Source: Desulfobulbus propionicus
GTDB lineage: Bacteria > Desulfobacterota > Desulfobulbia > Desulfobulbales > Desulfobulbaceae
Length of the DNA: 64,000 nt
Direction: 5' to 3'
Assembly (NCBI GenBank): GCA_002748735.1
Contig: PDTC01000009.1
Span: forward strand, 49,331-113,330
Shown: positions 1-64,000 of the stretch, piece by piece
How the letters are laid out: each line of letters opens with the position of its first letter
Position numbering within the stretch: position 1 is the stretch's first letter
Translations under genes and position numbers: made by a program
The notes under the pieces: model-generated
What the model was told of the DNA's origin: nothing
Database searches by the model: none
The model's input: only the letters and a program-made list of their open reading frames with translations

Positions 1-1
1 C

Positions 2-139
2 GACAATGCTGTCGTGTATTTGGAACTGGAGAAGGCTGATCTGGAGAGACTTGTACGATCTGATATGCGTACCATCGTTGTTCACCTCTTCAGGAAACAG
101 GGGGTGAATAAAATCTATCTTGACCTTGCGGGCAGATGA
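2..139 (+). CDS. C-terminal end of a LarE-like sulfur transferase (partial)
   Basis: This is the last 45 codons of a gene that begins before the window. The frame reads through to a TGA and ends in IYLDLAGR. That resembles the end of the ATP-dependent sacrificial sulfur transferase LarE, where a helix with an R..IV..L...G pattern is followed by a YVTLDL-G-R strand. LarE family members build the nickel-pincer cofactor of lactate racemase, and many act in related sulfur-insertion roles. The family's usual GS-N tail after the Arg is missing here. Only the tail is visible, so the assignment rests on about 25 residues. It is followed by about 180 bp holding the HU promoter. Confidence 0.45.
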   Translation, partial: DNAVVYLELEKADLERLVRSDMRTIVVHLFRKQGVNKIYLDLAGR

Positions 140-213
140 GTGTAGAGCAATGACTGTTTTGGGCAAATCTGCCTCAAACCTCGTACTGATCGCTCTTGGC
201 AGAGTTTTTTTCT

Positions 214-242
214 TTGACAAAAAAAATGAAGTCGTTTTAACT
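214..242 (+). promoter_or_regulatory. Candidate sigma-70 promoter of the HU gene
   Basis: A perfect -35 hexamer TTGACA at 214-219 is separated by 17 bases from TTAACT at 237-242. The -10 is weak. It lies about 75 bases upstream of the HU start codon. Confidence 0.45.
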
Positions 243-316
243 CCTAAGGTGAGTTTATGTCCGGATCTGGCAATGTCGCCTGATTACGGGAACTTATTAA
301 TCATTTGGAGGGAAGA

Positions 317-595
317 ATGAACAAAAAGGAACTCGTAGAATCCATGGCAGGAGCAGCAGAGATCAGCAAAGCCGCCGCCGAGAAAGCCTTAAATGGCATG
401 TTGTCTGCGGTCACAGAGGCACTGAAAAGCGGTGACAAGGTCACCTTGGTAGGGTTCGGTACTTTTTCCACCGCAGAGCGCGCTGCTCGTAAGGCGAAGA
501 ATCCGCAGACCGGTGCTATGATTAAAATTCCTAAGAAAAGAGTTGCCAAGTTCAAAGCTGGCTCCAAGTTGTCCGAGGCTGTACAGAAAAAATAG
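317..595 (+). CDS. HU-family DNA-binding protein
   Basis: A 92-residue histone-like nucleoid protein of normal length for HU. The sequence starts MNKKELVESMA and shows the HU pattern of an N-terminal helical pair, the dimer-core motif VGFGTFS, and a basic beta-arm region with the KNPQTG motif that contacts the minor groove, ending KAGSKLSEAVQKK. HU dimers bend and compact DNA in the cytoplasm. The ATG at 317 is chosen because GGAGG (307-311) lies five bases upstream; a TTG at 305 overlaps that site and is unlikely. A monocistronic unit is suggested by the promoter at 214 and the hairpin at 705. HU, IHF-alpha and IHF-beta are related, but the residues match HU better. Confidence 0.95.
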   Translation: MNKKELVESMAGAAEISKAAAEKALNGMLSAVTEALKSGDKVTLVGFGTFSTAERAARKAKNPQTGAMIKIPKKRVAKFKAGSKLSEAVQKK

Positions 596-704
596 CAGAT
601 TTGTGTTTACGGCCGTAGAACAACGGCAAAAACACAGTTGATATGGCCTGGGAAACGAGGTCTGACTGCCCGGTTCAGCCCTGCCATGATACTGCCTCCC
701 GTCA

Positions 705-752
705 TACTCTCGAAGCCCTATACTCTGTACAGGGCTTCGAGAGTAGTCTTTT
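705..752 (+). terminator. Probable rho-independent terminator of the HU gene
   Basis: Fifteen perfectly paired bases (705-719 with 731-745) form a stem containing CGAAGCCCT/AGGGCTTCG around an 11-base loop, followed by the T-rich TCTTTTCT. It sits 110 bases after the HU stop. The T-tract is short, so efficiency is uncertain. Confidence 0.6.
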
Positions 753-1126
753 CTCGTAGAAGTTGCAGCCAGGAAAACAGGGGTTAGGTTATCGAAACAA
801 CGAAATAACTTTGGATCGCGACCTCTGTGATTTCGAAAATATTTTGTAAGAGTCCGCTGGCGATGATAACGTTATATTGAGTGAGAGCCAACAAAACCTT
901 ACAGGCGGTTGGGAATTCACGTCTGTTTGACAACCAAACCTTCCTCTTTCAGGCACAGAAGACGCTCTTGGCAGGTGAGAGATTATACCTCTCTATAGAG
1001 ATTTCCCATAAGAAAACCACACCACGTTTACCAAAGAGGGGCTTGAGTATCATGAACCTCGTCTGTCGAGCCCAATGACTTGGATGAGTAGTAGTTGCCG
1101 AGTTCTGGCTTGAAAAAATCCAGCCT

Positions 1127-1198
1127 AAAAAACTTGTTGAGAAAATTTTGTTTTCATAGATGAAAAACAAAACATAGCGTTAATCCAACAAGTTTTTT
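1127..1198. terminator. Compound hairpin, probable terminator of the protease gene
   Basis: Outer arms AAAAAACTTGTTG (1127-1139) and CAACAAGTTTTTT (1186-1198) pair perfectly over 13 bases. Between them lies a second stem, TTTTGTTTTCAT against ATGAAAAACAAAA, with one bulge. Read on the minus strand it lies about 95 bases after the protease stop and its stem ends in a run of T, as a terminator should. The A/T runs on both sides would let it work in both directions. Confidence 0.5.
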
Positions 1199-1292
1199 TC
1201 CACAAACAACAGCCGTAATGTATCCCAACGGGCGTAGAGCGCAAGATTTCGTATTTTAGAGAAATTGTTCCTCAAGTTACTCAAGACCCAAA

Positions 1293-3473
1293 CTAGTTTG
1301 ATAAAAGAAGTAACCATGGCAGACTTGTAGGTTTACCAACCCGCCCTTTCCGGACCTTAAAAACATAATGCCCAAGCTGATTGCTGTTGTATTTTCCCGA
1401 GGTCAGAGCATGAGGACCACCATCGATAAAAGACCCGTTGATGGCCGAGCCTTGCATCTCGTAAAACGTCCCAGGCTGACCGGTGCCATTTGAAAAACCT
1501 ACACGGGCGGAATGCCCGCCAAATCCACCAGTTCCACCACTTGCATCACCAGTTTCCCACTTGATACGCTGGTAGCTAAAGATAATATCAAAATCGCCGA
1601 CCCTGATATCTCTTCTGTCAACGAAAATTAACTGAAAACTGTTGCGAGGTGATCCATGTTTATAAAAGTAGCCCACATTAAACCAGTTGACGCCAAAGGC
1701 CTTGGCACCGTTCATCACCCCCCTTCCATATTTTACGTTTGAAGAATTTCGCGTATCAACATCAGCAAAAAAGGGAGCTATAATCTTACGGGTCGTCGAC
1801 GTCAAGCTATAAGGAGTAAAAGTACGCTGGGGAGCATCAAAAGTTACATTGCCGTTATTATTAACAAATACAGAAGTATACCAACGATCGAAAAATTTAA
1901 CGGGGAATCCCAGTGCTATTCGCCCGGTGGACTGATCGTCATTACTTGGCAGAGTAAGTCCCTGAAAGTTTTGCAGTGTTATTGCCGTCGTTGTCCCCCT
2001 GCCCTCGTAGCCCGACAAAACCGTAGGCCCCTCACCACTACCTGGGGCCAACCAGTCTTTCAGGCGCGTTGCCGAAGAGCCGCCACCCTCCCACGAATCG
2101 GCCAACCGACCAAACCAGTCGGGATCATTATTATCGCAAGCAGCACCTCCTCCGTGAAGTTGCCCCACAAGACGTTTGTTGGAATCCCATAGACCAGAAC
2201 CTGATGAACCTCCTTCCGTAGTGCCCTCATCCCAATGGTCTACGCGGAAATGCGTGCCATCACCCGGCGATTCTCCGCCAAGGTAACTCGTCACTGATAT
2301 CGGAGCAGTACCTGAGTTGGAAATGCGTTTGGCATGTCCACGAGGATGATGAATACAGACACCGAAGGTTGGATTTCCGCCGGTTCGGTCCCAACCAGAC
2401 CAGAATGCATCTGTGGTTGGCTCAGGTGAGTTCGACAACTCCAGGAGGGTAAAATCACTTGGCCCGTATGTTGCCCGTAAAATGGCGCCACTCTGAGATG
2501 CCCCTGATAAGGGAAGAGGGGAGCCACTCTCCCAGCTTCCTGGAGACCGACAAGTGCGGCTTTGATAATCCCAGGTGACAACTACCGTTGCAGCGACACT
2601 GCTGCTGGAGACACAGTGATGCGCAGTGAGGAAATATGGTTTTCCGTCATTGCGGGTATTATTAATCAGGCTGCCAGTACAAACATAACTGCTACCATTT
2701 TTGGTATAGGAATATCTCCCCACTGAACGGATTTGTTTGGAAGCCCATTGGTTGTTACACGCGACATCAACGTTACAGGATCCTGCTTTATCTCCTCTAT
2801 TACAGGCGTCTGAGTTTTCACTCCCAGAGATACCTCTGTATATATGTGATACTGAACCAAGAATCAAGGTTAAGGTCTCGATAGACTCTCCTGGTATAGT
2901 CAGCTCAAGAACAGCTTCTTCTCCCGGGATTATGGGGGTCCAAAGTTGGCCATTGATATTGTTATCCTTAACGGTATAAGGGCCGACCCTCCTAGCGCGA
3001 TCTATAGAATAAACAGATAACCTGGCTTTATCTGGCATAGAATAGGAGGTAAATCCAAAGCTCAAACCAAGAGCACCAGAAGATTTCACGCGCAAGCGCC
3101 AAAGGTAGTTTCCATCAGGAAGTTCCTCCCACGTCCCCCTTGATTCTCCTTGTGGAGAGTTGAGGGTATATAGATCAGGCGAGCCAGTATTCACCTTCAT
3201 TTCGCTAGCAAGACCAATTCGATAACCACTCTTATCTGGAGAACTTGTTTTTTTCTCTGCATCCTCAGCGAGAGCTTTTTCTACATCCAAATCAGGTAGT
3301 TCAAGAAGATCCACTTGCTGCAAAGGTAATAGTTGAGCATCCTTTTGCAAGGCTAGCTGGTCCTTATAATGATCTTCTCCCCAGGCCACTCCACCAAGAA
3401 CAAAAACCAACATCACCAAAAGTACTGTTATCTTTTTCATTGCATTACTTGTATTCGTAGTTTCGTGGTTCAT
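1293..3473 (-). CDS. Secreted trypsin-like serine protease with nidogen-like C-terminal domain
   Basis: A 726-residue exported protein. An N-terminal hydrophobic segment (MKKITVLLVMLVFVLGGVAWG) is a signal peptide. A region of about 200 residues follows as a likely propeptide or sandwich domain. The S1 protease domain resembles lysyl-endopeptidase-type bacterial trypsins: His in LTAHHCV, Asp in SDFTLLEL, Ser in GGSSGSGLWD, with several Cys pairs. The C-terminal 200 residues match the NIDO (nidogen extracellular) fold, with VFVNNNGNVTF, APFFADVDTR and WFNVGYF. The protein ends in a short hydrophobic tail LPWLLLL. The start at 3473 is preferred over 3491 because AGGG lies six bases upstream; a Met at 3440 is a third option. 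Substrate unknown; secretion and proteolysis are well supported. Confidence 0.85.
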   Translation of the reverse strand: MNHETTNTSNAMKKITVLLVMLVFVLGGVAWGEDHYKDQLALQKDAQLLPLQQVDLLELPDLDVEKALAEDAEKKTSSPDKSGYRIGLASEMKVNTGSPDLYTLNSPQGESRGTWEELPDGNYLWRLRVKSSGALGLSFGFTSYSMPDKARLSVYSIDRARRVGPYTVKDNNINGQLWTPIIPGEEAVLELTIPGESIETLTLILGSVSHIYRGISGSENSDACNRGDKAGSCNVDVACNNQWASKQIRSVGRYSYTKNGSSYVCTGSLINNTRNDGKPYFLTAHHCVSSSSVAATVVVTWDYQSRTCRSPGSWESGSPLPLSGASQSGAILRATYGPSDFTLLELSNSPEPTTDAFWSGWDRTGGNPTFGVCIHHPRGHAKRISNSGTAPISVTSYLGGESPGDGTHFRVDHWDEGTTEGGSSGSGLWDSNKRLVGQLHGGGAACDNNDPDWFGRLADSWEGGGSSATRLKDWLAPGSGEGPTVLSGYEGRGTTTAITLQNFQGLTLPSNDDQSTGRIALGFPVKFFDRWYTSVFVNNNGNVTFDAPQRTFTPYSLTSTTRKIIAPFFADVDTRNSSNVKYGRGVMNGAKAFGVNWFNVGYFYKHGSPRNSFQLIFVDRRDIRVGDFDIIFSYQRIKWETGDASGGTGGFGGHSARVGFSNGTGQPGTFYEMQGSAINGSFIDGGPHALTSGKYNSNQLGHYVFKVRKGRVGKPTSLPWLLLLSN

Positions 3474-3538
3474 ATCTACCCTGGTAGTCATAATTTTTAA
3501 GATGATGCCTGTTGTTATTGTCGAGAAAATTTTAGCTA

Positions 3539-3685
3539 AAGCGAGTTGAGCGGCTTAGCGGCAGGCCGGCAGACGAAGGCTGACGGGAAGCGCGCTCGAA
3601 TGATTTCCGGTGCGCGAGTTAGCGCACATCGGAACTAATCAAGCGAGTGCAGAGCGCAACTCGCTGTTCCGGCGTGCCTAGCGCG
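3539..3685. repeat. GC-rich nested inverted-repeat element of unknown type
   Basis: AGCGAGTTG at 3539-3547 pairs with CAACTCGCT at 3656-3664, enclosing an imperfect hairpin around TCCGGTGCGC...GCGCACATCGGA. It is followed directly by GTTCCGGCG...CGCCGGAAC (perfect 9-base arms, 9-base loop) ending near 3692. The layout resembles a folded recombination site or a mobile repeat, but it lacks a convincing attC core (the end reads GTTAGCC rather than GTTRRRY). Confidence 0.35.
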
Positions 3686-3869
3686 CCGGAACACACTGTT
3701 AGCCATCCAATGCAAAACTGTTACTACTTTCTTTTACCCCAAACTCAATACAGAAAAAATGACAATTTCATTAGACTAGCCTACTATACCATATCGCCAT
3801 GGTCGTATGGCACCACTTTTATGTTTTTTTTTGCTCAACATGCTTCTTTTGACAATATCTTGTAAGTAT

Positions 3870-3953
3870 CCACCGGTAAAATCGGTGGTTTTATAATTGT
3901 GAACCGCTCAAAGCGGTATGGTAAAAAGATCTGCTGACCACCATTCGGTGGTC
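3870..3953. repeat. Cluster of three short perfect hairpins
   Basis: Three hairpins stand within 84 bases: CCACCG/CGGTGG (3870-3888, followed by TTTT), ACCGCT/AGCGGT (3903-3917, three-base loop) and GACCACC/GGTGGTC (3936-3953, four-base loop). Short, foot-like hairpins at this spacing are typical of the ends of IS200/IS605-type elements or derived solo repeats. No transposase is nearby, so this would be a remnant or a non-autonomous copy. The first hairpin with its T-run could also simply be a terminator. Confidence 0.3.
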
Positions 3954-4226
3954 GTCTCTTTGCTGAACAGAGACAATTGTTCGATACGACTGTCTTTTTT
4001 CCTTCATTTTGAATAGTTGTGCGCCTCACGACCTCCATGACTGAACAGTTTACGTTTTAAACAACACTGTCAACCAACGTCGTGAGATTCACCTGTGAGG
4101 GACTCCATACACGGCAGGCGTCAACTCTTTGGCGACGATGCAACCGGCAGGCAACTGAACAGGCAAAAGGGCAAATCCAGTGGTGCCCAGGCAGGGCACG
4201 CCTTGCCGCAGCCATGTCCTTCCTTT

Positions 4227-5531
4227 TCAAAGGAGACTGGCCGGCTGCCCGGTTGAGGCCAGAACACTGGTCCAGAGTTTCCCGTTGGGATCAACCTTCT
4301 TCCTCGAATGGACGACCATAGGGATAGGCACATGGGTGAACTGATTATTCCAATGCCCCACCAGCATATTCGTGCGACCAGACATACCAGCATGCACGGC
4401 ATACTGCCCCAGCTGTAGGCAAAAGGCAGAGTCTGAAGCCGAAGCTTCGGTGGAACGAATCATATAGCTGGGGTCTATATATTTCAGCGAGATATCCATG
4501 CCCTGCGCCTTAAAATACCCCTTAATCTGCTCCTTCAGCAAGGCACCAATATCGCCGAGCCTGCGATTACCCGAAGCGTCTTTGCCAAGATCACCGCCAA
4601 ACAGATTCTGGCCGGCGCCCTCACCGACGACGATCACCGCATGGCCGCGAAGGCGCAGCCGCTTCTCCACTGCCTCCAGGAAGGTCCCCAGCGAGAACGG
4701 CACCTCCGGAATAAGGCAGAAGTTGACCTCGTTGTTGGCCAGGGTCGCCGCCGCAGCGATAAAGCCGGATTCACGGCCCATGAGCTTGACCAGACCGATC
4801 CCGTTACGGGCACCGATGGCCTCCACATGGGCAGTGGAGGTGGACCGTCGTGATTCGGCCACCGCGGTCTGATACCCAAAACTGATGTCGACATTTTCGA
4901 TATCGTTATCAATGGTCTTGGGAATACTGATCACGCTGATATGCAACTTACGTGCGGCAATCTCCTGGGCGATTGCCGCAGCGCCACGCAAGGTGCCATC
5001 ACCCCCAATGGTGAAGAGGATGCCGATGCCGAGTTGCACCAGGGTATCGACCATGACCTTAGGTTCCTGAGGCCCCCGGGAGCAACCCAGCATGCTGCCA
5101 CCGTTTTTGTGGATACCGTCGACCAGTGCTGGTGCCAACTTCATCGGCGCATGGTAGTATGCAGGATTGAGCCCTTCATAACCATAGCGAAACCCATAAA
5201 CATCCTTCACGGCGTAGTGGTGATGAAGGCTTAGGACGATAGCGCGAATAACATCGTTGAGTCCCGGGCAGAGGCCACCGCAGGTGACGATGCCGCAACT
5301 GAGGATATCCGGATCAAAAAAAATGCGTTCCCTGGGTCCTGCCATCTCAAAGGCCGGAAGAGGTACACCCCTTAAAAAATAGGGCTCGATCTCTTTGGGC
5401 TGGGTATGGTAGAGGACCAGATCGTCATCCTGGGTAAAGGAAGTCCCCCGCATGGGAGAGGTGCGCATGCACTCACCCAGCGTGTCCACAAGAAAATTGC
5501 GGTGATCCAGCAGACCATCAATCCCTTTCAT
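4227..5531 (-). CDS. ATP-dependent 6-phosphofructokinase
   Basis: A 434-residue phosphofructokinase, phosphorylating fructose 6-phosphate to fructose 1,6-bisphosphate in glycolysis. The nucleotide loop reads TIGGDGTLRGA; Gly after GGD marks the ATP-using type, where PPi-using enzymes have Asp. The catalytic strand is PKTIDNDIENVD, and GLCPGLNDVIR, MGRESGFIA and IPEVPF are also present. GGDG combined with PKTIDND is typical of the long clade that contains plant ATP-PFKs and the TP0108-type bacterial enzymes. The start at 5531 is chosen because GGAG lies seven bases upstream and the N-terminus then matches the clade; the frame is open for 11 more codons. The final residues (TSVLASTGQPASLL) look lower in similarity. 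Neighbours give no operon context. Confidence 0.9.
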   Translation of the reverse strand: MKGIDGLLDHRNFLVDTLGECMRTSPMRGTSFTQDDDLVLYHTQPKEIEPYFLRGVPLPAFEMAGPRERIFFDPDILSCGIVTCGGLCPGLNDVIRAIVLSLHHHYAVKDVYGFRYGYEGLNPAYYHAPMKLAPALVDGIHKNGGSMLGCSRGPQEPKVMVDTLVQLGIGILFTIGGDGTLRGAAAIAQEIAARKLHISVISIPKTIDNDIENVDISFGYQTAVAESRRSTSTAHVEAIGARNGIGLVKLMGRESGFIAAAATLANNEVNFCLIPEVPFSLGTFLEAVEKRLRLRGHAVIVVGEGAGQNLFGGDLGKDASGNRRLGDIGALLKEQIKGYFKAQGMDISLKYIDPSYMIRSTEASASDSAFCLQLGQYAVHAGMSGRTNMLVGHWNNQFTHVPIPMVVHSRKKVDPNGKLWTSVLASTGQPASLL

Positions 5532-5871
5532 GTCATGTCTCCGCCGTACTGTAGCCCCTGGCATATTCCATTCGTTTGTCTTGAAGATAATACATTGAAG
5601 GACTCCCTCTTCTGCGTACCTGGAGTACGCGGATAAATCAAGGTTCAGCCACCCTCAGAAGAGAGAAATCCAGCGATTCGTGCCATGCAGGCAGCAGGGC
5701 AGTACTTCCGAGTATGCTTGAATAGCCTTACAAAAAAAGTATACGGCACAATCCTCGTCGCTGCAAGCCCGGCTGCGCGAGGATTGTGGCAAACGACACC
5801 TCACCAGGATATCTCCTGCGCAAATATACCCACCATGACCACAAAAAACCTTTGGTTTGTGGGACGTTGCC
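5532..5871. other. Intergenic region between divergent genes
   Basis: About 340 bases between divergently transcribed phosphofructokinase and MFS genes, so it must contain both promoters. I cannot place convincing hexamers and see no gene. Confidence 0.5.
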
Positions 5872-7152
5872 ATGTATCTTCTCGTCATGCAAAACTCTGC
5901 CGCTAACAACTCCTGGAGGCAACGGATCCAGGTGCTGAGGATCTTCCTGCCCTTTGCCGGCGGTTATTTCCTTTCATATCTATTCCGGGTTGTCAATGCG
6001 GTTATCGCCCCGAATCTCGTCGCAGATATCGGTGTTGGCCCCTCAGCCCTGGGACTGCTGAGTGGGGCCTATTTTATCGCTTTCGCAAGCTTTCAGCTGC
6101 CCCTGGGAATTCTCCTGGACCGCTTTGGCCCACGAAAGGTAGAAGCTGTCCTGCTGCTCTTCGCGGCACTAGGCGCTTTCCTGTTTGCCGGAGCTCAGAG
6201 CGTTGTCGCGCTGGTAATTGCCAGAGCCTTCATCGGCTTCGGGGTTTCTTCCTGTCTGATGGCAGCCTTCAAGACCTACACCTTCTGGTTTCGCCGAGAA
6301 CGCCTGCCAATGATCAACGGTATCCAGATGGCTTCTGGCGGCCTGGGAGCCCTGGCAGCGACGGCTCCCGTAGAGATGGCCCTGGGGTACACTGACTGGC
6401 GCGGCGTGTTCAACGGCCTGGCCCTGTTGACCATCCTCGCAGCGCTCCTCGTGTATTTTGTGGTACCAGGAAGAAATACAGGACGAAACGTCGAACCTCT
6501 GCACAGTCAGTTAAGGGGCTTACGAGAGATTTTCACCAGTCTGTCCTTCTGGCGCATCGCCCCTCTCACGACCATGTCCCAGTCGTCGCTCATCGCCATT
6601 CAGGGGTTGTGGGCCGGACCCTGGCTCGACCATGTTGCTGGACTGGAACGGGACGCTGTCGCTTTTATCCTGTGCTGGGTCGCTGTTGCCATGATCGCCG
6701 GCTTTATCTCGCTTGGTGCGGTGGCGGAACGACTTGCGCGCAGAGGCATTCCTCTCATCCTTACCTCTGTTGCCGGCATGACATTTTTCATGTTCATGCA
6801 GGCCGTTGTCCTGCTGGCACCGGTCACCTGGTCACTGCCTGTCTGGATCATCTTTGGCTTCTCCGGCACCTCAGGCATCCTCAACTATGCCGTACTTACA
6901 GAGAGCTTCCCGGTACGCCTCTCTGGCCGGGTAACCACCTCGGTAAATCTCCTGGTCTTCATCGCCGCCTTCTCCAGTCAATGGATGATCGGCGCGATCA
7001 TCGAACTCTGGCCACCAGCTGCAGATGGCAGCCTCGCCGCCCCAGGCTTCCGAGCCGGTTTTACGGCAGTGCTTGTCCTCCAGGTCATCGGGCTTGTCTG
7101 GTTTTTGATCGCGACAAAAAAACTTCACTCCTCACCCTCGGCAAACCCTTGA
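5872..7152 (+). CDS. MFS transporter
   Basis: A 426-residue major facilitator with about twelve hydrophobic segments. The motif-A-like loop between helices 2 and 3 reads GILLDRFGPRKVE, and a long central loop (residues about 185-205) divides the two halves. The N-terminal half is GPSALGLLSGAYFIAFASFQ-like, as in the nitrate/sugar-phosphate-type MFS groups, but nothing fixes the substrate. It acts in the inner membrane. The start at ATG 5872 is preferred; a TTG at 5857 and an ATG at 5887 are possible, and no clear ribosome site decides. It stands alone, followed by a weak GCCCC/GGGGC hairpin near 7198-7218. Confidence 0.85.
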   Translation: MYLLVMQNSAANNSWRQRIQVLRIFLPFAGGYFLSYLFRVVNAVIAPNLVADIGVGPSALGLLSGAYFIAFASFQLPLGILLDRFGPRKVEAVLLLFAALGAFLFAGAQSVVALVIARAFIGFGVSSCLMAAFKTYTFWFRRERLPMINGIQMASGGLGALAATAPVEMALGYTDWRGVFNGLALLTILAALLVYFVVPGRNTGRNVEPLHSQLRGLREIFTSLSFWRIAPLTTMSQSSLIAIQGLWAGPWLDHVAGLERDAVAFILCWVAVAMIAGFISLGAVAERLARRGIPLILTSVAGMTFFMFMQAVVLLAPVTWSLPVWIIFGFSGTSGILNYAVLTESFPVRLSGRVTTSVNLLVFIAAFSSQWMIGAIIELWPPAADGSLAAPGFRAGFTAVLVLQVIGLVWFLIATKKLHSSPSANP

Positions 7153-7293
7153 CTGCTGTAGAACAGACCAAAATGACGAGCCATAGCCCCTGTCAATGCC
7201 CCTGTTTTTTCCGGGGCACCAAGCCTTGTCTTTTTCTCACCCCTTGATATATACTTAAAAAAAACAGATGTTTTCTTTTAACAGGAGCAGACT

Positions 7294-7905
7294 ATGTGCT
7301 GTTTTCCTCCAGATGCAACCTCCAGGAGACGCCGTGGAGAGGAGTTGCCAGCCAACCGCCTCCCAGCTTTTCCTGCCATCACCGAGTACTGCGGCAATCT
7401 CCTACTGCTGTTGACAGTACTCTGCTTCTTTGTGGCTCCAGCCTGGTCCGGAGAGGCAAATATTTCCCCATCATCTCTTATCCCCTCATCCAGCGGAAAG
7501 GTTGTCCTGCGTATCATTGCCAACGATCGTCACCTGACGTACACCCTTGCCGAGATCGAAGCATTAGGGCTCAAACGCCTGGAAACATCGACCTACTGGC
7601 CGGAAGACTCCCGCATCCACCAGGGAGTTCTCCTGATTGACCTGCTGGAACATGCCGGTATTGCCACCGCCTCAAAAATACAGGTTGAAGCGCATGACAA
7701 CTATGTCACGGAAATTCCCCGATCCGACTGGGAAACCTGGCCGGTCTTTCTGGCAACCCGCCGTGACGGTTTTCCCTTGCAGCTCAGGAAAAAAGGACCA
7801 CTACGCATCATGTACCCGAAAGATGCAGGTGGCGCAGTGGCCCAAGATCATATGCGCAACCGATGGATCTGGTCGATCAAAAAAATTCTGGCAATTATGC
7901 CATGA
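7294..7905 (+). CDS. Periplasmic molybdopterin-oxidoreductase-fold protein, no cofactor cysteine
   Basis: A 203-residue exported protein. Residues about 34-52 are a hydrophobic signal segment preceded by an arginine-rich n-region. The mature part has the sulfite-oxidase-type molybdopterin-binding fold in reduced form: LTYTLAEIEALGLKRLE, HQGVLLIDLLEHAG, VEAHDNYVTEIPRSDW and a C-terminal GPLRIMYPKD. Enzymes of this fold hold Mo through a conserved Cys; the mature part has no Cys at all, so it is probably not a redox enzyme. AGGAG at 7283 supports the start. Its stop overlaps the start of the downstream histidine kinase (ATGA at 7902-7905), so the two are made together. I infer that it is the periplasmic partner or ligand sensor of that kinase. 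Confidence 0.8.
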   Translation: MCCFPPDATSRRRRGEELPANRLPAFPAITEYCGNLLLLLTVLCFFVAPAWSGEANISPSSLIPSSSGKVVLRIIANDRHLTYTLAEIEALGLKRLETSTYWPEDSRIHQGVLLIDLLEHAGIATASKIQVEAHDNYVTEIPRSDWETWPVFLATRRDGFPLQLRKKGPLRIMYPKDAGGAVAQDHMRNRWIWSIKKILAIMP

Positions 7906-10415
7906 AAAGCTCTGCCGTCCCCATAACACTGACAGCACTCCTCATCCTCGCCATTGCTGTCACCGCCGTCTGGACAGGTGTTGACCTGCTGGCCGACGTC
8001 GAGGAAAAGGCCCTTACCTTTGACTATCATCAAACCTCCGATCAAAGCGCAAAACTCATCCTTGATGCCATACAGTTTCAACTGGCGCTGGACCAGTTTT
8101 CACAAACAGGGGACACGGCAGCATATGACAATCTCCTCGAAAAACGTGAGCTGCTCTTTCTCAGGAAAGAAGTGGCCTCAAAATTAGCCCAAAAAATTCT
8201 TCCAACAAGCATCGACCGCTTTGCTCCGATACAGCAACATCTTCTCCAGATTGAACCCCTCTTCTCTGCCACTGATAATCTCCCCGAAGCAATCCAGAGA
8301 ATAAAAAAAATAGCCCTGGCAATTGAGGAAGACAGTCGACGGATAACCCAGTTCTACAAAGCACAAGAACGGATACACCTGTTAGCCATCCTGACGGATT
8401 TTCGCCACCAGGCGTACCTGACCATCACCTTCCTGGTCATCATAACCCTGTTGACCACGCTGCTCATTGTCCTCCTGTTCAGGCAGCGCAGTTTCTCGAG
8501 AGAGCTGGAACGAACCAAGGAATATCTGCGCAGAATTATCGATGTCACCCCGGCCATGATCTCAGTCCGCGACAGGGCAGGTCGGCTACACCTGGTGAAC
8601 AAGACCTTTGCCCAGTTCTGCTCGACAACAGTCGAAGAGAGTACCGGAAAACGTATTCAGGAAACCTGTCAGTCTCCTGCACTTGGTCAGGCGACCCATG
8701 AAGAGGACCTGCAGATCCTCAATAGCAAGACCGCTTTATCGAACCGGGTGGTTCTCATAAAAAAAACCGAAAAAAATCACATCTGGCTGAACAGGACGAG
8801 AATCCCCTTTATTGACCAGCATACGGGCAGAGAACTGCTGCTCTGTCTGGAGACAGATATCACGAAGGTGAAAAATTCACAGCTGGAATTACTGCGCCTC
8901 AGGAAGATTCTCCTCGATATTATCAATGCCATGCCGTCGGTGCTAGTCGTCGTTGATTCCTCAGGCTTGGTCATAGAGTGGAACAAGGCGGCAACCGATA
9001 CCTCAGGGGTATCCTCCGAGGAGGCTATCGGCAAACAAATGGATGCCATTTACCCCGAGTTTACCAAGCATATGCCGGTACTGCAGCATGTTCTCAAGCA
9101 CGGTGAAATCCGCCAGATTTACAAATCGCACCAACGTAAAGACAATACAGATCATTTTGAAAAACTCATACTCTTTCCCCTTATCAACAACAAGATCATC
9201 GAGGGTGCCGGTATCCTCATCAGTGATATCACCGATCAGGTACGTGCTGACGAACAGCTCGCCCTCTCAGAAAAAATCATTTCTGTAGGTGTTCTTGCCG
9301 GGGGTATTGCCCATGACTTCAACAACTTGTTGATGAGTGTCCTCGGAAATCTCAACCTCGCCCGGCAGCATCTTCATGAAAATAGTGAAGCAGACACTCT
9401 CCTCGTCGATGCCGAAAAAGCCCTGCTGCGATCAAGGAGTCTCACCCAGCGGCTACTCACCTTCTCACGGGGAGGCAACCCAGTGCAACAGCCCACTGAC
9501 CTGGAAAAACTTCTCAGGGATGCCATGGATTCTATTCTGGCTAATTCCGAAATACACTGCCACTACGAGATCGCCCCCGACCTCCTCCCAGCCTATATTG
9601 ATGCCGGACAGATCCGCCAGGTCTTCCAAAACCTGGCACTGAATGCCACAGATGCCATGCAAGGACAGGGGACAATCCACATCTCCGGCAACAATAAGGA
9701 GATAAAAGAAAACGAGACACCCCAGCAACAGTCATCACTACAACCGGGACAATATATCTGCCTCCTCTTCAGAGATAGCGGCTGCGGCATAGATCCAGCA
9801 ATTCTTACCAAAATTTTCGATCCCTATTTCACCACCAAGGAATCAAGAACCGGCCTTGGCCTACCCATCTGCCATTCGATCATCAGCAAGCACGGCGGCC
9901 AGATCTCTGTGACATCAACCCCTGCAGAGGGAACACTCTTTACCCTGCTCCTGCCAGCAGCAGCCCAGACAGCAAGACAAAAAGAGACCGCCGTAAACGA
10001 CATACCTAGTGGTAACGCCACTATCCTTCTCATGGATGACGATCCCGATGTCCGCAAGGTATCTCAAAGTATGCTTGAATACATGGGCTACACCGTGATT
10101 ACCGCGAATAACGGCGAAGAGGCACTGGCCACGTATGCACAAAAGCTGAGTAACGGCACCCCCGTCAGTGCAGTTATCATGGACCTGACCATTCCCGGAG
10201 GAATGGGCGGCAAAGAGGCGGTGCAAAAAATCCTGGAGATTGACCAACAGGCCCGGGTCATCGTGGCGAGCGGATATTCCAGTGACCCGATAATGGCTGA
10301 TTTCGAGGCCTACGGCTTCAAAGCGGCCCTGAACAAACCTTTCACCATGAAAGATCTACGCCACACCCTGAAAACATTTCTCGAAAAGGAAGGAAAAGAG
10401 CCTGCCGCTAACTGA
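7902..10415 (+). CDS. Hybrid sensor histidine kinase with two PAS domains and receiver
   Basis: An 837-residue membrane kinase. A first transmembrane helix lies at about residues 7-27 and a second at about 172-195, with a helical periplasmic sensor of about 145 residues between. Two PAS domains follow (around 210-330 and 335-455), then HisKA with the phospho-acceptor His471 in GGIAHDFNNLL, a HATPase with GTGLGLPICHSI-type boxes (TGLGLPICHS), and a C-terminal receiver with DDDPD and phospho-acceptor Asp761 in VIMDLTIPGG. The HDFNN form of the H-box is typical of hybrid kinases that feed two-component relays. The start at 7902 overlaps the stop of the periplasmic protein gene, which argues for a functional pair; the frame stays open 13 codons upstream. 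No DNA-binding partner is adjacent. Confidence 0.9.
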   Translation: MKSSAVPITLTALLILAIAVTAVWTGVDLLADVEEKALTFDYHQTSDQSAKLILDAIQFQLALDQFSQTGDTAAYDNLLEKRELLFLRKEVASKLAQKILPTSIDRFAPIQQHLLQIEPLFSATDNLPEAIQRIKKIALAIEEDSRRITQFYKAQERIHLLAILTDFRHQAYLTITFLVIITLLTTLLIVLLFRQRSFSRELERTKEYLRRIIDVTPAMISVRDRAGRLHLVNKTFAQFCSTTVEESTGKRIQETCQSPALGQATHEEDLQILNSKTALSNRVVLIKKTEKNHIWLNRTRIPFIDQHTGRELLLCLETDITKVKNSQLELLRLRKILLDIINAMPSVLVVVDSSGLVIEWNKAATDTSGVSSEEAIGKQMDAIYPEFTKHMPVLQHVLKHGEIRQIYKSHQRKDNTDHFEKLILFPLINNKIIEGAGILISDITDQVRADEQLALSEKIISVGVLAGGIAHDFNNLLMSVLGNLNLARQHLHENSEADTLLVDAEKALLRSRSLTQRLLTFSRGGNPVQQPTDLEKLLRDAMDSILANSEIHCHYEIAPDLLPAYIDAGQIRQVFQNLALNATDAMQGQGTIHISGNNKEIKENETPQQQSSLQPGQYICLLFRDSGCGIDPAILTKIFDPYFTTKESRTGLGLPICHSIISKHGGQISVTSTPAEGTLFTLLLPAAAQTARQKETAVNDIPSGNATILLMDDDPDVRKVSQSMLEYMGYTVITANNGEEALATYAQKLSNGTPVSAVIMDLTIPGGMGGKEAVQKILEIDQQARVIVASGYSSDPIMADFEAYGFKAALNKPFTMKDLRHTLKTFLEKEGKEPAAN

Positions 10416-10448
10416 CGCATCGGCGCTGACGGCGAGATAATCGGCGGT

Positions 10449-11087
10449 TCAATCGCCCTTGGGACCTCTGAAAACGAGCAGATCCGGGTTGATCATCCCC
10501 TGCCAAACCATTTCAAACAAGGTGTTGGCCTCATCAGCAAGACTTTCTTTTCTGCCACGGATAACCCACATGAAAAATGTCCGCTGGATATAGCCAAGCA
10601 AAAAATCCAGATGCGATCGCGCCCGTACATGGGGATTCAATATTCCCTGCTGCTGCCCCTTTTTGATCACCTCGATAATCAGACTAACACGGCGCTTCTG
10701 ATCAAAACTTTCATCGGTCATCCAGGTCTGCATGGGCAGGGTCATGAAAAGAATGCGTCCGAGGCCTTCATTGCGCTCATAGTAATCAAGGTGGAGCCAA
10801 AAAACCTTGCGCAGCTTTTCTTTGAGATCCTCAATACCCTTGAGATGATCTTCAATACGATCAGTAAGCCGATCCATCCAGATATTGACAAAGGCAAACA
10901 GCAGTTTTTCCTTGCTGTTGAAATTTTTGTAGATGGTGGTGAAACTGACGCCAGCACGCTCGGCAACGTCCCGAATGGAAGCCCGGTGAAAGTCTGCTGT
11001 GGAAAAAACCTCCATAACAGCTCGCTCAAGCCGTCTTTGCACGTCCGGATTGAGATCTTCAAGCATGAAAACAGGGTTCTTTCTCAT
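10449..11087 (-). CDS. TetR-family transcriptional regulator
   Basis: A 212-residue repressor. The N-terminal helix-turn-helix spans residues about 17-60 with ASIRDVAERAGVSFTTIYKNF, the TetR signature. The rest is an all-helical ligand-binding and dimer domain. The frame remains open to a GTG at 11156, but a probable promoter covers that codon, so ATG 11087 (MRKNPVF) is preferred; MLEDLNP at 11066 is also possible. It converges on the histidine kinase gene and diverges from the operon at 11614, which is a candidate target. Ligand unknown. Confidence 0.85.
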   Translation of the reverse strand: MRKNPVFMLEDLNPDVQRRLERAVMEVFSTADFHRASIRDVAERAGVSFTTIYKNFNSKEKLLFAFVNIWMDRLTDRIEDHLKGIEDLKEKLRKVFWLHLDYYERNEGLGRILFMTLPMQTWMTDESFDQKRRVSLIIEVIKKGQQQGILNPHVRARSHLDFLLGYIQRTFFMWVIRGRKESLADEANTLFEMVWQGMINPDLLVFRGPKGD

Positions 11088-11138
11088 TTGAGGCCAGCCA
11101 GCATTGAAATCAACGAAGAAAAAAGACTTCTTTTCCCT

Positions 11139-11166
11139 TTGTATAGTACAATACACCCTATGTCAA
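11139..11166 (-). promoter_or_regulatory. Candidate promoter and palindromic operator of the TetR gene
   Basis: On the minus strand TTGACA (11166-11161) is followed after 15 bases by TATACA (11145-11140). The near-palindrome GTATTGTACTATAC (11154-11141, one mismatched pair) overlaps the -10. A TetR-type repressor commonly controls itself through such a site. The short spacer is a weakness. Confidence 0.4.
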
Positions 11167-11613
11167 AAAATGATTACATCAAAAAAAAGAAAACCTGTTC
11201 CAAGGTATTTTTTTTACGGTTATTTCAAAAAGAAAGAATACAAAACGCCTGATCTCTTTCCTCGCACAGGGGTGGCCAGGAGCTGATCTACTCAGGATCA
11301 GCCGGAGCCGACAGACAAATCAAAGAACAACAACACCGTCGATCACCACATGGATCTGTCAGTAAAGGGCACGTCAAGCATGGCACGGGAAAAAGAGCGT
11401 TACTTTCCCCAGGGTATTTTTGCAGCATGCCGCAGAGAACCGAAAAAAAACGACGAGTTACTGTTCTCTTGACAATAATCAATTACATCGCTTGCCGGCA
11501 GTGTAAGATAAGGCTATTCCTGTCCGGGAGTGTAGCCAGACCTTGGCCTGCTCACCAGTCAAGGAGACACATAGACAAGACAGGAAAAGAAAACTCAAGA
11601 ACAGGAGCACACC
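11167..11613. other. Divergent upstream region of the 11614 operon
   Basis: No gene seen. A seven-base perfect hairpin GCTGATC/GATCAGC lies near 11281. TTGACA occurs at about 11470 but has no matching -10 at normal spacing. A long untranslated leader for the 11614 operon is possible. Confidence 0.4.
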
Positions 11614-12843
11614 ATGGCTGACTATTTCACCATAACTGACACCCTTTACTCGATCACAGATCGCTACCCGGAAACCATTGCGGTTTTCGCGAGCAACGGT
11701 TTCCCGCAAATGAAGGATGCGGCCCAGCGCGAGACCTTTGGCAAGATGATCACCTTCGAGGCTGCCTTACGGATGAAGGACCGTCATCCCCAGACCTTCA
11801 TGCAACTGCTGAACGAGGTGATCAGTACAGAGCGTGACGGCGCTGACGCAACCCTAACCCAATCGACGCAGACAGACGAACACCCCCTTAACGTTGTCGG
11901 TCTGCTCCCGTGCCCGGTTCGCCTTCCACTTCTCGAACAGTACAACGCCTTTGCCAGCACCAACGGCTTAACCAGGGTGAACACCGAGCTGAAAGCAGCC
12001 AGCGTCGGTACCCAGTGGGTCCAGGAAAATCTGGATGGTATTACCAAGGCCTCACAGTTGCCGGACCTCTTCCTTTCTGCCGGATTTGACCTCTTTTTCG
12101 ATCTGAAAAAAATCGGCCGTTTTCGCCACCAGGGGATCTTCAAGGATCTGGTACGTCATCATGATGAAAACCCCCTTTTCAGGGGACGCGGCCTGCGCGA
12201 CCCTTCTGGAAGCTACTCGCTCATCTCCGTGGTTCCGGCAATTTTTCTCGTCAATACCGAGGAACTTGGTGATCGTCTTCCGCCTCGATCCTGGGCAGAT
12301 CTTCTCGAACCGGAATGGGAGGAATCTGTGGCCCTTCCGGTTGGTGATTTTGATCTGTTCAACGCTATCTTGCTCAACATCGACAATCATTATGGAGAAA
12401 AAGGAGTTAAACAGCTAGGCCGCGCAATGCTACAGGCCTTGCATCCTGCCCAGATGGTCAGGAGCAATCGCCTGAAGGAGCGGCGTCCGGCAGTCACTAT
12501 CATGCCCTACTTTTTCACGAAAACGGCCCGGGTCGGCGGGGCCATGGAGGCCCTGTGGCCAGAAGACGGAGCCATCATCAGCCCGATCTTCATGCTGGCG
12601 AAAAAGGCACGCGCAACCGAGCTGCAACCGCTAGTCGACTTCTTCGCCTCCAGGGAAGTCGGCGAAACGCTTGCCCATCAGGGCCTCTTTCCATCACTGC
12701 ATCCCGAGGTAAACAACAACCTGGCCGATGATACACCAATGATGTGGCTGGGCTGGGACAAGATACTGGCAACCGATCTTTCAGCGGAAATCGAGCGATG
12801 CGAAGCGCTGTTCGCGGCCTCAGCCTCCAAAGGCAGGCCGTGA
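11614..12843 (+). CDS. Cytosolic substrate-binding-protein-like protein with DUF1858-like N-terminus
   Basis: A 409-residue protein in two parts. Residues 1-70 (FTITDTLYSITDRYPETIAVFASNGF) resemble the small DUF1858 helical domain. Residues about 90-395 resemble a type-2 periplasmic binding protein of the iron/thiamine kind (GLLPCPVRLPLL at the first strand, a hinge region, ALPVGDFDLFNA, IMPYFFTKTA). Unlike real binding proteins it has no signal peptide or lipobox, so it should stay in the cytoplasm. AGGAG six bases before ATG 11614 supports the start. Its stop overlaps the next gene's GTG, and an ABC ATPase with a related N-terminal domain follows. No permease is present. I infer a cytosolic metal or cofactor handling system rather than an importer; function unknown. 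Confidence 0.7.
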   Translation: MADYFTITDTLYSITDRYPETIAVFASNGFPQMKDAAQRETFGKMITFEAALRMKDRHPQTFMQLLNEVISTERDGADATLTQSTQTDEHPLNVVGLLPCPVRLPLLEQYNAFASTNGLTRVNTELKAASVGTQWVQENLDGITKASQLPDLFLSAGFDLFFDLKKIGRFRHQGIFKDLVRHHDENPLFRGRGLRDPSGSYSLISVVPAIFLVNTEELGDRLPPRSWADLLEPEWEESVALPVGDFDLFNAILLNIDNHYGEKGVKQLGRAMLQALHPAQMVRSNRLKERRPAVTIMPYFFTKTARVGGAMEALWPEDGAIISPIFMLAKKARATELQPLVDFFASREVGETLAHQGLFPSLHPEVNNNLADDTPMMWLGWDKILATDLSAEIERCEALFAASASKGRP

Positions 12844-13532
12844 ACCTGGTAACGGTCTCCGGACCGCCTTCGTCGGGTAAGACAGCGATTATCTTGAAAA
12901 CCGCCGCCACCCTGATGGACAAGGGAGTACACGTCGGCGTGGTCAAATTCGACTGTCTCTCCACCGATGACGACCTACTTTACCACAAGGCAGGGATTCC
13001 TGTCCGCAAGGGGCTCTCCGGAGCGCTCTGTCCTGACCATTACTTTGTCTCCAATATTGAGGAGGTTGCCCAGTGGGGACGGCAGCAGGGTTTTGACCTA
13101 TTGATCAGTGAATCGGCGGGGTTGTGCAACCGTTGCTCTCCCTACATCAAGGAGATCGGCGCGGTCTGTGTCATCGACAACCTCAGCGGTATCAACACGC
13201 CCAAAAAGATCGGACCTATGCTAAAAAGTGCTGACGTGGTGGTTATCACCAAGGGTGACATTGTCTCCCAGGCAGAACGGGAAGTCTTTGCCAGCCGGGT
13301 CAACCAGGTCAACCCCAGGGCCACCATCATGCATGTCAACGGTCTGACCGGCCAGGGCGCATACGAACTAGGTACCCTCATCTACCAGGAGAACACCCAG
13401 GTGGAGACCATGAAAGGCCGCAAACTGCGCTTTCCCATGCCATCGGCGCTCTGCTCCTACTGTCTTGGCGAAACCCGTATCGGTGAAGAGTTCCAGATGG
13501 GTAATGTCCGCAAGATCAAACTCGAGCCGTGA
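12840..13532 (+). CDS. UreG/HypB-like GTPase with two CXXC pairs
   Basis: A 230-residue P-loop GTPase of the SIMIBI class, to which the nickel chaperones UreG and HypB and the CobW group belong. The P-loop is GPPSSGKTA at residues 7-15. The switch region contains KFDCLSTDDD, the specificity strand reads VVITKGD, and there are two Cys pairs: CNRCSPY near residue 98 and CSYCLGE near residue 205. The CXXC motifs could bind a metal. The start is GTG 12840, which overlaps the upstream stop (GTGA), so translation is coupled. Members of this class insert metals or cofactors into target proteins; the target here is not apparent. Confidence 0.75.
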   Translation: MNLVTVSGPPSSGKTAIILKTAATLMDKGVHVGVVKFDCLSTDDDLLYHKAGIPVRKGLSGALCPDHYFVSNIEEVAQWGRQQGFDLLISESAGLCNRCSPYIKEIGAVCVIDNLSGINTPKKIGPMLKSADVVVITKGDIVSQAEREVFASRVNQVNPRATIMHVNGLTGQGAYELGTLIYQENTQVETMKGRKLRFPMPSALCSYCLGETRIGEEFQMGNVRKIKLEP

Positions 13533-13560
13533 CGCCCTTCACCGTTCAAGGAAGAGAAGA

Positions 13561-14583
13561 ATGAACCGTATACACGACGACGTTGAACTATTGACCATCG
13601 CCGAACTGTTCGAGAACTACCCGTTTCTCAACGGTTATCTCACCGGACAGGGGCTGGAGTTGATCGGCACCGAGTCCTTAACCCTGCCAGCCCTGCTCGC
13701 TGCACTTGATGCAGATGAGCGAGAAGACAGGGCCATCGACACAGAGGCCCTCATCACCGGAACGATCAGCTATATTGAACAGATGCTGCAATTTCTCGGC
13801 AGCAGTGAAGACCGCACAGTCTCAACGGTCACCCTCTACCCAGGAACTGACAAGAGCGGCAGCCCTGAACAGTTTACTGAGCTGATCTTCCGGCGTGGTG
13901 AAATCGTCTGCATTGTCGGCCCGACAGGATCTGGCAAGAGCCGGCTGCTCGCTGATATCGAATGGATGGCACAACGAGATACCCCCACCAGCCGACAGGT
14001 ATTGATCAACGGCGCTGTTCCGGACCCGAAATGGCGGTTCAGCTCGTCTGACAAGCTGGTCGCCCAGCTCTCACAGAATATGAACTTTGTGATGGACCTA
14101 AGCGTCGAGGAGTTCATCCTGCTCCATGCCAATAGTCGGATGGTCACCAACGCCGAAGAAATAACAAACACCATCATCTGCCAGGCCAATGAACTGGCCG
14201 GAGAGCAATTCTCTCCCGGTACTGCGATTACCTCGCTTTCTGGCGGTCAGTCGCGGGCACTCATGATCGCAGACACCGCTATTCTCAGCCGCTCTCCCAT
14301 TGTCCTGATCGATGAAATCGAAAACGCCGGAATCGACCGCAAGAAGGCACTGGACCTGCTGCTCAACGAAGACAAGATCGTCCTGATGGCCACCCATGAT
14401 CCCATGCTTGCCCTGATGGGCGACCGCCGCCTTGTCATCAAAAACGGCGGCATCCACAAAGTGATAGAGGCCAGTGAACGGGAACGCACCATCCTCAAGG
14501 ATATCGAAGCCTTGGACCGTAAGCTGCAGGGCATGCGACAGCTGCTCCGACAAGGGGAATCGCTGGAACAGCTTGTCCGCTAG
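13561..14583 (+). CDS. ABC-type ATPase with DUF1858-like N-terminus
   Basis: A 340-residue protein. Residues about 8-80 (LLTIAELFENYPFLNGYL) resemble the N-terminal domain of the 11614 product. The rest is an ABC ATPase: Walker A GPTGSGKS near residue 120, Q-loop QLSQN, signature LSGGQSRAL, Walker B IVLIDEIENAG and switch His in MATHDP. In Walker B the second acidic residue lies in DEIE. The C-terminal 45 residues form a charged helix. It is the third gene of the operon, 28 bases after the GTPase, with GGAAG before ATG 13561. No transmembrane protein accompanies it, so it may be a soluble ABC protein, as in cofactor-insertion or repair ATPases. Confidence 0.75.
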   Translation: MNRIHDDVELLTIAELFENYPFLNGYLTGQGLELIGTESLTLPALLAALDADEREDRAIDTEALITGTISYIEQMLQFLGSSEDRTVSTVTLYPGTDKSGSPEQFTELIFRRGEIVCIVGPTGSGKSRLLADIEWMAQRDTPTSRQVLINGAVPDPKWRFSSSDKLVAQLSQNMNFVMDLSVEEFILLHANSRMVTNAEEITNTIICQANELAGEQFSPGTAITSLSGGQSRALMIADTAILSRSPIVLIDEIENAGIDRKKALDLLLNEDKIVLMATHDPMLALMGDRRLVIKNGGIHKVIEASERERTILKDIEALDRKLQGMRQLLRQGESLEQLVR

Positions 14584-14594
14584 TCAAAACTTCC

Positions 14595-14613
14595 CTGGGC
14601 TCGCCCCAGTTTT
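14595..14613 (+). terminator. Weak terminator-like hairpin after the ABC ATPase gene
   Basis: CTGGG (14595-14599) pairs with CCCAG (14605-14609) and is followed by TTTT. It lies 12 bases after the operon's stop codon. The stem is only five pairs. Confidence 0.3.
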
Positions 14614-14684
14614 ACTGGAGAAGCAGGGCAGAGAAAACATCTTCTTCAGGGGCGGCGGCGCCCACCGGGTACCCTGAACGTTTT

Positions 14685-16523
14685 CTACTCCACGGTCACG
14701 CTCTTGGCGAGATTTCTGGGCTGATCAACATCACAGCCGCGCCGGTTGGCAATTTCGTAGGCAACCAACTGCGCAGGAATGGCATAAAGAAGCGGACACA
14801 TCGCCTCGTGAACCGCTGGCAGGTAGAGAACATCGTCACTTAGGGCGGCGAGATGTTCATCGCCCCGGGTACCGAGCAGGATGAGCCTTCCCTGTCGGGC
14901 CTTGATCTCCTCCACGTTGGAGATGGTCTTCTGGTAGACGCTGTCTTTGGGGACCAGGGCCATGATCGGCATTTCCCGGTCAATCAGGGCTATGGGCCCG
15001 TGCTTGAGTTCGCCGGCAGCATACCCCTCAGCATGAATATACGAGATCTCTTTAAGCTTAAGCGCCCCTTCCAGCGCGATGGGAAAGGTAAGGCCACGGC
15101 CGACAAAGAGAAAATCCCTGGCCTCAAAATAGTTCTCGATCATCTTCCTGATCTCTTCCTGCAGCCTCGGCAGCTCAGCCTCGATCACCGGGGCGATCCC
15201 GACCAGAGCCTCACCCAGCTCCTGTTGCTGGTGACGCGCAAGATTGCCGCGTTCCTGGGCGAGATACAGGGTGAGCAGAAACAGCGCCACTAACTGGGAG
15301 GTAAAGGCCTTGGTGGAAGCCACACCGATCTCCGGTCCAGCGTGGGTGTAAATGACACCGTCAGCTTCACGTGTCATGGTGGCGCCAACCACGTTACAGA
15401 TGGTCACCACCCTGGAGCCGAGCTCTCTGGCCAGCCGGATTCCCGCCAGGGTATCAGCAGTCTCTCCGGACTGTGAAATGGAGATAGTCAGGGTTCTTTC
15501 GTTGACCAGCAGGCTGCGGTATCTGAATTCAGAGGCGATATCCACCTCAACAGGCACTTGCACCCATTTCTCCAGCCAGTACTTGGCCACCAGGGCTGCA
15601 TGCCAGGAGGTTCCGCAGGCCACCAGACTAATCCGCTCTATTTTTTCGATACCCTCACGATCCAGGCCAATTTCCGGCAAGGCCACCTCGCCGGTATCCG
15701 GAATGATGCGGCCACTGATGGTGTTACGGATCGCCAGGGGCTGTTCAAAGATCTCCTTCAGCATAAAATGCCTGTAGCCGCCTTTCTCCGCCATGGCCGC
15801 ATTCCAGTCAATGGAGCGTACCTCCTTGACCGTCTCCTGGCCATCATCAGCTGTCAACACCGTATAGCTGCCCCGACGCAGCACTGCCACTTCGCGGTCA
15901 TCAAGAAAAACCACCTCTCGGGTGTAGGGCAACAGGGCCGGAATATCCGAGGCAAGATAGGTAGCAGTATCGCTCACCCCCAGGACCAGCGGACACTGAT
16001 TTTTTGCCGCCACCAAGAGATCAGGCTCCTGAGCCCAAAGGACAGCAATGCTATAGCTGCCCTCGACCCTGGCCAGCGCCTCGCGCACGGCAGCGACAAG
16101 ATCCCCGTCCAGGCACTCTTCAATAAGATGGGCAAGCACCTCGGTGTCTGTATCTGAGGAGAACACGTGGCCCCGCCTGAGGAGCCCCGCCTTGAGAGCC
16201 CCGTAATTCTCGATAATACCATTCTGCACAACGACAAGCTCTCCGGTGCAGTCGGTGTGTGGATGGGCGTTATCCTTAGTGGGCGCGCCATGGGTTGCCC
16301 AACGGGTATGGGCAACGCCGGTGGAACTGGCGACGCCGATGACCTCATCGACCACTGCCTCGAGATTGGCCAGTTTCCCGGCAGCCCGATACCGTTTCAA
16401 CCTGTCCCCTAAATGATATACAAGACCGGCAGAGTCGTAGCCTCGATACTCGAGCTTCCTAAGGCCTTCGAGCAGAACAGGAATCACTCGTCTATCACCG
16501 ATATAGCCAACAATTCCACACAT
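14685..16523 (-). CDS. glmS: Glutamine-fructose-6-phosphate aminotransferase (isomerizing)
   Basis: A 612-residue enzyme, full length for GlmS. It makes glucosamine 6-phosphate from fructose 6-phosphate and glutamine, the first step toward UDP-GlcNAc for peptidoglycan and LPS. The N-terminus MCGIVGYIG supplies the Cys1 nucleophile of the class-II amidotransferase after Met removal, with THTRWATHG-like VAHTRWATHG following. Two SIS domains come next (SISQSGETADT and the second around residues 450-590), and the conserved tail DQPRNLAKSVTVE closes the active site. AAGGAG six bases before the start is strong. It is divergent from pyrE. I see no glmS ribozyme in the 190-base leader. Confidence 0.97.
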   Translation of the reverse strand: MCGIVGYIGDRRVIPVLLEGLRKLEYRGYDSAGLVYHLGDRLKRYRAAGKLANLEAVVDEVIGVASSTGVAHTRWATHGAPTKDNAHPHTDCTGELVVVQNGIIENYGALKAGLLRRGHVFSSDTDTEVLAHLIEECLDGDLVAAVREALARVEGSYSIAVLWAQEPDLLVAAKNQCPLVLGVSDTATYLASDIPALLPYTREVVFLDDREVAVLRRGSYTVLTADDGQETVKEVRSIDWNAAMAEKGGYRHFMLKEIFEQPLAIRNTISGRIIPDTGEVALPEIGLDREGIEKIERISLVACGTSWHAALVAKYWLEKWVQVPVEVDIASEFRYRSLLVNERTLTISISQSGETADTLAGIRLARELGSRVVTICNVVGATMTREADGVIYTHAGPEIGVASTKAFTSQLVALFLLTLYLAQERGNLARHQQQELGEALVGIAPVIEAELPRLQEEIRKMIENYFEARDFLFVGRGLTFPIALEGALKLKEISYIHAEGYAAGELKHGPIALIDREMPIMALVPKDSVYQKTISNVEEIKARQGRLILLGTRGDEHLAALSDDVLYLPAVHEAMCPLLYAIPAQLVAYEIANRRGCDVDQPRNLAKSVTVE

Positions 16524-16656
16524 TACTTACTCCTTTCAGGGATCATTATCTGCAGTTCCACGCCAATGGAGAGGAGTGCATCACAGAACCAGCATAGCAC
16601 AGCACCGTCTCCCAGTGGTAGTTGAAAGAGTAAAAATAATGGTAAGAGAGATCTTT

Positions 16657-16685
16657 TTGCATAAGCACAAAAAACAGGGTAACAT
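16657..16685 (+). promoter_or_regulatory. Candidate sigma-70 promoter of pyrE
   Basis: TTGCAT (16657-16662), a 17-base spacer and TAACAT (16680-16685) stand 30 bases before the pyrE start. Confidence 0.45.
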
Positions 16686-16715
16686 GAGCCTATTATCTAT
16701 GCAGCAAGGAACACC

Positions 16716-17276
16716 ATGGACGAACGTCAACGTTTAAAAGAGTTACTCCTGAAAAAATCCTACCGGCAAGGAACGTTCACCCTTACCTCGGGCAAAACCT
16801 CGGATTTTTATGTGGATGGCAAACAGACAACCCTGGATGCAGAGGGAGGGTACCTTTGCGGCCGCTTACTCTATGCGCTTATCCAGGCACATCCCGAGAC
16901 GATTACCGGTGTTGGGGGAATGACGCTGGGTGCTGATCCGCTGGTCACGGCGGTCTCCCTGGTAAGCCACCTGGAAGGCAGGCCTATCCCGGCCTTTATC
17001 GTCCGTAAACAATCCAAGGGACATGGGACTGGCAACACCCTGGAAGGCAAAAACAATCTGCCGCCAGGGGGTGCGGTTGCCCTGGTTGAAGACGTGGTCA
17101 CCACCGGCGGCACCCTACTCAAGGTTATCGACCGCGTGGAACAGGAAGGGTTCAACGTGGGATTGGTCGCTGCCATTGTCGATCGTCAGGAAGGCGGCGC
17201 CGAAACACTCGCCGCCCGTGGATATCCGTTAAAGGCGATCTTTACCCGCGAACAACTAATTGGCAGCCCGGCATGA
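16716..17276 (+). CDS. pyrE: Orotate phosphoribosyltransferase
   Basis: A 186-residue enzyme that joins orotate to PRPP to form OMP in pyrimidine synthesis. Characteristic segments are FTLTSGKTSDFYVDGKQT near the N-terminus, the flexible-loop lysines in VRKQSKGHGTGN, and the PRPP motif VALVEDVVTTGG near residue 130. Length is normal for the short bacterial form. AAGGA precedes ATG 16716. Its last codons overlap the start of a 56-residue CXXC protein (ATGA at 17273), followed by a PilZ gene, so the three are likely one transcript. Confidence 0.95.
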   Translation: MDERQRLKELLLKKSYRQGTFTLTSGKTSDFYVDGKQTTLDAEGGYLCGRLLYALIQAHPETITGVGGMTLGADPLVTAVSLVSHLEGRPIPAFIVRKQSKGHGTGNTLEGKNNLPPGGAVALVEDVVTTGGTLLKVIDRVEQEGFNVGLVAAIVDRQEGGAETLAARGYPLKAIFTREQLIGSPA

Positions 17277-17443
17277 TATGTCGAAGCTGTAACGAAAAAC
17301 TGCAGGTGGTCCGGCGTTGCCGCCAGGTACGCCTCAAATGCGAGGGGTGCGGCCGCGAATACCAGATCCATGAAGTCGCCGCAGAGCTTGACCAGGAAAC
17401 AGAAACCGAGCTTGCCCGATATACCTGTATTATTTACGACTAA
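17273..17443 (+). CDS. Dual CXXC motif small protein
   Basis: A 56-residue protein starting in the ATGA overlap with the pyrE stop. It carries CRSC at residues 3-6 and CEGC at residues 23-26 with basic residues between (RRCRQVRLK), a compact zinc-ribbon layout, and an acidic tail. It matches the description of the dual CXXC small (seleno)proteins common in sulfate-reducing Desulfobacterota, some of which use selenocysteine in a CXXC; here all four positions are plain Cys codons. Role unknown; a metal- or thiol-based function is likely. It is too short to be found by length-limited gene calls, but the start overlap, motif spacing and clean stop support it. Confidence 0.75.
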   Translation: MICRSCNEKLQVVRRCRQVRLKCEGCGREYQIHEVAAELDQETETELARYTCIIYD

Positions 17444-17449
17444 GCCAAA

Positions 17450-17914
17450 ATGCCAAGAATCAAGGCACATGTCCGCAGTAACAGTACCGCTGTCATTATC
17501 TGCCCCTCCTGCAACAACATCAAGACGATCGCTGCCGAAACGTTCCGTCAGAGAAGGCATCGCCTACGACTTCGCTGCCGGTGTGGTAAACAGTTTCAGA
17601 TGGAGCTGGATTTTCGGCGACACTACCGAAAACAGGACAACCTCACAGGCTACTATGCCGTCACCAACGGTATCGGTGGCGGTGTTATCCATATCCACAA
17701 CATTTCCCGGGGAGGTATGGGATTCACTGTCTCAGGCATCCATGCCATACACCTTGGCCATCTTATCGAGTTAACCTTCGAACTTAATGATAAAAAACGT
17801 ACCCGCCTGAAGAAGAACGCTATTGTCCGTTCGGTCAACGCTAATCGTATTGGTTGTGAATTTCTCGACGAGACGCCCCTGGAAAAGGCCCTGGGCTTTT
17901 ATCTCCAAACCTGA
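17450..17914 (+). CDS. PilZ-domain protein with N-terminal zinc-ribbon-like segment
   Basis: A 154-residue cytoplasmic protein. Residues about 18-50 contain CPSC and CRC around a basic stretch, like a small zinc ribbon. The PilZ c-di-GMP site follows: an Arg-rich FRRHYRKQ (RxxxR) near residue 56 and IHNISRGGMGF (NxSxxG) near residue 85. The C-terminal strands finish the PilZ barrel. It begins six bases after the dual CXXC gene, so it probably shares the pyrE transcript. PilZ proteins translate c-di-GMP levels into motility or exopolysaccharide output; the effector is unknown. Confidence 0.8.
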   Translation: MPRIKAHVRSNSTAVIICPSCNNIKTIAAETFRQRRHRLRLRCRCGKQFQMELDFRRHYRKQDNLTGYYAVTNGIGGGVIHIHNISRGGMGFTVSGIHAIHLGHLIELTFELNDKKRTRLKKNAIVRSVNANRIGCEFLDETPLEKALGFYLQT

Positions 17915-17933
17915 CACTCCCTGACGAAAAACC

Positions 17934-19463
17934 TTATTTCAACGCTGTCTGGGCAAAACGGCGCAACAACACCTGCTGTACCCGCTCCAGCAACGGCGTC
18001 AGGCTGCTGGCCCTGATGGCACTGACAGCAACACCGTCATCGCTCAGCTGACACCGCTCAGCTGCTGTCAACCTGTCGACCTTGTTGTACACTCGCAGAC
18101 AGGGTATATGATTGAGTTCCAGCTCCTTGAGGAGACTGTCCACCACCTCGGCCTGGGCCCGCCAGGCAGGGTTGGCCGCATCAATCACATGCAGGAGTAG
18201 ATCAGCCTCAAACAGCTCCTCCAGGGTGGATTCAAATGCCTTGAGCAACTCTTTAGGAAGGTTACGAATAAACCCCACAGTGTCAGTCAGGACTACCTCC
18301 AGGTCCTGGGGAAAACGCACGCGTCGGCTTGTCGGGTCCAGGGTGGCAAAGAGGAGATCCTCGGCCTGAATATCGCTCCGGGTCAGGGTATTCAACAGTG
18401 TTGACTTGCCGGCATTGGTATAGCCCACCAGGGAGATCACCGGCAGGTCGCGCTTGCGCCGCCGGGATCGACGGTGGAAGCGCTGCCGCGACACACCTTT
18501 CAGTTCCCGGGCGAGCCGGGTAATGCGGTCGTTGATCCGGCGGCGATCAATCTCCAACCGGGTTTCTCCGGGCCCCCTGGCACCAATACCGCCGGTAAGC
18601 CGCGACAGGGCGTCGTCCCGGGTGCCCAGTTGCGGCAGCAGGTATTTGAGCTGCGCCATCTCCACCTGCAACTTACCTTCTCTTGACAGCGCTCTCCGGG
18701 CAAAGATATCAAGAATCAACTGGGTACGGTCAATGACCCGAAGATCCGTATGATCTGTGACTGATCGAACCTGGGAAGGTGTCAATTCACGATCGAACAC
18801 CAGGAGGTTGGCCCCCAGGCGAAGGCTGGACAACATAATCTCCACGAGTTTACCACGGCCTATAATGTACCTGGGATGCATGCTCTTGCGCCGTTGCAGT
18901 ACACGACCCGCGACCGCGACATCTGCAGCCCTGGCCAGCTCAGCCAGCTCGTCCAGGGATGCTTCAGCCTCATATTTCGATCCAGTGGTGACACTGATGA
19001 GCAGGGCTCTGTCCTTTTGCTTCTCCACCGCACGGATCGGCCTGGAACGCACAAATTCGGCCTCAAGCGCCTCGATAAGCGCCAGACAGTTCAACTCCCT
19101 GCTCGCCGGATGAACAGGAGCGAGCTCCATCCAGTCTGCCCCGTCGCGGGGCTCTGGCACTAAATGGGCGGTATGCAGGACTCCAGGTAAACCGTCTTCG
19201 ACAGTGAGCACCGACAGCAGATCGAGACGCAGGCAGGCCAGGTCCATGATATCTTCTTCGCTAAGACCGGACCCGCCCAACACGGTACGCACACAACGCA
19301 GTCCCCGAAGGCGGCCACCAGCAGTACGAGCATACGTCAACACCGGGATGACAATACGGTCATAGTCACCAACGATCACCTTCTCGATTGCACCCGACCG
19401 GTGAATAAGGAGCCCCACTTGCCGGTTCAGCTCCAGACTGAGCTCAACCAGACGTCGGGACAC
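17934..19463 (-). CDS. hflX: GTPase HflX
   Basis: A ribosome-splitting GTPase. From GTG 19463 it is 509 residues. The glycine-rich HflX domain (IIGRGKLVEI, GGIGARGPGETRLE) precedes the G domain with GYTNAGKST, DTVGFIRNLP and NKVD. Homology clearly continues upstream of 19463: the same frame encodes GNKSGLKSKQLRALERLAQK and further residues that match the family's N-terminus, yet no ATG, GTG or TTG occurs between the asnS stop (19590) and 19463. A Shine-Dalgarno-like GAGGAG stands six bases before an ATC at 19571, so a rare ATC start (545 residues) is likely. It lies directly after asnS, in the same frame and on the same strand. Confidence 0.92.
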   Translation of the reverse strand: MSRRLVELSLELNRQVGLLIHRSGAIEKVIVGDYDRIVIPVLTYARTAGGRLRGLRCVRTVLGGSGLSEEDIMDLACLRLDLLSVLTVEDGLPGVLHTAHLVPEPRDGADWMELAPVHPASRELNCLALIEALEAEFVRSRPIRAVEKQKDRALLISVTTGSKYEAEASLDELAELARAADVAVAGRVLQRRKSMHPRYIIGRGKLVEIMLSSLRLGANLLVFDRELTPSQVRSVTDHTDLRVIDRTQLILDIFARRALSREGKLQVEMAQLKYLLPQLGTRDDALSRLTGGIGARGPGETRLEIDRRRINDRITRLARELKGVSRQRFHRRSRRRKRDLPVISLVGYTNAGKSTLLNTLTRSDIQAEDLLFATLDPTSRRVRFPQDLEVVLTDTVGFIRNLPKELLKAFESTLEELFEADLLLHVIDAANPAWRAQAEVVDSLLKELELNHIPCLRVYNKVDRLTAAERCQLSDDGVAVSAIRASSLTPLLERVQQVLLRRFAQTALK

Positions 19464-19589
19464 TTCCCGAGAGATGATCTGCTCCGGTTGAACCCGCTTT
19501 TGGGCAAGCCGTTCAAGAGCCCGTAACTGCTTGCTCTTCAGCCCGGACTTGTTGCCGACTACAGCGCCGATGATCTTCTCCTCAACGAC

Positions 19590-20963
19590 TCAGCACGGGG
19601 AACTACCCGGAGTACGGGGAAAGGGTATGACGTCACGGATGTTCTGCATACCGGTAACGAACTGTACCAGGCGTTCAAAACCCAGGCCAAAACCCGCATG
19701 AGGCACCGAACCATAGCGGCGCAGATCCAGGTACCAGTTGTACTCCTCTGTGTCCAGCCCTGCCTCGACCATGCGCTGCTCAAGCAGATCAAGACGTTCC
19801 TCGCGCTGGCTGCCACCGATAAGTTCACCGATACCAGGCACCAGAACATCCATGGCGGCAACCGTCCTGCCGCCCTCATCCAGACGCATATAAAACGGCT
19901 TGATGGTTTTGGGATAATTGGTAACAATCACCGGCCGCGCAAACGCTTTCTCGCAAAGAAAACGTTCATGCTCGGACTGTAGGTCCATGCCCCAGGTGAC
20001 AGGAAATTCGAACGCCCTGCCGCTTTTTTCGAGAATTTCGATGGCCTCATCATAGGTCATCCGGACAAAAGGCTGCTCCAGCACATCCCGAAGCCGCTTT
20101 GTGATACCTTTGGCCACGAAGCGGTTGAACAGGTCAATATCCTGGTCACACTCGGTAAGAACCGCCTCGGTCAGTGCCTTGGTCAGCGATTCCGCCAGAT
20201 CCATATTGCACTCCAGATCGCAGAAAGACATCTCCGGCTCCAGCATCCAGAATTCAGCGAGATGGCGGCTGGTGTTTGAATTCTCTGCGCGGAACGTCGG
20301 CCCAAAGGTATAGACTCGTCCCAGGGCAGCAGCGTAGATTTCTGCCTGCAACTGGCCACTGACAGTTAACCCGGCTTGCCTGCCGAAAAAATCCCGGGCA
20401 AAAGGATCATCACCGTTGAGTTCCCCTGGAGTGAGTGCCGTCACGGTAAACATCTCGCCCGCACCTTCGCAGTCAGAGGTGGTAATTACCGGTGTCTGCA
20501 CCTGAAAGAAATCTCGCTCCTTGAAAAATGTATGGATGGCATGGGTAAGCGTACTCCGTACCCTGGCAACTGCGCCAAGGGCATTGGTTCTGGGACGAAG
20601 ATGAGAAAGAGAACGGAGAAATTCGAAACTGTGGCGCTTTTTCTGCAGCGGATACGTCTCAGGATCAGCCCAGCCAACAACCCTCACCTCTTTGGCCCTG
20701 AGCTCGACTTCCTGGCCTTTGGCCGGAGATTCAACGAGCTCGCCGTGCACAGTGATGCTGCATCCGGTTGTCAGTTTCCTGATCTCTTCTTCGTAATTGG
20801 CAAGGCCACTTTCTGCTATCACTTGCAGGTTGGCCAGGCAGGAGCCGTCACCCACCTCAAGAAAGCTGAGATTCCCCGAGTCCCTGCGTGTACGTATCCA
20901 GCCATTAACAGCAAGACTCTCTCCGACAGGCTGTTCACTCAAAATCCGTTTAATGCTCTGCAT
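19590..20963 (-). CDS. asnS: Asparagine-tRNA ligase
   Basis: A 457-residue class-IIb aminoacyl-tRNA synthetase that charges tRNA-Asn. The N-terminal OB fold (residues about 15-105) starts [19 protein letters not shown]. Motif 2 is [20 protein letters not shown] and motif 3 is [13 protein letters not shown]. The AsnRS-specific acidic amino-acid pocket is consistent with Asn rather than Asp or Lys (also the long insertion after motif 2). Length is normal. AAGGAG lies about 12 bases upstream of the ATG, a little far. hflX follows in the same frame after the TGA stop. Confidence 0.95.
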
Positions 20964-21655
20964 AAATCAAAAGTACTCCTTGTTACAGTTAGCTCTCAAG
21001 GTATTCACCAAAGACGCGTCAACCCCTGGAGCCTTCACGATCAGGTACAGGAAGACAACCCGGAAAAGCTCAAAACGCTGCTCTATGCCCATCCGCCACC
21101 GCACATCATGCACGTCATGAGAACAGCTGGACTGTTCCGTGACCAAGAAAGAGCCGGTAAGCAGCCTTTTTTCTTTAACAGCGTTGTGTTGAGGGGCTGC
21201 TGGCCAGTGTACAGCAACGTGGTCCTCTTGAGTTCATCCAGCTCAAGCACCTGAACAAACCGCCGAGGGGTATCCTCAGCAGATCTTCAACAACCTGACC
21301 AAGGGTAAGTAAGACGACAAAAAAGGCAGGCCTACGGCTTCAGATTATCCTCTTCAGGCCTATCGTGCAAGATTTTACTTCGTCTCGCTTAACTTCCCAA
21401 CATGTCAAAAAAACGGTCAGACAGGACTGCCATTGATCACGCCGCACAGTCATCAGCACTGCCGGAAGGTTGCCGTTGCCATGGTGAGATCGATGAGCAA
21501 AAAAATCCGTGCATTTAGTGAATGACACCGCTAAAACAGAGCCATTGAAATACTCGCAGATCATGGTCAGCATTGCCTGAGCCTGCCGGATCATCAAACA
21601 CCCCCTGTTGACGTTACCCCCAAACACCATGATGGACAAAAACCAGCCCGGTTTC
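20964..21655. other. Intergenic region, possibly a degraded gene
   Basis: About 690 bases between divergent asnS and the cytochrome gene. On the plus strand, fragments in different frames look faintly protein-like (for example LLASVQQRGPLEF near 21200 and IFNNLTKGK near 21285) but no frame is intact and I cannot name a family. A pair of AGGCCT repeats lies near 21325-21360. No RNA gene seen. Confidence 0.35.
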
Positions 21656-23068
21656 ATGAAATACTTTTCACGTACTACCGCCTCAGTTCTTCTGGCCTGT
21701 CATTGGCTCTGTTCTCCAGACGTCTTTGCCGCCGGCGGTCACGAACAGATCACCGGTCCATTCATCGACGCCCAGGCAGTGACACTGCAATGCCTGGGCT
21801 GTCACGCCCAACAAGGTGAGGATATTCTCCGATCCAGTCACTGGACCTGGCAACGCCACAGGATCATCAACAACACTGAGCAGGTGTACAGCAAAAAGGA
21901 TGGGCTGACGACCTTTGCCATTACCGCCTCCACCAACCCCGAGCAGTGCATGAACTGCCACATCAGCATCAACCGGCAACCCCTACACGTTGCCCCTGGC
22001 TCACCTGTCCATGTGGACTGTCTGGTCTGTCATGACACCACTGGCACCTATCGCCGTGACAACGGAAGCCCGGCTGTCGGTCTTGACCTGCCACACATTG
22101 CCCGTCACGTGGGCCGCCCCTCCCCTGCCAACTGCAGCAGCTGTCACAGTGGCAGATGTGGCTTGCCCGGCAGCAACTCCCATGGCAATCTTGAGCCGGA
22201 TGTTCATTTCACCGCGTCCGGCGGGTCTCTCACCTGCCAGGACTGCCACTCTTCTGCGGGCAGCCATGCTTTTTCCCGGCAGCTCACCAGCGGGGTCAAC
22301 TCCCAGCGAACAACGGCCTGCGCCACCTGTCACGGCTACACGTGCCACCGGCAGCCACAGCTGAATCGACATGCCGAGGTTATCGATTGCCGTACCTGTC
22401 ATATTCCTACCTATGCGGCAGTGAATCCGTCAGTAGTCAACTGGAACTGGCTCTCCAAAGAGATGGGAGACCTCTCTCGCCACAGCAATGGTGCGATGGA
22501 GGCGGTACTCGACACCAGTGGACTCATCGTCGCCACAGATTTGGTGCCCCAGTACCTCTGGGATGATGGAGGGGAAACGCTGTATCAGCGAGGCGACAAG
22601 ATCGACCCTGGCCGTCCGGTCCTACTGCTGGGCCCGACAAAACGAACCCTGCACGCAAAGATAGCACCTTTTACCATAAGTTACGGCACTCAACCCTACG
22701 ATACAAAGTACCGGTATCTCATAAGTCCAAAACTCACTGACAAGAAAGGCGAATATTTTATGGACAACTGGGAGGATGCTGCCAGGACAGGCATGCAGGG
22801 GTTACGCCTGCCGTTCAGCGGCGACTACGCCTTTACCACCACCATTACCTACCAGCCGATTACTCATGGTGTACGCCCTGCTGCCGAGGCGCTCGACTGC
22901 ATGGCCTGCCACGGGGCGGCCTCGCGGATGAACTGGAAGCGACTGGGATATGAGGCAGACCCATGGGCAACATCTGAGCCGCCACCACCAGCAAGCAGGA
23001 ACACGGAGGAAAGGCAGCCTGCCAACATCGAAGAAACCGTGCTGCCCGAAGGATTCTCTGGCGGATAA
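21656..23068 (+). CDS. Octahaem c-type cytochrome, tetrathionate reductase family
   Basis: A 470-residue periplasmic multihaem cytochrome. A signal peptide (about 25 residues, ending VFA-A) precedes eight CXXCH motifs: CLGCH, CMNCH, CLVCH, CSSCH, CQDCH, CATCH, CRTCH and CMACH. The context CLVCHDTTGTYRR and SSHWTWQ is diagnostic of the octahaem tetrathionate-reductase (OTR) family, which reduces tetrathionate, nitrite or hydroxylamine in vitro. Shewanella OTR uses a Lys-ligated CXXCK at one haem; here all eight appear to be CXXCH. The proline-rich C-terminal 40 residues are an extension. Start 21656 gives the best signal peptide; 21629 and TTG 21608 are alternatives. It stands alone, with the nuclease gene convergent seven bases later. 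Confidence 0.85.
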   Translation: MKYFSRTTASVLLACHWLCSPDVFAAGGHEQITGPFIDAQAVTLQCLGCHAQQGEDILRSSHWTWQRHRIINNTEQVYSKKDGLTTFAITASTNPEQCMNCHISINRQPLHVAPGSPVHVDCLVCHDTTGTYRRDNGSPAVGLDLPHIARHVGRPSPANCSSCHSGRCGLPGSNSHGNLEPDVHFTASGGSLTCQDCHSSAGSHAFSRQLTSGVNSQRTTACATCHGYTCHRQPQLNRHAEVIDCRTCHIPTYAAVNPSVVNWNWLSKEMGDLSRHSNGAMEAVLDTSGLIVATDLVPQYLWDDGGETLYQRGDKIDPGRPVLLLGPTKRTLHAKIAPFTISYGTQPYDTKYRYLISPKLTDKKGEYFMDNWEDAARTGMQGLRLPFSGDYAFTTTITYQPITHGVRPAAEALDCMACHGAASRMNWKRLGYEADPWATSEPPPPASRNTEERQPANIEETVLPEGFSGG

Positions 23069-23074
23069 GGGGCT

Positions 23075-23575
23075 TCACCGGCGCCTTCGTTTCCAGACCC
23101 AAGGCGCCACCGAGCTGTCAGAGGCCCAGACCCCGATCCCGCGCTGCCGGGCCTCTTGCTCCAGCCCGGCAAGCTCCTGGCACAAAGGCTTTTCTTTACA
23201 ATACCTTGGATACACCCAGGCGAGACCGGCGGCAACCAGCTCCCGATTCACCAGCATGCCGTCCACAGAGACCAGGGCAACGACCCGCCCATAATGATCG
23301 TGATCCATGGGTCGCACCACCACCCGACGCCGCCAGACAAGGCCATTGAGCCGACTGCGGGCCCGTGCACTGAAAGGCTGGTCATACTCTGGAGCATCAA
23401 TACCGTAAAGGCGTACCTCTCGGGACCTCCCTGCCTGCTCAATCGTCAGACTGTCACCGTCTCGTACTCTGGTAACTTTTCCCTGCCAGGCATTTCCCTT
23501 TTCAGGCCAACAGACAAACAACACGCCGATCAAGAGAACTATATACTGCCTTAGCAGTACCATGTTCTTGTTCAT
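23075..23575 (-). CDS. Thermonuclease-family secreted nuclease
   Basis: A 166-residue exported protein of the staphylococcal-nuclease fold. The signal peptide spans about residues 1-28. The domain starts WQGKVTRVRDGDSLTI, followed by VRLYGIDAPE (the Arg, Asp and neighbouring catalytic pattern), HYGRVVALV and a C-terminal AGLAWVYPRYC. The Arg/Glu set typical of active SNase members is mostly present (RLYGIDAPE, YGR). It is convergent with the cytochrome gene. Start 23575 is preferred because the upstream 16 codons would put the signal peptide too far in. It probably degrades nucleic acid outside the cytoplasm. Confidence 0.85.
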   Translation of the reverse strand: MNKNMVLLRQYIVLLIGVLFVCWPEKGNAWQGKVTRVRDGDSLTIEQAGRSREVRLYGIDAPEYDQPFSARARSRLNGLVWRRRVVVRPMDHDHYGRVVALVSVDGMLVNRELVAAGLAWVYPRYCKEKPLCQELAGLEQEARQRGIGVWASDSSVAPWVWKRRRR

Positions 23576-23736
23576 TATCTTTTCCACTGGCAAAACTGCT
23601 ACGTCAAAAAAATGACACGTCATACCAATGCTCCTTGCCGTTGATCACCATTCTATGGTATTCTAGTATGCGTACCAAATTTTTACCAGTAATCAGACGG
23701 TAGACAACGCCTCGTCACCAAGGCAAAACTTTTCCC

Positions 23737-24237
23737 ATGAACCCCGAAAATATTCCAGGCAGAAGACTCACAGAACATGAAGAAAAGACCAGGGATCTCA
23801 TCCTGACGCTTCCCCTGTTCGACAGCTTCAAGATGGACGACCTGGACATCCTGTCCAAGCACATGAACTTTGCTGAAATACTTCGAGGAGAATACCTGTT
23901 CAAGGAGGGCGACAAAGGGGATTATATGTGCTTTGTTGTTCGAGGACTCCTCGACATCATGAAAAAAACCACGTCCGGTGATTTTCGTGTCATTGCGCGG
24001 ATGGGTAAGGGTGCAACCATTGGTGAGATGTCCATTATCGACAAGTCGCCCCGATCTGCCTCGGTGCTTGCCCGGCAACCATCAGTCGTCATCATTTTGA
24101 CAAAAAAAGGTTTTGAAATTCTCACACAACACCACCCTTCCCTGGGTGTTACTCTTCTCAAAAAAATCATGCGTCTTTTAAGCTTGAACATGAGACGGAC
24201 CTCAAGTCACCTCGCCGAGTTCATGCCCACCACATAA
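23737..24237 (+). CDS. Cyclic-nucleotide-binding-domain protein
   Basis: A 166-residue single-domain protein of the Crp/PKA-regulatory type. The beta-barrel carries GEYLFKEGDKGDYMCFVVRG and the phosphate-binding cassette GATIGEMSIIDKSPRSASV, which keeps the conserved Glu and Arg-Ser of cNMP binders. No DNA-binding helix-turn-helix follows. Its stop lies two bases before the sigma-54 activator gene, which itself lacks a regulatory domain. I infer that it is the detached regulatory subunit of that activator, reporting cAMP, c-di-GMP-like or another ligand. Confidence 0.8.
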   Translation: MNPENIPGRRLTEHEEKTRDLILTLPLFDSFKMDDLDILSKHMNFAEILRGEYLFKEGDKGDYMCFVVRGLLDIMKKTTSGDFRVIARMGKGATIGEMSIIDKSPRSASVLARQPSVVIILTKKGFEILTQHHPSLGVTLLKKIMRLLSLNMRRTSSHLAEFMPTT

Positions 24238-24239
24238 CT

Positions 24240-25316
24240 ATGGCAAAAGACTCTTTTCACAACCTCATAGGTCGTAGCGAAAACATGCAGCAACTGTTCT
24301 CGCTGCTGGGTAAACTGGCTGCAGACGACCTGAGCACCGTGCTTATCCATGGGGAATCAGGCACCGGCAAAGAACTTGTTGCCAAGGCCATCCATGCCCG
24401 CAGCCCGAGAAAGGGAAATAATTTTGTTCCGGTGAATTGCGCGGCTATCCCTGAGGATTTGCTGGAAAGCGAGCTTTTTGGTTATACCAAGGGGGCTTTC
24501 ACCGGAGCCGCCAGCACCAAAATCGGCCGGATTGAGTATGCTGACGGCGGGACCCTCTTCCTCGACGAGATCGGCGACATGAAGCCGATCCTTCAGGCCA
24601 AACTGCTCAGAGTCTTGCAGGAAAGAGAATTTGAGCCAGTGGGCGGCCTCAAGCCTACGCCTGTGGATGTCCGCGTCATTGCGGCCACGCACCGTGACCT
24701 CGAAGCCATGGTCAACCAGGGCAAGTTTCGCGAGGATCTTTACTACCGGCTCAGCGTCATCCCGGTCATTATTCCTCCGCTCAGGAAACGACGCGAGGAT
24801 ATCCCGTTACTCGTTGATCACTTTATAAAAGAATTGGCCCGGGTGAAGAAAAAACCGCTACAGGGGTTCGATCTGGCAGCCATGCAGACCCTGACCACCT
24901 GCGAGTGGCGGGGCAACGTTCGCGAGCTGGAGAACCTGGTCCAGCACATGACCATCCTTCACGGCGGCTCAACGGTGAGCCATGCCGATCTTCCGGAAAA
25001 GTACCGCACAGGCGGAAGAGACCGGGGCAGCACAAAAGTGGCAAAAGAGCAAGCGCCACGTTCCGGCAATGTCTCCGGCCCGGAACAGCTCATGCTCTTT
25101 TCCGGACCGGCAGCACGCTCACAGGAGGTATGGTCAGACGATGGGGTCGACTTCAATGACCTCGTCAATGACTTTGAAACCCAGCTGATCGTGCAGGCCT
25201 TGAAAACCACTAAGGGAAACAAGAAGGAGGCAGCACGCATTCTCAACCTCAAACGCACCACCCTGCTGGAAAAAATCAAGAAAAAGGAACTCCAGAACAT
25301 CTGGCAGGACGACTGA
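24240..25316 (+). CDS. Sigma-54-dependent activator, FlrA/FleQ-like
   Basis: A 358-residue bacterial enhancer-binding protein that starts directly with the AAA+ domain: Walker A GESGTGKE, the sigma-54 contact loop GAFTGAA, Walker B GGTLFLDEIGD, and Arg fingers near ATHRDLEAM/FREDLYYRLSV. The C-terminus has a Fis-type helix-turn-helix, EAARILNLKRTTLLEKIKKK, very like the end of flagellar master regulators FlrA and FleQ. No receiver or REC-like N-terminal domain exists; regulation may come from the adjacent cNMP-binding protein (two-base spacing). The sigma-54 promoters at 28029, 30714 and 34727 are its natural targets. Confidence 0.9.
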   Translation: MAKDSFHNLIGRSENMQQLFSLLGKLAADDLSTVLIHGESGTGKELVAKAIHARSPRKGNNFVPVNCAAIPEDLLESELFGYTKGAFTGAASTKIGRIEYADGGTLFLDEIGDMKPILQAKLLRVLQEREFEPVGGLKPTPVDVRVIAATHRDLEAMVNQGKFREDLYYRLSVIPVIIPPLRKRREDIPLLVDHFIKELARVKKKPLQGFDLAAMQTLTTCEWRGNVRELENLVQHMTILHGGSTVSHADLPEKYRTGGRDRGSTKVAKEQAPRSGNVSGPEQLMLFSGPAARSQEVWSDDGVDFNDLVNDFETQLIVQALKTTKGNKKEAARILNLKRTTLLEKIKKKELQNIWQDD

Positions 25317-25398
25317 TTTGCAGTACCCGGATTTCCCTCGGACTTAAAAAACGAGTCATCCCGATAGGTACGACCACGCCGGAGCGTTGTCAGGCCGT

Positions 25399-25839
25399 CT
25401 ATTGTACCATGTTGCTCTTGAGTTTCTCCCGGACATCCTCCTCAGAGGCCGGGGTAAGGAGGATATCTGCAGCGCCATACTTAACGGCCTTGATCACCGT
25501 CGCCCGTGTCCACGCCGGGCCTGCCATCACTAAAGGAGCAGAACCCCGTACTCCGCTGATTTTGATGGCCAGCCCAAACCCCAGTTCTCCGATCTCCCGC
25601 ATCACCAGAAACACCATTTTGGTGGACGGCGTCAGATGTGCACGTACACTGTCCTTGAAATTCAGTATCCTCGAGCTACATCCATGCCTCTCGAGAAGTG
25701 TCGCCAGGGTGGCGGCCTCCTCTTCATCATCACTGAAGATGAGCACGTCCGCTGAAGCACTACCTCCTGTGGGGGCATTGATCGAGAGTTTACTGGGAGC
25801 AGACAAAAAACCTCCTTTTCGTATACCAGACACGAACAT
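25399..25839 (-). CDS. Pseudo-receiver domain protein
   Basis: A 146-residue protein with a single receiver-like fold at residues about 30-146 (DVLIFSDDEEEAATLATLL, then alternating strands and helices, ending GAADILLTPASEEDV). The first acidic pair is kept, but the phospho-acceptor Asp at the end of strand 3 is replaced (MVFLVMREIG) and the conserved Lys of strand 5 is missing (LLTPAS). It should not be phosphorylated in the usual way. ATG 25839 is chosen because AGGGGG stands upstream; the frame is open further. It lies 124 bases downstream of the CheA-like gene on the same strand, so the two are probably co-transcribed. Confidence 0.65.
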   Translation of the reverse strand: MFVSGIRKGGFLSAPSKLSINAPTGGSASADVLIFSDDEEEAATLATLLERHGCSSRILNFKDSVRAHLTPSTKMVFLVMREIGELGFGLAIKISGVRGSAPLVMAGPAWTRATVIKAVKYGAADILLTPASEEDVREKLKSNMVQ

Positions 25840-25963
25840 GGCTTTCCCCCTCGTACAACCTTGCCTGTGTACTATCTTCTTTGCCTCTCTTTTTTTTCGA
25901 AAACAGCTGGTTGCTCCACCAGCCTTCGATTGCAGCAGGCGCCATTTTTTTAGGCAGAAAAGA

Positions 25964-27772
25964 TCAGTCCGTGGTCTCCTCAAGGTGGAGGGGAATCCGG
26001 AGCGTCACCCGGGTACCTCGACCCGGGCTTGACACCACATCAGCTCTGCCCTGCAATTTCTCCATGCTTCGACGCACAGTTTCCATACCAACGATACGGC
26101 CATCCATATCGTCGATGGAACCAGCCTCAGCATAGGCAAGCCGGAACAGCAGGTCGGCCAGCTCACAGGAAGTAAGACCTGAGAGATCGTCTTGCGGGTA
26201 CAGGCCAGCGCCTTTTACCCGTTCACCGATCAACTCCAGATCAAGGCCCTGGCCGTCGTCCTCGACGCTGACCCAGACTTCCTCATTTTTTCTCCGCAAT
26301 ACCGTAAGGATCAGCGTGCCGGTCTCACTCTTAGCAGCGGCAATCCGTTGATCACTGCTTTCCAGGCCGTGTTGAACGCCATTTCTGAGTAAATGCAGTA
26401 ACGGATTGGTAAGTAATTCGAGAACCTCCCGTTCAAGCTCTTCGTTGACCCCATAAAGACGAAAATGAACCTTACGATCAAACCGAAACGCCAGGTCGTG
26501 GACGACACGCTTGAGACGGGGCACGATAGAGCTGACCCGCACCAAGGTCAGCGTCTGACCAAGCTCAAGGAGTTCATCGATAACCTTCTGGCCCTCAGCA
26601 TCACCTTGCATGTCTCCCAGCCTGGTAATAAGGTACTGCACCCGCCTGAGCATAAGGGCATCCACTGGAATCTCTCTATGTGGAGAACCACCTTCAAAGG
26701 TAAGCAGCGGCATGGTCGGGAAATCTGATGGCCGCACCCGCTCGACGCGACTGGAGACCTCTTTTATCTCTTGCTGACGACTCAGGGCTCCGGCCATCTC
26801 ATCATTGGTTATCTTGCCAAGATCTACGAGGACCTCGCCGATTTTTCTGGAGTCTTGCGTACGCTCCCGTTCCTCCTTCTGAACGGCCAGCGCCTCCTCC
26901 AAGGCATCATCACCTACAAGCCCAGCTTCAACGAGCATCTCACCTATGGGCTGATGGATAAGTGACTGAAAGTTAAGCAGCTGTTCATCAAGTTCTTCGA
27001 TAAAGGCCGTTCCCTCCTGGCCAAAACGAGCAAGGGCTTCACGTATGGTGTCGACAGCACGGATAAATACTCGCTCTGGATGCCCTCCCTGAAAGACCTC
27101 TCCGTCAAGAAACCGGTCCATTGAGGTCTTCATGGCTTCGCCCAGACGCTCTATCTCTGCGAGGTTCAGCAGAGAAAAATTACTCCAGAGCCTGTTCAGT
27201 ATTTGCTGGAGCGCAAGAGCGCGATCCTGGTCCACAGCCACGTATTGCCAAAGCACAAATTCATGCTCCACTATTTCCAAGAGCTCATCGATCTCCCAGA
27301 GAAAAGATTCCTGCTCTTCAGGGCTCAGGTCTTTGCCAATTTCAGCTTCGACCAAGAAGCTTTTTTCAGCAGCCTCTTCGCGAATGGCCATCACCATCTC
27401 AGCGGCAGATTCAGCTAGCTGTTCATCACTGTTCTCTTCCAATACGAGTTTGAGACTCTTCTGCATAAACCGGCAGGCCTCTACCAGCAGTGTAACCTGC
27501 TTTTGGTTCAGCAACTGCAGTCCCTGTCGATAGCGCCCCAGGAGCTGCTCGCAGGCAGTAGCCGGTGCCCCGAGATGCTCAAACTTGAAAAAGCCTGCTG
27601 TTCCCCCTATGGAGCGAAAAATACGAAAACAAAGTGAAGCCACCTCTCGGTTAAGGTCTTCGCTATATTCCTGGAGTACGAGCTCCTGAATACGTGTTTC
27701 AGCCTGTTGCAGCATCCCAAGGCTTTCGCTGACAAAACTTTCAAGTATCAGCCGATCTTCAGCTGGGACCAT
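25964..27772 (-). CDS. CheA-like kinase lacking the phospho-accepting histidine
   Basis: A 602-residue protein. Residues 8-105 form an Hpt-like bundle with FRIFRSIGGTAGFF where a working Hpt has FHSIKGTAGFF: the His is Arg53 and the Lys is Gly56. A second Hpt-like bundle (about 145-265) also lacks a His motif. Residues about 275-340 resemble a MshEN-type pair (IGEMLVEAGLV, IGEVLVDLGKI). A CheA-type dimer helix and HATPase follow: LLRNGVQHGLE, VSVEDDGQGLD, IVGMETVRRSMEKLQG. The CheW-like P5 domain is missing. ATP binding looks intact but self-phosphorylation is not possible at the normal site. GGGAGAAG precedes the ATG. Possible roles: kinase for a separate Hpt, or a non-catalytic scaffold acting with the pseudo-receiver. 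Confidence 0.8.
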   Translation of the reverse strand: MVPAEDRLILESFVSESLGMLQQAETRIQELVLQEYSEDLNREVASLCFRIFRSIGGTAGFFKFEHLGAPATACEQLLGRYRQGLQLLNQKQVTLLVEACRFMQKSLKLVLEENSDEQLAESAAEMVMAIREEAAEKSFLVEAEIGKDLSPEEQESFLWEIDELLEIVEHEFVLWQYVAVDQDRALALQQILNRLWSNFSLLNLAEIERLGEAMKTSMDRFLDGEVFQGGHPERVFIRAVDTIREALARFGQEGTAFIEELDEQLLNFQSLIHQPIGEMLVEAGLVGDDALEEALAVQKEERERTQDSRKIGEVLVDLGKITNDEMAGALSRQQEIKEVSSRVERVRPSDFPTMPLLTFEGGSPHREIPVDALMLRRVQYLITRLGDMQGDAEGQKVIDELLELGQTLTLVRVSSIVPRLKRVVHDLAFRFDRKVHFRLYGVNEELEREVLELLTNPLLHLLRNGVQHGLESSDQRIAAAKSETGTLILTVLRRKNEEVWVSVEDDGQGLDLELIGERVKGAGLYPQDDLSGLTSCELADLLFRLAYAEAGSIDDMDGRIVGMETVRRSMEKLQGRADVVSSPGRGTRVTLRIPLHLEETTD

Positions 27773-27849
27773 ACTCTTCTCCCGTTGATTTTTTCCGTTC
27801 GATTGCTACCTGACTGGCGGACAGCCCTCAATAACGCATTTCTATATGA

Positions 27850-27877
27850 AGTATATGGCGCCTGTCGAACATGACAA
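27850..27877 (-). promoter_or_regulatory. Candidate sigma-70 promoter of the CheA-like gene
   Basis: Minus-strand TTGTCA (27877-27872), 16-base spacer, TATACT (27855-27850), about 78 bases before the start codon. Confidence 0.4.
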
Positions 27878-28028
27878 GCTCAATTATTATCATCGCCAAT
27901 AGACTGCCCCAGAAATGTTCGCCTCACCTGCCGTGTCACTTTTTTGTCACCCCCATCCCTATATCTTGTTGCTGCCTGCAGACAACAACCTTCTCCGATC
28001 CCTGCCGGCCTAACTGGATATTTTTAAC
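27878..28028. other. Upstream region of the TPR gene
   Basis: No gene. CT-rich, with a TTGTCACCC-type segment near 27943. Enhancer sites for the sigma-54 activator would be expected here but I cannot assign them. Confidence 0.3.
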
Positions 28029-28044
28029 TGGAATACAACTTGCA
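28029..28044 (+). promoter_or_regulatory. Sigma-54 (-24/-12) promoter before the TPR gene
   Basis: TGGAATACAACTTGCA keeps GG-N10-GC (28030-28031 and 28042-28043) with a consensus TTGCA at -12. The -24 element TGGAAT departs from TGGCAC at two bases. It is 40 bases before the start codon. Confidence 0.65.
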
Positions 28045-28083
28045 ATTCCTTGAACTGAACCACGCCTTATCAGAGAGACCATC

Positions 28084-30525
28084 ATGCAGCAGGCATCCCA
28101 TCACCTCTTCTTCATCGTACTTGTTCTGCTATGCACCACCCTGCCGGTCAGCGCCTCAATCGAGCTCAACCAGGTAGGCCGGATCGATGAAGAACAGCGC
28201 CTTCAACTCTTTCTGCGTTTTTCACAACTCCCCTCCAACAAAATCGTCTGCAACGGCAAACGAATCGATATCATCATGGAGGAGACCACGGCTCTGGTTG
28301 ACCTGCAGCTACCAGAGGCTGATTCCCGCCTGATTCGCATGTTCATCAAACAAGAGGCATCACACCTGGTGCTCTCTCTGTTTTTCCGTTACAAACCACA
28401 GCAATACTCCTCATCGGAAAACCAGGGGACCGCATCACTACTGGTCGATATCCTGCTTGGAAACCCGCTGTCAGCACGTTACCCCGACCTGTCTGCCTCG
28501 TTCGCCGGCATAACCGTACTGCACCGAAGCGGTACCAATTATACCAGCCCGGTTCAAGTCTCCGCCTTTGCCGCGAACTGGAAGTCGCTGTTTGAGCACT
28601 ATGAAAGCCCTCTCCAGATTACCCCACAGTTACGCCTGAGCCTGCCGCCATTTCCCCTGGCTGGTCATGCGGCCCGGCGCAAAAACCTGGAAATCGACGC
28701 CTGGCTGCCGGCTTCACTACAAGAACTTGCCGCGTCACAGCAATGGAGCCAACTTCAACTGGAATTGCGCGAGCGGCTTGCAACAGAAAAGAATCAAGAA
28801 TACAAAAAACTGCTGCTGCTCACCTATGCTGAAGTACTTGTCCGCAGTGGAGGGGTGAACGAGCCGTATCATCTCCTGCAAAAAATCATTCTCGAGTACC
28901 CGGATACCCTGCTCGCCTACCTGGGCGAATACCTTTTTCACACCCTGCAGGCGCAACATGGCGACCCCCATCAGGCAGCCTACGAAATGAACAAGCTTGA
29001 CAAACGCATGAAAGCCGCCGGGCAGAACCCTTTTCCCGCCTACAGCAACATCCTTCAGGCAGAGATGGCAATAATGACCAATAACCTGAAAAAAGCCGAA
29101 GAGTTGCTTGATGATGATACCCTTCCCTGCCATAGTCAGACCTGCCATCTGCGCAGGATGCGCCAGGCCGATCTCCTTTTTATGCGCCATGAAAGAGTCA
29201 AAGCCTTGGTCAGTTATCTGCAGCTCACCAGGGAATCATCCCTTATCGATACATATCCCCGCTCACTGGCAAACTTTGCCGCAGCCCTCTATAAACTCGA
29301 CAGTATAACAAAGGCTGTCAGCACCTATGGGCAGCTGAATCTACTACTGGCCGAAGCCGACGAACAACAGGATCTGACGCTCTATCGCCTCGCAGTCAGC
29401 CGCCTCCAGGCCGGAGAAAAACTTCGCCAGGTTGAGCCGTTGTTCATGCAGATCCGCAGCAGCTTTCCGGGAAGCGAAGGTTCTCAACGGGCCGAACTCA
29501 AGGAAACTGATCTCTTATACCTGGCGCACGCCCTAAACGAGGAGGAGGCGGCAAGGATCTACCAGCGGCTGCAAGATACCGCTGTCACCGTAGCACTACG
29601 TGCCGAGGCCATGTTGAAAAAGGCGGTTATCTCCTCTTTTCAGGGGTTACATCAACAATCCGTGGAAGAGGCCATGCTCCTGCTGCGGGAGTTCGCGAGC
29701 TCTGAGCTCAGGGTAGACGCCAAGGCGTTGATCATCCAGCAGCTGCCCAAGGTGATTACCGAACTTGTCTCAGACAAGGAGTATCTTCAGGCCCTGGTAC
29801 TGGCAAAAAAAAACCGGGAACTGTTCATCCGCGGCTGGCTGTCGCAAGACCTGCTTTATGATCTGGGCCACGCCTACCAAGCTCTTGGTTTTTACAAACG
29901 GGCCATCCGCACCTACAATTACCTGTTTGACCTCGCGAAAGGTGAGGAGCTGGAACGCATCTACCCGCTCCTTCTGACCAGCCTGTACGGGAACGAGCAG
30001 TATACCGATGTCGAAAATTACGCCGAACAATTTTTTTTCCGTTACCCAGAGAGCAAGCTCAGCGAGGAGGTCTACCTGCTCTGGCTCCAGGCCCTTGCCG
30101 CCAGCGGCAGAAACGAACGACTGGAACAGCTTCTTGCCCAAAAAAATCGTCCGGCAAACACCGCCATTGATCTGCTGGCCGCCCGCCATTGTTTTCTTGA
30201 GGAGGACTGGGAGGCAGTTATTGGCCTGCTTGACCGGGTATCGATGCAGGAACACCTCAAAGATCCGGATACGGCATACATGTTAGCTGAATCCGCTTAC
30301 CAGCAGGGTCGATTTGACCTTGCCGCAAAGATGTTCGGTGAGCTGCTGGCCGATGGTCAGCGCACCGATCAAAGCCAGTACCGGCTGGCAGGTATCGCCC
30401 TTCTCCGAGGTGACCGAGAAACAGGACGTAACCAACTGACCGAGCTCGTCAAAAAAGGAAAAGACCGCATCTGGACCCGGATGGCCCAGGAAGACCTGAA
30501 AATTGAGACCCTGAAACAACGCTGA
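28084..30525 (+). CDS. Exported TPR-repeat protein at the head of the flagellar locus
   Basis: An 813-residue protein with a signal peptide (residues 1-25, ending VSA-S). Residues about 26-110 form beta strands (IELNQVGRIDEEQRLQLFL) resembling an AMIN-type domain. From about residue 215 to the end the sequence is helical repeats of the TPR kind (for example YDLGHAYQALGFYKRAIRTY and AYMLAESAYQQGRFDLAAKMF). Such a protein commonly sits at the start of deltaproteobacterial flagellar clusters. It has its own sigma-54 promoter, so it is regulated with the motor genes. Predicted periplasmic; the AMIN-like part could touch the wall. Exact role unknown. Confidence 0.75.
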   Translation: MQQASHHLFFIVLVLLCTTLPVSASIELNQVGRIDEEQRLQLFLRFSQLPSNKIVCNGKRIDIIMEETTALVDLQLPEADSRLIRMFIKQEASHLVLSLFFRYKPQQYSSSENQGTASLLVDILLGNPLSARYPDLSASFAGITVLHRSGTNYTSPVQVSAFAANWKSLFEHYESPLQITPQLRLSLPPFPLAGHAARRKNLEIDAWLPASLQELAASQQWSQLQLELRERLATEKNQEYKKLLLLTYAEVLVRSGGVNEPYHLLQKIILEYPDTLLAYLGEYLFHTLQAQHGDPHQAAYEMNKLDKRMKAAGQNPFPAYSNILQAEMAIMTNNLKKAEELLDDDTLPCHSQTCHLRRMRQADLLFMRHERVKALVSYLQLTRESSLIDTYPRSLANFAAALYKLDSITKAVSTYGQLNLLLAEADEQQDLTLYRLAVSRLQAGEKLRQVEPLFMQIRSSFPGSEGSQRAELKETDLLYLAHALNEEEAARIYQRLQDTAVTVALRAEAMLKKAVISSFQGLHQQSVEEAMLLLREFASSELRVDAKALIIQQLPKVITELVSDKEYLQALVLAKKNRELFIRGWLSQDLLYDLGHAYQALGFYKRAIRTYNYLFDLAKGEELERIYPLLLTSLYGNEQYTDVENYAEQFFFRYPESKLSEEVYLLWLQALAASGRNERLEQLLAQKNRPANTAIDLLAARHCFLEEDWEAVIGLLDRVSMQEHLKDPDTAYMLAESAYQQGRFDLAAKMFGELLADGQRTDQSQYRLAGIALLRGDRETGRNQLTELVKKGKDRIWTRMAQEDLKIETLKQR

Positions 30526-30713
30526 TCCAGGCCCAGAGACATCCATGGATTCCCCCATCCCTTTATTCAATACCATCATGAAAAAGCTACTGCCAGGCGT
30601 CATGGACCTGCGGTTCAAGAACCCAACAGGGTATACTCATCAACCCAGGACACCGAGCTACGCGGCCCTGGCATCTGCGCCCGAAAAGATCCTGAAAAAT
30701 GGACGGCAAATGA

Positions 30714-30730
30714 TGGCGCATAATTTGCAT
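30714..30730 (+). promoter_or_regulatory. Sigma-54 (-24/-12) promoter of the fliF operon
   Basis: TGGCGCATAATTTGCAT: GG at 30715-30716 and GC at 30727-30728 with exactly ten bases between and a consensus TTGCA. It stands in front of the flgC-fliE relic, where the promoter of an intact flgB/flgC operon would be, and should now drive fliF and fliG with a leader of about 260 bases. Confidence 0.75.
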
Positions 30731-30784
30731 AAACATGGACAGGGCAGTATAGCCCCTTTTTTTCCACCACGTTCAGAGGCACCC

Positions 30785-30940
30785 ATGGATCTCTTTACCG
30801 CTTTTGACATTGCAGCCCCAGTACCCAAAGCACAGCGGCACCGGTCATGGACCAGCTTCATACCAGAGGTAAACGAGACCTCCATGAGGTGATGATTGCC
30901 TGAAAAAACGCCGACGTTTCCATACGCCTGCAAAAATGAC
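30785..30940 (+). pseudogene. flgC-fliE relic (deletion fusion)
   Basis: From ATG 30785 the frame reads MDLFTAFDIAAPVPKAQRHR, which is the N-terminus of the rod protein FlgC (family: MDLFTALDISASGLxAQRxR). It then becomes meaningless. From about 30868, in another frame, GKRDLHEVMIA appears, then a stop, then ADVSIRL (30910-30930): the C-terminal core of the rod protein FliE (GKxDLHEVMIAMEKADVSFRL). So a deletion joined the start of flgC to the end of fliE, followed by stops and shifts. Neither product can be made. It occupies the canonical place directly before fliF. The identity of both pieces is clear from the motifs; exact edges are approximate. Confidence 0.8.
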
Positions 30941-31000
30941 CTGGTCACCGTTACCGTCAACACTTTTTATATCCTGAACCATTAATACTGATACGTGCCC

Positions 31001-32575
31001 ATGGCGAAACACTCCTTTGCTGAACCAACGACCTCCTCACAGAACGGCCTGGTGATCCTGGCCAATCGGATACGCAACTGGTCCCTTGGCCGCCAACTTG
31101 CCCTGGCCGCAGTTCTGCTCCTGACCATCGGCCTGTTCTCTTGTATTATCATGCAGGGACGAACAGCGGATTATCAGCTGCTTTACGGAGATCTCTCCGA
31201 GCCAGATATGACATCGACACTGCAATGGCTGAAGGGCAAAAACATTCCCTATCGGCTCACCGACAACGGCCACAGCGTCATGATTCCCGCCAACAATGTC
31301 GACAATGCCCGCCTCGGTCTGGCTGCAGTGGGACTGCCCCGGGGAGGAGATGTCGGCTTTGAGATCTTTGACGAGCAGTCCTTCTCCCCCACCGACTTCA
31401 TGCAGAAGATCAACTATGGCAGGGCGCTCCAAGGTGAGCTGGCGCGGACCATCGCTTCGCTGGGACCTGTAGAATCAGCCCGTGTTCATCTCGATCTCCC
31501 TGAAAATCAAGAAAAAAATGCAACAGCATCTGTGATTCTCAAGTTGACGGCAGGACGACGGCTGAGACAGTCCCAGATGGAGGGGATACTTCACCTGGTC
31601 TCCAGCTCCATCGGTGAATTGACCCCGGAAAATGTCACGGTCATTGACCAGAACGGTAATGTCCTCTCTGCCCAGAAAGGAGCGTATCTGTCTGGCAGTC
31701 TCTCTCCAGACATTTTTGAATACCAGCTCCAGATGGAACGCAGCCTGGAACATCGAGCCCAGGCGCTTCTGGATAAGGCCATTGGCCCAAAAAAATCGAT
31801 GGTACGGGTCACTGCAATGCTCGACTTTACCAGGACCGAAAAAACAGAAGAGCTCTTCGATCCTGAAGAACCGGTCATTCGCTCTGAACAGATAAGCGAG
31901 GAAAAATCCGCCACAGAGGTTGCCAGTGCAGTTGCCGATGTCCAGGCCAATCCCCAGGAAAACACCACCTCTGCCAGACCGCCATCAAACCGATCCCAGC
32001 GAAAGACCAACTACGAAATCTCCAAGGTGGTCTCTCACACGGTCAGCCCTGTGGGAACGATCCAACGACTTTCCGTCTCGGTACTGGTCACGGACAAGAG
32101 TATCCCGGCCAAGGATGACACCCCTGCCTCCACCGAGCCCAGGAGTGAAAAAGAGCTGTTGGCCCTTGAGACGATGATTGCCTCAGCTCTTGGCCTGGAT
32201 AAGACCAGAGGCGACAGAATCGAGGTTACCTCCATGCCGTTTGAGGAACCTCAGCCGGAAAAAGAACTGACCGATCTGAGCCCGTCACCGATCTATCGGT
32301 TCATGCCCCTGATCAAGTATGGACTCCTCTTTTTCGCAGGGCTCCTTGTCTACTTCCTGTTGGTACGCCCCCTGATCAGGACACTGCGTGACGATGTCAC
32401 CCAGCACTTCAAGACCGTCCAAGAAATAGAGGAAGAGGCCCGGCAAAAGGCGCAGGTCGAAAAAGAAGTTCAGGCCATGTTCCGGGACCCGGTTCAGAGA
32501 GTGCTCCACCGAGTTGAAAAAAATCCGCTTGTCACCGCGTATGTCCTCAAGGGCTGGCTCCACGAAAAAAGCTGA
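31001..32575 (+). CDS. fliF: Flagellar MS-ring protein FliF
   Basis: A 524-residue inner-membrane ring protein, slightly short for the family. The first membrane helix is at about residues 32-52 and the second at about 445-465. Between lie the ring-building domains with DYQLLYGDLSEPD, GLPRGGDVGFEIFD, NYGRALQGELARTI and the R-V-H-L-x-L-P motif (ARVHLDLPENQ). The C-terminal FliG-binding helix is present (NPLVTAYVLKGWLHE). The start is uncertain (GTG 30995 or ATG 31001) because the upstream fliE has decayed and no ribosome site is clear. FliF normally builds around the FliPQR-FlhA export gate, which this locus lacks. fliG follows. Confidence 0.95.
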   Translation: MAKHSFAEPTTSSQNGLVILANRIRNWSLGRQLALAAVLLLTIGLFSCIIMQGRTADYQLLYGDLSEPDMTSTLQWLKGKNIPYRLTDNGHSVMIPANNVDNARLGLAAVGLPRGGDVGFEIFDEQSFSPTDFMQKINYGRALQGELARTIASLGPVESARVHLDLPENQEKNATASVILKLTAGRRLRQSQMEGILHLVSSSIGELTPENVTVIDQNGNVLSAQKGAYLSGSLSPDIFEYQLQMERSLEHRAQALLDKAIGPKKSMVRVTAMLDFTRTEKTEELFDPEEPVIRSEQISEEKSATEVASAVADVQANPQENTTSARPPSNRSQRKTNYEISKVVSHTVSPVGTIQRLSVSVLVTDKSIPAKDDTPASTEPRSEKELLALETMIASALGLDKTRGDRIEVTSMPFEEPQPEKELTDLSPSPIYRFMPLIKYGLLFFAGLLVYFLLVRPLIRTLRDDVTQHFKTVQEIEEEARQKAQVEKEVQAMFRDPVQRVLHRVEKNPLVTAYVLKGWLHEKS

Positions 32576-32651
32576 TCTCTCCCTGCTAAAAAATCCTGTT
32601 CTGGGAGGTAGCAAGAGAGGGTATCCAAGACAAAAAGGAATATACAGGTAC

Positions 32652-33665
32652 ATGGCAACAATCGAAAAACTCAATGGTACCAATAAGGCAGCCATCCTCC
32701 TGATGTGCCTTGGTGAAAACATGGCGTCACGGGTAATGCAAGAACTCAGTGACGAGGAAGTCTTCAAGATTACCCATGCCATGTCCACCATTGAACATAT
32801 CCCGGAAGAGACCAAACAAAGGGTGCTGGAAGACTTTGAGCTGGCCATGGAGAATCAGGCCGGGCTTGTTATCCAGGGCAAGGACTTTGCGCGTAAGGTG
32901 ATCAGCGCCGCAGGAGATGAAAAGCGGGTAGCCGATCTCATGCACCAGTTTATCTCAGGTGCTGAGGGAAAACCGCTGGAGACGATCTCCAGGATGCAGC
33001 CGGCCATGGTTGCCGATCTGCTGGAGCGTGAACATCCGCAAACCATGGCCCTGATCCTTTCAACCCAGTCTTCCGAGCATTCCAGTGCCATCATTGCCAA
33101 TCTGCCTGAGGAAAAACGCGCCGACGTGGTCTACCGTATCGCCACCATCGACAAGGTATCACCGGCAGTCATCAGCCGTATCGAAGAGGCGATCAGGGCC
33201 GAGGTCGGTAGGATTCCGGTAAGCGCGGAACAACCGAGGATTGGCGGCATTGCCAAGGTTGTCGAAATCTTCGACAGCATGGAAAACAATATGGATGCAG
33301 ATATCCTGGAAGACCTGGAAGAGGTGAACCCGGACATGGCCGAAGAGATCCGTAAGCAGATGTTCACCTTTGAAGATCTCTGCACTCTCGACGGCCGCTC
33401 CCTGCAGATGATTCTGCGAGAGATAAACAATGACTCCCTGGCCATGGCCCTGAAAACCGCTTCCGACGAACTCAAAGGCATACTCTTCGACAATATGTCA
33501 GCTCGAGCTGCCGCTATGATCAAGGATGATCTTGAGGCCCTGGGACCAGTACGGCTCTCTGAGGTCGAGGCCATGCAGCAGACCATCATCAAGATTGCCA
33601 TGCGACTGGAGGGAGAAGGCAAACTGGTACTGGGTAAGGATGATGGAAACGATGAACTCGTCTAG
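32652..33665 (+). CDS. fliG: Flagellar rotor/switch protein FliG
   Basis: A 337-residue protein of normal length. The N-domain (FliF binding) spans residues 1-110, the middle domain carries the FliM-binding EHPQT motif (LEREHPQTMALIL) near residue 123, and the C-domain holds the torque helix: DELKGILFDNMSAR then KDDLEALGPVRLSEVE, around residues 272-305. The charged residues that meet MotA in E. coli FliG (Lys264, Arg281, Asp288, Asp289, Arg297) all have counterparts. So the torque interface is conserved even though no filament genes remain nearby. ATG 32652 is chosen by homology; the open frame runs upstream inside fliF. Confidence 0.96.
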   Translation: MATIEKLNGTNKAAILLMCLGENMASRVMQELSDEEVFKITHAMSTIEHIPEETKQRVLEDFELAMENQAGLVIQGKDFARKVISAAGDEKRVADLMHQFISGAEGKPLETISRMQPAMVADLLEREHPQTMALILSTQSSEHSSAIIANLPEEKRADVVYRIATIDKVSPAVISRIEEAIRAEVGRIPVSAEQPRIGGIAKVVEIFDSMENNMDADILEDLEEVNPDMAEEIRKQMFTFEDLCTLDGRSLQMILREINNDSLAMALKTASDELKGILFDNMSARAAAMIKDDLEALGPVRLSEVEAMQQTIIKIAMRLEGEGKLVLGKDDGNDELV

Positions 33666-34017
33666 GGGGGTGAAACAGGACACATCCTTTATTTTCCTCC
33701 AGCTGATTCATCGAGAAGTTGCCGCTGTCTCCCAGGGAAAGCAGACAAGTGAAGACTTACCGTCCACAACAGTTTTCTCTTTGACGCACAGCAAGTTTTT
33801 TTGGGGGGGACGGACAATAATGGGTGCGAAAATCTCAGCAAGTACCGCCGCAAAAATACCCAAAGAAGAACTACAGCGCCCTGCAAGAGGACGTATCAAT
33901 TGAAGATCTCCTCGAACCAGGGTAGTTCCAGAGGGAAACAATGGGCCCCATACTCGATGCGGTTGCTGTCCTCTTCCACCAAAACTCAATACTCCTAGCT
34001 TATTCAAGTTACTCTCT
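33666..34017. other. Gap where fliH, fliI and fliJ are expected
   Basis: In flagellar clusters of this order, fliH, fliI and fliJ (about 2.5 kb) follow fliG. Here only 352 bases remain. A 76-codon frame from GTG 33671 to 33901 exists but I recognise no FliH, FliI or FliJ motif in it. No Walker A of FliI is present. The region is best read as a deletion scar. Confidence 0.5.
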
Positions 34018-34530
34018 ATGAAAACACCAGTCTTCGCGCTGCTCGCTGCCTTGTCGCTCACCGTCTTTGCTTCCCTGGCTGCTTTTTCACAGGAAGTACT
34101 CCCATCATCAGACACAAAAATGGAATACAGCTCTGTGGAAGAGCGTCGCCTTCTGACATCACTGGAGAAAGAGCGCGCCGACCTCATCCGGCAGCGGCAG
34201 AAGATTGAAGAACGACAACAGGAGCTCAAGAGAATTGAGGCCGAGATTGACAAGAAGCTTGATGCGTTGAATGACCTGCGGCAGAAGCTGGAAAAAATGC
34301 TCGCAGAAAAAGACGAGCAGGAACTGAAAAGGATTAAGGAACTCAGCAAGATGTATGAAAAAATGGACGCTGCAAAAGCCGCCCCCATTTTCACAACCCT
34401 GGAGCAGGAACTGGCCATCGCCATTCTCGAACACATGAAGGCCAAGACAGCAGCCGGCATCCTCGCCAACCTGGACAGGGACCAGGCAGCTGCCCTGACC
34501 ACAGCCTTTTCAACCTTGGACAGCGACTGA
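34018..34530 (+). CDS. MotE-family flagellar motor chaperone
   Basis: A 170-residue protein: an N-terminal signal or anchor helix (residues 5-25), a long charged coiled coil at about 40-115, and a C-terminal MgtE-N-like helical unit (ELAIAILEHMKAKTAAGILANLDRDQAAAL). This is the layout of MotE, a periplasmic partner of MotC and the stator in several bacteria, usually encoded between fliJ and fliK. It is intact, whereas both of its normal neighbours are gone. It should act at the stator rather than in export. Confidence 0.8.
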   Translation: MKTPVFALLAALSLTVFASLAAFSQEVLPSSDTKMEYSSVEERRLLTSLEKERADLIRQRQKIEERQQELKRIEAEIDKKLDALNDLRQKLEKMLAEKDEQELKRIKELSKMYEKMDAAKAAPIFTTLEQELAIAILEHMKAKTAAGILANLDRDQAAALTTAFSTLDSD

Positions 34531-34726
34531 TGAATGCAATGAGTCATATTCTTTTCCACAGACATGCAAACTGCGAACAAGATGCTCAACGGTGCCATTG
34601 CCCTCCAACAGCAGTAACTGTCAAAATATTGCCACAAAAAAGCAGGCCCCAGCTACCCATGATTCTTTGTACCTGCTCGAGGGACACTTCCCTGAAAAAT
34701 CCTCCTGTTGCCAAAAGACTAATCTC
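34531..34726. other. Gap where fliK, flgD and flgE are expected
   Basis: About 200 bases separate motE from the motA promoter. fliK, flgD and flgE normally fill this place. Apart from a possible flgE tail (34561-34617) I recognise nothing. Confidence 0.4.
34561..34617 (+). pseudogene. Possible 3' remnant of flgE
   Basis: The frame reads DMQTANKMLNGAIALQQQ and then TAA. Hook and distal-rod proteins end in TTADEMLQxxINLKR followed directly by stop. The match is T-A-N/D-x-M-L plus the -AL/-NL and stop at the same distance. It lies where flgE belongs. The evidence is thin (18 residues). Confidence 0.3.
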
Positions 34727-34742
34727 TGGCATTCAACTTGCA
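34727..34742 (+). promoter_or_regulatory. Sigma-54 (-24/-12) promoter of motA
   Basis: TGGCATTCAACTTGCA: near-consensus -24 (TGGCAT), GG-N10-GC exact (34728-34729, 34740-34741) and consensus TTGCA. It is about 90 bases upstream of the motA start. Confidence 0.75.
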
Positions 34743-34833
34743 AACTTGAGTTTGCCCCGGCTTTTCTGTACACTGCTCCTGGAATGGTAGTCTTGGGTAA
34801 CCAGGGGTGCGCAGCCGAAACCCAGGAAAACAA

Positions 34834-35601
34834 GTGGATATCGCAACTATCATAGGAATATTTGCAGCTTTTGGCCTGATGGTGATGGCCATCCTTGAGG
34901 GTGGCGGCCTCGGCATGTTCATCAACGTACCGTCAATGCTCATCGTTTTTGGTGGTACCGCCGGAGTTGCCCTCATCAACTTTCCCCTGACAGACGTGCT
35001 CAGCGCAGTCAAGGTGGCCAAAAAGACTGTTCTCATCAAGGAGAGCAACACCAACGAATTGATTGCTCAGCTGATGGAGTTTGCCAACAAGGCGAGGAAA
35101 GAAGGTATTCTCTCTCTGCAAAACGCCATTGACTCTGTGGAGGATGATTTTCTGATCAAGGCCCTGCAGATGGCTGTGGATGGTCAGGAACCTGAAGACC
35201 TCAAGACCATGCTCAACACTGAAATCGATCATATCCAGGCGCGTCATGTTGCCGGCGCCGAGATCTTCCTTTCACTAGGCGCCATCTCTCCGGCAATGGG
35301 CATGGTCGGAACCTTGATTGGCCTGGTGCAGATGCTGCAAAATATGAATAATCCTGCCTCGATCGGACCAGCCATGGCTGTGGCCTTGCTCACCACCTTC
35401 TACGGTGCGGTCCTGGCAAATATCCTGTTTAATCCCATGGCTGGTAAACTGAAAACCCGTAGCAAGACCGAGCTCTTGCAAAAAACTGTGATCGTCGAGG
35501 GAATGGAATCCATTCTCTCCGGCGAGAATCCTCGGGTAATGGAGCAGCGACTACATGCCTTCATAGCCCCCAAGAACCGAGAATCCGTGTTTAACAGCTA
35601 G
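34834..35601 (+). CDS. motA: Flagellar stator protein MotA
   Basis: A 255-residue stator subunit with four membrane helices. The N-terminus MDIATIIGIFAAFGLMV is typical once the GTG at 34834 is taken as start (AGGA seven bases upstream); the frame is open for nine more codons. The large cytoplasmic loop (about residues 70-150) carries the FliG-facing charged residues. Both channel prolines are present, in ISPAMGMVGTLIGL and ANILFNPMAG. With MotB it forms the ion channel that turns the rotor. It has its own sigma-54 promoter and is followed after seven bases by motB. Confidence 0.95.
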   Translation: MDIATIIGIFAAFGLMVMAILEGGGLGMFINVPSMLIVFGGTAGVALINFPLTDVLSAVKVAKKTVLIKESNTNELIAQLMEFANKARKEGILSLQNAIDSVEDDFLIKALQMAVDGQEPEDLKTMLNTEIDHIQARHVAGAEIFLSLGAISPAMGMVGTLIGLVQMLQNMNNPASIGPAMAVALLTTFYGAVLANILFNPMAGKLKTRSKTELLQKTVIVEGMESILSGENPRVMEQRLHAFIAPKNRESVFNS

Positions 35602-35608
35602 GTGGATA

Positions 35609-36349
35609 ATGGCAAGAAAAGAACAGGCATGCCCAGCTGGTGCCCCCATGTGGATGTTAACCTTTTCCGACCTGGTCATCCTTCTGCTGACCTTTTTTGT
35701 CCTACTCCTCTCCATGGCAAACATGGATCCGATCCGCTTCCGTCAGGCCAACAACTCAATCAAAAACGCCTTTGGCTGGCGATCAGAATCGTCTGCCCCG
35801 GAATTCTCTCTGCCGGTACTTTCTTCCCCACCGAAAACCATATTTCAGCCTATCCCCATAGACAACGGCACGATCCAGTATTTCAAACGTGTCGAGACCG
35901 AGCTGAAACAAGTGAAAGTCAACGACACCGTGGAAGCAGTAAAAAAAGACAACGACTCCATTGTGTTGCGCATCAACGATTCGGTGCTGTTCGACAAGGG
36001 CCAGGTTACACTCAACCCCTCATCATATCCGCTGTTGCGCAAGGTGGCAGATATCGTCCGCCCCCTCCCCATGAATATGCGTATCGAAGGACACACCGAC
36101 AACATGCCAGTGACCAGCAGCCGGACCAACTGGGATATTTCAGTTGCCAGGGCAGTAGCGGTAATGCGTTTCTACAAGCGGAACCAGCTTTTCCAGCTCG
36201 ACCGCATGTGCTCTGTGGGCTATGGCGAGTCACGACCATTGGCTCCCAACACCACACCCGAAGGACAACGGCAGAACAGGAGGGTAGAGTTTGTTCTACG
36301 CAGTAACACGTCACCCGGTTTGGGCATACGGAGCCAGATCCCCTTTTAA
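35609..36349 (+). CDS. motB: Flagellar stator protein MotB
   Basis: A 246-residue stator subunit. The single membrane helix (MLTFSDLVILLLTFFVLLLS) carries the ion-binding Asp21, followed by a plug and linker and a C-terminal OmpA-type peptidoglycan-binding domain with EGHTDNMPV and NWDISVARAVAV. All parts needed for ion conduction and wall anchoring are present. An overlapping frame (35602-36306) is a shadow. Whether H+ or Na+ drives it cannot be told with certainty from this sequence. Confidence 0.95.
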   Translation: MARKEQACPAGAPMWMLTFSDLVILLLTFFVLLLSMANMDPIRFRQANNSIKNAFGWRSESSAPEFSLPVLSSPPKTIFQPIPIDNGTIQYFKRVETELKQVKVNDTVEAVKKDNDSIVLRINDSVLFDKGQVTLNPSSYPLLRKVADIVRPLPMNMRIEGHTDNMPVTSSRTNWDISVARAVAVMRFYKRNQLFQLDRMCSVGYGESRPLAPNTTPEGQRQNRRVEFVLRSNTSPGLGIRSQIPF

Positions 36350-36381
36350 GGCCTGCAGAGCGTCAATAACGAGAGAAAAAC

Positions 36382-36891
36382 ATGACAACAACGACAGACA
36401 GAACAGGAGAACAGGAGGGCGGCAAAAAAACATTGCTGATTATCATCATTACCGTGATCCTGGTTGCAGTGATTGGTGGCACAACGGCCTTCTATGTCCT
36501 GATCATGAAAAAACCACTGACCAAAGAGAAAGGGCAGGTCAATAAACAGGTTCAGGTCATACAAAACCCGCCAGTCGACAATACCACTGTTGGGCCAATG
36601 GTCAACATTGAGCAGCTCGTTGTCAATATCATCAGCCAGGATACACCACACTATGTCAAGGCGGCCTTATCTCTGGAGATGAACAACGAGCAGGTGGTTG
36701 AAGAGGCCAGCAAACGTATGCCTCAAATCCGAGACGCTGTTCTCCTTTTACTCGGCAACAAGACCTTCGAAGAACTCCAAGATATTCAGGGGAAAAAACA
36801 GGTCAAAGCCGAAGTGAAAAGTAAAATTAACTCCTTTTTAACAACAGGGCAGGTGAAAAACATCTATCTCACAGACTTTGTTGTCCAGTAA
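36382..36891 (+). CDS. fliL: Flagellar basal-body-associated protein FliL
   Basis: A 169-residue protein with one membrane helix (about residues 17-42) and a periplasmic stomatin-like domain (VNIEQLVVNII, YVKAALSLEM, MPQIRDAVLLLLGNKTFEEL). FliL rings surround MotAB units and raise torque. It is intact and lies in normal order between motB and fliM, six bases before fliM. Confidence 0.93.
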   Translation: MTTTTDRTGEQEGGKKTLLIIIITVILVAVIGGTTAFYVLIMKKPLTKEKGQVNKQVQVIQNPPVDNTTVGPMVNIEQLVVNIISQDTPHYVKAALSLEMNNEQVVEEASKRMPQIRDAVLLLLGNKTFEELQDIQGKKQVKAEVKSKINSFLTTGQVKNIYLTDFVVQ

Positions 36892-36897
36892 ATCGGT

Positions 36898-37899
36898 ATG
36901 GAACCTCTCCTCACCAAAGAAGAGATCAACGAACTGCTGTCTGCTATCGAAGACGGCCATATCACGACGGATCAAAATGCTGATGCTTGCATTACGGGCA
37001 GCCATCAGCTTTCCTTCGTTAATATTGACCTGTTTCGTACCGTTGAACCGGTTCGAGAAGGAGCTGAGGAACGAATTCCCAACGTTGACCTGCTCCTCGA
37101 TACCTTTGCCCGCATCTTCAGCATCACCCTTACCAAGCAGCTGCAGCGTACCTTCGTGGTCGAACGGGAAGAACTGACCATCACCTCCTTTGAGGAAAGC
37201 CTGAAAAGCCTCAACAATCAGGGGGCAGCCGGCGTCTTCAGTATGGATCCGCTCAAACATAGCTGTCTCTTCCATGTTGATCCACCCCTCAGCTTTACTC
37301 TGCTGGAGATCATGCTGGGGGCGCCACCTGTAAGCGACTCTCTGTCGCCCAACCGAGCCCTAACCTTGATTGAGATGTCTGTATTACAGCAGACCATGCT
37401 CTCCCTCGGCGAAGACCTGCAACGCACCTTCAAGCAGGTGAGGGAAATCCAGGTAACGCTGCTGAAGGTAGAAAACAACTTTCGCCTGCTCAATATCGTA
37501 GAGGGCGACCACGAGGTTCTGATGACCGTATTCAACCTCAAGGTCGGCGGCCAGCAGGTCGGTCATATGCGGTTCATTATTCCCGCTCTCACCCTGGAAC
37601 CCCTCAAAAAGACCTTGCGGGAGATTGTCACCATAGCCCATACGGAGAACAACTGGAGTCGGCAAATGGCCGAGGAAGCCTTGGAAATGGACACCCTGGT
37701 AATTGCCCGCTCCGGTCTCCTGCAAATGTCGGTCCGGCAAATCCTTGACCTGCGAGAGGGCGACATCGTCAACCTGGGGTATGCCCCCCAGGGACCTCTC
37801 ACCATCATGGTTGAGGATCAACCCAAGTTCACCGGCATTCCTGGAGAACGCAACGGAAAAAAAACTGTACACATCAACGCCTTAAAGCGTAAACCGTGA
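36898..37899 (+). CDS. fliM: Flagellar motor switch protein FliM
   Basis: A 333-residue C-ring protein of normal length. The N-terminal CheY-P binding peptide is present (LLTKEEINELLSAI, family LSQEEIDALL). The CheC-like middle domain (about 45-235) and the SpoA/FliN-like C-domain (about 255-325: ALEMDTLVIARSGLLQMSVR, LREGDIVNL) are complete. So the switch can in principle still receive chemotaxis signals, although no cheY is in the window. Confidence 0.95.
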   Translation: MEPLLTKEEINELLSAIEDGHITTDQNADACITGSHQLSFVNIDLFRTVEPVREGAEERIPNVDLLLDTFARIFSITLTKQLQRTFVVEREELTITSFEESLKSLNNQGAAGVFSMDPLKHSCLFHVDPPLSFTLLEIMLGAPPVSDSLSPNRALTLIEMSVLQQTMLSLGEDLQRTFKQVREIQVTLLKVENNFRLLNIVEGDHEVLMTVFNLKVGGQQVGHMRFIIPALTLEPLKKTLREIVTIAHTENNWSRQMAEEALEMDTLVIARSGLLQMSVRQILDLREGDIVNLGYAPQGPLTIMVEDQPKFTGIPGERNGKKTVHINALKRKP

Positions 37900-37908
37900 G
37901 GATACCCG

Positions 37909-38280
37909 ATGGAAACTACTGATACCCCATCTGCAGCAGACAAACGCAATCCTGAAGATACCACTGAGCCTCTCACCGATGAGCCCTCATCATCTCAAAC
38001 AAGTCCCCAGGGCCACCTGCCCCAGGAACTCGAGTTTCTGTTCGATGTTCCCCTCCAGGTCTCTGTGGAGGTGGGCAGGGCTCGTATCCTCCTCCGGGAT
38101 CTACTCCAGATGGGCGAAGGGTCTATCATCGAATTGGACAAGCTTGCCGGAGAACCGCTGGACCTGTATGTCAATTCACGGCTCATTGCCCGAGGCGAGG
38201 CCGTCAAGGTCGGTGACAAATTTGCCATCAAGCTCACGGAAGTGGTCAGTCAATCAGACCGCCTCAAAAAACTGGGATAA
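37909..38280 (+). CDS. fliN: Flagellar motor switch protein FliN
   Basis: A 123-residue protein with a disordered acidic N-terminus (1-40) and a SpoA domain (FLFDVPLQVSVEVGRARILL, LDKLAGEPLDLYVNSRLIARGE) typical of FliN. It completes the C-ring. In Salmonella FliN also docks FliH of the export ATPase; fliH is missing from this locus. Ten bases after fliM. Confidence 0.95.
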   Translation: METTDTPSAADKRNPEDTTEPLTDEPSSSQTSPQGHLPQELEFLFDVPLQVSVEVGRARILLRDLLQMGEGSIIELDKLAGEPLDLYVNSRLIARGEAVKVGDKFAIKLTEVVSQSDRLKKLG

Positions 38281-38646
38281 GTATTCGCCCAGCCATGGAC
38301 ATCCAGTTCAATGTTTTTCTAGGCAGCTTTCCCTTCTTCAGTACGGGCATAGCCGTCATCAGTTTGACCACTCCCCCACAGCTCTCGTTCTCTTTTAGTC
38401 AAGAATTTGACCTGGCCCAGAAAAACTTTTTCCTCCTCCTGTAAATCTTCAACGCCTCGGTATCCTCACTTCATATCAACTAGCTGCTCCAAACCTTCTC
38501 GAACGGTAGTAATTACGTATGGCGCTGATCACATCCATCCTCAAGATCTTCCTTATCCCTTGAGATACAACACTACAGGAAAAGGTGACATTCTGCTGAC
38601 CGGTAGATACCCATCCTCTTGGTTCTGGGAGTTTCTCGAAAATACA
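38281..38646. other. Degraded stretch where fliO, fliP, fliQ and fliR are expected
   Basis: About 365 bases stand in for roughly 2.5 kb of fliO-fliP-fliQ-fliR. One short frame (38295-38444, 49 codons, MDIQFNVFLGSFPFF...) begins like the N-terminus of FliR, which often starts MDxxFN and continues with a hydrophobic stretch; this is a weak match. The rest (38445-38646) is not recognisable. Confidence 0.35.
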
Positions 38647-39058
38647 GCAGCCCTGGATTACCCCCTTGTCCCCTTGGAAATAGAGAAAAAAATGAAGATG
38701 ACCAAACAGCAGGTGATCCACGTCAAAAATCCGAGCGCTCCAGTAAAAGATCAAACATCCACCGACAACAGCTACTACAGCCCAATAAATTGATATAATT
38801 AATAATTTATATTGCCACAGTAACTGTCAAAGATGAGACTCGATCAATGGTTGCGCCAATAGTGCTCGCCAAGAGCGAGAAACTGATCGTCAGGGTTCTC
38901 CTTGAAATTACCAGAAAACAGGTAGTCCTCTGGCAGAAGGCCCTCCAATGGCAAGATTATTGCAGAACAAGATAGCGATGGAGCCGAGTATCCCGGAAGA
39001 ACTGCCCAAGGCTGTCGCTGAAATTCTGGCCTCTCTTTATACCATCAAAGGAACCTGA
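38647..39058 (+). pseudogene. flhB relic, several frameshifts and deletions
   Basis: Four ordered pieces of the export switch protein FlhB can be read. AALDY...EIEKKMKMTKQQV (38647-38720) is the join of the last membrane helix and the linker. SKIRALQ then a stop (about 38728-38750, shifted frame) matches VKSRIRALQ. MVAPIVLAKSEKLIV (about 38848-38900) matches the KxMxAPxVLAKG segment of the autocleaving domain. MARLLQNKIA...SIPEELPKAVAEIL and the final TIKGT plus stop (38948-39058) is the C-terminus. The NPTH cleavage motif and all upstream membrane helices are gone. The pieces lie in three frames, so no functional FlhB is encoded. Confidence 0.85.
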
Positions 39059-39075
39059 CCGATACACAGCACCTG

Positions 39076-39487
39076 ATGAAAACCGTACGAGCACCGTCAT
39101 GCTTTGCCATACCACCACGTTGTCGCCTGTTTGTGTGTAGTGACACTGATCTCAACCGCAGCATGCTTGACAAAGCAGAGGCACGACAGCAGCATGAAGA
39201 AATCGCCTATGAGGCAAACTTCCATAGTGCCATGAATGGAGCTTCCAGCTTTATCGGTGGTGAGACCATAGCCGCCAGCGTCCAAAAGATCTTAGAGCAA
39301 CTGGGGCAAGGTATCAGTACCTATCCCTGGCAGCAGCCGACGCTCCTGGTCGTTCCGCAAATCAGGCCGCATAGCCGGCAGCTGACGGAATGCTATTACC
39401 CGCAATCTCGCTGTGTTTTCCCACAACGAGATTGTCACCAACCTGAAAATTACCTCTGTCGGCATGGTGAACGTCAATGCAAGTTAA
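39076..39487 (+). pseudogene. flhA relic with large internal deletion
   Basis: Two parts of the export-gate protein FlhA are joined. DTDLNRSMLDKAEARQQHEE and NFHSAMNGASSFIGGETIA (about 39142-39275) correspond to the conserved FHIPEP-region loop DADLNxGxxDxxEAR...[21 protein letters not shown]. Then KILEQLGQG and LLVVPQIRPHSRQLTECYYP (about 39283-39400) are the C-terminal domain. After a frameshift, NEIVTNLKITSVGMVNVNAS and TAA (39426-39487) are the C-terminus. About 400 residues between are missing. The ancestral stop overlaps the flhF start (39477), so the operon junction is preserved although the gene is dead. Confidence 0.88.
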
Positions 39488-40706
39488 AGTCTTTGAAGCA
39501 AAAGACATGCGAAGTGGCTTGAAACTGGTGAAAGAAGCACTGGGGCCGGAGGCCCTGATTCTTTCCAGCAGAACAGTCCGCAAGGGTCGTTTTGGTATTG
39601 GTGGACCTCCGAGTATAGAGATCACCGCTGCCTCGGACACTACCCAGGGAGTGACAATCGACGAGGTACCTGTTTCCGAGCGGCAGCTGCTCTACTCCAA
39701 ACCCATTCGTCAGGTCGAACAGGATATCGCCCCGGTACGTAAAGAACGCACGCTAAACAGCAGTGATAGGGCCGTGGCATCCTCTACGGCTGACACCGAG
39801 ATCAACGAGCTGCGCAACCTGATACAGGGGCTGTCCGAAAAGCTGCACAACCTGGAACATGCTCCACCAGCAGGGCTGCAACCTCGGAGTGCTCAGCTGG
39901 CAACCGGTACATACGGGCCAGTCACCACCTTTCTCCTCAGTCGCGGGGTCAACCAGGAGGCGGCGCGGATGGTGGAGAGGTTCACCGGTGACCTTTTCAG
40001 TGACGACACGGTGGACACGCAGCACCGGTTGAACGACCTGCTCACCAGGACCATGGCCAGACTTTTTTCGGTAAAACCGCTCCTGCAGGAAAAGGTCCGA
40101 CAACAACAAAGGCTCTGCTGTGTCGGCCCCACCGGCGCGGGAAAGACCACCACCATTGCCAAGCTGGCAGCCAACTACCTCAGCCGTTTTGCGGGTAAAG
40201 TCGTGTTATTAACCATCGACACCTATCGCATCGCTGCCGTGGAGCAGCTCAAGGTGTACGGGGAAATCATGCGTATTCCTGTGGAGGTGATCATCAGCCC
40301 CGACGAGCTCGCCCTAGCCCTGGAAAAATATCATGACTACGACCTGATTCTCATCGACACCGCCGGACGGAGCCCGAGAAATGACTTGGAAATCGAAGAG
40401 ATGGTTCGTTTCCTCCCCCCGGCGTTGAACATTGAGCATCACCTGCTGCTCCCTGCTCCGGCGCGTGAAAATGAACTGGAAGCGACCATCCGCACTTTCT
40501 CGGTACTCCCGCTGTCCAGCTTTATCTTCACCAAAATCGATGAATGCAGTCAGCTAGGTGTCCTCTTGAATATCCATTTCCGTACCGACATTCCCATCTC
40601 CTTTCTCACCGATGGGCAACGGGTACCCGAGGATATCATTGCTCCGGATCCGCAGCAGCTTGCCGACTTCATCATCAACGATCACAGGACGGTAACCCAT
40701 GGCTGA
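39477..40706 (+). CDS. flhF: Flagellar placement GTPase FlhF
   Basis: A 409-residue SRP-type GTPase. The N-terminus MQVKVFEAKDMRSGLKLVKEALGP is typical of FlhF, then a variable linker and N-domain, then the G-domain with CVGPTGAGKTTTIAKLAANYL-type P-loop (VGPTGAGKTT), DTYRIAAVEQL, LIDTAGRS and FTKIDE. FlhF marks the cell pole (or other sites) for the first FliF ring. It is intact although the preceding flhA, which overlaps its start by 11 bases, is a relic. Confidence 0.95.
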   Translation: MQVKVFEAKDMRSGLKLVKEALGPEALILSSRTVRKGRFGIGGPPSIEITAASDTTQGVTIDEVPVSERQLLYSKPIRQVEQDIAPVRKERTLNSSDRAVASSTADTEINELRNLIQGLSEKLHNLEHAPPAGLQPRSAQLATGTYGPVTTFLLSRGVNQEAARMVERFTGDLFSDDTVDTQHRLNDLLTRTMARLFSVKPLLQEKVRQQQRLCCVGPTGAGKTTTIAKLAANYLSRFAGKVVLLTIDTYRIAAVEQLKVYGEIMRIPVEVIISPDELALALEKYHDYDLILIDTAGRSPRNDLEIEEMVRFLPPALNIEHHLLLPAPARENELEATIRTFSVLPLSSFIFTKIDECSQLGVLLNIHFRTDIPISFLTDGQRVPEDIIAPDPQQLADFIINDHRTVTHG

Positions 40707-41604
40707 CCCGCTCAATCGTCCTCTGGATCAGGCCGGAACCCTGCGGGCCATGAATGCCTCTCAGCAGACCGAGGAAGCCGAACATGCTGCCCGGGTCTTC
40801 TCTATCACCAGCGGTAAGGGGGGTGTGGGAAAGACAGCGGTGGTCGCCAACCTCGCCGTCCTCCTGGCCCACATGGGCAAACGAGTGCTCATCCTCGACG
40901 CAGACCTCGGCCTGGCAAATATTGATGTGGTTTTCGGCCTCACGCCAACCTACAACCTCAATCATTTTTTTTCCGGAGATCAAAGCCTGCAATCGATTCT
41001 TCTTGAGGGCCCCCACGGCATCAGGATTCTCCCGGCAGGCTCTGGCATACAACGCTTTACTCGCCTCAACGCCGAACAGAAGCTGCGGCTCCTCGAAGCC
41101 CTCGACCAGATGCACAACGACTTTGATATTGTCCTCATCGATACCGAAGCCGGCATCTCGGAAAACGTCACCTATTTCAATACCGCAGCCCAGGAAATCC
41201 TAGTGGTCACCACTCCGGAACCCACGGCGATCACCGATGCCTACGCCCTCATGAAACTGCTGGCCAATCAGTACCATGAAAAGCATTTCAATCTCATCGT
41301 CAACTTTATCAAAACCGAGGAAGAGGCGCTGGATGTCTACCGGAAACTGACCATGGTGGCCAATCGTTATCTGGATATCTCCATGGATTATCTGGGTTCC
41401 ATCCCCAGGGATAAATCCATGGTAGAGGCGATTCGTCAACAGCAGGTCATGGTGGAACTCTATCCGGAATCAAGGATCAGCCAGGCCTTCGCTGCCCTGG
41501 CAACAGCGGTCCTCCAGGAACCAGAGCGGCTGGAACCCAAAGGGTCCCTCCAGTTTTTCTGGAAACGTCTGCTGAACCTGGCACCAGACAAGCTAAAAGC
41601 GTAA
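40699..41604 (+). CDS. flhG: MinD-like flagellar number regulator FlhG
   Basis: A 301-residue MinD/ParA-type ATPase. Residues 10-16 (DQAGTLR) are the FlhF-activating motif. The deviant Walker A is SGKGGVGKTAV, switch regions are LDADLGLANIDVVFG and LIDTEAG, and a C-terminal amphipathic segment (FWKRLLNLAP) could bind the membrane. FlhG limits the number of FlhF-marked motors and also touches FliM/FliN. It overlaps flhF by eight bases. Confidence 0.94.
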   Translation: MADPLNRPLDQAGTLRAMNASQQTEEAEHAARVFSITSGKGGVGKTAVVANLAVLLAHMGKRVLILDADLGLANIDVVFGLTPTYNLNHFFSGDQSLQSILLEGPHGIRILPAGSGIQRFTRLNAEQKLRLLEALDQMHNDFDIVLIDTEAGISENVTYFNTAAQEILVVTTPEPTAITDAYALMKLLANQYHEKHFNLIVNFIKTEEEALDVYRKLTMVANRYLDISMDYLGSIPRDKSMVEAIRQQQVMVELYPESRISQAFAALATAVLQEPERLEPKGSLQFFWKRLLNLAPDKLKA

Positions 41605-41742
41605 CAGACCAACCCGGTTACAGCGCAGAGGAAAAACTGTTTGAACCATGTCTCCAGGCCCGATTCCACCGCTTGACCACCGTTCCCCGCTGATACGGGA
41701 ACCCATGCCCCTGGTCGAATTGACCAAAACCAGGAGAACACC

Positions 41743-42231
41743 ATGTCTGTCATCCTCTGCCTGATCCTCTTACCCCTACTGGCCATTACTGCCTTGCTTT
41801 TGACAGTATCCATCTACCGTGACCAGCGGACACGTCTGCGGGAACGCACCCGGATACATATCATGCAGGCCAAGATCCAACAGGCTCTCTCCGGTACACC
41901 GGCAGTAAAATTTACCGATTCCCTGGCCCGAACGCCAGTAACCACTGGCCTGCAATTGCCCAGTTTCTCTCACCAGATGAGGTGGCATCGGCAACTTCCG
42001 GAAAAGTACCGCATCCTGCAGAAACTGGCTGACCAGGGAATGGGAGAGCTGGAGATTGCCGAAACACTGGACATGTCTCGAGTTGAGGCTGGTCAGCTAC
42101 TAAGCCTGGCCGCAGTCGGCAGCACAAGACAACGGTGTAGCCACTCTGGTGTTCAAAGCAATCTGCGTAAAAAATCAGCCGAATGTGCCAATATATATCA
42201 GAGAGGATATTTGCCTTTGTCCCCGGATTAA
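41743..42231 (+). CDS. Small membrane protein with helix-turn-helix-like segment
   Basis: A 162-residue protein with one N-terminal membrane helix (residues 3-23) and a basic cytoplasmic part. Residues about 88-125 (KYRILQKLADQGMGELEIAE then MSRVEAGQLLSLA) form the helical motif seen in small proteins (DUF2802 or DUF6115 type) encoded at the end of flagellar and chemotaxis operons. The last 35 residues are rich in Cys, Ser and basic residues and lower in similarity. Function unknown; the position after flhG suggests a link to motor placement. Confidence 0.65.
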   Translation: MSVILCLILLPLLAITALLLTVSIYRDQRTRLRERTRIHIMQAKIQQALSGTPAVKFTDSLARTPVTTGLQLPSFSHQMRWHRQLPEKYRILQKLADQGMGELEIAETLDMSRVEAGQLLSLAAVGSTRQRCSHSGVQSNLRKKSAECANIYQRGYLPLSPD

Positions 42232-42472
42232 TGAGGAGAAGACAACCATCAGAGGCGCGGGACCATGCACGCTTACCCTTAATGAGGAGGGCTAAGAGAT
42301 GATCAGCATGGCAAGGTCAGCCACGCTCTCATCAACCAGGAATTCTGCCCCAGTGAAGATGCCTTACCTGTCGCTCCCCTTATTTTCTTGCGATAACCCT
42401 TTTCATCTGCAGCGGCTTATGGCAAGGTAACTATAGGGGATTATCCAGTAACCATCAGAAAAAAATGAGCAC
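42232..42472. other. Short gap where fliA might be expected
   Basis: About 240 bases with no gene. fliA (sigma-28) often follows flhG; no sigma-factor motif is visible here. Confidence 0.35.
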
Positions 42473-43153
42473 TTGTTGAAAATTAACGATCTCTTCAACC
42501 GGATAAAGAACGGCAAGGCCGTTCGAGTTGCCTTGGCAGTACTGGACAGCAATGAAAAAGAGCGGTATAATTGCGTGCTTAACACTCTGGAGTTACCCTC
42601 TTTTTCCTTGACGTTCCCCACAGGCGCCCTTCCCGTTGAACGTATCGATCGTAACCGCAGCTGTGTGGTGCTCATTGACTTGGCTGGCCAGTCCATAAGC
42701 CTGACGGCCACCATAACAACCATTCCCAACCGGCAGACGATGCTGTTGACCGGCCAGGAAGTCGTAGACCATGAACAGCTCCGCGATTTTTTTCGCGTCG
42801 ATGTGGTCACTCCGGTAAAAGCCACCCCTCTGCCGCTGACCAACGGTGATGATAACTCCTGCTGTTTGACTGGTGAAACCGTCGATTTCAGCGGCAATGG
42901 TCTGCTCGCCTGCTTTAATACCTCCATGGAAACGGACAGCCTGTTTCAGCTAGAGGTAAAACTGCCACCTCATGGCTTGGATGTAGCACAGATGATCGGG
43001 CGCGTCATCCGGTCTATTGCTGTCAAAGATAACCGCTACCAGGTTGCCTTCTATTTTGAGGAAATCGCCCCGGAAACCCGCGACAAAATCATGGCATGCT
43101 GCTTCAAGATTCAGCGAAATCACCTGCGCATGCGCGTCCGGGTAAGACAGTGA
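42473..43153 (+). CDS. YcgR-like PilZ-domain flagellar brake protein
   Basis: A 226-residue protein with an N-terminal YcgR-like beta domain (about 10-95) and a C-terminal PilZ domain: RDFFRVD (RxxxR) near residue 105 and VDFSGNGLLACFN (DxSxxG) near residue 143. Such proteins bind c-di-GMP and slow the flagellar motor by touching MotA or FliG/FliM. No ATG is available; TTG 42473 or 42476 is the start. Presence next to the rotor genes means c-di-GMP control of the retained motor is likely. Confidence 0.8.
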   Translation: MLKINDLFNRIKNGKAVRVALAVLDSNEKERYNCVLNTLELPSFSLTFPTGALPVERIDRNRSCVVLIDLAGQSISLTATITTIPNRQTMLLTGQEVVDHEQLRDFFRVDVVTPVKATPLPLTNGDDNSCCLTGETVDFSGNGLLACFNTSMETDSLFQLEVKLPPHGLDVAQMIGRVIRSIAVKDNRYQVAFYFEEIAPETRDKIMACCFKIQRNHLRMRVRVRQ

Positions 43154-43775
43154 CGTATCTGAGGTCCTTGATCTTCTCGCCGAGCTCCACGGTCCCCGCC
43201 ATTCTACCCTTTGTCAGCCATCCAATAACACTTGCCACAACCGGGCGGCCGGGCAAGCTCATCGATTGCCGGTCTTGCAGACCCTGCACAGCTGCAGATA
43301 CTTTTTTCAAAGCAGTCGCGATTTGTGGTGGTACTGGAGAGGCTCCTCTCCCGCTTTACTCTGGGCACTCAAGACTATGATCACCTAAAAGCTGCTGAAC
43401 TCCTGGCACTTCGCGGGTACCCCCAAGCAACACACCGTAGATCATGACAAGCAGCTCGGAGGTAGTAGTCGAAAACCTCCTGAAACTGCCCGGAAAATCG
43501 AGGTGCATATTCATGGAAGGCTCCCACTCTGATGAAACTGCCAGCAAAAGCGACCATCTCAGCGAAGAGATCCCCGGACGTTACCAGACTATCACCGAGG
43601 TTCTCGGCCTTTGTCTATACGGTCAACGACAGGTTCAAAAAAACGCATGACCGGTCAGCCTCTTTCCCCAAAAGCGGCAACATAAACAGCCTGAAAACAG
43701 GGCAGACGACAGGGGGTTTACCACTGCGACAGGCCAATGCATGGAAAAAAAAGAGATAAATACAACAAAAACCGC
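43154..43775. other. Long stretch without an intact gene
   Basis: About 620 bases. A frame opening just after the YcgR-like gene (DVSEVLDLLAELHG) and another at 43230-43447 (LQILFSKQSRFVVVLERLLS) look protein-like but break off. In related clusters flgM, flgN or other axial genes can stand here, so these may be further relics; I cannot identify them. Confidence 0.35.
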
Positions 43776-43804
43776 TTCATATTCATTTTTTTCTAGCGTA
43801 TACT
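43776..43804 (+). promoter_or_regulatory. Candidate sigma-70 promoter of the mglB-mglA operon
   Basis: TTCATA (43776-43781), a 17-base spacer and TATACT (43799-43804), about 70 bases before the roadblock gene. Confidence 0.4.
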
Positions 43805-43877
43805 CAGAGTAGTCGAAAGTATTTTTGTAACAAATTCAACGTATAGTTATTACTTCCATCTGTGGACGAGGTGCCCA

Positions 43878-44276
43878 ATGAATTATGGCGTTGTAAGCCA
43901 GGAACAACTTGAAAAAATTGATGAAATCCTGACGAACAAGCTCATCAAAATCGGTGTCGACTGTGTCATTATCATTGACATGGCAGGTAACATCATAACC
44001 GCTAAGGATAACGGCACGTCCAAGTACGATGTCTACTCCTTTGCGGCTCTTGCCGCTGGCAACTTCGCCACTGTCGATGCCATGGCCAAGCTCGTTGGTG
44101 AGGAGGAGTTCTCTCTCCTGTTTCACAAGGGAACTGATTGCAATATCCACTTCTCAAAGATTGATGATGAACTGCTGCTCATCTCCATGTTCGGCAGAGA
44201 CATCTCGTTGGGTTTCCTCCGGCTGAATGTAGTAGAAGCTATCGATCAGATTCAGAAGCTCTGGGCCAAGGAATAA
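43878..44276 (+). CDS. Roadblock/LC7 protein, MglB-like
   Basis: A 132-residue roadblock-fold protein (GVDCVIIIDMAGNIITAKDN, SFAALAAGNFATVDAMAKL, ELLLISMFGRDISLGFLRL). Roadblock dimers such as MglB are GTPase-activating partners of the Ras-like GTPase MglA, and one is encoded 82 bases downstream. In Myxococcus the pair sets the polarity of gliding and twitching motors. The start ATG 43878 is supported by position; GAGG lies upstream (CGAGGTGCCC). Confidence 0.85.
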   Translation: MNYGVVSQEQLEKIDEILTNKLIKIGVDCVIIIDMAGNIITAKDNGTSKYDVYSFAALAAGNFATVDAMAKLVGEEEFSLLFHKGTDCNIHFSKIDDELLLISMFGRDISLGFLRLNVVEAIDQIQKLWAKE

Positions 44277-44358
44277 TAGCTTCCCGTAACAGAGCCCGCA
44301 TTATGCGAGCGAATCTCTATTCTCTTTATCATTAACCTTCTGTCGGCAGGAGAGTTTT

Positions 44359-44964
44359 GTGAGTTTCATCAACCTTAAAGAAAAAGTCGTCCAGATCAAG
44401 ATCGTCTATTATGGACCGGGTCGAGGCGGCAAAACCACCAATCTCGAATATATCAATCGCAAGTTCCGCAAGCAGATTCAGTCAGAGATGGTTAGCCTCA
44501 AGACCCATGGTGACCGAACCCTGTTCTTTGACTTCCTCCCCTTCAATATGGGGCAGATCAAGGGCTACGATATGAAGATCCAGCTCTATACTGTACCCGG
44601 TCAAGTCAAATATAACGCCACTCGGAAACTGGTCCTCAAAGGAGTCGACGGAATTGTCTTTGTCGCCGATGCCCAAGAACATATGCGAGAAAAAAATATT
44701 CGTTCGTTGAATCAACTCCATGAAAACCTGTTAAGCTACAAAGAGTCAATTTTTCGGCTTCCCCTGGTGTTGCAATACAACAAAATTGATCTTCGCAACC
44801 AAGGCATTCCGGTCTTGCCAACAAACATCCTGGAAAAAGACCTTAACAGCAAACTCAAGGTGCCCTCTTTCGAAGCCAGCGCATTAACAGGGTACAACGT
44901 CGCAAGTACGCTGAAAAAAATTATCTCATCAACAGTCATTTCCATCCAGAAGAAACTGCAGTGA
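44359..44964 (+). CDS. MglA-like Ras-superfamily GTPase
   Basis: A 201-residue small GTPase. P-loop GPGRGGKTTN at residues 19-28, switch region DRTLFFDFLPF, then YTVPGQVKYNATRK (the MglA form of switch 2, with PGQ), and NKID at about residue 140. These mark the MglA group (bacterial Arf/Ras-like). GTG 44359 with AGGAG six bases upstream is the start. MglA-GTP recruits motility complexes to one pole in Myxococcus. Here it stands between a roadblock GAP and a large acidic protein. Confidence 0.88.
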   Translation: MSFINLKEKVVQIKIVYYGPGRGGKTTNLEYINRKFRKQIQSEMVSLKTHGDRTLFFDFLPFNMGQIKGYDMKIQLYTVPGQVKYNATRKLVLKGVDGIVFVADAQEHMREKNIRSLNQLHENLLSYKESIFRLPLVLQYNKIDLRNQGIPVLPTNILEKDLNSKLKVPSFEASALTGYNVASTLKKIISSTVISIQKKLQ

Positions 44965-45136
44965 CCCTTTTCAAACGTGCGCTATCTGGAGACTCTGAGG
45001 GGATTCGCCGCCCGAAGGGTTTGGAGAAAAAAAACAAGCTAATGCTGTACGACAGGAGGCCATGGTCAGGCAAAAGTGTCACCATCTGCGGCACTCCAGA
45101 AATCGAGTCGGAAACTGAAATCAGCCAGGCTACCCT

Positions 45137-47836
45137 ATGAAAAACGTACAAGAAACTCCAGAGACCACTGAATTCAACGATATCGAAGATCTCACCCTTT
45201 TTGCGGATGAAAACTTTGATACTGACGACGTTGATCTTTTTGAATTCACCGGAGAGGACGATTCGCCGCTCACCCGTCTGAAATCGATTATTCTCTCCCT
45301 GGACTGGGAGATCAATGACGAGACCCTCCAGGAACTCGCCGAAGAAGTGGTCTATCTCCAGGAATCCATGCAAGGGGACAAGATAGCCAAACTCTATCTT
45401 CAAGGTCTGGAAAAAATTGGCCGATATCTTCGCAGTGAAGGGGCTTATGCCCACCCCAATTCCATTAAACTGCTGCTGACCTTTTTCTACGACTTTGAAA
45501 AACTCTCTTCTTCTGATGATCTGACCGACGATGACATCACCCTCATTCTCAAACAGGATGTCCGTAAGTTTAAGATTCTGCAGTACCAGATCAGTAAACA
45601 ACTCGATACCGCCCGTTCTAGCAAGGAGATGGAAGAACTTCGCAGTGTTGAGGAAGCGATTGCAGCAGGCGCTGAAGTCTCAGAAAAAGATCGACTTAAG
45701 CTTTTGCGTGCCACGATTCTCAGTCTCGACTGGGAGGTGAGCGACGAAGGACTTAAGCAGTTCCAGGATGAGGTACATCATTACAAAACTGAAATAACTT
45801 CGATCCCCCAGGTATCCATACTTGCCAAGGGCTTGTACGTCCTTGGCAAGTATATTGCTGAAGAAAAAGGGAAGGCCCATCCTGAATCCTTCACCATGCT
45901 CCATTCCTTTTACTCCGGAATCGAGGAGCTCATTGTCAAAAATAACGAGCTTGACGATAAGAAACGCAACAAGATCATCGTTGACAAGGTACAACGGCTC
46001 AATGCACTTAAGGCTCTCATCGCCGGCCACACCGGCAGTTCTCCCGCTGATCCGGTAGTAGACGAGGTGGTTGACGAAATTATCGAACCGCAGAAAAACG
46101 AGCTGGCAGAAGAACTTACCGATAAAGAGGTGGTCTCGGAAGAAGCCCCTGCCATAATGTCAGAGGAACAGGCTATCGCTCCTGCTTTGGCCGAGGCCGA
46201 AGACGAGCCTGACCGTGAAAGAGATCTCCGGGCTACACAGGAAGAGGAGCTTGACGATGAACTCGCCTCTCAACTTGACTCGTTCTTTCAACTTGACGAA
46301 GAGCCCGAGTTAGCCAAGCCTGCCGATGACCTGCCAGAGGAAATTCTCGACCCCTCGGCCATTACACCCTTTTCCGATAAGGTGGCCGACACCCTCATTG
46401 AACAACAACTTGCTGGACGCAGGGATCTTACCCCGGCTCTAGCTGATGTCAGTGAAGAAGATACCCTCCTCGAAGAAGAGTGGGAAGATGAGGCAACTGA
46501 AGAAGAGCGGCCACAGACGGCAACCATAGATGATTTTGAGAAAGAGCTGAATCAACTTTTCGATGATGATGGCGAACCTGTCGACGACGCATCACTGTCC
46601 GGGTCGATAGATCTTGATAAAGGGCCTGTTACCCTCGTTGATGCAGCAATTCAAACCTCGGCAGCCTCTCTTGGGAACAAAGAGGACGCTGGCGAATTCT
46701 TTGATAAAAATGTCACCCCGGCACTGGTGAACAGCGATGAAGAGCAGGGATTCAACGAAGCGGCTGCTCTTGCCGGCCTGGAAGATTCACCAACAACAGA
46801 TCTTGATGAGAAACTCAACTCCTTCTTCGACGTGGCAGACGATGATGAAGAGCAAGAACTACCTGTGCCCACTGCAGAGGAACCCATTGCTCCAGTCAAC
46901 GAACAAGAAGATTCTCTCGGCGAAACACTGGACAACAACCTGGAAGATCAACTGGAGACCTTTTTCGAAGACACCGAAGAAACACCGGAGACAATAACCT
47001 CAGCATCAGTTGATGAGGCTCCAGCAGCTAAAATGGCTGCCGCTGAACCTGTCGCAGCCTTGGCCGACGTAGAAGTCGATGTCGAAACACTTGATGACGC
47101 CACCACCGTCGATGATATGGAAGGCATGGACGAGCTGGCATTGAACGAGGACCTGGATGTCCTGTTTGGCGAGGATCTTCCGGAAGAGGAAGAAGCTCTG
47201 GCAAGAGAATTCGCAGCAGAACCAGCTGAAGGGTCCATACCTTCTGAAGAAGACAAGAAAATCAACCAAGTAGAGCTTCCTGTAAACGAACAGGCTGTCG
47301 CGGAAAAGACCGATGACATTGAAGTAGAACTGCAGGAAGACCTGGACCTGCTCATCAAGGACGACACACCAGGCAACGAAGATTCGGAAAAAAGTATTGT
47401 CCGGCTGGCCGCACTGCTGCCCTCCCTCGTCAAAGTTACCGGAGAAGACGATCAGCTTGGTACATGTGCCTCTCTGGTGGAGGAGGTCCTCAAAGATCCG
47501 GCATACAACTCCGGCCAGAAAGCCTACGCCCACCTCGTCTCTTCCGTGCTCAGACTGTTGCCGCTAAAGCACTCTGCCACAGATGCAGAAACCGAAAACC
47601 TCCTGGAATTCCTCAAGGAGCAGATGCAGGAAGAAGGTGACTTGACCAACCTCGCCAAAGCTATGGATCGCCTCACCAGCTGGCAGGTCAGCCTCATCAA
47701 TGAATGGGCGACAGCGCCCGAGGGGGCCAACCCCGAAGATATCCGCAACGCCTATCGTAAGTTGACCCAGGAAGTACGAGCAACTATGGAAAATCTGCAA
47801 AAAGGTCTCACAGAGCATCTTTCTAGGGCCAGCTAA
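45137..47836 (+). CDS. Large acidic protein with two N-terminal repeats and six short acidic motifs
   Basis: An 899-residue, extremely acidic cytoplasmic protein that I cannot name. Residues about 45-130 and 190-275 are two copies of one helical unit (ILSLDWEINDETLQEL and ILSLDWEVSDEGLKQF, each followed by a GLxxxGKYI/GRYL segment and AHPxS). The middle (about 300-750) is low-complexity Glu/Asp with six spaced copies of a short motif L-x3-L-x2-[FL][FL]-x-x-[DE], near residues 371, 465, 555, 599, 669 and 728 (for example ELASQLDSFFQLDEE and EKLNSFFDVADDDEE). The C-terminal 130 residues are helical. It is 172 bases after mglA in the same direction, so it is a candidate scaffold or effector of the MglA pathway. 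Confidence 0.8.
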   Translation: MKNVQETPETTEFNDIEDLTLFADENFDTDDVDLFEFTGEDDSPLTRLKSIILSLDWEINDETLQELAEEVVYLQESMQGDKIAKLYLQGLEKIGRYLRSEGAYAHPNSIKLLLTFFYDFEKLSSSDDLTDDDITLILKQDVRKFKILQYQISKQLDTARSSKEMEELRSVEEAIAAGAEVSEKDRLKLLRATILSLDWEVSDEGLKQFQDEVHHYKTEITSIPQVSILAKGLYVLGKYIAEEKGKAHPESFTMLHSFYSGIEELIVKNNELDDKKRNKIIVDKVQRLNALKALIAGHTGSSPADPVVDEVVDEIIEPQKNELAEELTDKEVVSEEAPAIMSEEQAIAPALAEAEDEPDRERDLRATQEEELDDELASQLDSFFQLDEEPELAKPADDLPEEILDPSAITPFSDKVADTLIEQQLAGRRDLTPALADVSEEDTLLEEEWEDEATEEERPQTATIDDFEKELNQLFDDDGEPVDDASLSGSIDLDKGPVTLVDAAIQTSAASLGNKEDAGEFFDKNVTPALVNSDEEQGFNEAAALAGLEDSPTTDLDEKLNSFFDVADDDEEQELPVPTAEEPIAPVNEQEDSLGETLDNNLEDQLETFFEDTEETPETITSASVDEAPAAKMAAAEPVAALADVEVDVETLDDATTVDDMEGMDELALNEDLDVLFGEDLPEEEEALAREFAAEPAEGSIPSEEDKKINQVELPVNEQAVAEKTDDIEVELQEDLDLLIKDDTPGNEDSEKSIVRLAALLPSLVKVTGEDDQLGTCASLVEEVLKDPAYNSGQKAYAHLVSSVLRLLPLKHSATDAETENLLEFLKEQMQEEGDLTNLAKAMDRLTSWQVSLINEWATAPEGANPEDIRNAYRKLTQEVRATMENLQKGLTEHLSRAS

Positions 47837-47860
47837 CCTGTGACGGCTACGTGACTCAAC

Positions 47861-47894
47861 AAGAGGGGGCTCGCAGGCTGAGCGCCCTCTTCCT
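47861..47894. terminator. Bidirectional terminator between convergent genes
   Basis: AAGAGGG-G-GCTC (47861-47872) pairs with GAGC-G-CCCTCTT (47880-47891), eleven pairs with one G/G mismatch and a seven-base loop, followed by CCTTT. It lies 25 bases after the acidic-protein gene and 40 bases from the end of the permease gene on the other strand. Confidence 0.55.
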
Positions 47895-47931
47895 TTAAGG
47901 CCTGCATCGTCTTTTCCAAAAGTTGTCAGCC

Positions 47932-48969
47932 TCAACGGCGGCGGGGATCAAAGGCCTCCCGTAACCCTTCACCAATAAAAATCAGCAGTATCAATGTCCC
48001 CACCAGGACTACAAAGGCGGTAACAGACAGCCACCATGCCTCAATATTGGCCTTCCCCTGGGCGAGCAACTCCCCCAGACTTGGAGTACTGGGTGGTACC
48101 CCCAGGCCGAGGAAATCGAGACTGGTGAGGGCGAGAATCGCACCAGACATCCGAAAAGGCAAAAAAGTGATTACCGGAGTCATCGCATTGGGCAGGAGAT
48201 GACGATACATAATCGTCAGGTTGCCCACTCCCAGGGCCTTGGCGGCCTTAACATATTCCATATTTCTGCCCTTGAGGAATTCAGCCCGCACATAGTCGGA
48301 AAGTCCCATCCAGCTAAACAGTGACAGAAGTACGAGTAGCAGGAGAACGCTCGGTTTAAAAATCGAGGCAAAGATAATCAAGAGGTACAGCTCCGGCATG
48401 GCACCCCAGATCTCTATAAAGCGTTGAAAGACGAGATCGGTACGACCGCCGAAATATCCCTGCAAGGCACCAGCGGCGATCCCCAGCAACGTACCGATGC
48501 TCGTCAGCACCAGTCCAAACAGAATACTCAGACGAAAACCGTAAATCAATCGCGCCAGCACATCCCGTCCCCGGTCATCAGTTCCCAGCAGATTCTCGCG
48601 GGTTGGCGGCGACGGCACTGGCTGCCCCAATTCCATGTTCATGGAGTTGTAACTGTGTGGATTGGGGGGGAACAGCATGAAATGCCCTTTCCGGCTCAAT
48701 ATCTCCCTGATGTAGGGATCCCGGTAATCGGTCTCGGTCTCGAAGTCGCCGCCAAAAACTGTCTCCGGGTACGCATTAATCAAGGGGAAATACAGCCTTT
48801 TATTATACCGCACCAGCAGCGGCTTATCGTTGCTCAACACCTCGGCAAACAGACTGAGGCCAAAAAGCAGGCTAAACAGTACCAGGGAATAATATCCCCG
48901 CCGATGACGACGAAAGACCTGCCAGCGCCGCTGGGCCGGACCGCTACCACCTGCCTGTCGCCCGTTCAC
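47932..48969 (-). CDS. Peptide-type ABC transporter permease, YejE-like
   Basis: A 345-residue inner-membrane permease of the dipeptide/oligopeptide class (DppC/OppC/YejE). The N-terminal arginine-rich segment is followed by a membrane helix and a periplasmic insert (about 45-135, ending NLLGTDDRGRDVLARLIYG, the class signature). The EAA loop (KAAKALGVGNLTIMYRHLLP) contacts the ATPase. GTG 48969 overlaps the stop of the second permease (GTGA). The long first periplasmic loop is like YejE, part of a microcin/peptide importer. No ATPase or binding protein gene follows; the neighbour downstream is convergent. Confidence 0.9.
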   Translation of the reverse strand: MNGRQAGGSGPAQRRWQVFRRHRRGYYSLVLFSLLFGLSLFAEVLSNDKPLLVRYNKRLYFPLINAYPETVFGGDFETETDYRDPYIREILSRKGHFMLFPPNPHSYNSMNMELGQPVPSPPTRENLLGTDDRGRDVLARLIYGFRLSILFGLVLTSIGTLLGIAAGALQGYFGGRTDLVFQRFIEIWGAMPELYLLIIFASIFKPSVLLLLVLLSLFSWMGLSDYVRAEFLKGRNMEYVKAAKALGVGNLTIMYRHLLPNAMTPVITFLPFRMSGAILALTSLDFLGLGVPPSTPSLGELLAQGKANIEAWWLSVTAFVVLVGTLILLIFIGEGLREAFDPRRR

Positions 48970-50015
48970 TCCACACCTGTAAAGGTTATTCGTGGGTCCA
49001 CCAGCACATACGACAGGTCCGACAGGAGCCGACTTATCAGGCCTATGATCGTGAAAAAATACAGGGTCCCCAGCACGACCGGATAGTCACGGTTCATCAC
49101 TGACTCATACGCCAGCAGTCCCATGCCATCCAGGGAAAAAATGGTTTCGATCAATAGACTCCCTGTAAAAAAAGCAGTGATGAAAGATCCGGGAAAACCG
49201 GTGATGATCGGAATAATGGCATTTCTGAAGACATGGCCATACAAGACCCGTCGCTCGCTGGCCCCCTTGGCGCGAGCGGTAAGGACATACTGCTTGCCGA
49301 TCTCTTCGAGAAACGAATTTTTGGTGAGCAGGGTCATCACGGCCAGGCTGCCCACTGTGGAGGCTGTAATCGGCAAAACCATGTGCCAGAGGTAGTCGAG
49401 AATCTTCTCCATGGCCCCCATTTCCTGCCAGTTGTCAGAGATCAGCCCCCGCAAGGGGAAGAGATCGAGAAAGGAGCCGCCACCAAAAAGGACAAGCAGA
49501 ACAATCCCCAGGACAAACCCCGGGATGGCATATCCCACGAGAATGACGGTGCTCGTGAAGACATCAAAGCGACTGCCATTGCGTGTAGCCTTGGCAATAC
49601 CCAGGGGGATACAGGTCAGATAGACAATGAAAAAGGTCCAGAGTCCCAATGACATGGAAACCGGCAGCCTGGAGATCAGCAACGCTGTCACCGGGGCACG
49701 ATGATGATAGGATTCACCAAAATCGAACACCAGATAGCTGGCCATCATCTGAACAAAACGCTCCAGGGGGGGCCTGTCAAAACCGTACAGGGCACGAAGC
49801 TGATCAAGACGTTCCCGGTCAAGGCCGCTCCCCCCCTGGTAGAGACCACCGCCACTGACGACGGCCTCTCCGCCATTCCCTGCGCCTTCAAGCTGCGCCA
49901 CCAGTTGTTCCACTGGCCCCCCCGGCACGAACTGCGTCACCAGAAAGGTGATGAGCATCACCCCAAAAAGGGTGGGAAGCATCAACAACAGGCGTTTGAT
50001 CACGTAGGTGATCAT
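48966..50015 (-). CDS. Peptide-type ABC transporter permease, YejB-like
   Basis: A 349-residue permease of the DppB/OppB/YejB class. The N-terminus MITYVIKRLLLMLPTLFGVM and the phrase FVPGGPVEQL are class signatures. It has about six membrane helices and an EAA loop TARAKGASERRVLYGHVFRN. The insert with PGGPVEQLVAQLEGAG is typical of YejB. Its start overlaps the gamma-glutamyltransferase stop (ATGA at 50015-50012). It should pair with the YejE-like permease. Confidence 0.9.
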   Translation of the reverse strand: MITYVIKRLLLMLPTLFGVMLITFLVTQFVPGGPVEQLVAQLEGAGNGGEAVVSGGGLYQGGSGLDRERLDQLRALYGFDRPPLERFVQMMASYLVFDFGESYHHRAPVTALLISRLPVSMSLGLWTFFIVYLTCIPLGIAKATRNGSRFDVFTSTVILVGYAIPGFVLGIVLLVLFGGGSFLDLFPLRGLISDNWQEMGAMEKILDYLWHMVLPITASTVGSLAVMTLLTKNSFLEEIGKQYVLTARAKGASERRVLYGHVFRNAIIPIITGFPGSFITAFFTGSLLIETIFSLDGMGLLAYESVMNRDYPVVLGTLYFFTIIGLISRLLSDLSYVLVDPRITFTGVE

Positions 50016-51544
50016 TCAACTACCTCAACCGCGCCACCGCGCCGGTCGTCTCCTGCACCAGTAACGCCAGGCAGTACCGTGTGAACGCCGCCAAAATAGA
50101 CGTTCTTCTCCTGCCACAGGTTCACGGGAACCTGCGCCCTGATGGCGCGAATCGCCTCCTCGGTAAACCCGGGTTCCATTTGCAGACATTCGCCGTCCCA
50201 GTAGGTTCTTGGCGCCTGAACAGCCTCGGCCACTGGCCGCTCAAAGTCAACGAGTTGGGTCAGCACCTGAATAATGGCGGTACGGATCCGCTTGGACCCC
50301 CCCGAGCCAATCACCGCCTCGTTTGCCCCGTCCGCTCCCACCAGTACCGACGGTGACATCATTGACCCCACCCGTTCACCGGGAGGTGCGCTGTGGAAAC
50401 CTTCAGGATGGAGATCATCCTCCCCCATCATGTTGTTGAGCATAATCCCGGTACCTGGGGCAAAATACCCTGACCCTTCCCCATTGGAGCAGGTCATTGA
50501 GGCGACATTGCCTTGACGATCAGCGACGCTCACATGGGTGGTCCCCCGGCTGAACTGTCGGATAGTCTCGGCAGCCTGCTGAACTTCTCCAGTGGCAAGA
50601 AATGCCTCCAACCTCTCCGGACTGGTTATCCCCTGTTCACGGAGTCGCTCCACCTCCTGCATCTGCTTGGTGGTTCTCAGCAGGTACTCGCCAGAGCCCC
50701 AGGTCTCTACCCGAGGCAACCGCGAAGAGAGCAAAAGGGACATCCCGATCAGCGTCCCACCAAGGGAAGGCGGCGGACAGGTGAGGAGGATTCTATCGCG
50801 ATAGGGCACTTTAAGCGGTGGCCGCTCATACACGGTGTAGGCAGCGAGATCGGCGGCACTCAACAGGCCTCCGTCAGAAGTCATCTCCGCCGCCATACGA
50901 CCTGCCACTTCACCTTCATAAAACGAACGGCCCTGATCACTGGGCAGGTCTTCGAGAAAGGCTGCGAGTTCAAGGTTTCGCAGGGTCCCACCCTGACGGA
51001 CATACTGTTTCCCGGGCTGCAGCAATCTTTTTCCAGTGGCACTCATCAGCATGATCGGCCTGAGCATATCAAAAAACATTGCCTGAAAAGCATTGACCTC
51101 GTGCTCCCTTGCCAAGATGATCGCCGGGGCAAGGATTTCCTTCAGCGGTAAACAGCCCAGTCGCCGATGCACATGGAGAAGCCCCTTGAGGGTTCCAGGT
51201 ACCGCCACAGAGCCAAGCCCGATGTTGAACTGCTGATCTGTTCCCCCAAAGGCTACCGTTATCGGATAAAAATGTGGTGTACCTGCCAGGAGACGTCCTC
51301 GACCCGGAGTGTCGACAAAAAAATCAAAAAAAATCTCCTGACAAGGCCCCTCCTCTCCGCCGGTGCGGGCAAGCAGGAAACCGCCGCCGCCAAGACTGGT
51401 CAGGCACATCTCGACAGCCGCCCCGGCAAACCCGGCACAGACCACCGCATCAAAGGCATTTCCTCCTGCACGTAAAATCTCGGCAGCAGCAGCACTCACC
51501 AAGGGATGACCACTGGCAACAATGCCCTTTTTCAAATGTTTCAT
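50012..51544 (-). CDS. Gamma-glutamyltransferase family protein
   Basis: A 510-residue Ntn-hydrolase. The nucleophile Thr follows the pattern RGTTHVSVADRQGNVASMT, where self-cleavage before the Thr yields two subunits, and the substrate loop has PGTGIMLNNMMGEDD. No signal peptide is visible (start MKHLKKGIVASGHPLVSAAA), unlike periplasmic E. coli GGT, so it may be cytosolic. The ATG at 51544 overlaps the stop of the YbdK-like gene and is preferred over a TTG at 51550; AGGGAG lies eight bases upstream. It would cleave gamma-glutamyl peptides, fitting uptake by the two permeases and the ligase upstream. Nucleophile assignment is by motif only. Confidence 0.9.
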   Translation of the reverse strand: MKHLKKGIVASGHPLVSAAAAEILRAGGNAFDAVVCAGFAGAAVEMCLTSLGGGGFLLARTGGEEGPCQEIFFDFFVDTPGRGRLLAGTPHFYPITVAFGGTDQQFNIGLGSVAVPGTLKGLLHVHRRLGCLPLKEILAPAIILAREHEVNAFQAMFFDMLRPIMLMSATGKRLLQPGKQYVRQGGTLRNLELAAFLEDLPSDQGRSFYEGEVAGRMAAEMTSDGGLLSAADLAAYTVYERPPLKVPYRDRILLTCPPPSLGGTLIGMSLLLSSRLPRVETWGSGEYLLRTTKQMQEVERLREQGITSPERLEAFLATGEVQQAAETIRQFSRGTTHVSVADRQGNVASMTCSNGEGSGYFAPGTGIMLNNMMGEDDLHPEGFHSAPPGERVGSMMSPSVLVGADGANEAVIGSGGSKRIRTAIIQVLTQLVDFERPVAEAVQAPRTYWDGECLQMEPGFTEEAIRAIRAQVPVNLWQEKNVYFGGVHTVLPGVTGAGDDRRGGAVEVVE

Positions 51545-52656
51545 ACCCAAAACTCCCTGCCAAGCCGATCAATCATACCGGTAAATCCTCCTGCATCGCG
51601 AACATACCTACGCTGTACTTCAGCACTTGTTCCACCATCGAGCAGGCTGTCCATCTGCCCCAGATACGAAGCACTGCCAAACCGTTCAATCCAGGGAGCA
51701 AGTCGATCAACCAGCAGGGCAACCGCTCGGCGCATGGGCAGCGTCCCTGTCTCCAGCAGAGCCAATGGATCAGTGAACCTTCCCTCAAGTCCATGACGAG
51801 CGGCCTGCCATTTATTGCAGTCCAACACCTGAAGACTCACCTGTTTCACGTCAATAATCTCTTCGGCCAGGGCGGCGACCAGGGCTTGTACCAAAGTTGT
51901 CAGAACCAGGATATGCTGAAAGCGTGAGGGCAGGTCACAGATACGGATCTCCACGGTGCCAAAGGCAGGGCTTGGCCGAACGTCCCACCACAGATCACGA
52001 AACTCCTTGATGAGATCGAAATCCACCAGCATTGCAACCTCTGTTTCGAGATTTTTCCATGTCCCGTGGAAAGAGGTGAGTCCGGCCAGGGGCAGAACCT
52101 CGAAAAGCTTAGTCCGGTAGGAGGCGAACCCTGTATCTTCACCACGAAAGTATGGAGAAGAACCACTCAAGGCCAGTAAAAGGGGCAGGTAGACCTGGAT
52201 ACCGTCACAGACCCTGATCGCAGTATCTCGGTCATCAAGGCCCACATGGACGTGCAGCCCCTGACAGATAAACTGACGACCAACGTATTGTAATTCCTTC
52301 ATAATCCGTTGATAGCGTTCGCCATGACTCAGCACCTGCCTGCCTGGATCAGCAAACGGGTGAAGACTGGCGGCATAGAGGCGAAGTCCCTGGGCTTGGG
52401 CAATAGTGTCAACGATCTCTATGGTGCTCTGCAGATCCATGGCGACCTCATCCACCGATGCGCAAATCCCGGTACGAATCTCGAGAATGGACTGAAGAAA
52501 TTCCTCGACCAGTCTGTTGCGAAAACGCTCGGGCACGGCAGCCATCACAGAACCGGCGCAGGGCGCTAGGTCAAGGCTCTGTGCTTCTAGCAACTGAAAT
52601 TCAATCTCGACCCCGAGTGTATAGGGAGAACTGGAACTAAAGGTAATCAATCCCAT
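51541..52656 (-). CDS. YbdK-like carboxylate-amine ligase (GCS2 family)
   Basis: A 371-residue member of the GCS2 glutamate-cysteine-ligase family. SPYTLGVEIEFQLLE is the family start, HVHVGLDDRDTAIRV the ATP/metal region, and FGTVEIRICDLPS a further conserved strand. E. coli YbdK has weak gamma-glutamylcysteine ligase activity. ATG 52656 is chosen because homology begins there; the frame runs upstream into the previous gene. It lies five bases after the M20 amidohydrolase and overlaps the gamma-glutamyltransferase start, so ligase and hydrolase of gamma-glutamyl bonds are made from one mRNA. Confidence 0.85.
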   Translation of the reverse strand: MGLITFSSSSPYTLGVEIEFQLLEAQSLDLAPCAGSVMAAVPERFRNRLVEEFLQSILEIRTGICASVDEVAMDLQSTIEIVDTIAQAQGLRLYAASLHPFADPGRQVLSHGERYQRIMKELQYVGRQFICQGLHVHVGLDDRDTAIRVCDGIQVYLPLLLALSGSSPYFRGEDTGFASYRTKLFEVLPLAGLTSFHGTWKNLETEVAMLVDFDLIKEFRDLWWDVRPSPAFGTVEIRICDLPSRFQHILVLTTLVQALVAALAEEIIDVKQVSLQVLDCNKWQAARHGLEGRFTDPLALLETGTLPMRRAVALLVDRLAPWIERFGSASYLGQMDSLLDGGTSAEVQRRYVRDAGGFTGMIDRLGREFWV

Positions 52657-52661
52657 AGGTA

Positions 52662-53861
52662 TCAGGCGTTGTCGTTCTTCGAATCTTGTCCGCTCAGATG
52701 CTCCAGCGCCTGAACAGCGACCCTGGCCAGCCAAGCCGACCCCCAGCCCAGGGCCTGTTCATCAAAATCAAACTGGGGCGAATGAGCCGGGCCAACCTCT
52801 CTGTCTGGGGGCTGGGCCCCGAACCGGACCATACATCCTGGTATCTGCTGCTGGTAAAAAGCAAAATCCTCGCCGCCAAGGCTCGGTACTCTCTGCTCGA
52901 TGACCTGGGCCTCGCCGGTGATGCTCAGTGCTGCCCGTCGTGCCAGATCTGCAGCGAGGGGATCATTGATGACTGCAGGAAGATGCTCCTGAAATTCCAG
53001 CTCTATTGTGGCACCGTACATTGTAGCAAGGCCATCGACCATCTGTTGCAGCCCTCTGATAATCACCGTTCTGATTTCCTGGCTACCACTGCGAATGGTA
53101 CCCTCGAGTAGGGCCTGGTCAGCGATAACGTTACGTGCTGTCCCGGAAATCATTCGTCCCACCGTCACCACCCCGGGAAATCTGGGATCAATGAAACGGG
53201 AGACCAGCTGCTGTATACTCGTCACCAGGGACGCGGCAATCACCACACAATCGACAGCCTCATGGGGTTTGGAGGCATGACCGCCACGCCCGACAATCCG
53301 CAGGGAAAAGGCATCACAAAAGGAACAGATCATCCCCTCATCCACAGTTACCCAACCTGTGGGGTAATGTGTATCCAGATGGCCGCCAAACACCATATCG
53401 ACACCGTTGAGAGCGCCATCCCTGATCATCTGCTCAGCACCGTTACCGGCCTCCTCGGCGGGCTGAAACAACAAAACGACAGTGCCCGGGAATTGACCCG
53501 CCCGAAGTAGTTCGGCGGCCCCCAGCAGCATGGCCACATGGCCATCATGACCGCAGGCATGCATAACGCCGGGATTTTTCGAACTGTACGCATGGCCGGT
53601 GTCCTCCTCCAAGGGCAGCGCATCCATATCGGTACGCAGGGCTATCACTGGTTGTCGCCGGCTATGTTGGCTTTTCCCGTTAATTTCCGCACGAATACCT
53701 GTGATGGCAAGGCCATCGGACCAGGTAATATCGAGTCGATCCAGTTCTCTCTTGATCAGTGAAGCGGTACGAAACTCCTGATAGTTCAGTTCGGGATACT
53801 GATGAATATCCCGGCGAATACGCCGCATCTTGTTGAGCAGGCTGTCGTTGATACGTACCAT
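52662..53861 (-). CDS. M20-family metallo-amidohydrolase
   Basis: A 399-residue zinc peptidase of the hippurate hydrolase/N-acyl-amino-acid amidohydrolase type. Metal ligands are in MHACGHDGHVAML and QPAEEAGNGA, with GGHLDTHYPTG and the C-terminal PSLGGEDFAFYQQ. The dimerisation (lid) domain lies at about 185-300. AAGGAGG five bases before ATG 53861 is a strong site. First gene of the five-gene operon with YbdK, gamma-glutamyltransferase and two permeases. It would release amino acids from N-acyl or small peptide conjugates. Confidence 0.92.
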   Translation of the reverse strand: MVRINDSLLNKMRRIRRDIHQYPELNYQEFRTASLIKRELDRLDITWSDGLAITGIRAEINGKSQHSRRQPVIALRTDMDALPLEEDTGHAYSSKNPGVMHACGHDGHVAMLLGAAELLRAGQFPGTVVLLFQPAEEAGNGAEQMIRDGALNGVDMVFGGHLDTHYPTGWVTVDEGMICSFCDAFSLRIVGRGGHASKPHEAVDCVVIAASLVTSIQQLVSRFIDPRFPGVVTVGRMISGTARNVIADQALLEGTIRSGSQEIRTVIIRGLQQMVDGLATMYGATIELEFQEHLPAVINDPLAADLARRAALSITGEAQVIEQRVPSLGGEDFAFYQQQIPGCMVRFGAQPPDREVGPAHSPQFDFDEQALGWGSAWLARVAVQALEHLSGQDSKNDNA

Positions 53862-53920
53862 GCGTCCCTCCTTCGGACAACGGAGATAGATTCCATGAAC
53901 ATCTGTGGAACAGACCAGGA

Positions 53921-54310
53921 TCAGCGAATTTTGATGTCACCCACCTTGTTCTGTTCCTTCATCACCCGACTTCGCTGTTGCTCCAGTCGACGGATATGTT
54001 GCGCCTCTTCCTCTTGCAGTTGCCGGACGGAAAACGCCTCGTTCCCTCGTTTGGGAGCAGCGGCAGGTTTCTTGGTCGATGCCTGTCTGCTTTCCTTGAA
54101 AGAGAGCGAATGAGTATCTTCCTCTTCCTGGCTGCCACGTTTGAGGATGGCCAGTAACCCATCGTTGAGCACGCCAGTACTCACCAGTTCCCAGCCCTGC
54201 CCCCCCTGCTCATTGAGGGTTGCCTCTACTTCTTCATCATTGATATATCTTTCTCCGAGCAAACCGTCTTTGGCAAACTCAAACAGAATGGTTCTGTAGT
54301 ACCAGCGCAT
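53921..54310 (-). CDS. DUF4177-domain protein
   Basis: A 129-residue small protein. The first 55 residues (MRWYYRTILFEFAKDGLLGE, LNEQGGQGWELVSTGV, GLLAILKR) match the DUF4177 fold, followed by a charged, Glu- and Arg-rich tail. The start at ATG 54310 has GAGGG five bases upstream; ATG 54313 and GTG 54322 are alternatives. It follows the MORN gene directly (10 bases) and probably shares its transcript. Function unknown. Confidence 0.75.
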   Translation of the reverse strand: MRWYYRTILFEFAKDGLLGERYINDEEVEATLNEQGGQGWELVSTGVLNDGLLAILKRGSQEEEDTHSLSFKESRQASTKKPAAAPKRGNEAFSVRQLQEEEAQHIRRLEQQRSRVMKEQNKVGDIKIR

Positions 54311-54318
54311 CATTGCCC

Positions 54319-56028
54319 TCACTGCTGAATCAACTGATCATCCTTAAAAGTACCACTGATCTCTTTGCCGTCCGGATAAACGATCTTTCCTTTGCCACTG
54401 CGACGCCCCAGGTGAAAGCCACCCTCGTACACGGATCCGTCAGGAGATTCAAGCGAGCCGTAGCCCTCCGGAAGATCGTTGGCAAAAGTGCCTGCATATT
54501 TTTTTCCATCACTGTAGCGCAGGTTACCTAACCCGGAAAAACGACCGTTACGGAACTCTCCTTCATACACTGAGCCGTCGTTGAAGGTATAACGCCCCTT
54601 ACCAGCAAAAAGTCCCTGCCTAAACCCACCGCTATACTGCGAAGTATCGGGATAGGTAAGTATCCCTTCGCCATCAGGGAGGCCATTACGAAAACCCCCT
54701 TCATAGCGGCGGCCATCGCGGTACGCGTATATTCCCCGACCACTCATCTCACCGTCGACAAACTCCCCTTCGTAACGGCTGCCATCCTTCAGTTTGAGAA
54801 GACCCGTACCGTCCATAACCCCATCTTCGAATTGACCATCATAGGTCCCTTCAGGCAGCTCAATCACAGAAAAACCAGAAAAACGTTGCCTGTAGGTCTT
54901 ATCTGTATAGAGGATGCCCTTGTCATAGGCCTGGCCTCCATTTGAAACGATTGCCCGAGGCGAACCCCCACGCCGCTGTTGGCCGCTCTTGGCCAGGTCA
55001 CCGGCAGCCTCCCTGTCGGCTTCGACCAGTGCTGATGGTTTTAGCGGCTGACCATTGACAAAAGTACCGCTGAAACTGGTACCATCACTCTTTTCCAGGG
55101 TTCCCTCTCCTTCCAGATGCCCTCCCTTGAATGTACCTTCATAGCGACTCCCATCGGCATACACCAGTACACCAGGCCCTTCCCACTCACCGGCCTGCCA
55201 CTGTCCCTCATAGGTACTTGTGTCAGGGTAGCGCATGATTCCCAGTCCCTGCGGCTGACCACCAGCAAAAGCCCCTGTATACTCACGACCATCAGGCCAA
55301 ATCATCGTTCCTGTCCCGACGATGATCCCCTCGGAAAAGGCCCCCATGTACTCCTGGCCATCAGGCCATGTCAATCTTCCCTTGCCGTGAAACAGATCAT
55401 GGGCGAACTCGCCCTCATAACGGCCGGGAACACCTCCTTCCAACACACCGTATCCTTCACGGGCATTGTCCTTGTACGTACCGGTGTAGACCGAACCGTC
55501 CAGATAACGACGCACTCCCTCACCGTCGGGTTTGCCGTTGATGAACGCCCCCTCAAAACTTGAGCCGTCGGCATAGATAAGCTTACCCTGGCCCTGGATC
55601 ATGTTATTGCGAAAATCACCGGTGTACTCACGCCCGTCAGGCAAAAAGAGGCTGCCAGTACCGTTATACCGTCCCAAAATAAATTCACCGGTGTACTCTG
55701 TTCCGTCCGGATAGGTCAAGGTACCTTTTCCCTCAATCACGCCATTTTTGAATTCACCTGTATACCGGCGTCCATCTGTCCACATTAGAACGCCCTTTCC
55801 CTGGAAACGGCCGCGAGAAAAGCCACCCGTATAGCGACTGCCATCGGAAAACGTAAGCACCCCTTCTCCGGACAGCAGCCCATCCTTGAAACCACCCTCA
55901 AACACACGGCCATCCTCACTTGCAAGCCTGCCCCGGCCGTTGACACAGTCGCCTTCCAGGCAGCCTCCCTGGACACTACTGACCGTTGCCGCAAGAATCA
56001 CCGCTATGCTCGTCCACTTGCTGATCAT
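54319..56028 (-). CDS. Exported MORN-repeat protein (about 21 repeats)
   Basis: A 569-residue protein. A signal peptide (residues 1-21) is followed by a Cys-containing segment (GGCLEGDCVNG). There are about 13 MORN repeats (DGxxYxGxFxxGxxxGxG type) up to residue 345, a linker of about 50 residues with a basic Gly/Arg stretch, and about eight more repeats to the C-terminus. MORN repeats form elongated beta sheets and in other systems bind lipids or act as spacers. The Cys near the signal peptide end does not form a standard lipobox. AAGGTGG five bases before the ATG supports the start. Predicted periplasmic or outer-surface; role unknown. Confidence 0.85.
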   Translation of the reverse strand: MISKWTSIAVILAATVSSVQGGCLEGDCVNGRGRLASEDGRVFEGGFKDGLLSGEGVLTFSDGSRYTGGFSRGRFQGKGVLMWTDGRRYTGEFKNGVIEGKGTLTYPDGTEYTGEFILGRYNGTGSLFLPDGREYTGDFRNNMIQGQGKLIYADGSSFEGAFINGKPDGEGVRRYLDGSVYTGTYKDNAREGYGVLEGGVPGRYEGEFAHDLFHGKGRLTWPDGQEYMGAFSEGIIVGTGTMIWPDGREYTGAFAGGQPQGLGIMRYPDTSTYEGQWQAGEWEGPGVLVYADGSRYEGTFKGGHLEGEGTLEKSDGTSFSGTFVNGQPLKPSALVEADREAAGDLAKSGQQRRGGSPRAIVSNGGQAYDKGILYTDKTYRQRFSGFSVIELPEGTYDGQFEDGVMDGTGLLKLKDGSRYEGEFVDGEMSGRGIYAYRDGRRYEGGFRNGLPDGEGILTYPDTSQYSGGFRQGLFAGKGRYTFNDGSVYEGEFRNGRFSGLGNLRYSDGKKYAGTFANDLPEGYGSLESPDGSVYEGGFHLGRRSGKGKIVYPDGKEISGTFKDDQLIQQ

Positions 56029-56203
56029 AACACCACCTTGATGGTAGAGGTTATCCTCTTCACCCGGAATTATTCGAAAACCGGCCTCGCTGATGAACGC
56101 CCTAACATAGACAGAAAAAACGGCTGGAACCCATATCCTGTTCCTTTTCTTGATACGGGATCTTCACCTGTCGCTCGCGATCTTCGCCCTTCTCCGCAAC
56201 TGT
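56029..56203. other. Intergenic region after the ClC operon
   Basis: 175 bases between the ClC stop and the MORN start. No gene; it should contain the MORN promoter. No clear hairpin. Confidence 0.4.
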
Positions 56204-58282
56204 TCACTCCTTGTCCGGCCTTACCATGAACTCCTGCTTTACTGCTTCCAGATCCTCTTTTCGGGCAAAGAGGGTCACCACGTCCCCGGGAAAAAAGCGG
56301 GTCTCTCCCCGGGGAATAATCAGCGCACCGTTGCGTTCAATCGACACCACAGAGACGTTTTTAGAAAACTGCAACTCCGAGAGTCGCGTCCCCACCGCCC
56401 TTTCATCCCCGAGAAGACGAAACTCTATAAATCCGTTGTGCTGCTCCTTACGCAAAGCAAACTGCTCTGCAAGCATCTGGCCCCTCTGCTTGCGCACCAT
56501 CCCCACATCGTAGGCCCGCAGGATATTGGAACGACTGATCAGACCGATCAGGGTTTTGTCATTGCTGCGGCTGACCACCGGCAGGCGAGCGAGATCCCTG
56601 GGTGACATTTTCTGAATCGCAGTCCAGATAGGTTCATCGGCATAAACAGTCACCGGGTCCGGAGTAGTGACGTCGCCAACAGTCAATTCCCGGAAGGAGA
56701 GCTCCTCTTCACCAAGTTTCTTCTCCATGTCCTGGAGGGTGACAATGCCATGCAGGTTTCCATGCTCATCGACCACCGGAAACCCAAGGAAATGTGTCTC
56801 CTGAAATTTCTGATACAGCTCAGCCAGCGGCGCACTGGTACGGATGACAATGGGGTTGTGATTCATTACCTCACGAACCATCACGCCCTGCATGATATCC
56901 ATATCGCGCCCTTGAACAAAACGGATGCCACGACGGGTCAGCTTGGTGGTATAAATAGACTCCTTGTAAAGAAAACGGGCCAGATTCGAGGCGGTCACAG
57001 CTGCCACCATCAACGGGAGAATCATGGAGTAGTCACTGCTCATCTCAAAAACTATCAGCAGTGCCGTCAATGGCGCGTGGGCACAGGCGGCAAAGACCGC
57101 AGCCATTCCCACCAGTGCGTACGCGCCGGGGGCATCGGCTATACCGGGAAACCAGGTGTTGAACAGCCATCCCATGGCACCACCAAACATGGCGCCAACG
57201 AAAAGCGATGGTGCAAAGACTCCCCCGGAGTTACCCGATCCCAGCGTACAGCAGGTAGCCACCGGTTTAAGCAGAACCAGGCAGACCAGCAGCCAGACAT
57301 TGACCTCACCTCGCAGGGTCTGTTCGATAAAAAGAAAGCCCGATGAATAGACATGCGGCATACTGTCGACAAGAGCGTTGCCGGTTTCAGCACTGGCCGG
57401 ATAGGGCGAGGTGCCGGGCACAAAAAGATAGAGTATACCGATAATCCCAAGCAGGACAGCCCCGACCGCCGGCTTGAGTACCAGAGGAAAACTCCACTGG
57501 TCAAAAAGCCGCTCGGTTTTGTCCAGCATACGGATGAACATCACCCCCACCAGCGCTGATCCCAGCCCAAGTACCAGATAGAGCAGGATACTTAAGGACG
57601 ACTCCATGGTGTAGTAAGGAACGGAAAAGGCCGGATGATTACCGAGAAACATCTGACTGACAATGGAGGCGGACACTGCCGAGATCACCACATTGCCGAA
57701 CATGGAAGCACCTATCTCGCTCATCAGGACTTCAATGGCAAAGGTAACTCCGGCGATAGGAGCATTAAAGGTGGCAGCGATACCGGCAGCAGCACCGCAG
57801 GCCACCATGTTTTTGATACGCTCGTCGGAAAGCTGAAGGCTCTGTCCCATGAACGATCCCAGGGCCGCCCCCACCTGGATAATGGGTCCCTCCCGCCCAG
57901 CCGAACCACCGCTGCCAATGCACAGTGCCGAGGCAAGGATCTTTGCCGACGCCACCCTCGCCCGGATGCGGCCGCCACGAATGACCAGCGCCTGCATGAC
58001 CTCAGGTACTCCGTGTCCCTTCGCCTCCATGGCAAAATTGGCGATCAGCCACCCCGCGAGCAGGGCACCGATCACAGGCACCGCCATATAGGCCAGACGC
58101 CCAAGTGCAGGCAGATATTCAGCTATACCAAAAAGAGTATTTTGGACGAACGCGATCAGGTGAATAAAGGCGACCGCTCCCAACCCGGTACAGGCGCCAA
58201 GGATAACGCTGAGAGTCAGGGAGAGAAGTCCTTCCGGCGGTGGATGTTTGTCAAGAAACGTGCTGACGGCGTTACGGCTCAT
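56204..58282 (-). CDS. ClC-family chloride channel/transporter with CBS and TrkA-C domains
   Basis: A 692-residue membrane protein. The ClC pore part (residues 1-440) has GSGGSAGREGP, carrying the gating Glu, and GSGNSGGVFAPSLF. A pair of CBS domains follows (about 455-580: VREVMNHNPIVI, VGDVTTPDPVTV) and a C-terminal TrkA-C-like domain (about 600-685: FIEFRLLGDERAVGTRLSEL). CBS and TrkA-C parts usually sense nucleotides. The presence of the gating Glu suggests a Cl-/H+ exchanger or a gated channel; the proton Glu of E. coli ClC cannot be assigned by eye. It overlaps the sixA stop by 11 bases and is the last gene of the argJ operon. Confidence 0.93.
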   Translation of the reverse strand: MSRNAVSTFLDKHPPPEGLLSLTLSVILGACTGLGAVAFIHLIAFVQNTLFGIAEYLPALGRLAYMAVPVIGALLAGWLIANFAMEAKGHGVPEVMQALVIRGGRIRARVASAKILASALCIGSGGSAGREGPIIQVGAALGSFMGQSLQLSDERIKNMVACGAAAGIAATFNAPIAGVTFAIEVLMSEIGASMFGNVVISAVSASIVSQMFLGNHPAFSVPYYTMESSLSILLYLVLGLGSALVGVMFIRMLDKTERLFDQWSFPLVLKPAVGAVLLGIIGILYLFVPGTSPYPASAETGNALVDSMPHVYSSGFLFIEQTLRGEVNVWLLVCLVLLKPVATCCTLGSGNSGGVFAPSLFVGAMFGGAMGWLFNTWFPGIADAPGAYALVGMAAVFAACAHAPLTALLIVFEMSSDYSMILPLMVAAVTASNLARFLYKESIYTTKLTRRGIRFVQGRDMDIMQGVMVREVMNHNPIVIRTSAPLAELYQKFQETHFLGFPVVDEHGNLHGIVTLQDMEKKLGEEELSFRELTVGDVTTPDPVTVYADEPIWTAIQKMSPRDLARLPVVSRSNDKTLIGLISRSNILRAYDVGMVRKQRGQMLAEQFALRKEQHNGFIEFRLLGDERAVGTRLSELQFSKNVSVVSIERNGALIIPRGETRFFPGDVVTLFARKEDLEAVKQEFMVRPDKE

Positions 58283-58796
58283 ATGTTTCTATACCTGTCC
58301 CGTGTTCGGAATTTTTTGGAAAATCAACAAATAGCTGAGTACTTATGCCTGTGCCAAGATGATGCCATGAATCCACCGGAAAGGTGAGGCCAATCATCCC
58401 GCTGGTGGGGATGGTAGCGATCTCCAGGCCTGCCAGCTGGCTGGCAAGAAGCGTGAACTCGGGATTATGTCCGACCAGCATCAGGCATTGAACCTGATCC
58501 TCAACATCGTTGAGCACTGCCAGCAGGTCATCCCCGTCTGCAGCGTACAACCGCTCGACCAGCAGGATCTCCTCTTCGGGGTACCCGAGCTCACGGGCAA
58601 CGTAGCCGGCCGTCTGGCGGGCACGTTTTGCCGGACTGGTGAGTATCAGGTCAACCGGCAATGCACGCGAAGCCAGTCGCCGCCCCATAAACGGGGCATC
58701 ACGCTTCCCTCGTTTATTCAGGGGACGATCACGATCCTTTATCCCGGGATCTTTCCAGCTCGATTTGGCGTGACGCAAAAGGATCAGGGTCTTCAT
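58272..58796 (-). CDS. SixA-like histidine phosphatase
   Basis: A 174-residue enzyme of the histidine-phosphatase (RHG) family. MKTLILLRHAKSSW is the SixA start, with the nucleophile in LRHAKS; KRARQTAGYVAREL supplies the Arg-Gln-Thr motif and MLVGHNPEF the second catalytic His. SixA removes phosphate from His of Hpt domains, or in related proteins from small molecules. Its ATG overlaps the ParA stop (58796-58793). SixA-like genes often stand beside CHAD/polyphosphate genes, as here. Confidence 0.9.
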   Translation of the reverse strand: MKTLILLRHAKSSWKDPGIKDRDRPLNKRGKRDAPFMGRRLASRALPVDLILTSPAKRARQTAGYVARELGYPEEEILLVERLYAADGDDLLAVLNDVEDQVQCLMLVGHNPEFTLLASQLAGLEIATIPTSGMIGLTFPVDSWHHLGTGISTQLFVDFPKNSEHGTGIETYEP

Positions 58797-59539
58797 CCTC
58801 CCTGCTCCAGGTATCTCTTGATCTCCCCCCATAGCTGCCTGTACGCGCTGGTTGCCGGAGATTTTGGCAGAGCGGCCGGGACAGGCTGTCGAAAGACTCC
58901 CATCTTCTCCACATCGGCCATATAGGGGACAGGTGTTTTCAGCACTCGCCGCTTCTTTGCCAGCCTGGCCATGAGCTGCAAATGCATCTTTTTACGCCGT
59001 TCGGCCATGGAAAAAAAGACGAGGACCTTCTTTCGGTTGATCTTCACCTCATCCAAGAAGGCAAACAGCTGCGCTAACGCATTGATACTCAGCATTGTCG
59101 GGATGATCGGCACCAGAACCCAGTCTGCGGCACGAAAGATGTTTTCCGAAAGCAGGGTCAGGTTAGGCGGACAGTCAATGAACATATGGTCGAACTCATC
59201 AAGCAGCGGTGTAAAAACCTTGCGGAGACGGGTGGTGGATTTTTTGAAATCGTCGAGGCCGATATCAATATTGCGATACGAGAAATCCGCAGGCAGAAGA
59301 TCCAGACCAGGATAATCTGTTCCGCGAATCTGCCGGCTGATCTTCTTACCGCCGAGCAGCCTTTCTGCGGACAAGCCCTTGGGTGGACGGATTCGCAGGT
59401 AGTAGGAGGCTGCACCCTGAGGGTCCATGTCACAAAGCAGCGTCTTCTTGCCCTCATTGGCGCAGAGATACGACAAATTGACAGCCGCAGCCGTCTTCCC
59501 CACGCCACCCTTGATACTGTAAACAGCGACAACACTCAT
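58793..59539 (-). CDS. Orphan ParA-family ATPase
   Basis: A 248-residue deviant-Walker ATPase: IKGGVGKTAAAVNL at residues 9-22, LLCDMDPQGAASYYL, and FIDCPPNLTLLSENIF. It has the DNA- or cargo-positioning ParA layout. No ParB, parS-like cluster or replication gene is nearby, so it is probably a cargo-positioning ParA rather than a chromosome partition protein. It overlaps the CHAD gene stop (ATGA at 59539) and the sixA start. The cargo may be polyphosphate through the CHAD protein (inference). Confidence 0.88.
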   Translation of the reverse strand: MSVVAVYSIKGGVGKTAAAVNLSYLCANEGKKTLLCDMDPQGAASYYLRIRPPKGLSAERLLGGKKISRQIRGTDYPGLDLLPADFSYRNIDIGLDDFKKSTTRLRKVFTPLLDEFDHMFIDCPPNLTLLSENIFRAADWVLVPIIPTMLSINALAQLFAFLDEVKINRKKVLVFFSMAERRKKMHLQLMARLAKKRRVLKTPVPYMADVEKMGVFRQPVPAALPKSPATSAYRQLWGEIKRYLEQGG

Positions 59540-61077
59540 AACGACCTCGCATTACTGAACAGACGATGAAAGAGGGTTGTCGTTTGCTCTCCTGAAAAAT
59601 CAGCAAAGGTGTTGGCGAAATTGCGGCGCACCTGGAGCTGCTGCGAGTTAAGGCTGCTCATCAGGCCGCCAACGGCTGCCCCGAGCATCAATCGAGTTCG
59701 AGATCCAGGGTCAAGCTGAGCAAGATATGCTGTGAGCATCTCCTGCTGCACGGAGAGGTCGTTAAAGTCACCCAGATTTTTCTGCAGGACCTTGAGGCGC
59801 CGAATCGCTTGCTCCACCCCCTTTTGGGGGAAAAGTGAGCTGAAAAACTCTATGGCGTACCTGAGTTTTTTCCCTTGAATCCGCAACCGATGCAGCTCCG
59901 CATCTGGAGTGTCGGCAGTGATGGCGAGGCCGTCACGAAGTACTCGCCGGTAACGTTTCCAGATCACCTTACGCGCCAGGTCCAGCACCGGTATATCCGC
60001 ACAGGCCGATTGCGCCATACGCTCCCCAGTGAGTACCGCCTCCCAATCGTCGAGCAGTTGCGCAAACCTGGGAGTTTTCAAGGCCCGGACCATGGCTGCC
60101 TTTACCCGGGCGCGACGTTGTCGAACATCTTCAAAAAAGGTCTTCAGTCCCGGTTGAAGGACAACGGGTAACCTCTTAGCATACTCTTTTTCGCTCAAGA
60201 GGCAGACATCCAGATCCCGGGTAGGTCCGGTGATGGAGCTCACCCAGGCAAACTCTTCTCTGAATCGTGCCACCACCTCGCCGGGAAGAACACCTTTACT
60301 CAATGCCTGGCCGGAGCGGGTGCGTCGCACCGCCACCCTGAGGTCATGAAGAAACTCTGAGTCCAGATCCCTGCACACCCCATCCAGATTGTCTCGTAAT
60401 GTTTTGAGCAGCTCAAGGTATATTGCGACCATCGCTTCTCTGGCGCTCTGTTCGGCGTTAAGCTCAAGGACGAACGTGGAGGAGTAGTCACCGGGCTGTC
60501 TGCCAACGGCATCAAGCGCCAAGGTAAAAGCAGGGATATCCTGGACCGGCTCGCCTACAAGTTTTTTGTGAAGACAGGTCCGCACCCGGCGTAACTCTTT
60601 CCCATAGCCACGAACCTCACCAAGATGGACAAGTGAACGGGTATTCTCTGTTTTTTCGGTGTGCAGCTGCTCCAGACAGACAAGGACGACCGTCTTCTCA
60701 TCCTTGTTGAGGACCCGTAAACTGCGCGTTTTTGACTGTACGGCAGCCAGGGGCAAGACCGCTCGTTTCTGCAAAATCGGCTCTAACCGGTCCTTGAGCT
60801 CCGATGCTGCGAAGTCCCAGCTAAAAAGACGTTTACCAGGGACAGGCCCGGTTCCCTGTACTTTCGAGGTCTCCGGGTCAAGTCCTTGCAGCACCCATTC
60901 CCTGCCACTGCCCCACAGCATGTAGCCGGCGGTGTATAACCGCCAGTCAAAGGAATCATATAGCCGACGGTTACTTGTTCTCTCACCGTCAAACAGCACT
61001 GGGAAGGCCCTGGCCAGCTCCTCCTCAATCACTGTCACGGTGGTGGCAGAGACAGTCCACGTGGTCCAGATCGTCAT
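59536..61077 (-). CDS. CHAD-domain protein with CYTH-like N-terminus
   Basis: A 513-residue protein. Residues 1-200 resemble a CYTH-type beta barrel (FDWRLYTAGYMLWGSGREWVL, then repeated basic-acidic strands). Residues about 215-500 form two CHAD repeats with FLHDLRVAVRRTRSG and ELHRLRIQGKKLRYAIEFF, both holding the conserved His and Arg/Lys rows. CHAD domains bind polyphosphate and localise proteins to polyphosphate granules. Start ATG 61077 has only a poly-A leader after argJ (14-base gap). It is second in the argJ operon and overlaps ParA. Confidence 0.9.
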   Translation of the reverse strand: MTIWTTWTVSATTVTVIEEELARAFPVLFDGERTSNRRLYDSFDWRLYTAGYMLWGSGREWVLQGLDPETSKVQGTGPVPGKRLFSWDFAASELKDRLEPILQKRAVLPLAAVQSKTRSLRVLNKDEKTVVLVCLEQLHTEKTENTRSLVHLGEVRGYGKELRRVRTCLHKKLVGEPVQDIPAFTLALDAVGRQPGDYSSTFVLELNAEQSAREAMVAIYLELLKTLRDNLDGVCRDLDSEFLHDLRVAVRRTRSGQALSKGVLPGEVVARFREEFAWVSSITGPTRDLDVCLLSEKEYAKRLPVVLQPGLKTFFEDVRQRRARVKAAMVRALKTPRFAQLLDDWEAVLTGERMAQSACADIPVLDLARKVIWKRYRRVLRDGLAITADTPDAELHRLRIQGKKLRYAIEFFSSLFPQKGVEQAIRRLKVLQKNLGDFNDLSVQQEMLTAYLAQLDPGSRTRLMLGAAVGGLMSSLNSQQLQVRRNFANTFADFSGEQTTTLFHRLFSNARSL

Positions 61078-61091
61078 CGTTTTTTTTTAAC

Positions 61092-62276
61092 TCAACTGCG
61101 GTAGTCTGCGTTGATCTTGACGTAATCACAGGTAAGGTCGCAGGTAAAGACCTCGGCTTCAGCCATGCCTTCGTGGAGATCCACTGTGACGGTGAACTGG
61201 TCACGATGCATGACTTCCTGGGCCTGCTGTTCCGCCTCAATACCCACGGTTATCCCCTTATGTACAAGGAAGACGTCATCAAAGGCAATGGAGACAAGCT
61301 CGGGATTGAACACACAGTCTGATCGACCCAGCGCGGCGAGGATACGGCCCCAGTTTGGATCTTCGCCGAAAAATGCCGTCTTGACCAGGGCGGAGTTGGC
61401 GATCGTCTGCGCCGCATTCATAGCCCCTTCTATCTCTCTAGCGCCCACAACCCGAACAGTCACCAACTTGGTCGCTCCTTCCCCGTCGGCCACTATCTGC
61501 AGGGCAAGATCTTTGAGAACCCCTTGCAGCGCCTCTGTAAAACATGCGGCAGCCTCCAGAGACTCCTCGTCAATCCAGTCGTTGTCAGCAGCGCCATTGG
61601 CCAATATCAGTACCATGTCATTGGTCGAGGTGTCACCATCGACGGTGATTCGGTTAAAACTGTGATTTACCCCGGTACGCAGGGCATTGTTCAGCACCGG
61701 AAAGACAATCTGCGCATCGGTGACCACGAAACAGAGCATGGTCGCCATATCGGGCATGATCATCCCCGAGCCCTTGGCTACCCCAAGAATGGAAACACAG
61801 ACTCCATTGATATCCACCTGGGCCATGGCAGTCTTCTGCCTGGTATCGGTAGTCATAATCGCCTGGGCAAAATCGTCAAATCCATCCGGCGACAGGGCCC
61901 CCACCAATTCCTTCATGGACCGGGCAAAAGGCTCGCTGGGCATGGGCAACCCTATCACACCAGTGGAGGCCACCTGTACCTGCTCCTCATCAATCTCCAG
62001 GGCTTCGGCAGCCAAAGCACTTGTGGCCACGGCAATGTCCATACCCTGTTCTCCTGTACAGGCGTTGGCATTGCCGGAGTTCACCAGCACCGCCTGAACT
62101 CGCCCCCCCCGTAAGCGCTCCATGCTCAGGAGTACTGGAGCAGCTTTGACCCTGTTGGTCGTAAACACACCAGCCGCCACCGCCGGCACCTCGGAAAAGA
62201 TAAGCCCCAGATCCAACCTATCTTTATATTTGATACCCGCCTGGACAGCCGCAGCAGAAAAACCACGTACCCGCAT
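61092..62276 (-). CDS. argJ: Bifunctional glutamate N-acetyltransferase/amino-acid acetyltransferase
   Basis: A 394-residue enzyme that transfers acetyl between acetylornithine and glutamate (arginine biosynthesis) and may use acetyl-CoA. The start at ATG 62276 is chosen because GGAGG lies eight bases upstream and the residues MRVRGFSAAAVQAGIK then match the family; the frame runs on to 62405. The self-cleavage Thr lies in the MTTDTRQKTA stretch, and the conserved STGVIGLPMP, NACTGEQGMD and FGEDPNWGRILAA are present. First gene of an operon that includes CHAD, ParA, SixA and ClC. Confidence 0.95.
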   Translation of the reverse strand: MRVRGFSAAAVQAGIKYKDRLDLGLIFSEVPAVAAGVFTTNRVKAAPVLLSMERLRGGRVQAVLVNSGNANACTGEQGMDIAVATSALAAEALEIDEEQVQVASTGVIGLPMPSEPFARSMKELVGALSPDGFDDFAQAIMTTDTRQKTAMAQVDINGVCVSILGVAKGSGMIMPDMATMLCFVVTDAQIVFPVLNNALRTGVNHSFNRITVDGDTSTNDMVLILANGAADNDWIDEESLEAAACFTEALQGVLKDLALQIVADGEGATKLVTVRVVGAREIEGAMNAAQTIANSALVKTAFFGEDPNWGRILAALGRSDCVFNPELVSIAFDDVFLVHKGITVGIEAEQQAQEVMHRDQFTVTVDLHEGMAEAEVFTCDLTCDYVKINADYRS

Positions 62277-62462
62277 GACAATATCCTCCCGTGGCAACAG
62301 ATTATCTATCGCCATACTGTAACAGATCAGACGGAAAAGAAAAACAGGTGTGCAGGAAAAGCCGGGCAATTTCAGCATAACCGGAGTATGAAGAAAAGAT
62401 AGCAAATTGAATTTGCTTAAAAAAACACCTCTCTTTTCCGTACATTCCGATCATCCTGCCTT

Positions 62463-63923
62463 ATGGATCGAGTCTACTGGTCCTATACGACCGCCGTTGT
62501 CGTCGCCGATCTGGCCATTCGTGTCGGCCTGTCGCTGAGGATTATCATGCGTAAGCGGGCAGCATCGGTAAGCCTTGCCTGGCTGGTGGTTATCCTGCTG
62601 CTTCCCTTCGCTGGCGCCATCATCTATTTATTGCTTGGAGAAAAACGTCTCGGCGAACGGCGCGGGAGAAAGTTTGTCGAGGATCTTCCCGTTATCACCG
62701 CGTGGCTCAAGGAGCTTCGACAACGCACAGAGGTAAACTGGGAGCACGTCAATCCGGAGTGTCTCCCCATTGCCCGGCAGATTGACGCCACCATCACCGC
62801 GCCCGCCATGCCGGATAACAGCCTGGAACTCATCGAGACGCCCGACGCTTTTTTCCGTTCACTGGTAAGAGATATTGACCAGGCGACATCAAGCTGCTAC
62901 CTCGAATTTTACATCTGGAATCAGGGAGGCGCAGCGGACGAAGTGCTCCAGGCCCTTATACGGGCCTGCCGCCGTGGCGTTACGTGCCGCGTTTTACTGG
63001 ATTCCATCGGTTCCAGGCAGTTTCTGCACTCATCCATGACCAGACTCATGCGCCAAAGCGGCATAGAACTGGTGGAAGCTCTCCCTGCAGGCATCTTTCG
63101 TGCTTTATTCGTTCGCCTGGATCTGCGTAACCACCGCAAGGTTATCACCATTGACGGCCGCATCGCCTATACCGGCAGTCAGAATCTGGTAGACCCCAAA
63201 TATTTCAGACAGGATGAAGGTGTCGGCGAATGGGTGGACACCATGGTCCGGCTGCGAGGACCGGCCGTGGAAGCACTCACCGCCAGTTTTATCTATGACT
63301 GGGCACAGGAGACGGACGGCAACCTGAAACAACTGCTGGCCACATCGGACATCCACCCAGTGGAGCCAGTCGGCAATGCCCGGGTACAGATTGCACCTTC
63401 CGGTCCGGGATATGGCGAAGATGTCATTCATAACCTGCTCCTCACCACGATCTATGCGGCGCGGCACGAGCTGATACTGACAACCCCTTACTTTGTCCCG
63501 GATAAAGCCATGCTGGCGGCCCTCTCCTCAGCAGCGCAACGCGGTGTCGATGTCATCATCATTCTCCCTGAAAAAAATGATTCGAAACTGGTTCACTACG
63601 CCAGTCGTGCCCGCTTCGAAGCACTTACTGCTGCAGGAGTGAAAATCATGGCTTATCATGGCGGCCTTTTGCATGCCAAAACCATCACCGTTGACAGCGA
63701 CTTCTGTACCTTCGGTTCACTGAATCTCGATATGCGCAGCTTCTGGATCAATTTTGAGATGACGTTATTTATCTACGAAAAAGAATTCACCTGCTGGGTC
63801 CGGGAAATGCAGACGGGATACCTGAAAAATTGTCGACAGATCCGCCGGGATGCCACGCAAAAACAACCCTTCTGGGAACGACTCAAGGAAAACACGGCGC
63901 TGCTGGTAGCGCCACTCCTCTAG
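62463..63923 (+). CDS. cls: Cardiolipin synthase
   Basis: A 486-residue membrane phospholipase-D family enzyme that makes cardiolipin from phosphatidylglycerol. Two N-terminal membrane helices (about residues 5-28 and 38-58) precede two HKD motifs: NHRKVITIDGRIAYTGSQN and HAKTITVDSDFCTFGSLN. Length matches bacterial Cls. The start ATG 62463 is the first in frame. Divergent from argJ. Confidence 0.95.
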   Translation: MDRVYWSYTTAVVVADLAIRVGLSLRIIMRKRAASVSLAWLVVILLLPFAGAIIYLLLGEKRLGERRGRKFVEDLPVITAWLKELRQRTEVNWEHVNPECLPIARQIDATITAPAMPDNSLELIETPDAFFRSLVRDIDQATSSCYLEFYIWNQGGAADEVLQALIRACRRGVTCRVLLDSIGSRQFLHSSMTRLMRQSGIELVEALPAGIFRALFVRLDLRNHRKVITIDGRIAYTGSQNLVDPKYFRQDEGVGEWVDTMVRLRGPAVEALTASFIYDWAQETDGNLKQLLATSDIHPVEPVGNARVQIAPSGPGYGEDVIHNLLLTTIYAARHELILTTPYFVPDKAMLAALSSAAQRGVDVIIILPEKNDSKLVHYASRARFEALTAAGVKIMAYHGGLLHAKTITVDSDFCTFGSLNLDMRSFWINFEMTLFIYEKEFTCWVREMQTGYLKNCRQIRRDATQKQPFWERLKENTALLVAPLL

Positions 63924-64000
63924 CCGGAAAAAAAACGGCTACGCATCCTGTTTATCAGCGATATTCACGGCAACTTTCTGGCACCCAACAGCGTGAAATA
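63924..64000 (+). CDS. Possible start of a metallophosphoesterase gene (partial)
   Basis: The frame directly after the cls stop reads KKRLRILFISDIHGNF, the first strand and metal-binding motif (DIHGN) of YfcE-type phosphodiesterases. It runs off the window. No ATG, GTG or TTG lies between the cls stop and this strand, so the start is unclear or the gene is broken. Confidence 0.3.

Follow-up and report, generated by a model that had tools for sequence, protein, structure and literature searches.

A flagellar locus that keeps rotor, stator and placement genes beside scars of its export and axial genes suggests a rotary motor retained for another job

Gene content, scars and promoter-like sites

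The window, the 64,000-nucleotide stretch of DNA analysed here, carries a flagellar locus in which 11 genes (TPR, fliF, fliG, motE, motA, motB, fliL, fliM, fliN, flhF and flhG) are kept intact and in ancestral order. It lies on a 215.7-kb contig of a genome (G000) that is 85.6 % complete, with 14.4 % missing. The ancestral cluster is present in all six relatives compared (G004, G005, G013, G015, G024 and G044), in a single gene order that runs from flgB to flgJ, some gene names in these clusters having been assigned by position. The ten genes described as intact in the initial annotation are all open reading frames in canonical order; the TPR gene and the gene at 41743-42231 are also members of the ancestral cluster, and are likewise kept.

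28084..30525, + strand: TPR protein gene; N-terminal hydrophobic helix; opens the ancestral cluster
30995..32575, + strand: fliF, MS ring; profile matches YscJ_FliF and FliF_C; two TM helices
32637..33665, + strand: fliG, C ring; three domains (N, M, C), torque charges present
34018..34530, + strand: motE-like; N-terminal hydrophobic helix; recognized by its place in the cluster
34807..35601, + strand: motA, stator ring; longest ORF from 34807, homologues pointing to a start at 34834
35609..36349, + strand: motB, stator; Asp21, OmpA-type domain
36382..36891, + strand: fliL, stator-associated; profile match
36898..37899, + strand: fliM, C ring; profile match, CheY-binding-type motif at the N-terminus
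37909..38280, + strand: fliN, C ring; conserved core, divergent N-terminus
39477..40706, + strand: flhF, placement GTPase; profile match
40699..41604, + strand: flhG, MinD-type placement ATPase; MinD/ParA families, identity to relatives
41743..42231, + strand: conserved gene, located after fliA in the relatives; no Pfam match, a single hydrophobic helix at the N-terminus

The kept named genes have Pfam or NCBIfam matches, with the exceptions of MotE, which has an MgtE_N-type match only, and FlhG, which matches the MinD/ParA families; both were named by position and by identity to the relatives (51-61 % for MotE, 74-81 % for FlhG). Compared by sequence with solved structures, the TPR protein gave 12 weak matches, mostly to repeat proteins.

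The clusters of the six relatives contain 22 extra genes (flgB to flgJ), at whose places the window has scars. The scar positions given by the initial annotation were borne out by the gene order of the relatives, and the losses that it named stand, although flgB, fliA and the flgF-G-A-H-I-J block had been overlooked.

30526..30994, + strand: flgB-flgC-fliE scar, 469 bp vs about 1.5 kb in G004
30785-30844, + strand: flgC relic, inside that scar
30826-30927, + strand: fliE relic containing a stop, inside the same scar
33666..34017, + strand: fliH-fliI-fliJ scar, 352 bp vs 2.8 kb in G004; weak end fragments only
34531..34806, + strand: fliK-flgD-flgE scar, 276 bp vs about 4.1 kb in G004
38281..39476, + strand: fliO-P-Q-R-flhB-flhA scar, 1196 bp vs 5.7 kb in G004
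38685-38927 (contains a stop) and 38927-39055, + strand: flhB relics, inside that scar
39142-39279, 39283-39402 and 39404-39484, + strand: flhA relics, in pieces, of the same scar
41605..41742, + strand: fliA scar, 138 bp
41645-41755, + strand: fliA N-terminal relic, by sequence match

Relics were thus found for flgC, fliE, flhB, flhA and fliA; those of fliH and fliJ are weak matches, and comparison with the relatives found no protein relic in the fliK-flgD-flgE scar. There are at least six separate deletion regions, and the motor genes and promoters are spared in all of them. Misassembly does appear to occur in public metagenome-assembled genomes, as a candidate FliG without its N domain in L014 was rejected because it reads as a phosphofructokinase-FliG chimera. 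However, one misjoin cannot give at least six regions, relics decaying in register and aligned promoters on a contig of this length (215.7 kb), and the probability that the locus is an artefact of metagenome assembly is negligible.

Sigma-54-like sites, and two regulatory genes nearby, lie at the following positions.

24240..25316, + strand: sigma-54-dependent activator, AAA+ and Fis-type HTH; Pfam Sigma54_activat
25964..27772, - strand: CheA-like kinase; weak Hpt, HATPase, MshE-type c-di-GMP-binding motif
28029..28044, + strand: sigma-54-like site, 2 mismatches, 55 nt upstream of the TPR gene; weak alone
30714..30729, + strand: sigma-54-like promoter, 1 mismatch, inside a scar, 281 nt before fliF
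34727..34742, + strand: sigma-54-like promoter, 1 mismatch, inside a scar; the probable motA start, 34834, lies 107 nt downstream
38949..38964, + strand: sigma-54-like promoter, inside an flhB relic, 528 nt before flhF

The evidential sites are those with at most one mismatch, together with their match to the relatives: three of the four lie in scars upstream of retained operons (p = 1.4e-5), and when all sites with up to two mismatches are counted there is no excess (26 vs a shuffle mean of 37). A site like that at 30714 stands ahead of flgC in four of the six relatives and one like that at 34727 ahead of motA in 4/6, the fliF and motA sites being unseen in G044 and G013 at the threshold of one mismatch; the promoter at 38949..38964 is the same as in all six at 16 of 16 bases. 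Relative to these six clusters, the window is therefore alike in its rotor, stator and placement genes, in their order and in sigma-54-like sites that match in four to six of the six, and unlike in its lack of the export gate, ATPase complex, rod, hook and sigma-28, and in its altered FliF. The activator at 24240..25316 probably regulates the retained promoters. A homologue of the CheA-like kinase adjoins the TPR gene in several relatives, and the kinase may have a role with the motor. MglA/MglB-like genes and a PilZ protein are also neighbours of the locus.

Export and axial genes in the genome, and the state of FliF

Within the 85.6 %-complete genome, searches found no FliP; FlhA and FlhB only as the relics in situ; and no match for FliI, FliQ, FliR, FlgC, FlgG, FlgI or FlgL. 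FlgB, FlgD, FlgE, FlgF, FlgH and FlgK are absent from the window, with FlgB, FlgE, FlgH and flagellin standing outside the set queried individually genome-wide. The FlgL query, which gave nothing in G000, gave in both controls FlgL and more distant matches read as flagellins. What a complete flagellum needs is accordingly missing: the export gate (FliP, FliQ, FliR, FlhB and FlhA) and the ATPase FliI from the 85.6 %-complete genome, and the rod, hook, P ring and junction from the genome in part and from the window in part. The export gate of an injectisome is likewise missing in G000, where the FliP superfamily is without a match and the FlhA superfamily is represented by the relic only. The initial annotation had made its reading depend on the rest of the genome, and no export or axial set was found elsewhere in the 85.6 % that is available. 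The components of a bacterial flagellar motor, in contrast, are present, i.e. the MS ring, the C ring and a MotA/MotB stator with key residues.

FliF is conserved in RBM3b, TM2 and the FliG-binding end, whereas a loop of RBM2 is deleted and the rod-binding collar loop is eroded. In the portions of the literature consulted, these parts of FliF are reported to house the gate and rod or to be in contact with them (PMC11481574, PMC11528121, PMC8270960). Among conserved columns, erosion affects 12 of 30 within the RBM2 loop and collar vs 8 of 138 outside them (p = 6e-6 for gate plus collar, regions defined post hoc; p = 0.004 for the collar alone). The gate loop missing here is present in 37 of the 37 other sequences that are complete there, and the collar motif is lost too. 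In a FliF tree, the window sequence falls beside its own family without resolution, on a long end branch (0.74).

It is very improbable that a complete flagellum nonetheless exists, either through export and axial genes in the unassembled 14 % or through replacement by a second system. Completeness is indeed only 85.6 %, and fragmentation can hide genes, as in G103, a genome of the same family with FlhA found and FliF not. However, decayed copies sit in place, FliA is itself a relic, FliF has lost its gate loop and collar motif, and the FlgL-type query that was positive in both controls drew no match in G000.

Rates of change and functional residues

The 2874 codons of the kept genes are free of stops, where a simulation at 0.05 random changes per site gives a mean of 13. 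Invariant sites are violated at 235 of 1702 positions in the kept genes (13.8 %) and at 93 of 223 in the relics (42 %). The median relative rate is 1.31 for the motor genes, 1.26 for 15 control genes (what is left of 22 ORFs with G004 and G005 values once 7 overlapping or antisense ones were removed by hand) and 4.45 for the relics, a value that includes one poorly aligned flhB piece and is about 4.4 without it. By relative rates and stops, which serve as a proxy and not as a true dN/dS, evolution of the kept genes is not neutral, and the near-neutral rates that would have undone the earlier reading are not seen. MotA, at 0.98, shows the lowest acceleration among the kept genes, FlhF stands at 1.03 and FlhG is also unaccelerated. 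Stator and placement genes thus run at control rates, and the rotor subunits and FliL are mildly faster (p = 0.0015); because the latter outpace the controls, some relaxation or re-adaptation in them is real. The violation rate of the window (13.8 %) is above that of each of six relatives (highest 8.3 %). For FliF alone, the window has 20/168 violations, matched by the distant L008 with 22/178, and L016, whose fliF is frameshifted, is higher. Conservation after loss is judged here from one genome, G000. Codon-position differences relative to G015 (0.27/0.19/0.53 in kept genes, 0.32/0.24/0.57 in relics) separated the two groups too little and were set aside.

Of the functional residues first pointed out from the sequence, the FliG torque charges, MotB Asp21, two MotA prolines and the N-terminal motif of FliM are conserved, and the DQAxxLR motif of FlhG reads DQAGTLR in the window. 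Additionally, MotA Arg90 is conserved, and position 98 of MotA is Gln in the window and the six relatives and Glu in E. coli.

Recent and incomplete decay, in which swimming was lost lately, the deletions fell in a chance order and the remainder survives for lack of time, would fit relics that can still be read and rotor genes and FliL that are somewhat accelerated. Loss of the whole flagellum is also common in the family, a FliF match being absent from 33 of its 73 genomes. Yet the explanation is unlikely, since invariant sites are lost at 42 % in the relics vs 14 % in kept genes without a stop, MotA, FlhF and FlhG are unaccelerated, every one of the at least six deletions spared motor genes and promoters, and relatives without FliF are mostly without FliM too. 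Among 96 nearer relatives, FliM without FliP occurs in G049 (88 % complete, a partial match) and G089 (83 % complete), and FliP without FliM in G086; the phylum-wide presence lists were compared by eye. G218 was considered as another motor-only genome and dropped, as its FliM is on a 6.3-kb contig.

Parallel cases, known systems and a possible mode of action

A genome of another family, G444, keeps MotA, two MotB, FliM, FliN and a FliF-FliG fusion, and has no FlhA or FliP match; export loss was judged there from those two proteins. The fusion is without PF01514, the gate-housing domains, RBM1-2 and most of the FliF collar, and no FliG_N precedes its FliG_M. Sigma-54-like sites lie just upstream, a MotE homologue adjoins the fusion, and so does an activator with 51 % identity to the one at 24240..25316; the TPR protein of G444 gave no significant match to that of the window. 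In G479, C-ring genes are present, the stator was undetected and the FliG torque charges (aspartates) are lost. Torque charges are thus kept alongside a stator, in the window and G444, and altered where none was found.

This pattern bears on the proposal of a static polar platform, in which the C ring, MS ring and FlhF/FlhG would serve signalling or type IV pili without any need for rotation. The good conservation of FlhF and FlhG agrees with it, as do the MglA/MglB-like genes, PilZ protein and CheA-like kinase with a c-di-GMP motif that adjoin the locus, the PilT/PilB-type ATPases of G000 and one chemosensory cluster read as of pilus type. Nevertheless, a static role is improbable, for MotA/MotB are kept, MotA is the least accelerated gene, channel and torque residues are intact, and the torque aspartates have gone in G479.

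The preferred reading, with a probability of roughly three in four, is that the locus encodes a maintained, ion-driven rotary machine of MS ring, C ring and stator, transcribed from sigma-54 promoters and stripped of its export gate, rod, hook, bushing rings and filament; the data suggest that its host, a relative of Desulfobulbaceae, has kept a rotary motor for some other job. Gene content, relics and rates of selection as observed agree with the filament-less motor proposed in the initial annotation, and independent support comes from the retained promoter-like sites, from the erosion of FliF at its rod and gate parts and from the remodelled parallel lineage, G444. We infer that the motor assembles and rotates, and likewise its location and output. 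FliF as MS ring and FliG, FliM and FliN as C ring would be joined by a MotA/MotB stator with FliL, MotE and the TPR protein, placed by FlhF/FlhG and driven in transcription by the sigma-54 promoters. Ion flow via MotA/MotB may turn the C ring and the attached MS ring within the inner membrane, with torque presumably confined to the envelope for want of a rod. Because there is no rod, no route is known for outward torque, which counts against a rotary machine. Its output would most likely be surface-related, as load sensing or as an inner-membrane drive for a gliding or pilus system.

There is about an even chance that such rodless motors form a recurrent class, separate lineages of the phylum having independently stripped the flagellum to an ion-driven rotor and stator. 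The window would then represent an early stage, with FliF eroding mainly at its gate and rod contacts, and G444 a late one, in which FliF has shed its gate-housing domains along with most of its collar and is fused to FliG; the turning ring might do work, or sense load, inside the envelope. These loci offer natural mutants in which the FliF parts for gate and rod are separable from those for rotor building, and a test bed for what a shaftless ion-driven rotor can do.

The gliding motor of Myxococcus xanthus is named AglRQS, and the Agl-Glt machinery of this type includes an extra MotA/TolQ-type protein, AglR, and a Glt envelope complex. No AglR-like extra protein was found in G000, whose MotA_ExbB proteins are the window MotA and one on contig C27 by tol-like genes. 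In the parts of the source consulted, the M. xanthus motor is alike in using a MotA/MotB-type ion channel free of a flagellum, and unlike in that its machinery moves along the cell, whereas the window retains flagellar FliF, FliG, FliM and FliN (PMC9120999). Buchnera basal bodies and non-flagellated Lysobacter also present a partial flagellum without swimming (PMC8109811, PMC9927559). As far as these sources were covered, they are a mirror image of the window, which keeps the motor and loses export: gene clusters for the basal body and for export are present in Buchnera (PMC8109811), and Lysobacter enzymogenes has a functional flagellar export system, with fliG, fliM, motA and motB missing in 15 of 15 Lysobacter species searched (PMC9927559). 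A survey in which 11 % of the non-motile species had at least one of FliG, FliM and FliN raises an alternative function (PMC12199754); the passages covered describe neither a locus nor a test of selection, and neither retained promoters nor a remodelled FliF, and 'Desulfo' is absent from its main text. Engineered full FliF-FliG fusions are reported, in the portions consulted, to assemble rings (PMC11481574, PMC6079021), and they have a domain logic in common with the natural fusion of G444, unlike them in being without RBM1-2, most of the collar and FliG_N.

A flagellar locus reduced to its motor

The genome carrying the window (1.81 Mb in 30 contigs, completeness 85.6 %, contamination 0.13 %; the window lies on contig C3) is the sole member of its genus among the 73 family genomes examined, and its closest named relatives (L001-L008; FliG 60-71 % identical) are Desulfobulbaceae and related metagenome-assembled genomes. 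In the flagellar loci of six relatives (G004, G005, G013, G015, G024 and G044), the ancestral order runs TPR, flgB, flgC, fliE, fliF, fliG, fliH, fliI, fliJ, motE, fliK, flgD, flgE, motA, motB, fliL, fliM, fliN, fliO, fliP, fliQ, fliR, flhB, flhA, flhF, flhG, fliA, a conserved gene, flgF, flgG, flgA, flgH, flgI, flgJ. Each gene from flgB to flgJ is present in all six (some named by position); five also show the TPR gene, and the sequence of the sixth begins downstream of it. Twelve of the 34 ancestral genes are retained in the window and 22 lost, which confirms and extends the initial annotation's claim that motor genes were kept and rod, hook and export genes lost. The kept cluster is as follows:

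28084-41604, plus strand: TPR, fliF, fliG, motE, motA, motB, fliL, fliM, fliN, flhF and flhG, all open

Expected domains were detected in its products except MotE and FlhG, which are named by position and identity to relatives. Scars of 469, 352, 276, 1196 and 138 bp hold clear relics of flgC, fliE, flhB, flhA and fliA, those of fliE and flhB each carrying a stop and that of flhA broken into three pieces, along with weak end fragments only of fliH and fliJ. Across the 85.6 %-complete genome, FliP had zero matches, FlhA matched its relic alone, and a joint query with FliI, FliQ, FliR, FlhB, FlgC, FlgG, FlgI and FlgL gave four matches, namely the FlhB relic and three ATPases, two of which are probably ATP synthase operon members and one Rho. 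The search proposed earlier, as run for fliP, fliQ, fliR, flhA, flhB and fliI, recovered relics of flhA and flhB but none of these genes intact. The same joint query recovers the complete set in both controls, G004 and G005. Rotor proteins without filaments are noted in a large survey (PMC12199754), and the related loss patterns known from Buchnera and Lysobacter are the reverse of the window's. Among the titles and abstract beginnings returned by searches of open-licence literature, none describes a comparable locus.

Constraint on the kept genes and their putative promoters

That a filament-less motor is maintained, as was originally proposed, is supported by independent lines: selection tests, the pattern of FliF erosion, retained sigma-54-like promoters and a parallel lineage. 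Ten named kept genes have no stop codon in 2874 codons; simulated random change at 5 % of sites gave a mean of 13 stops, and at 15 %, 37. Of the columns that do not vary among relatives, the window departs at 235 of 1702 (13.8 %) in eleven kept genes and at 93 of 223 (42 %) in its relics; for the kept genes, the highest value among the six relatives is 133 of 1600 (8.3 %; G005). With window divergence scaled to that between G004 and G005, median relative rates were 1.26 for 15 control genes, 1.31 for the 11 kept genes (pooled against controls, p = 0.27) and 4.45 for relics. MotA (0.98), FlhF (1.03), MotE (1.08) and FlhG (1.17) show no acceleration, and FliF, FliG, FliM, FliN and FliL a mild but significant one (1.41-1.94; p = 0.0015); therefore, stator and placement genes are constrained as tightly as controls, and the rotor is somewhat changed. 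Still present are the FliG torque charges, the MotB aspartate, MotA Arg90 and two prolines, and the FliM N-terminal motif.

Across the FliF sequences of 35 relatives, 168 columns reach at least 94 % conservation; 20 of these are broken in the window, 12 of them in the RBM2 loop and beta-collar. Two relatives have an overall rate as high or higher, namely L008, which is distant, and L016, in which a frameshift splits fliF. The (K/R)RLF-type loop of RBM2, present in all 37 other sequences complete there, including E. coli, is deleted. The collar has 8 of 26 columns broken, the GG[VI]PG motif among them (collar versus rest, p = 0.004), RBM3b 1 of 24, and TM2 with the FliG-binding end 0 of 13. According to published structural work, the RBM2 ring houses the export gate (PMC8270960), FliQ and FliP touch its inner surface (PMC11481574), and the rod is bound by collar loops whose first residues are 309-311 in the FliF examined there (PMC11528121). 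Since PGGVPG begins at residue 306 in E. coli FliF, we infer that those loops correspond to the PGGVPG region. Erosion thus falls mainly on the gate loop and collar, and FliF seems relaxed at the surfaces of lost partners but not at its rotor-building ones.

The window was also scanned with the sigma-54 consensus. Only four sites with at most one mismatch occur in the entire window, three of them in scars upstream of fliF, motA and flhF (probability 1.4e-5); sites with at most two mismatches were not in excess over the window. Matching sites lie before flgC-fliE-fliF in four of six relatives, before motA in four and within flhB in all six, this last being identical at 16 of 16 bases in the window and six relatives, with flanks in the dead flhB at just 47-61 % identity. 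An activator is retained:

24240-25316: sigma-54 activator

Neighbours and possible output

Three features bear on output:

25964-27772, minus strand: CheA-like kinase with an MshE-type c-di-GMP-binding motif, adjoining the motor locus
42476-44964: PilZ protein, Roadblock (MglB-like) and Ras-type (MglA-like) genes, immediately downstream of the motor locus
G000:C10:162748-169931 (L106): sole MCP/CheW chemosensory cluster detected genome-wide

No CheW domain was detected in the kinase, and several relatives also have it next to their flagellar TPR gene. The PilZ, Roadblock and Ras-type genes, the latter two putatively MglB- and MglA-like from their domains and order, were not found in the flagellar stretches examined in the six relatives (33-39 kb each). 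The single cluster L106 contains the genome's one MCP and three CheW-domain proteins (three flagellated relatives examined have 12-14 MCPs), a 1135-residue hybrid CheA that combines several Hpt domains with CheW and a receiver, and a receiver-DUF4388 protein; its class appears to be the kind accompanying type IV pili, and PilT/PilB-type ATPases are encoded in the genome. Given this putatively pilus-type cluster, the ATPases, the kinase with its c-di-GMP motif, and the PilZ and Mgl-like neighbours, a surface-related role is the most natural guess for the retained motor, which might act as a load sensor or drive gliding or a pilus-linked system. The weak point of this reading is how torque would exit the envelope without a rod.

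Rarity and parallel cases

Within the family, 40 of 73 genomes gave a FliF match and 39 an FlhA match. Beyond the window's genome, FliF occurs without FlhA only in G097 (56 % complete) and G038 (a partial match; contamination 6 %); G103 shows FlhA but no FliF. Whole-flagellum loss is frequent around the window's genome, as genera g3, g10, g12, g13 and g14 gave no match to FlhA and, bar one partial match, none to FliF. Of 395 genomes sampled across the phylum, 240 gave a FliM match and 249 an FlhA match; lists compared by eye placed FliM without full FlhA in the window's genome, G218, G444 and G479. G218 was dropped, its FliM sitting on a 6.3-kb contig that provides no evidence. The other two carry the following:

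L112:8781-12544, plus strand: motA-motB-motB-fliM-fliN cluster of G444 (both motB-type)
L111:9984-11642, minus strand: FliF-FliG fusion of G444, 552 residues, on a contig separate from the motA cluster
L105:3411-6778, plus strand: consecutive fliG (N domain missing), fliM, fliN and flhG of G479

G444, from another family of the phylum, is 97 % complete and gave no match to FlhA or FliP; all 11 other FliM-bearing genomes of its family in the sample also have FlhA. The FliF part of its fusion has two hydrophobic helices flanking RBM3, no RBM1-2 and a shortened collar, and the FliG part has the M and C domains. Neighbours are a sigma-54 activator, a TPR protein and a MotE-like protein, and sigma-54-like sites lie immediately upstream of the fusion and motA (one mismatch each) and the TPR gene (two). 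In G479 (100 % complete), no stator (MotA), FliF or export gate was found, and the torque aspartates Asp288/289 of FliG are Lys. Torque charges therefore persist with a stator, as in the window and G444, and are altered where none was found. In a public Nitrospiraceae metagenome-assembled genome (L014:3743-5101), a frame reads as phosphofructokinase continuing into FliG, most likely an assembly chimera.
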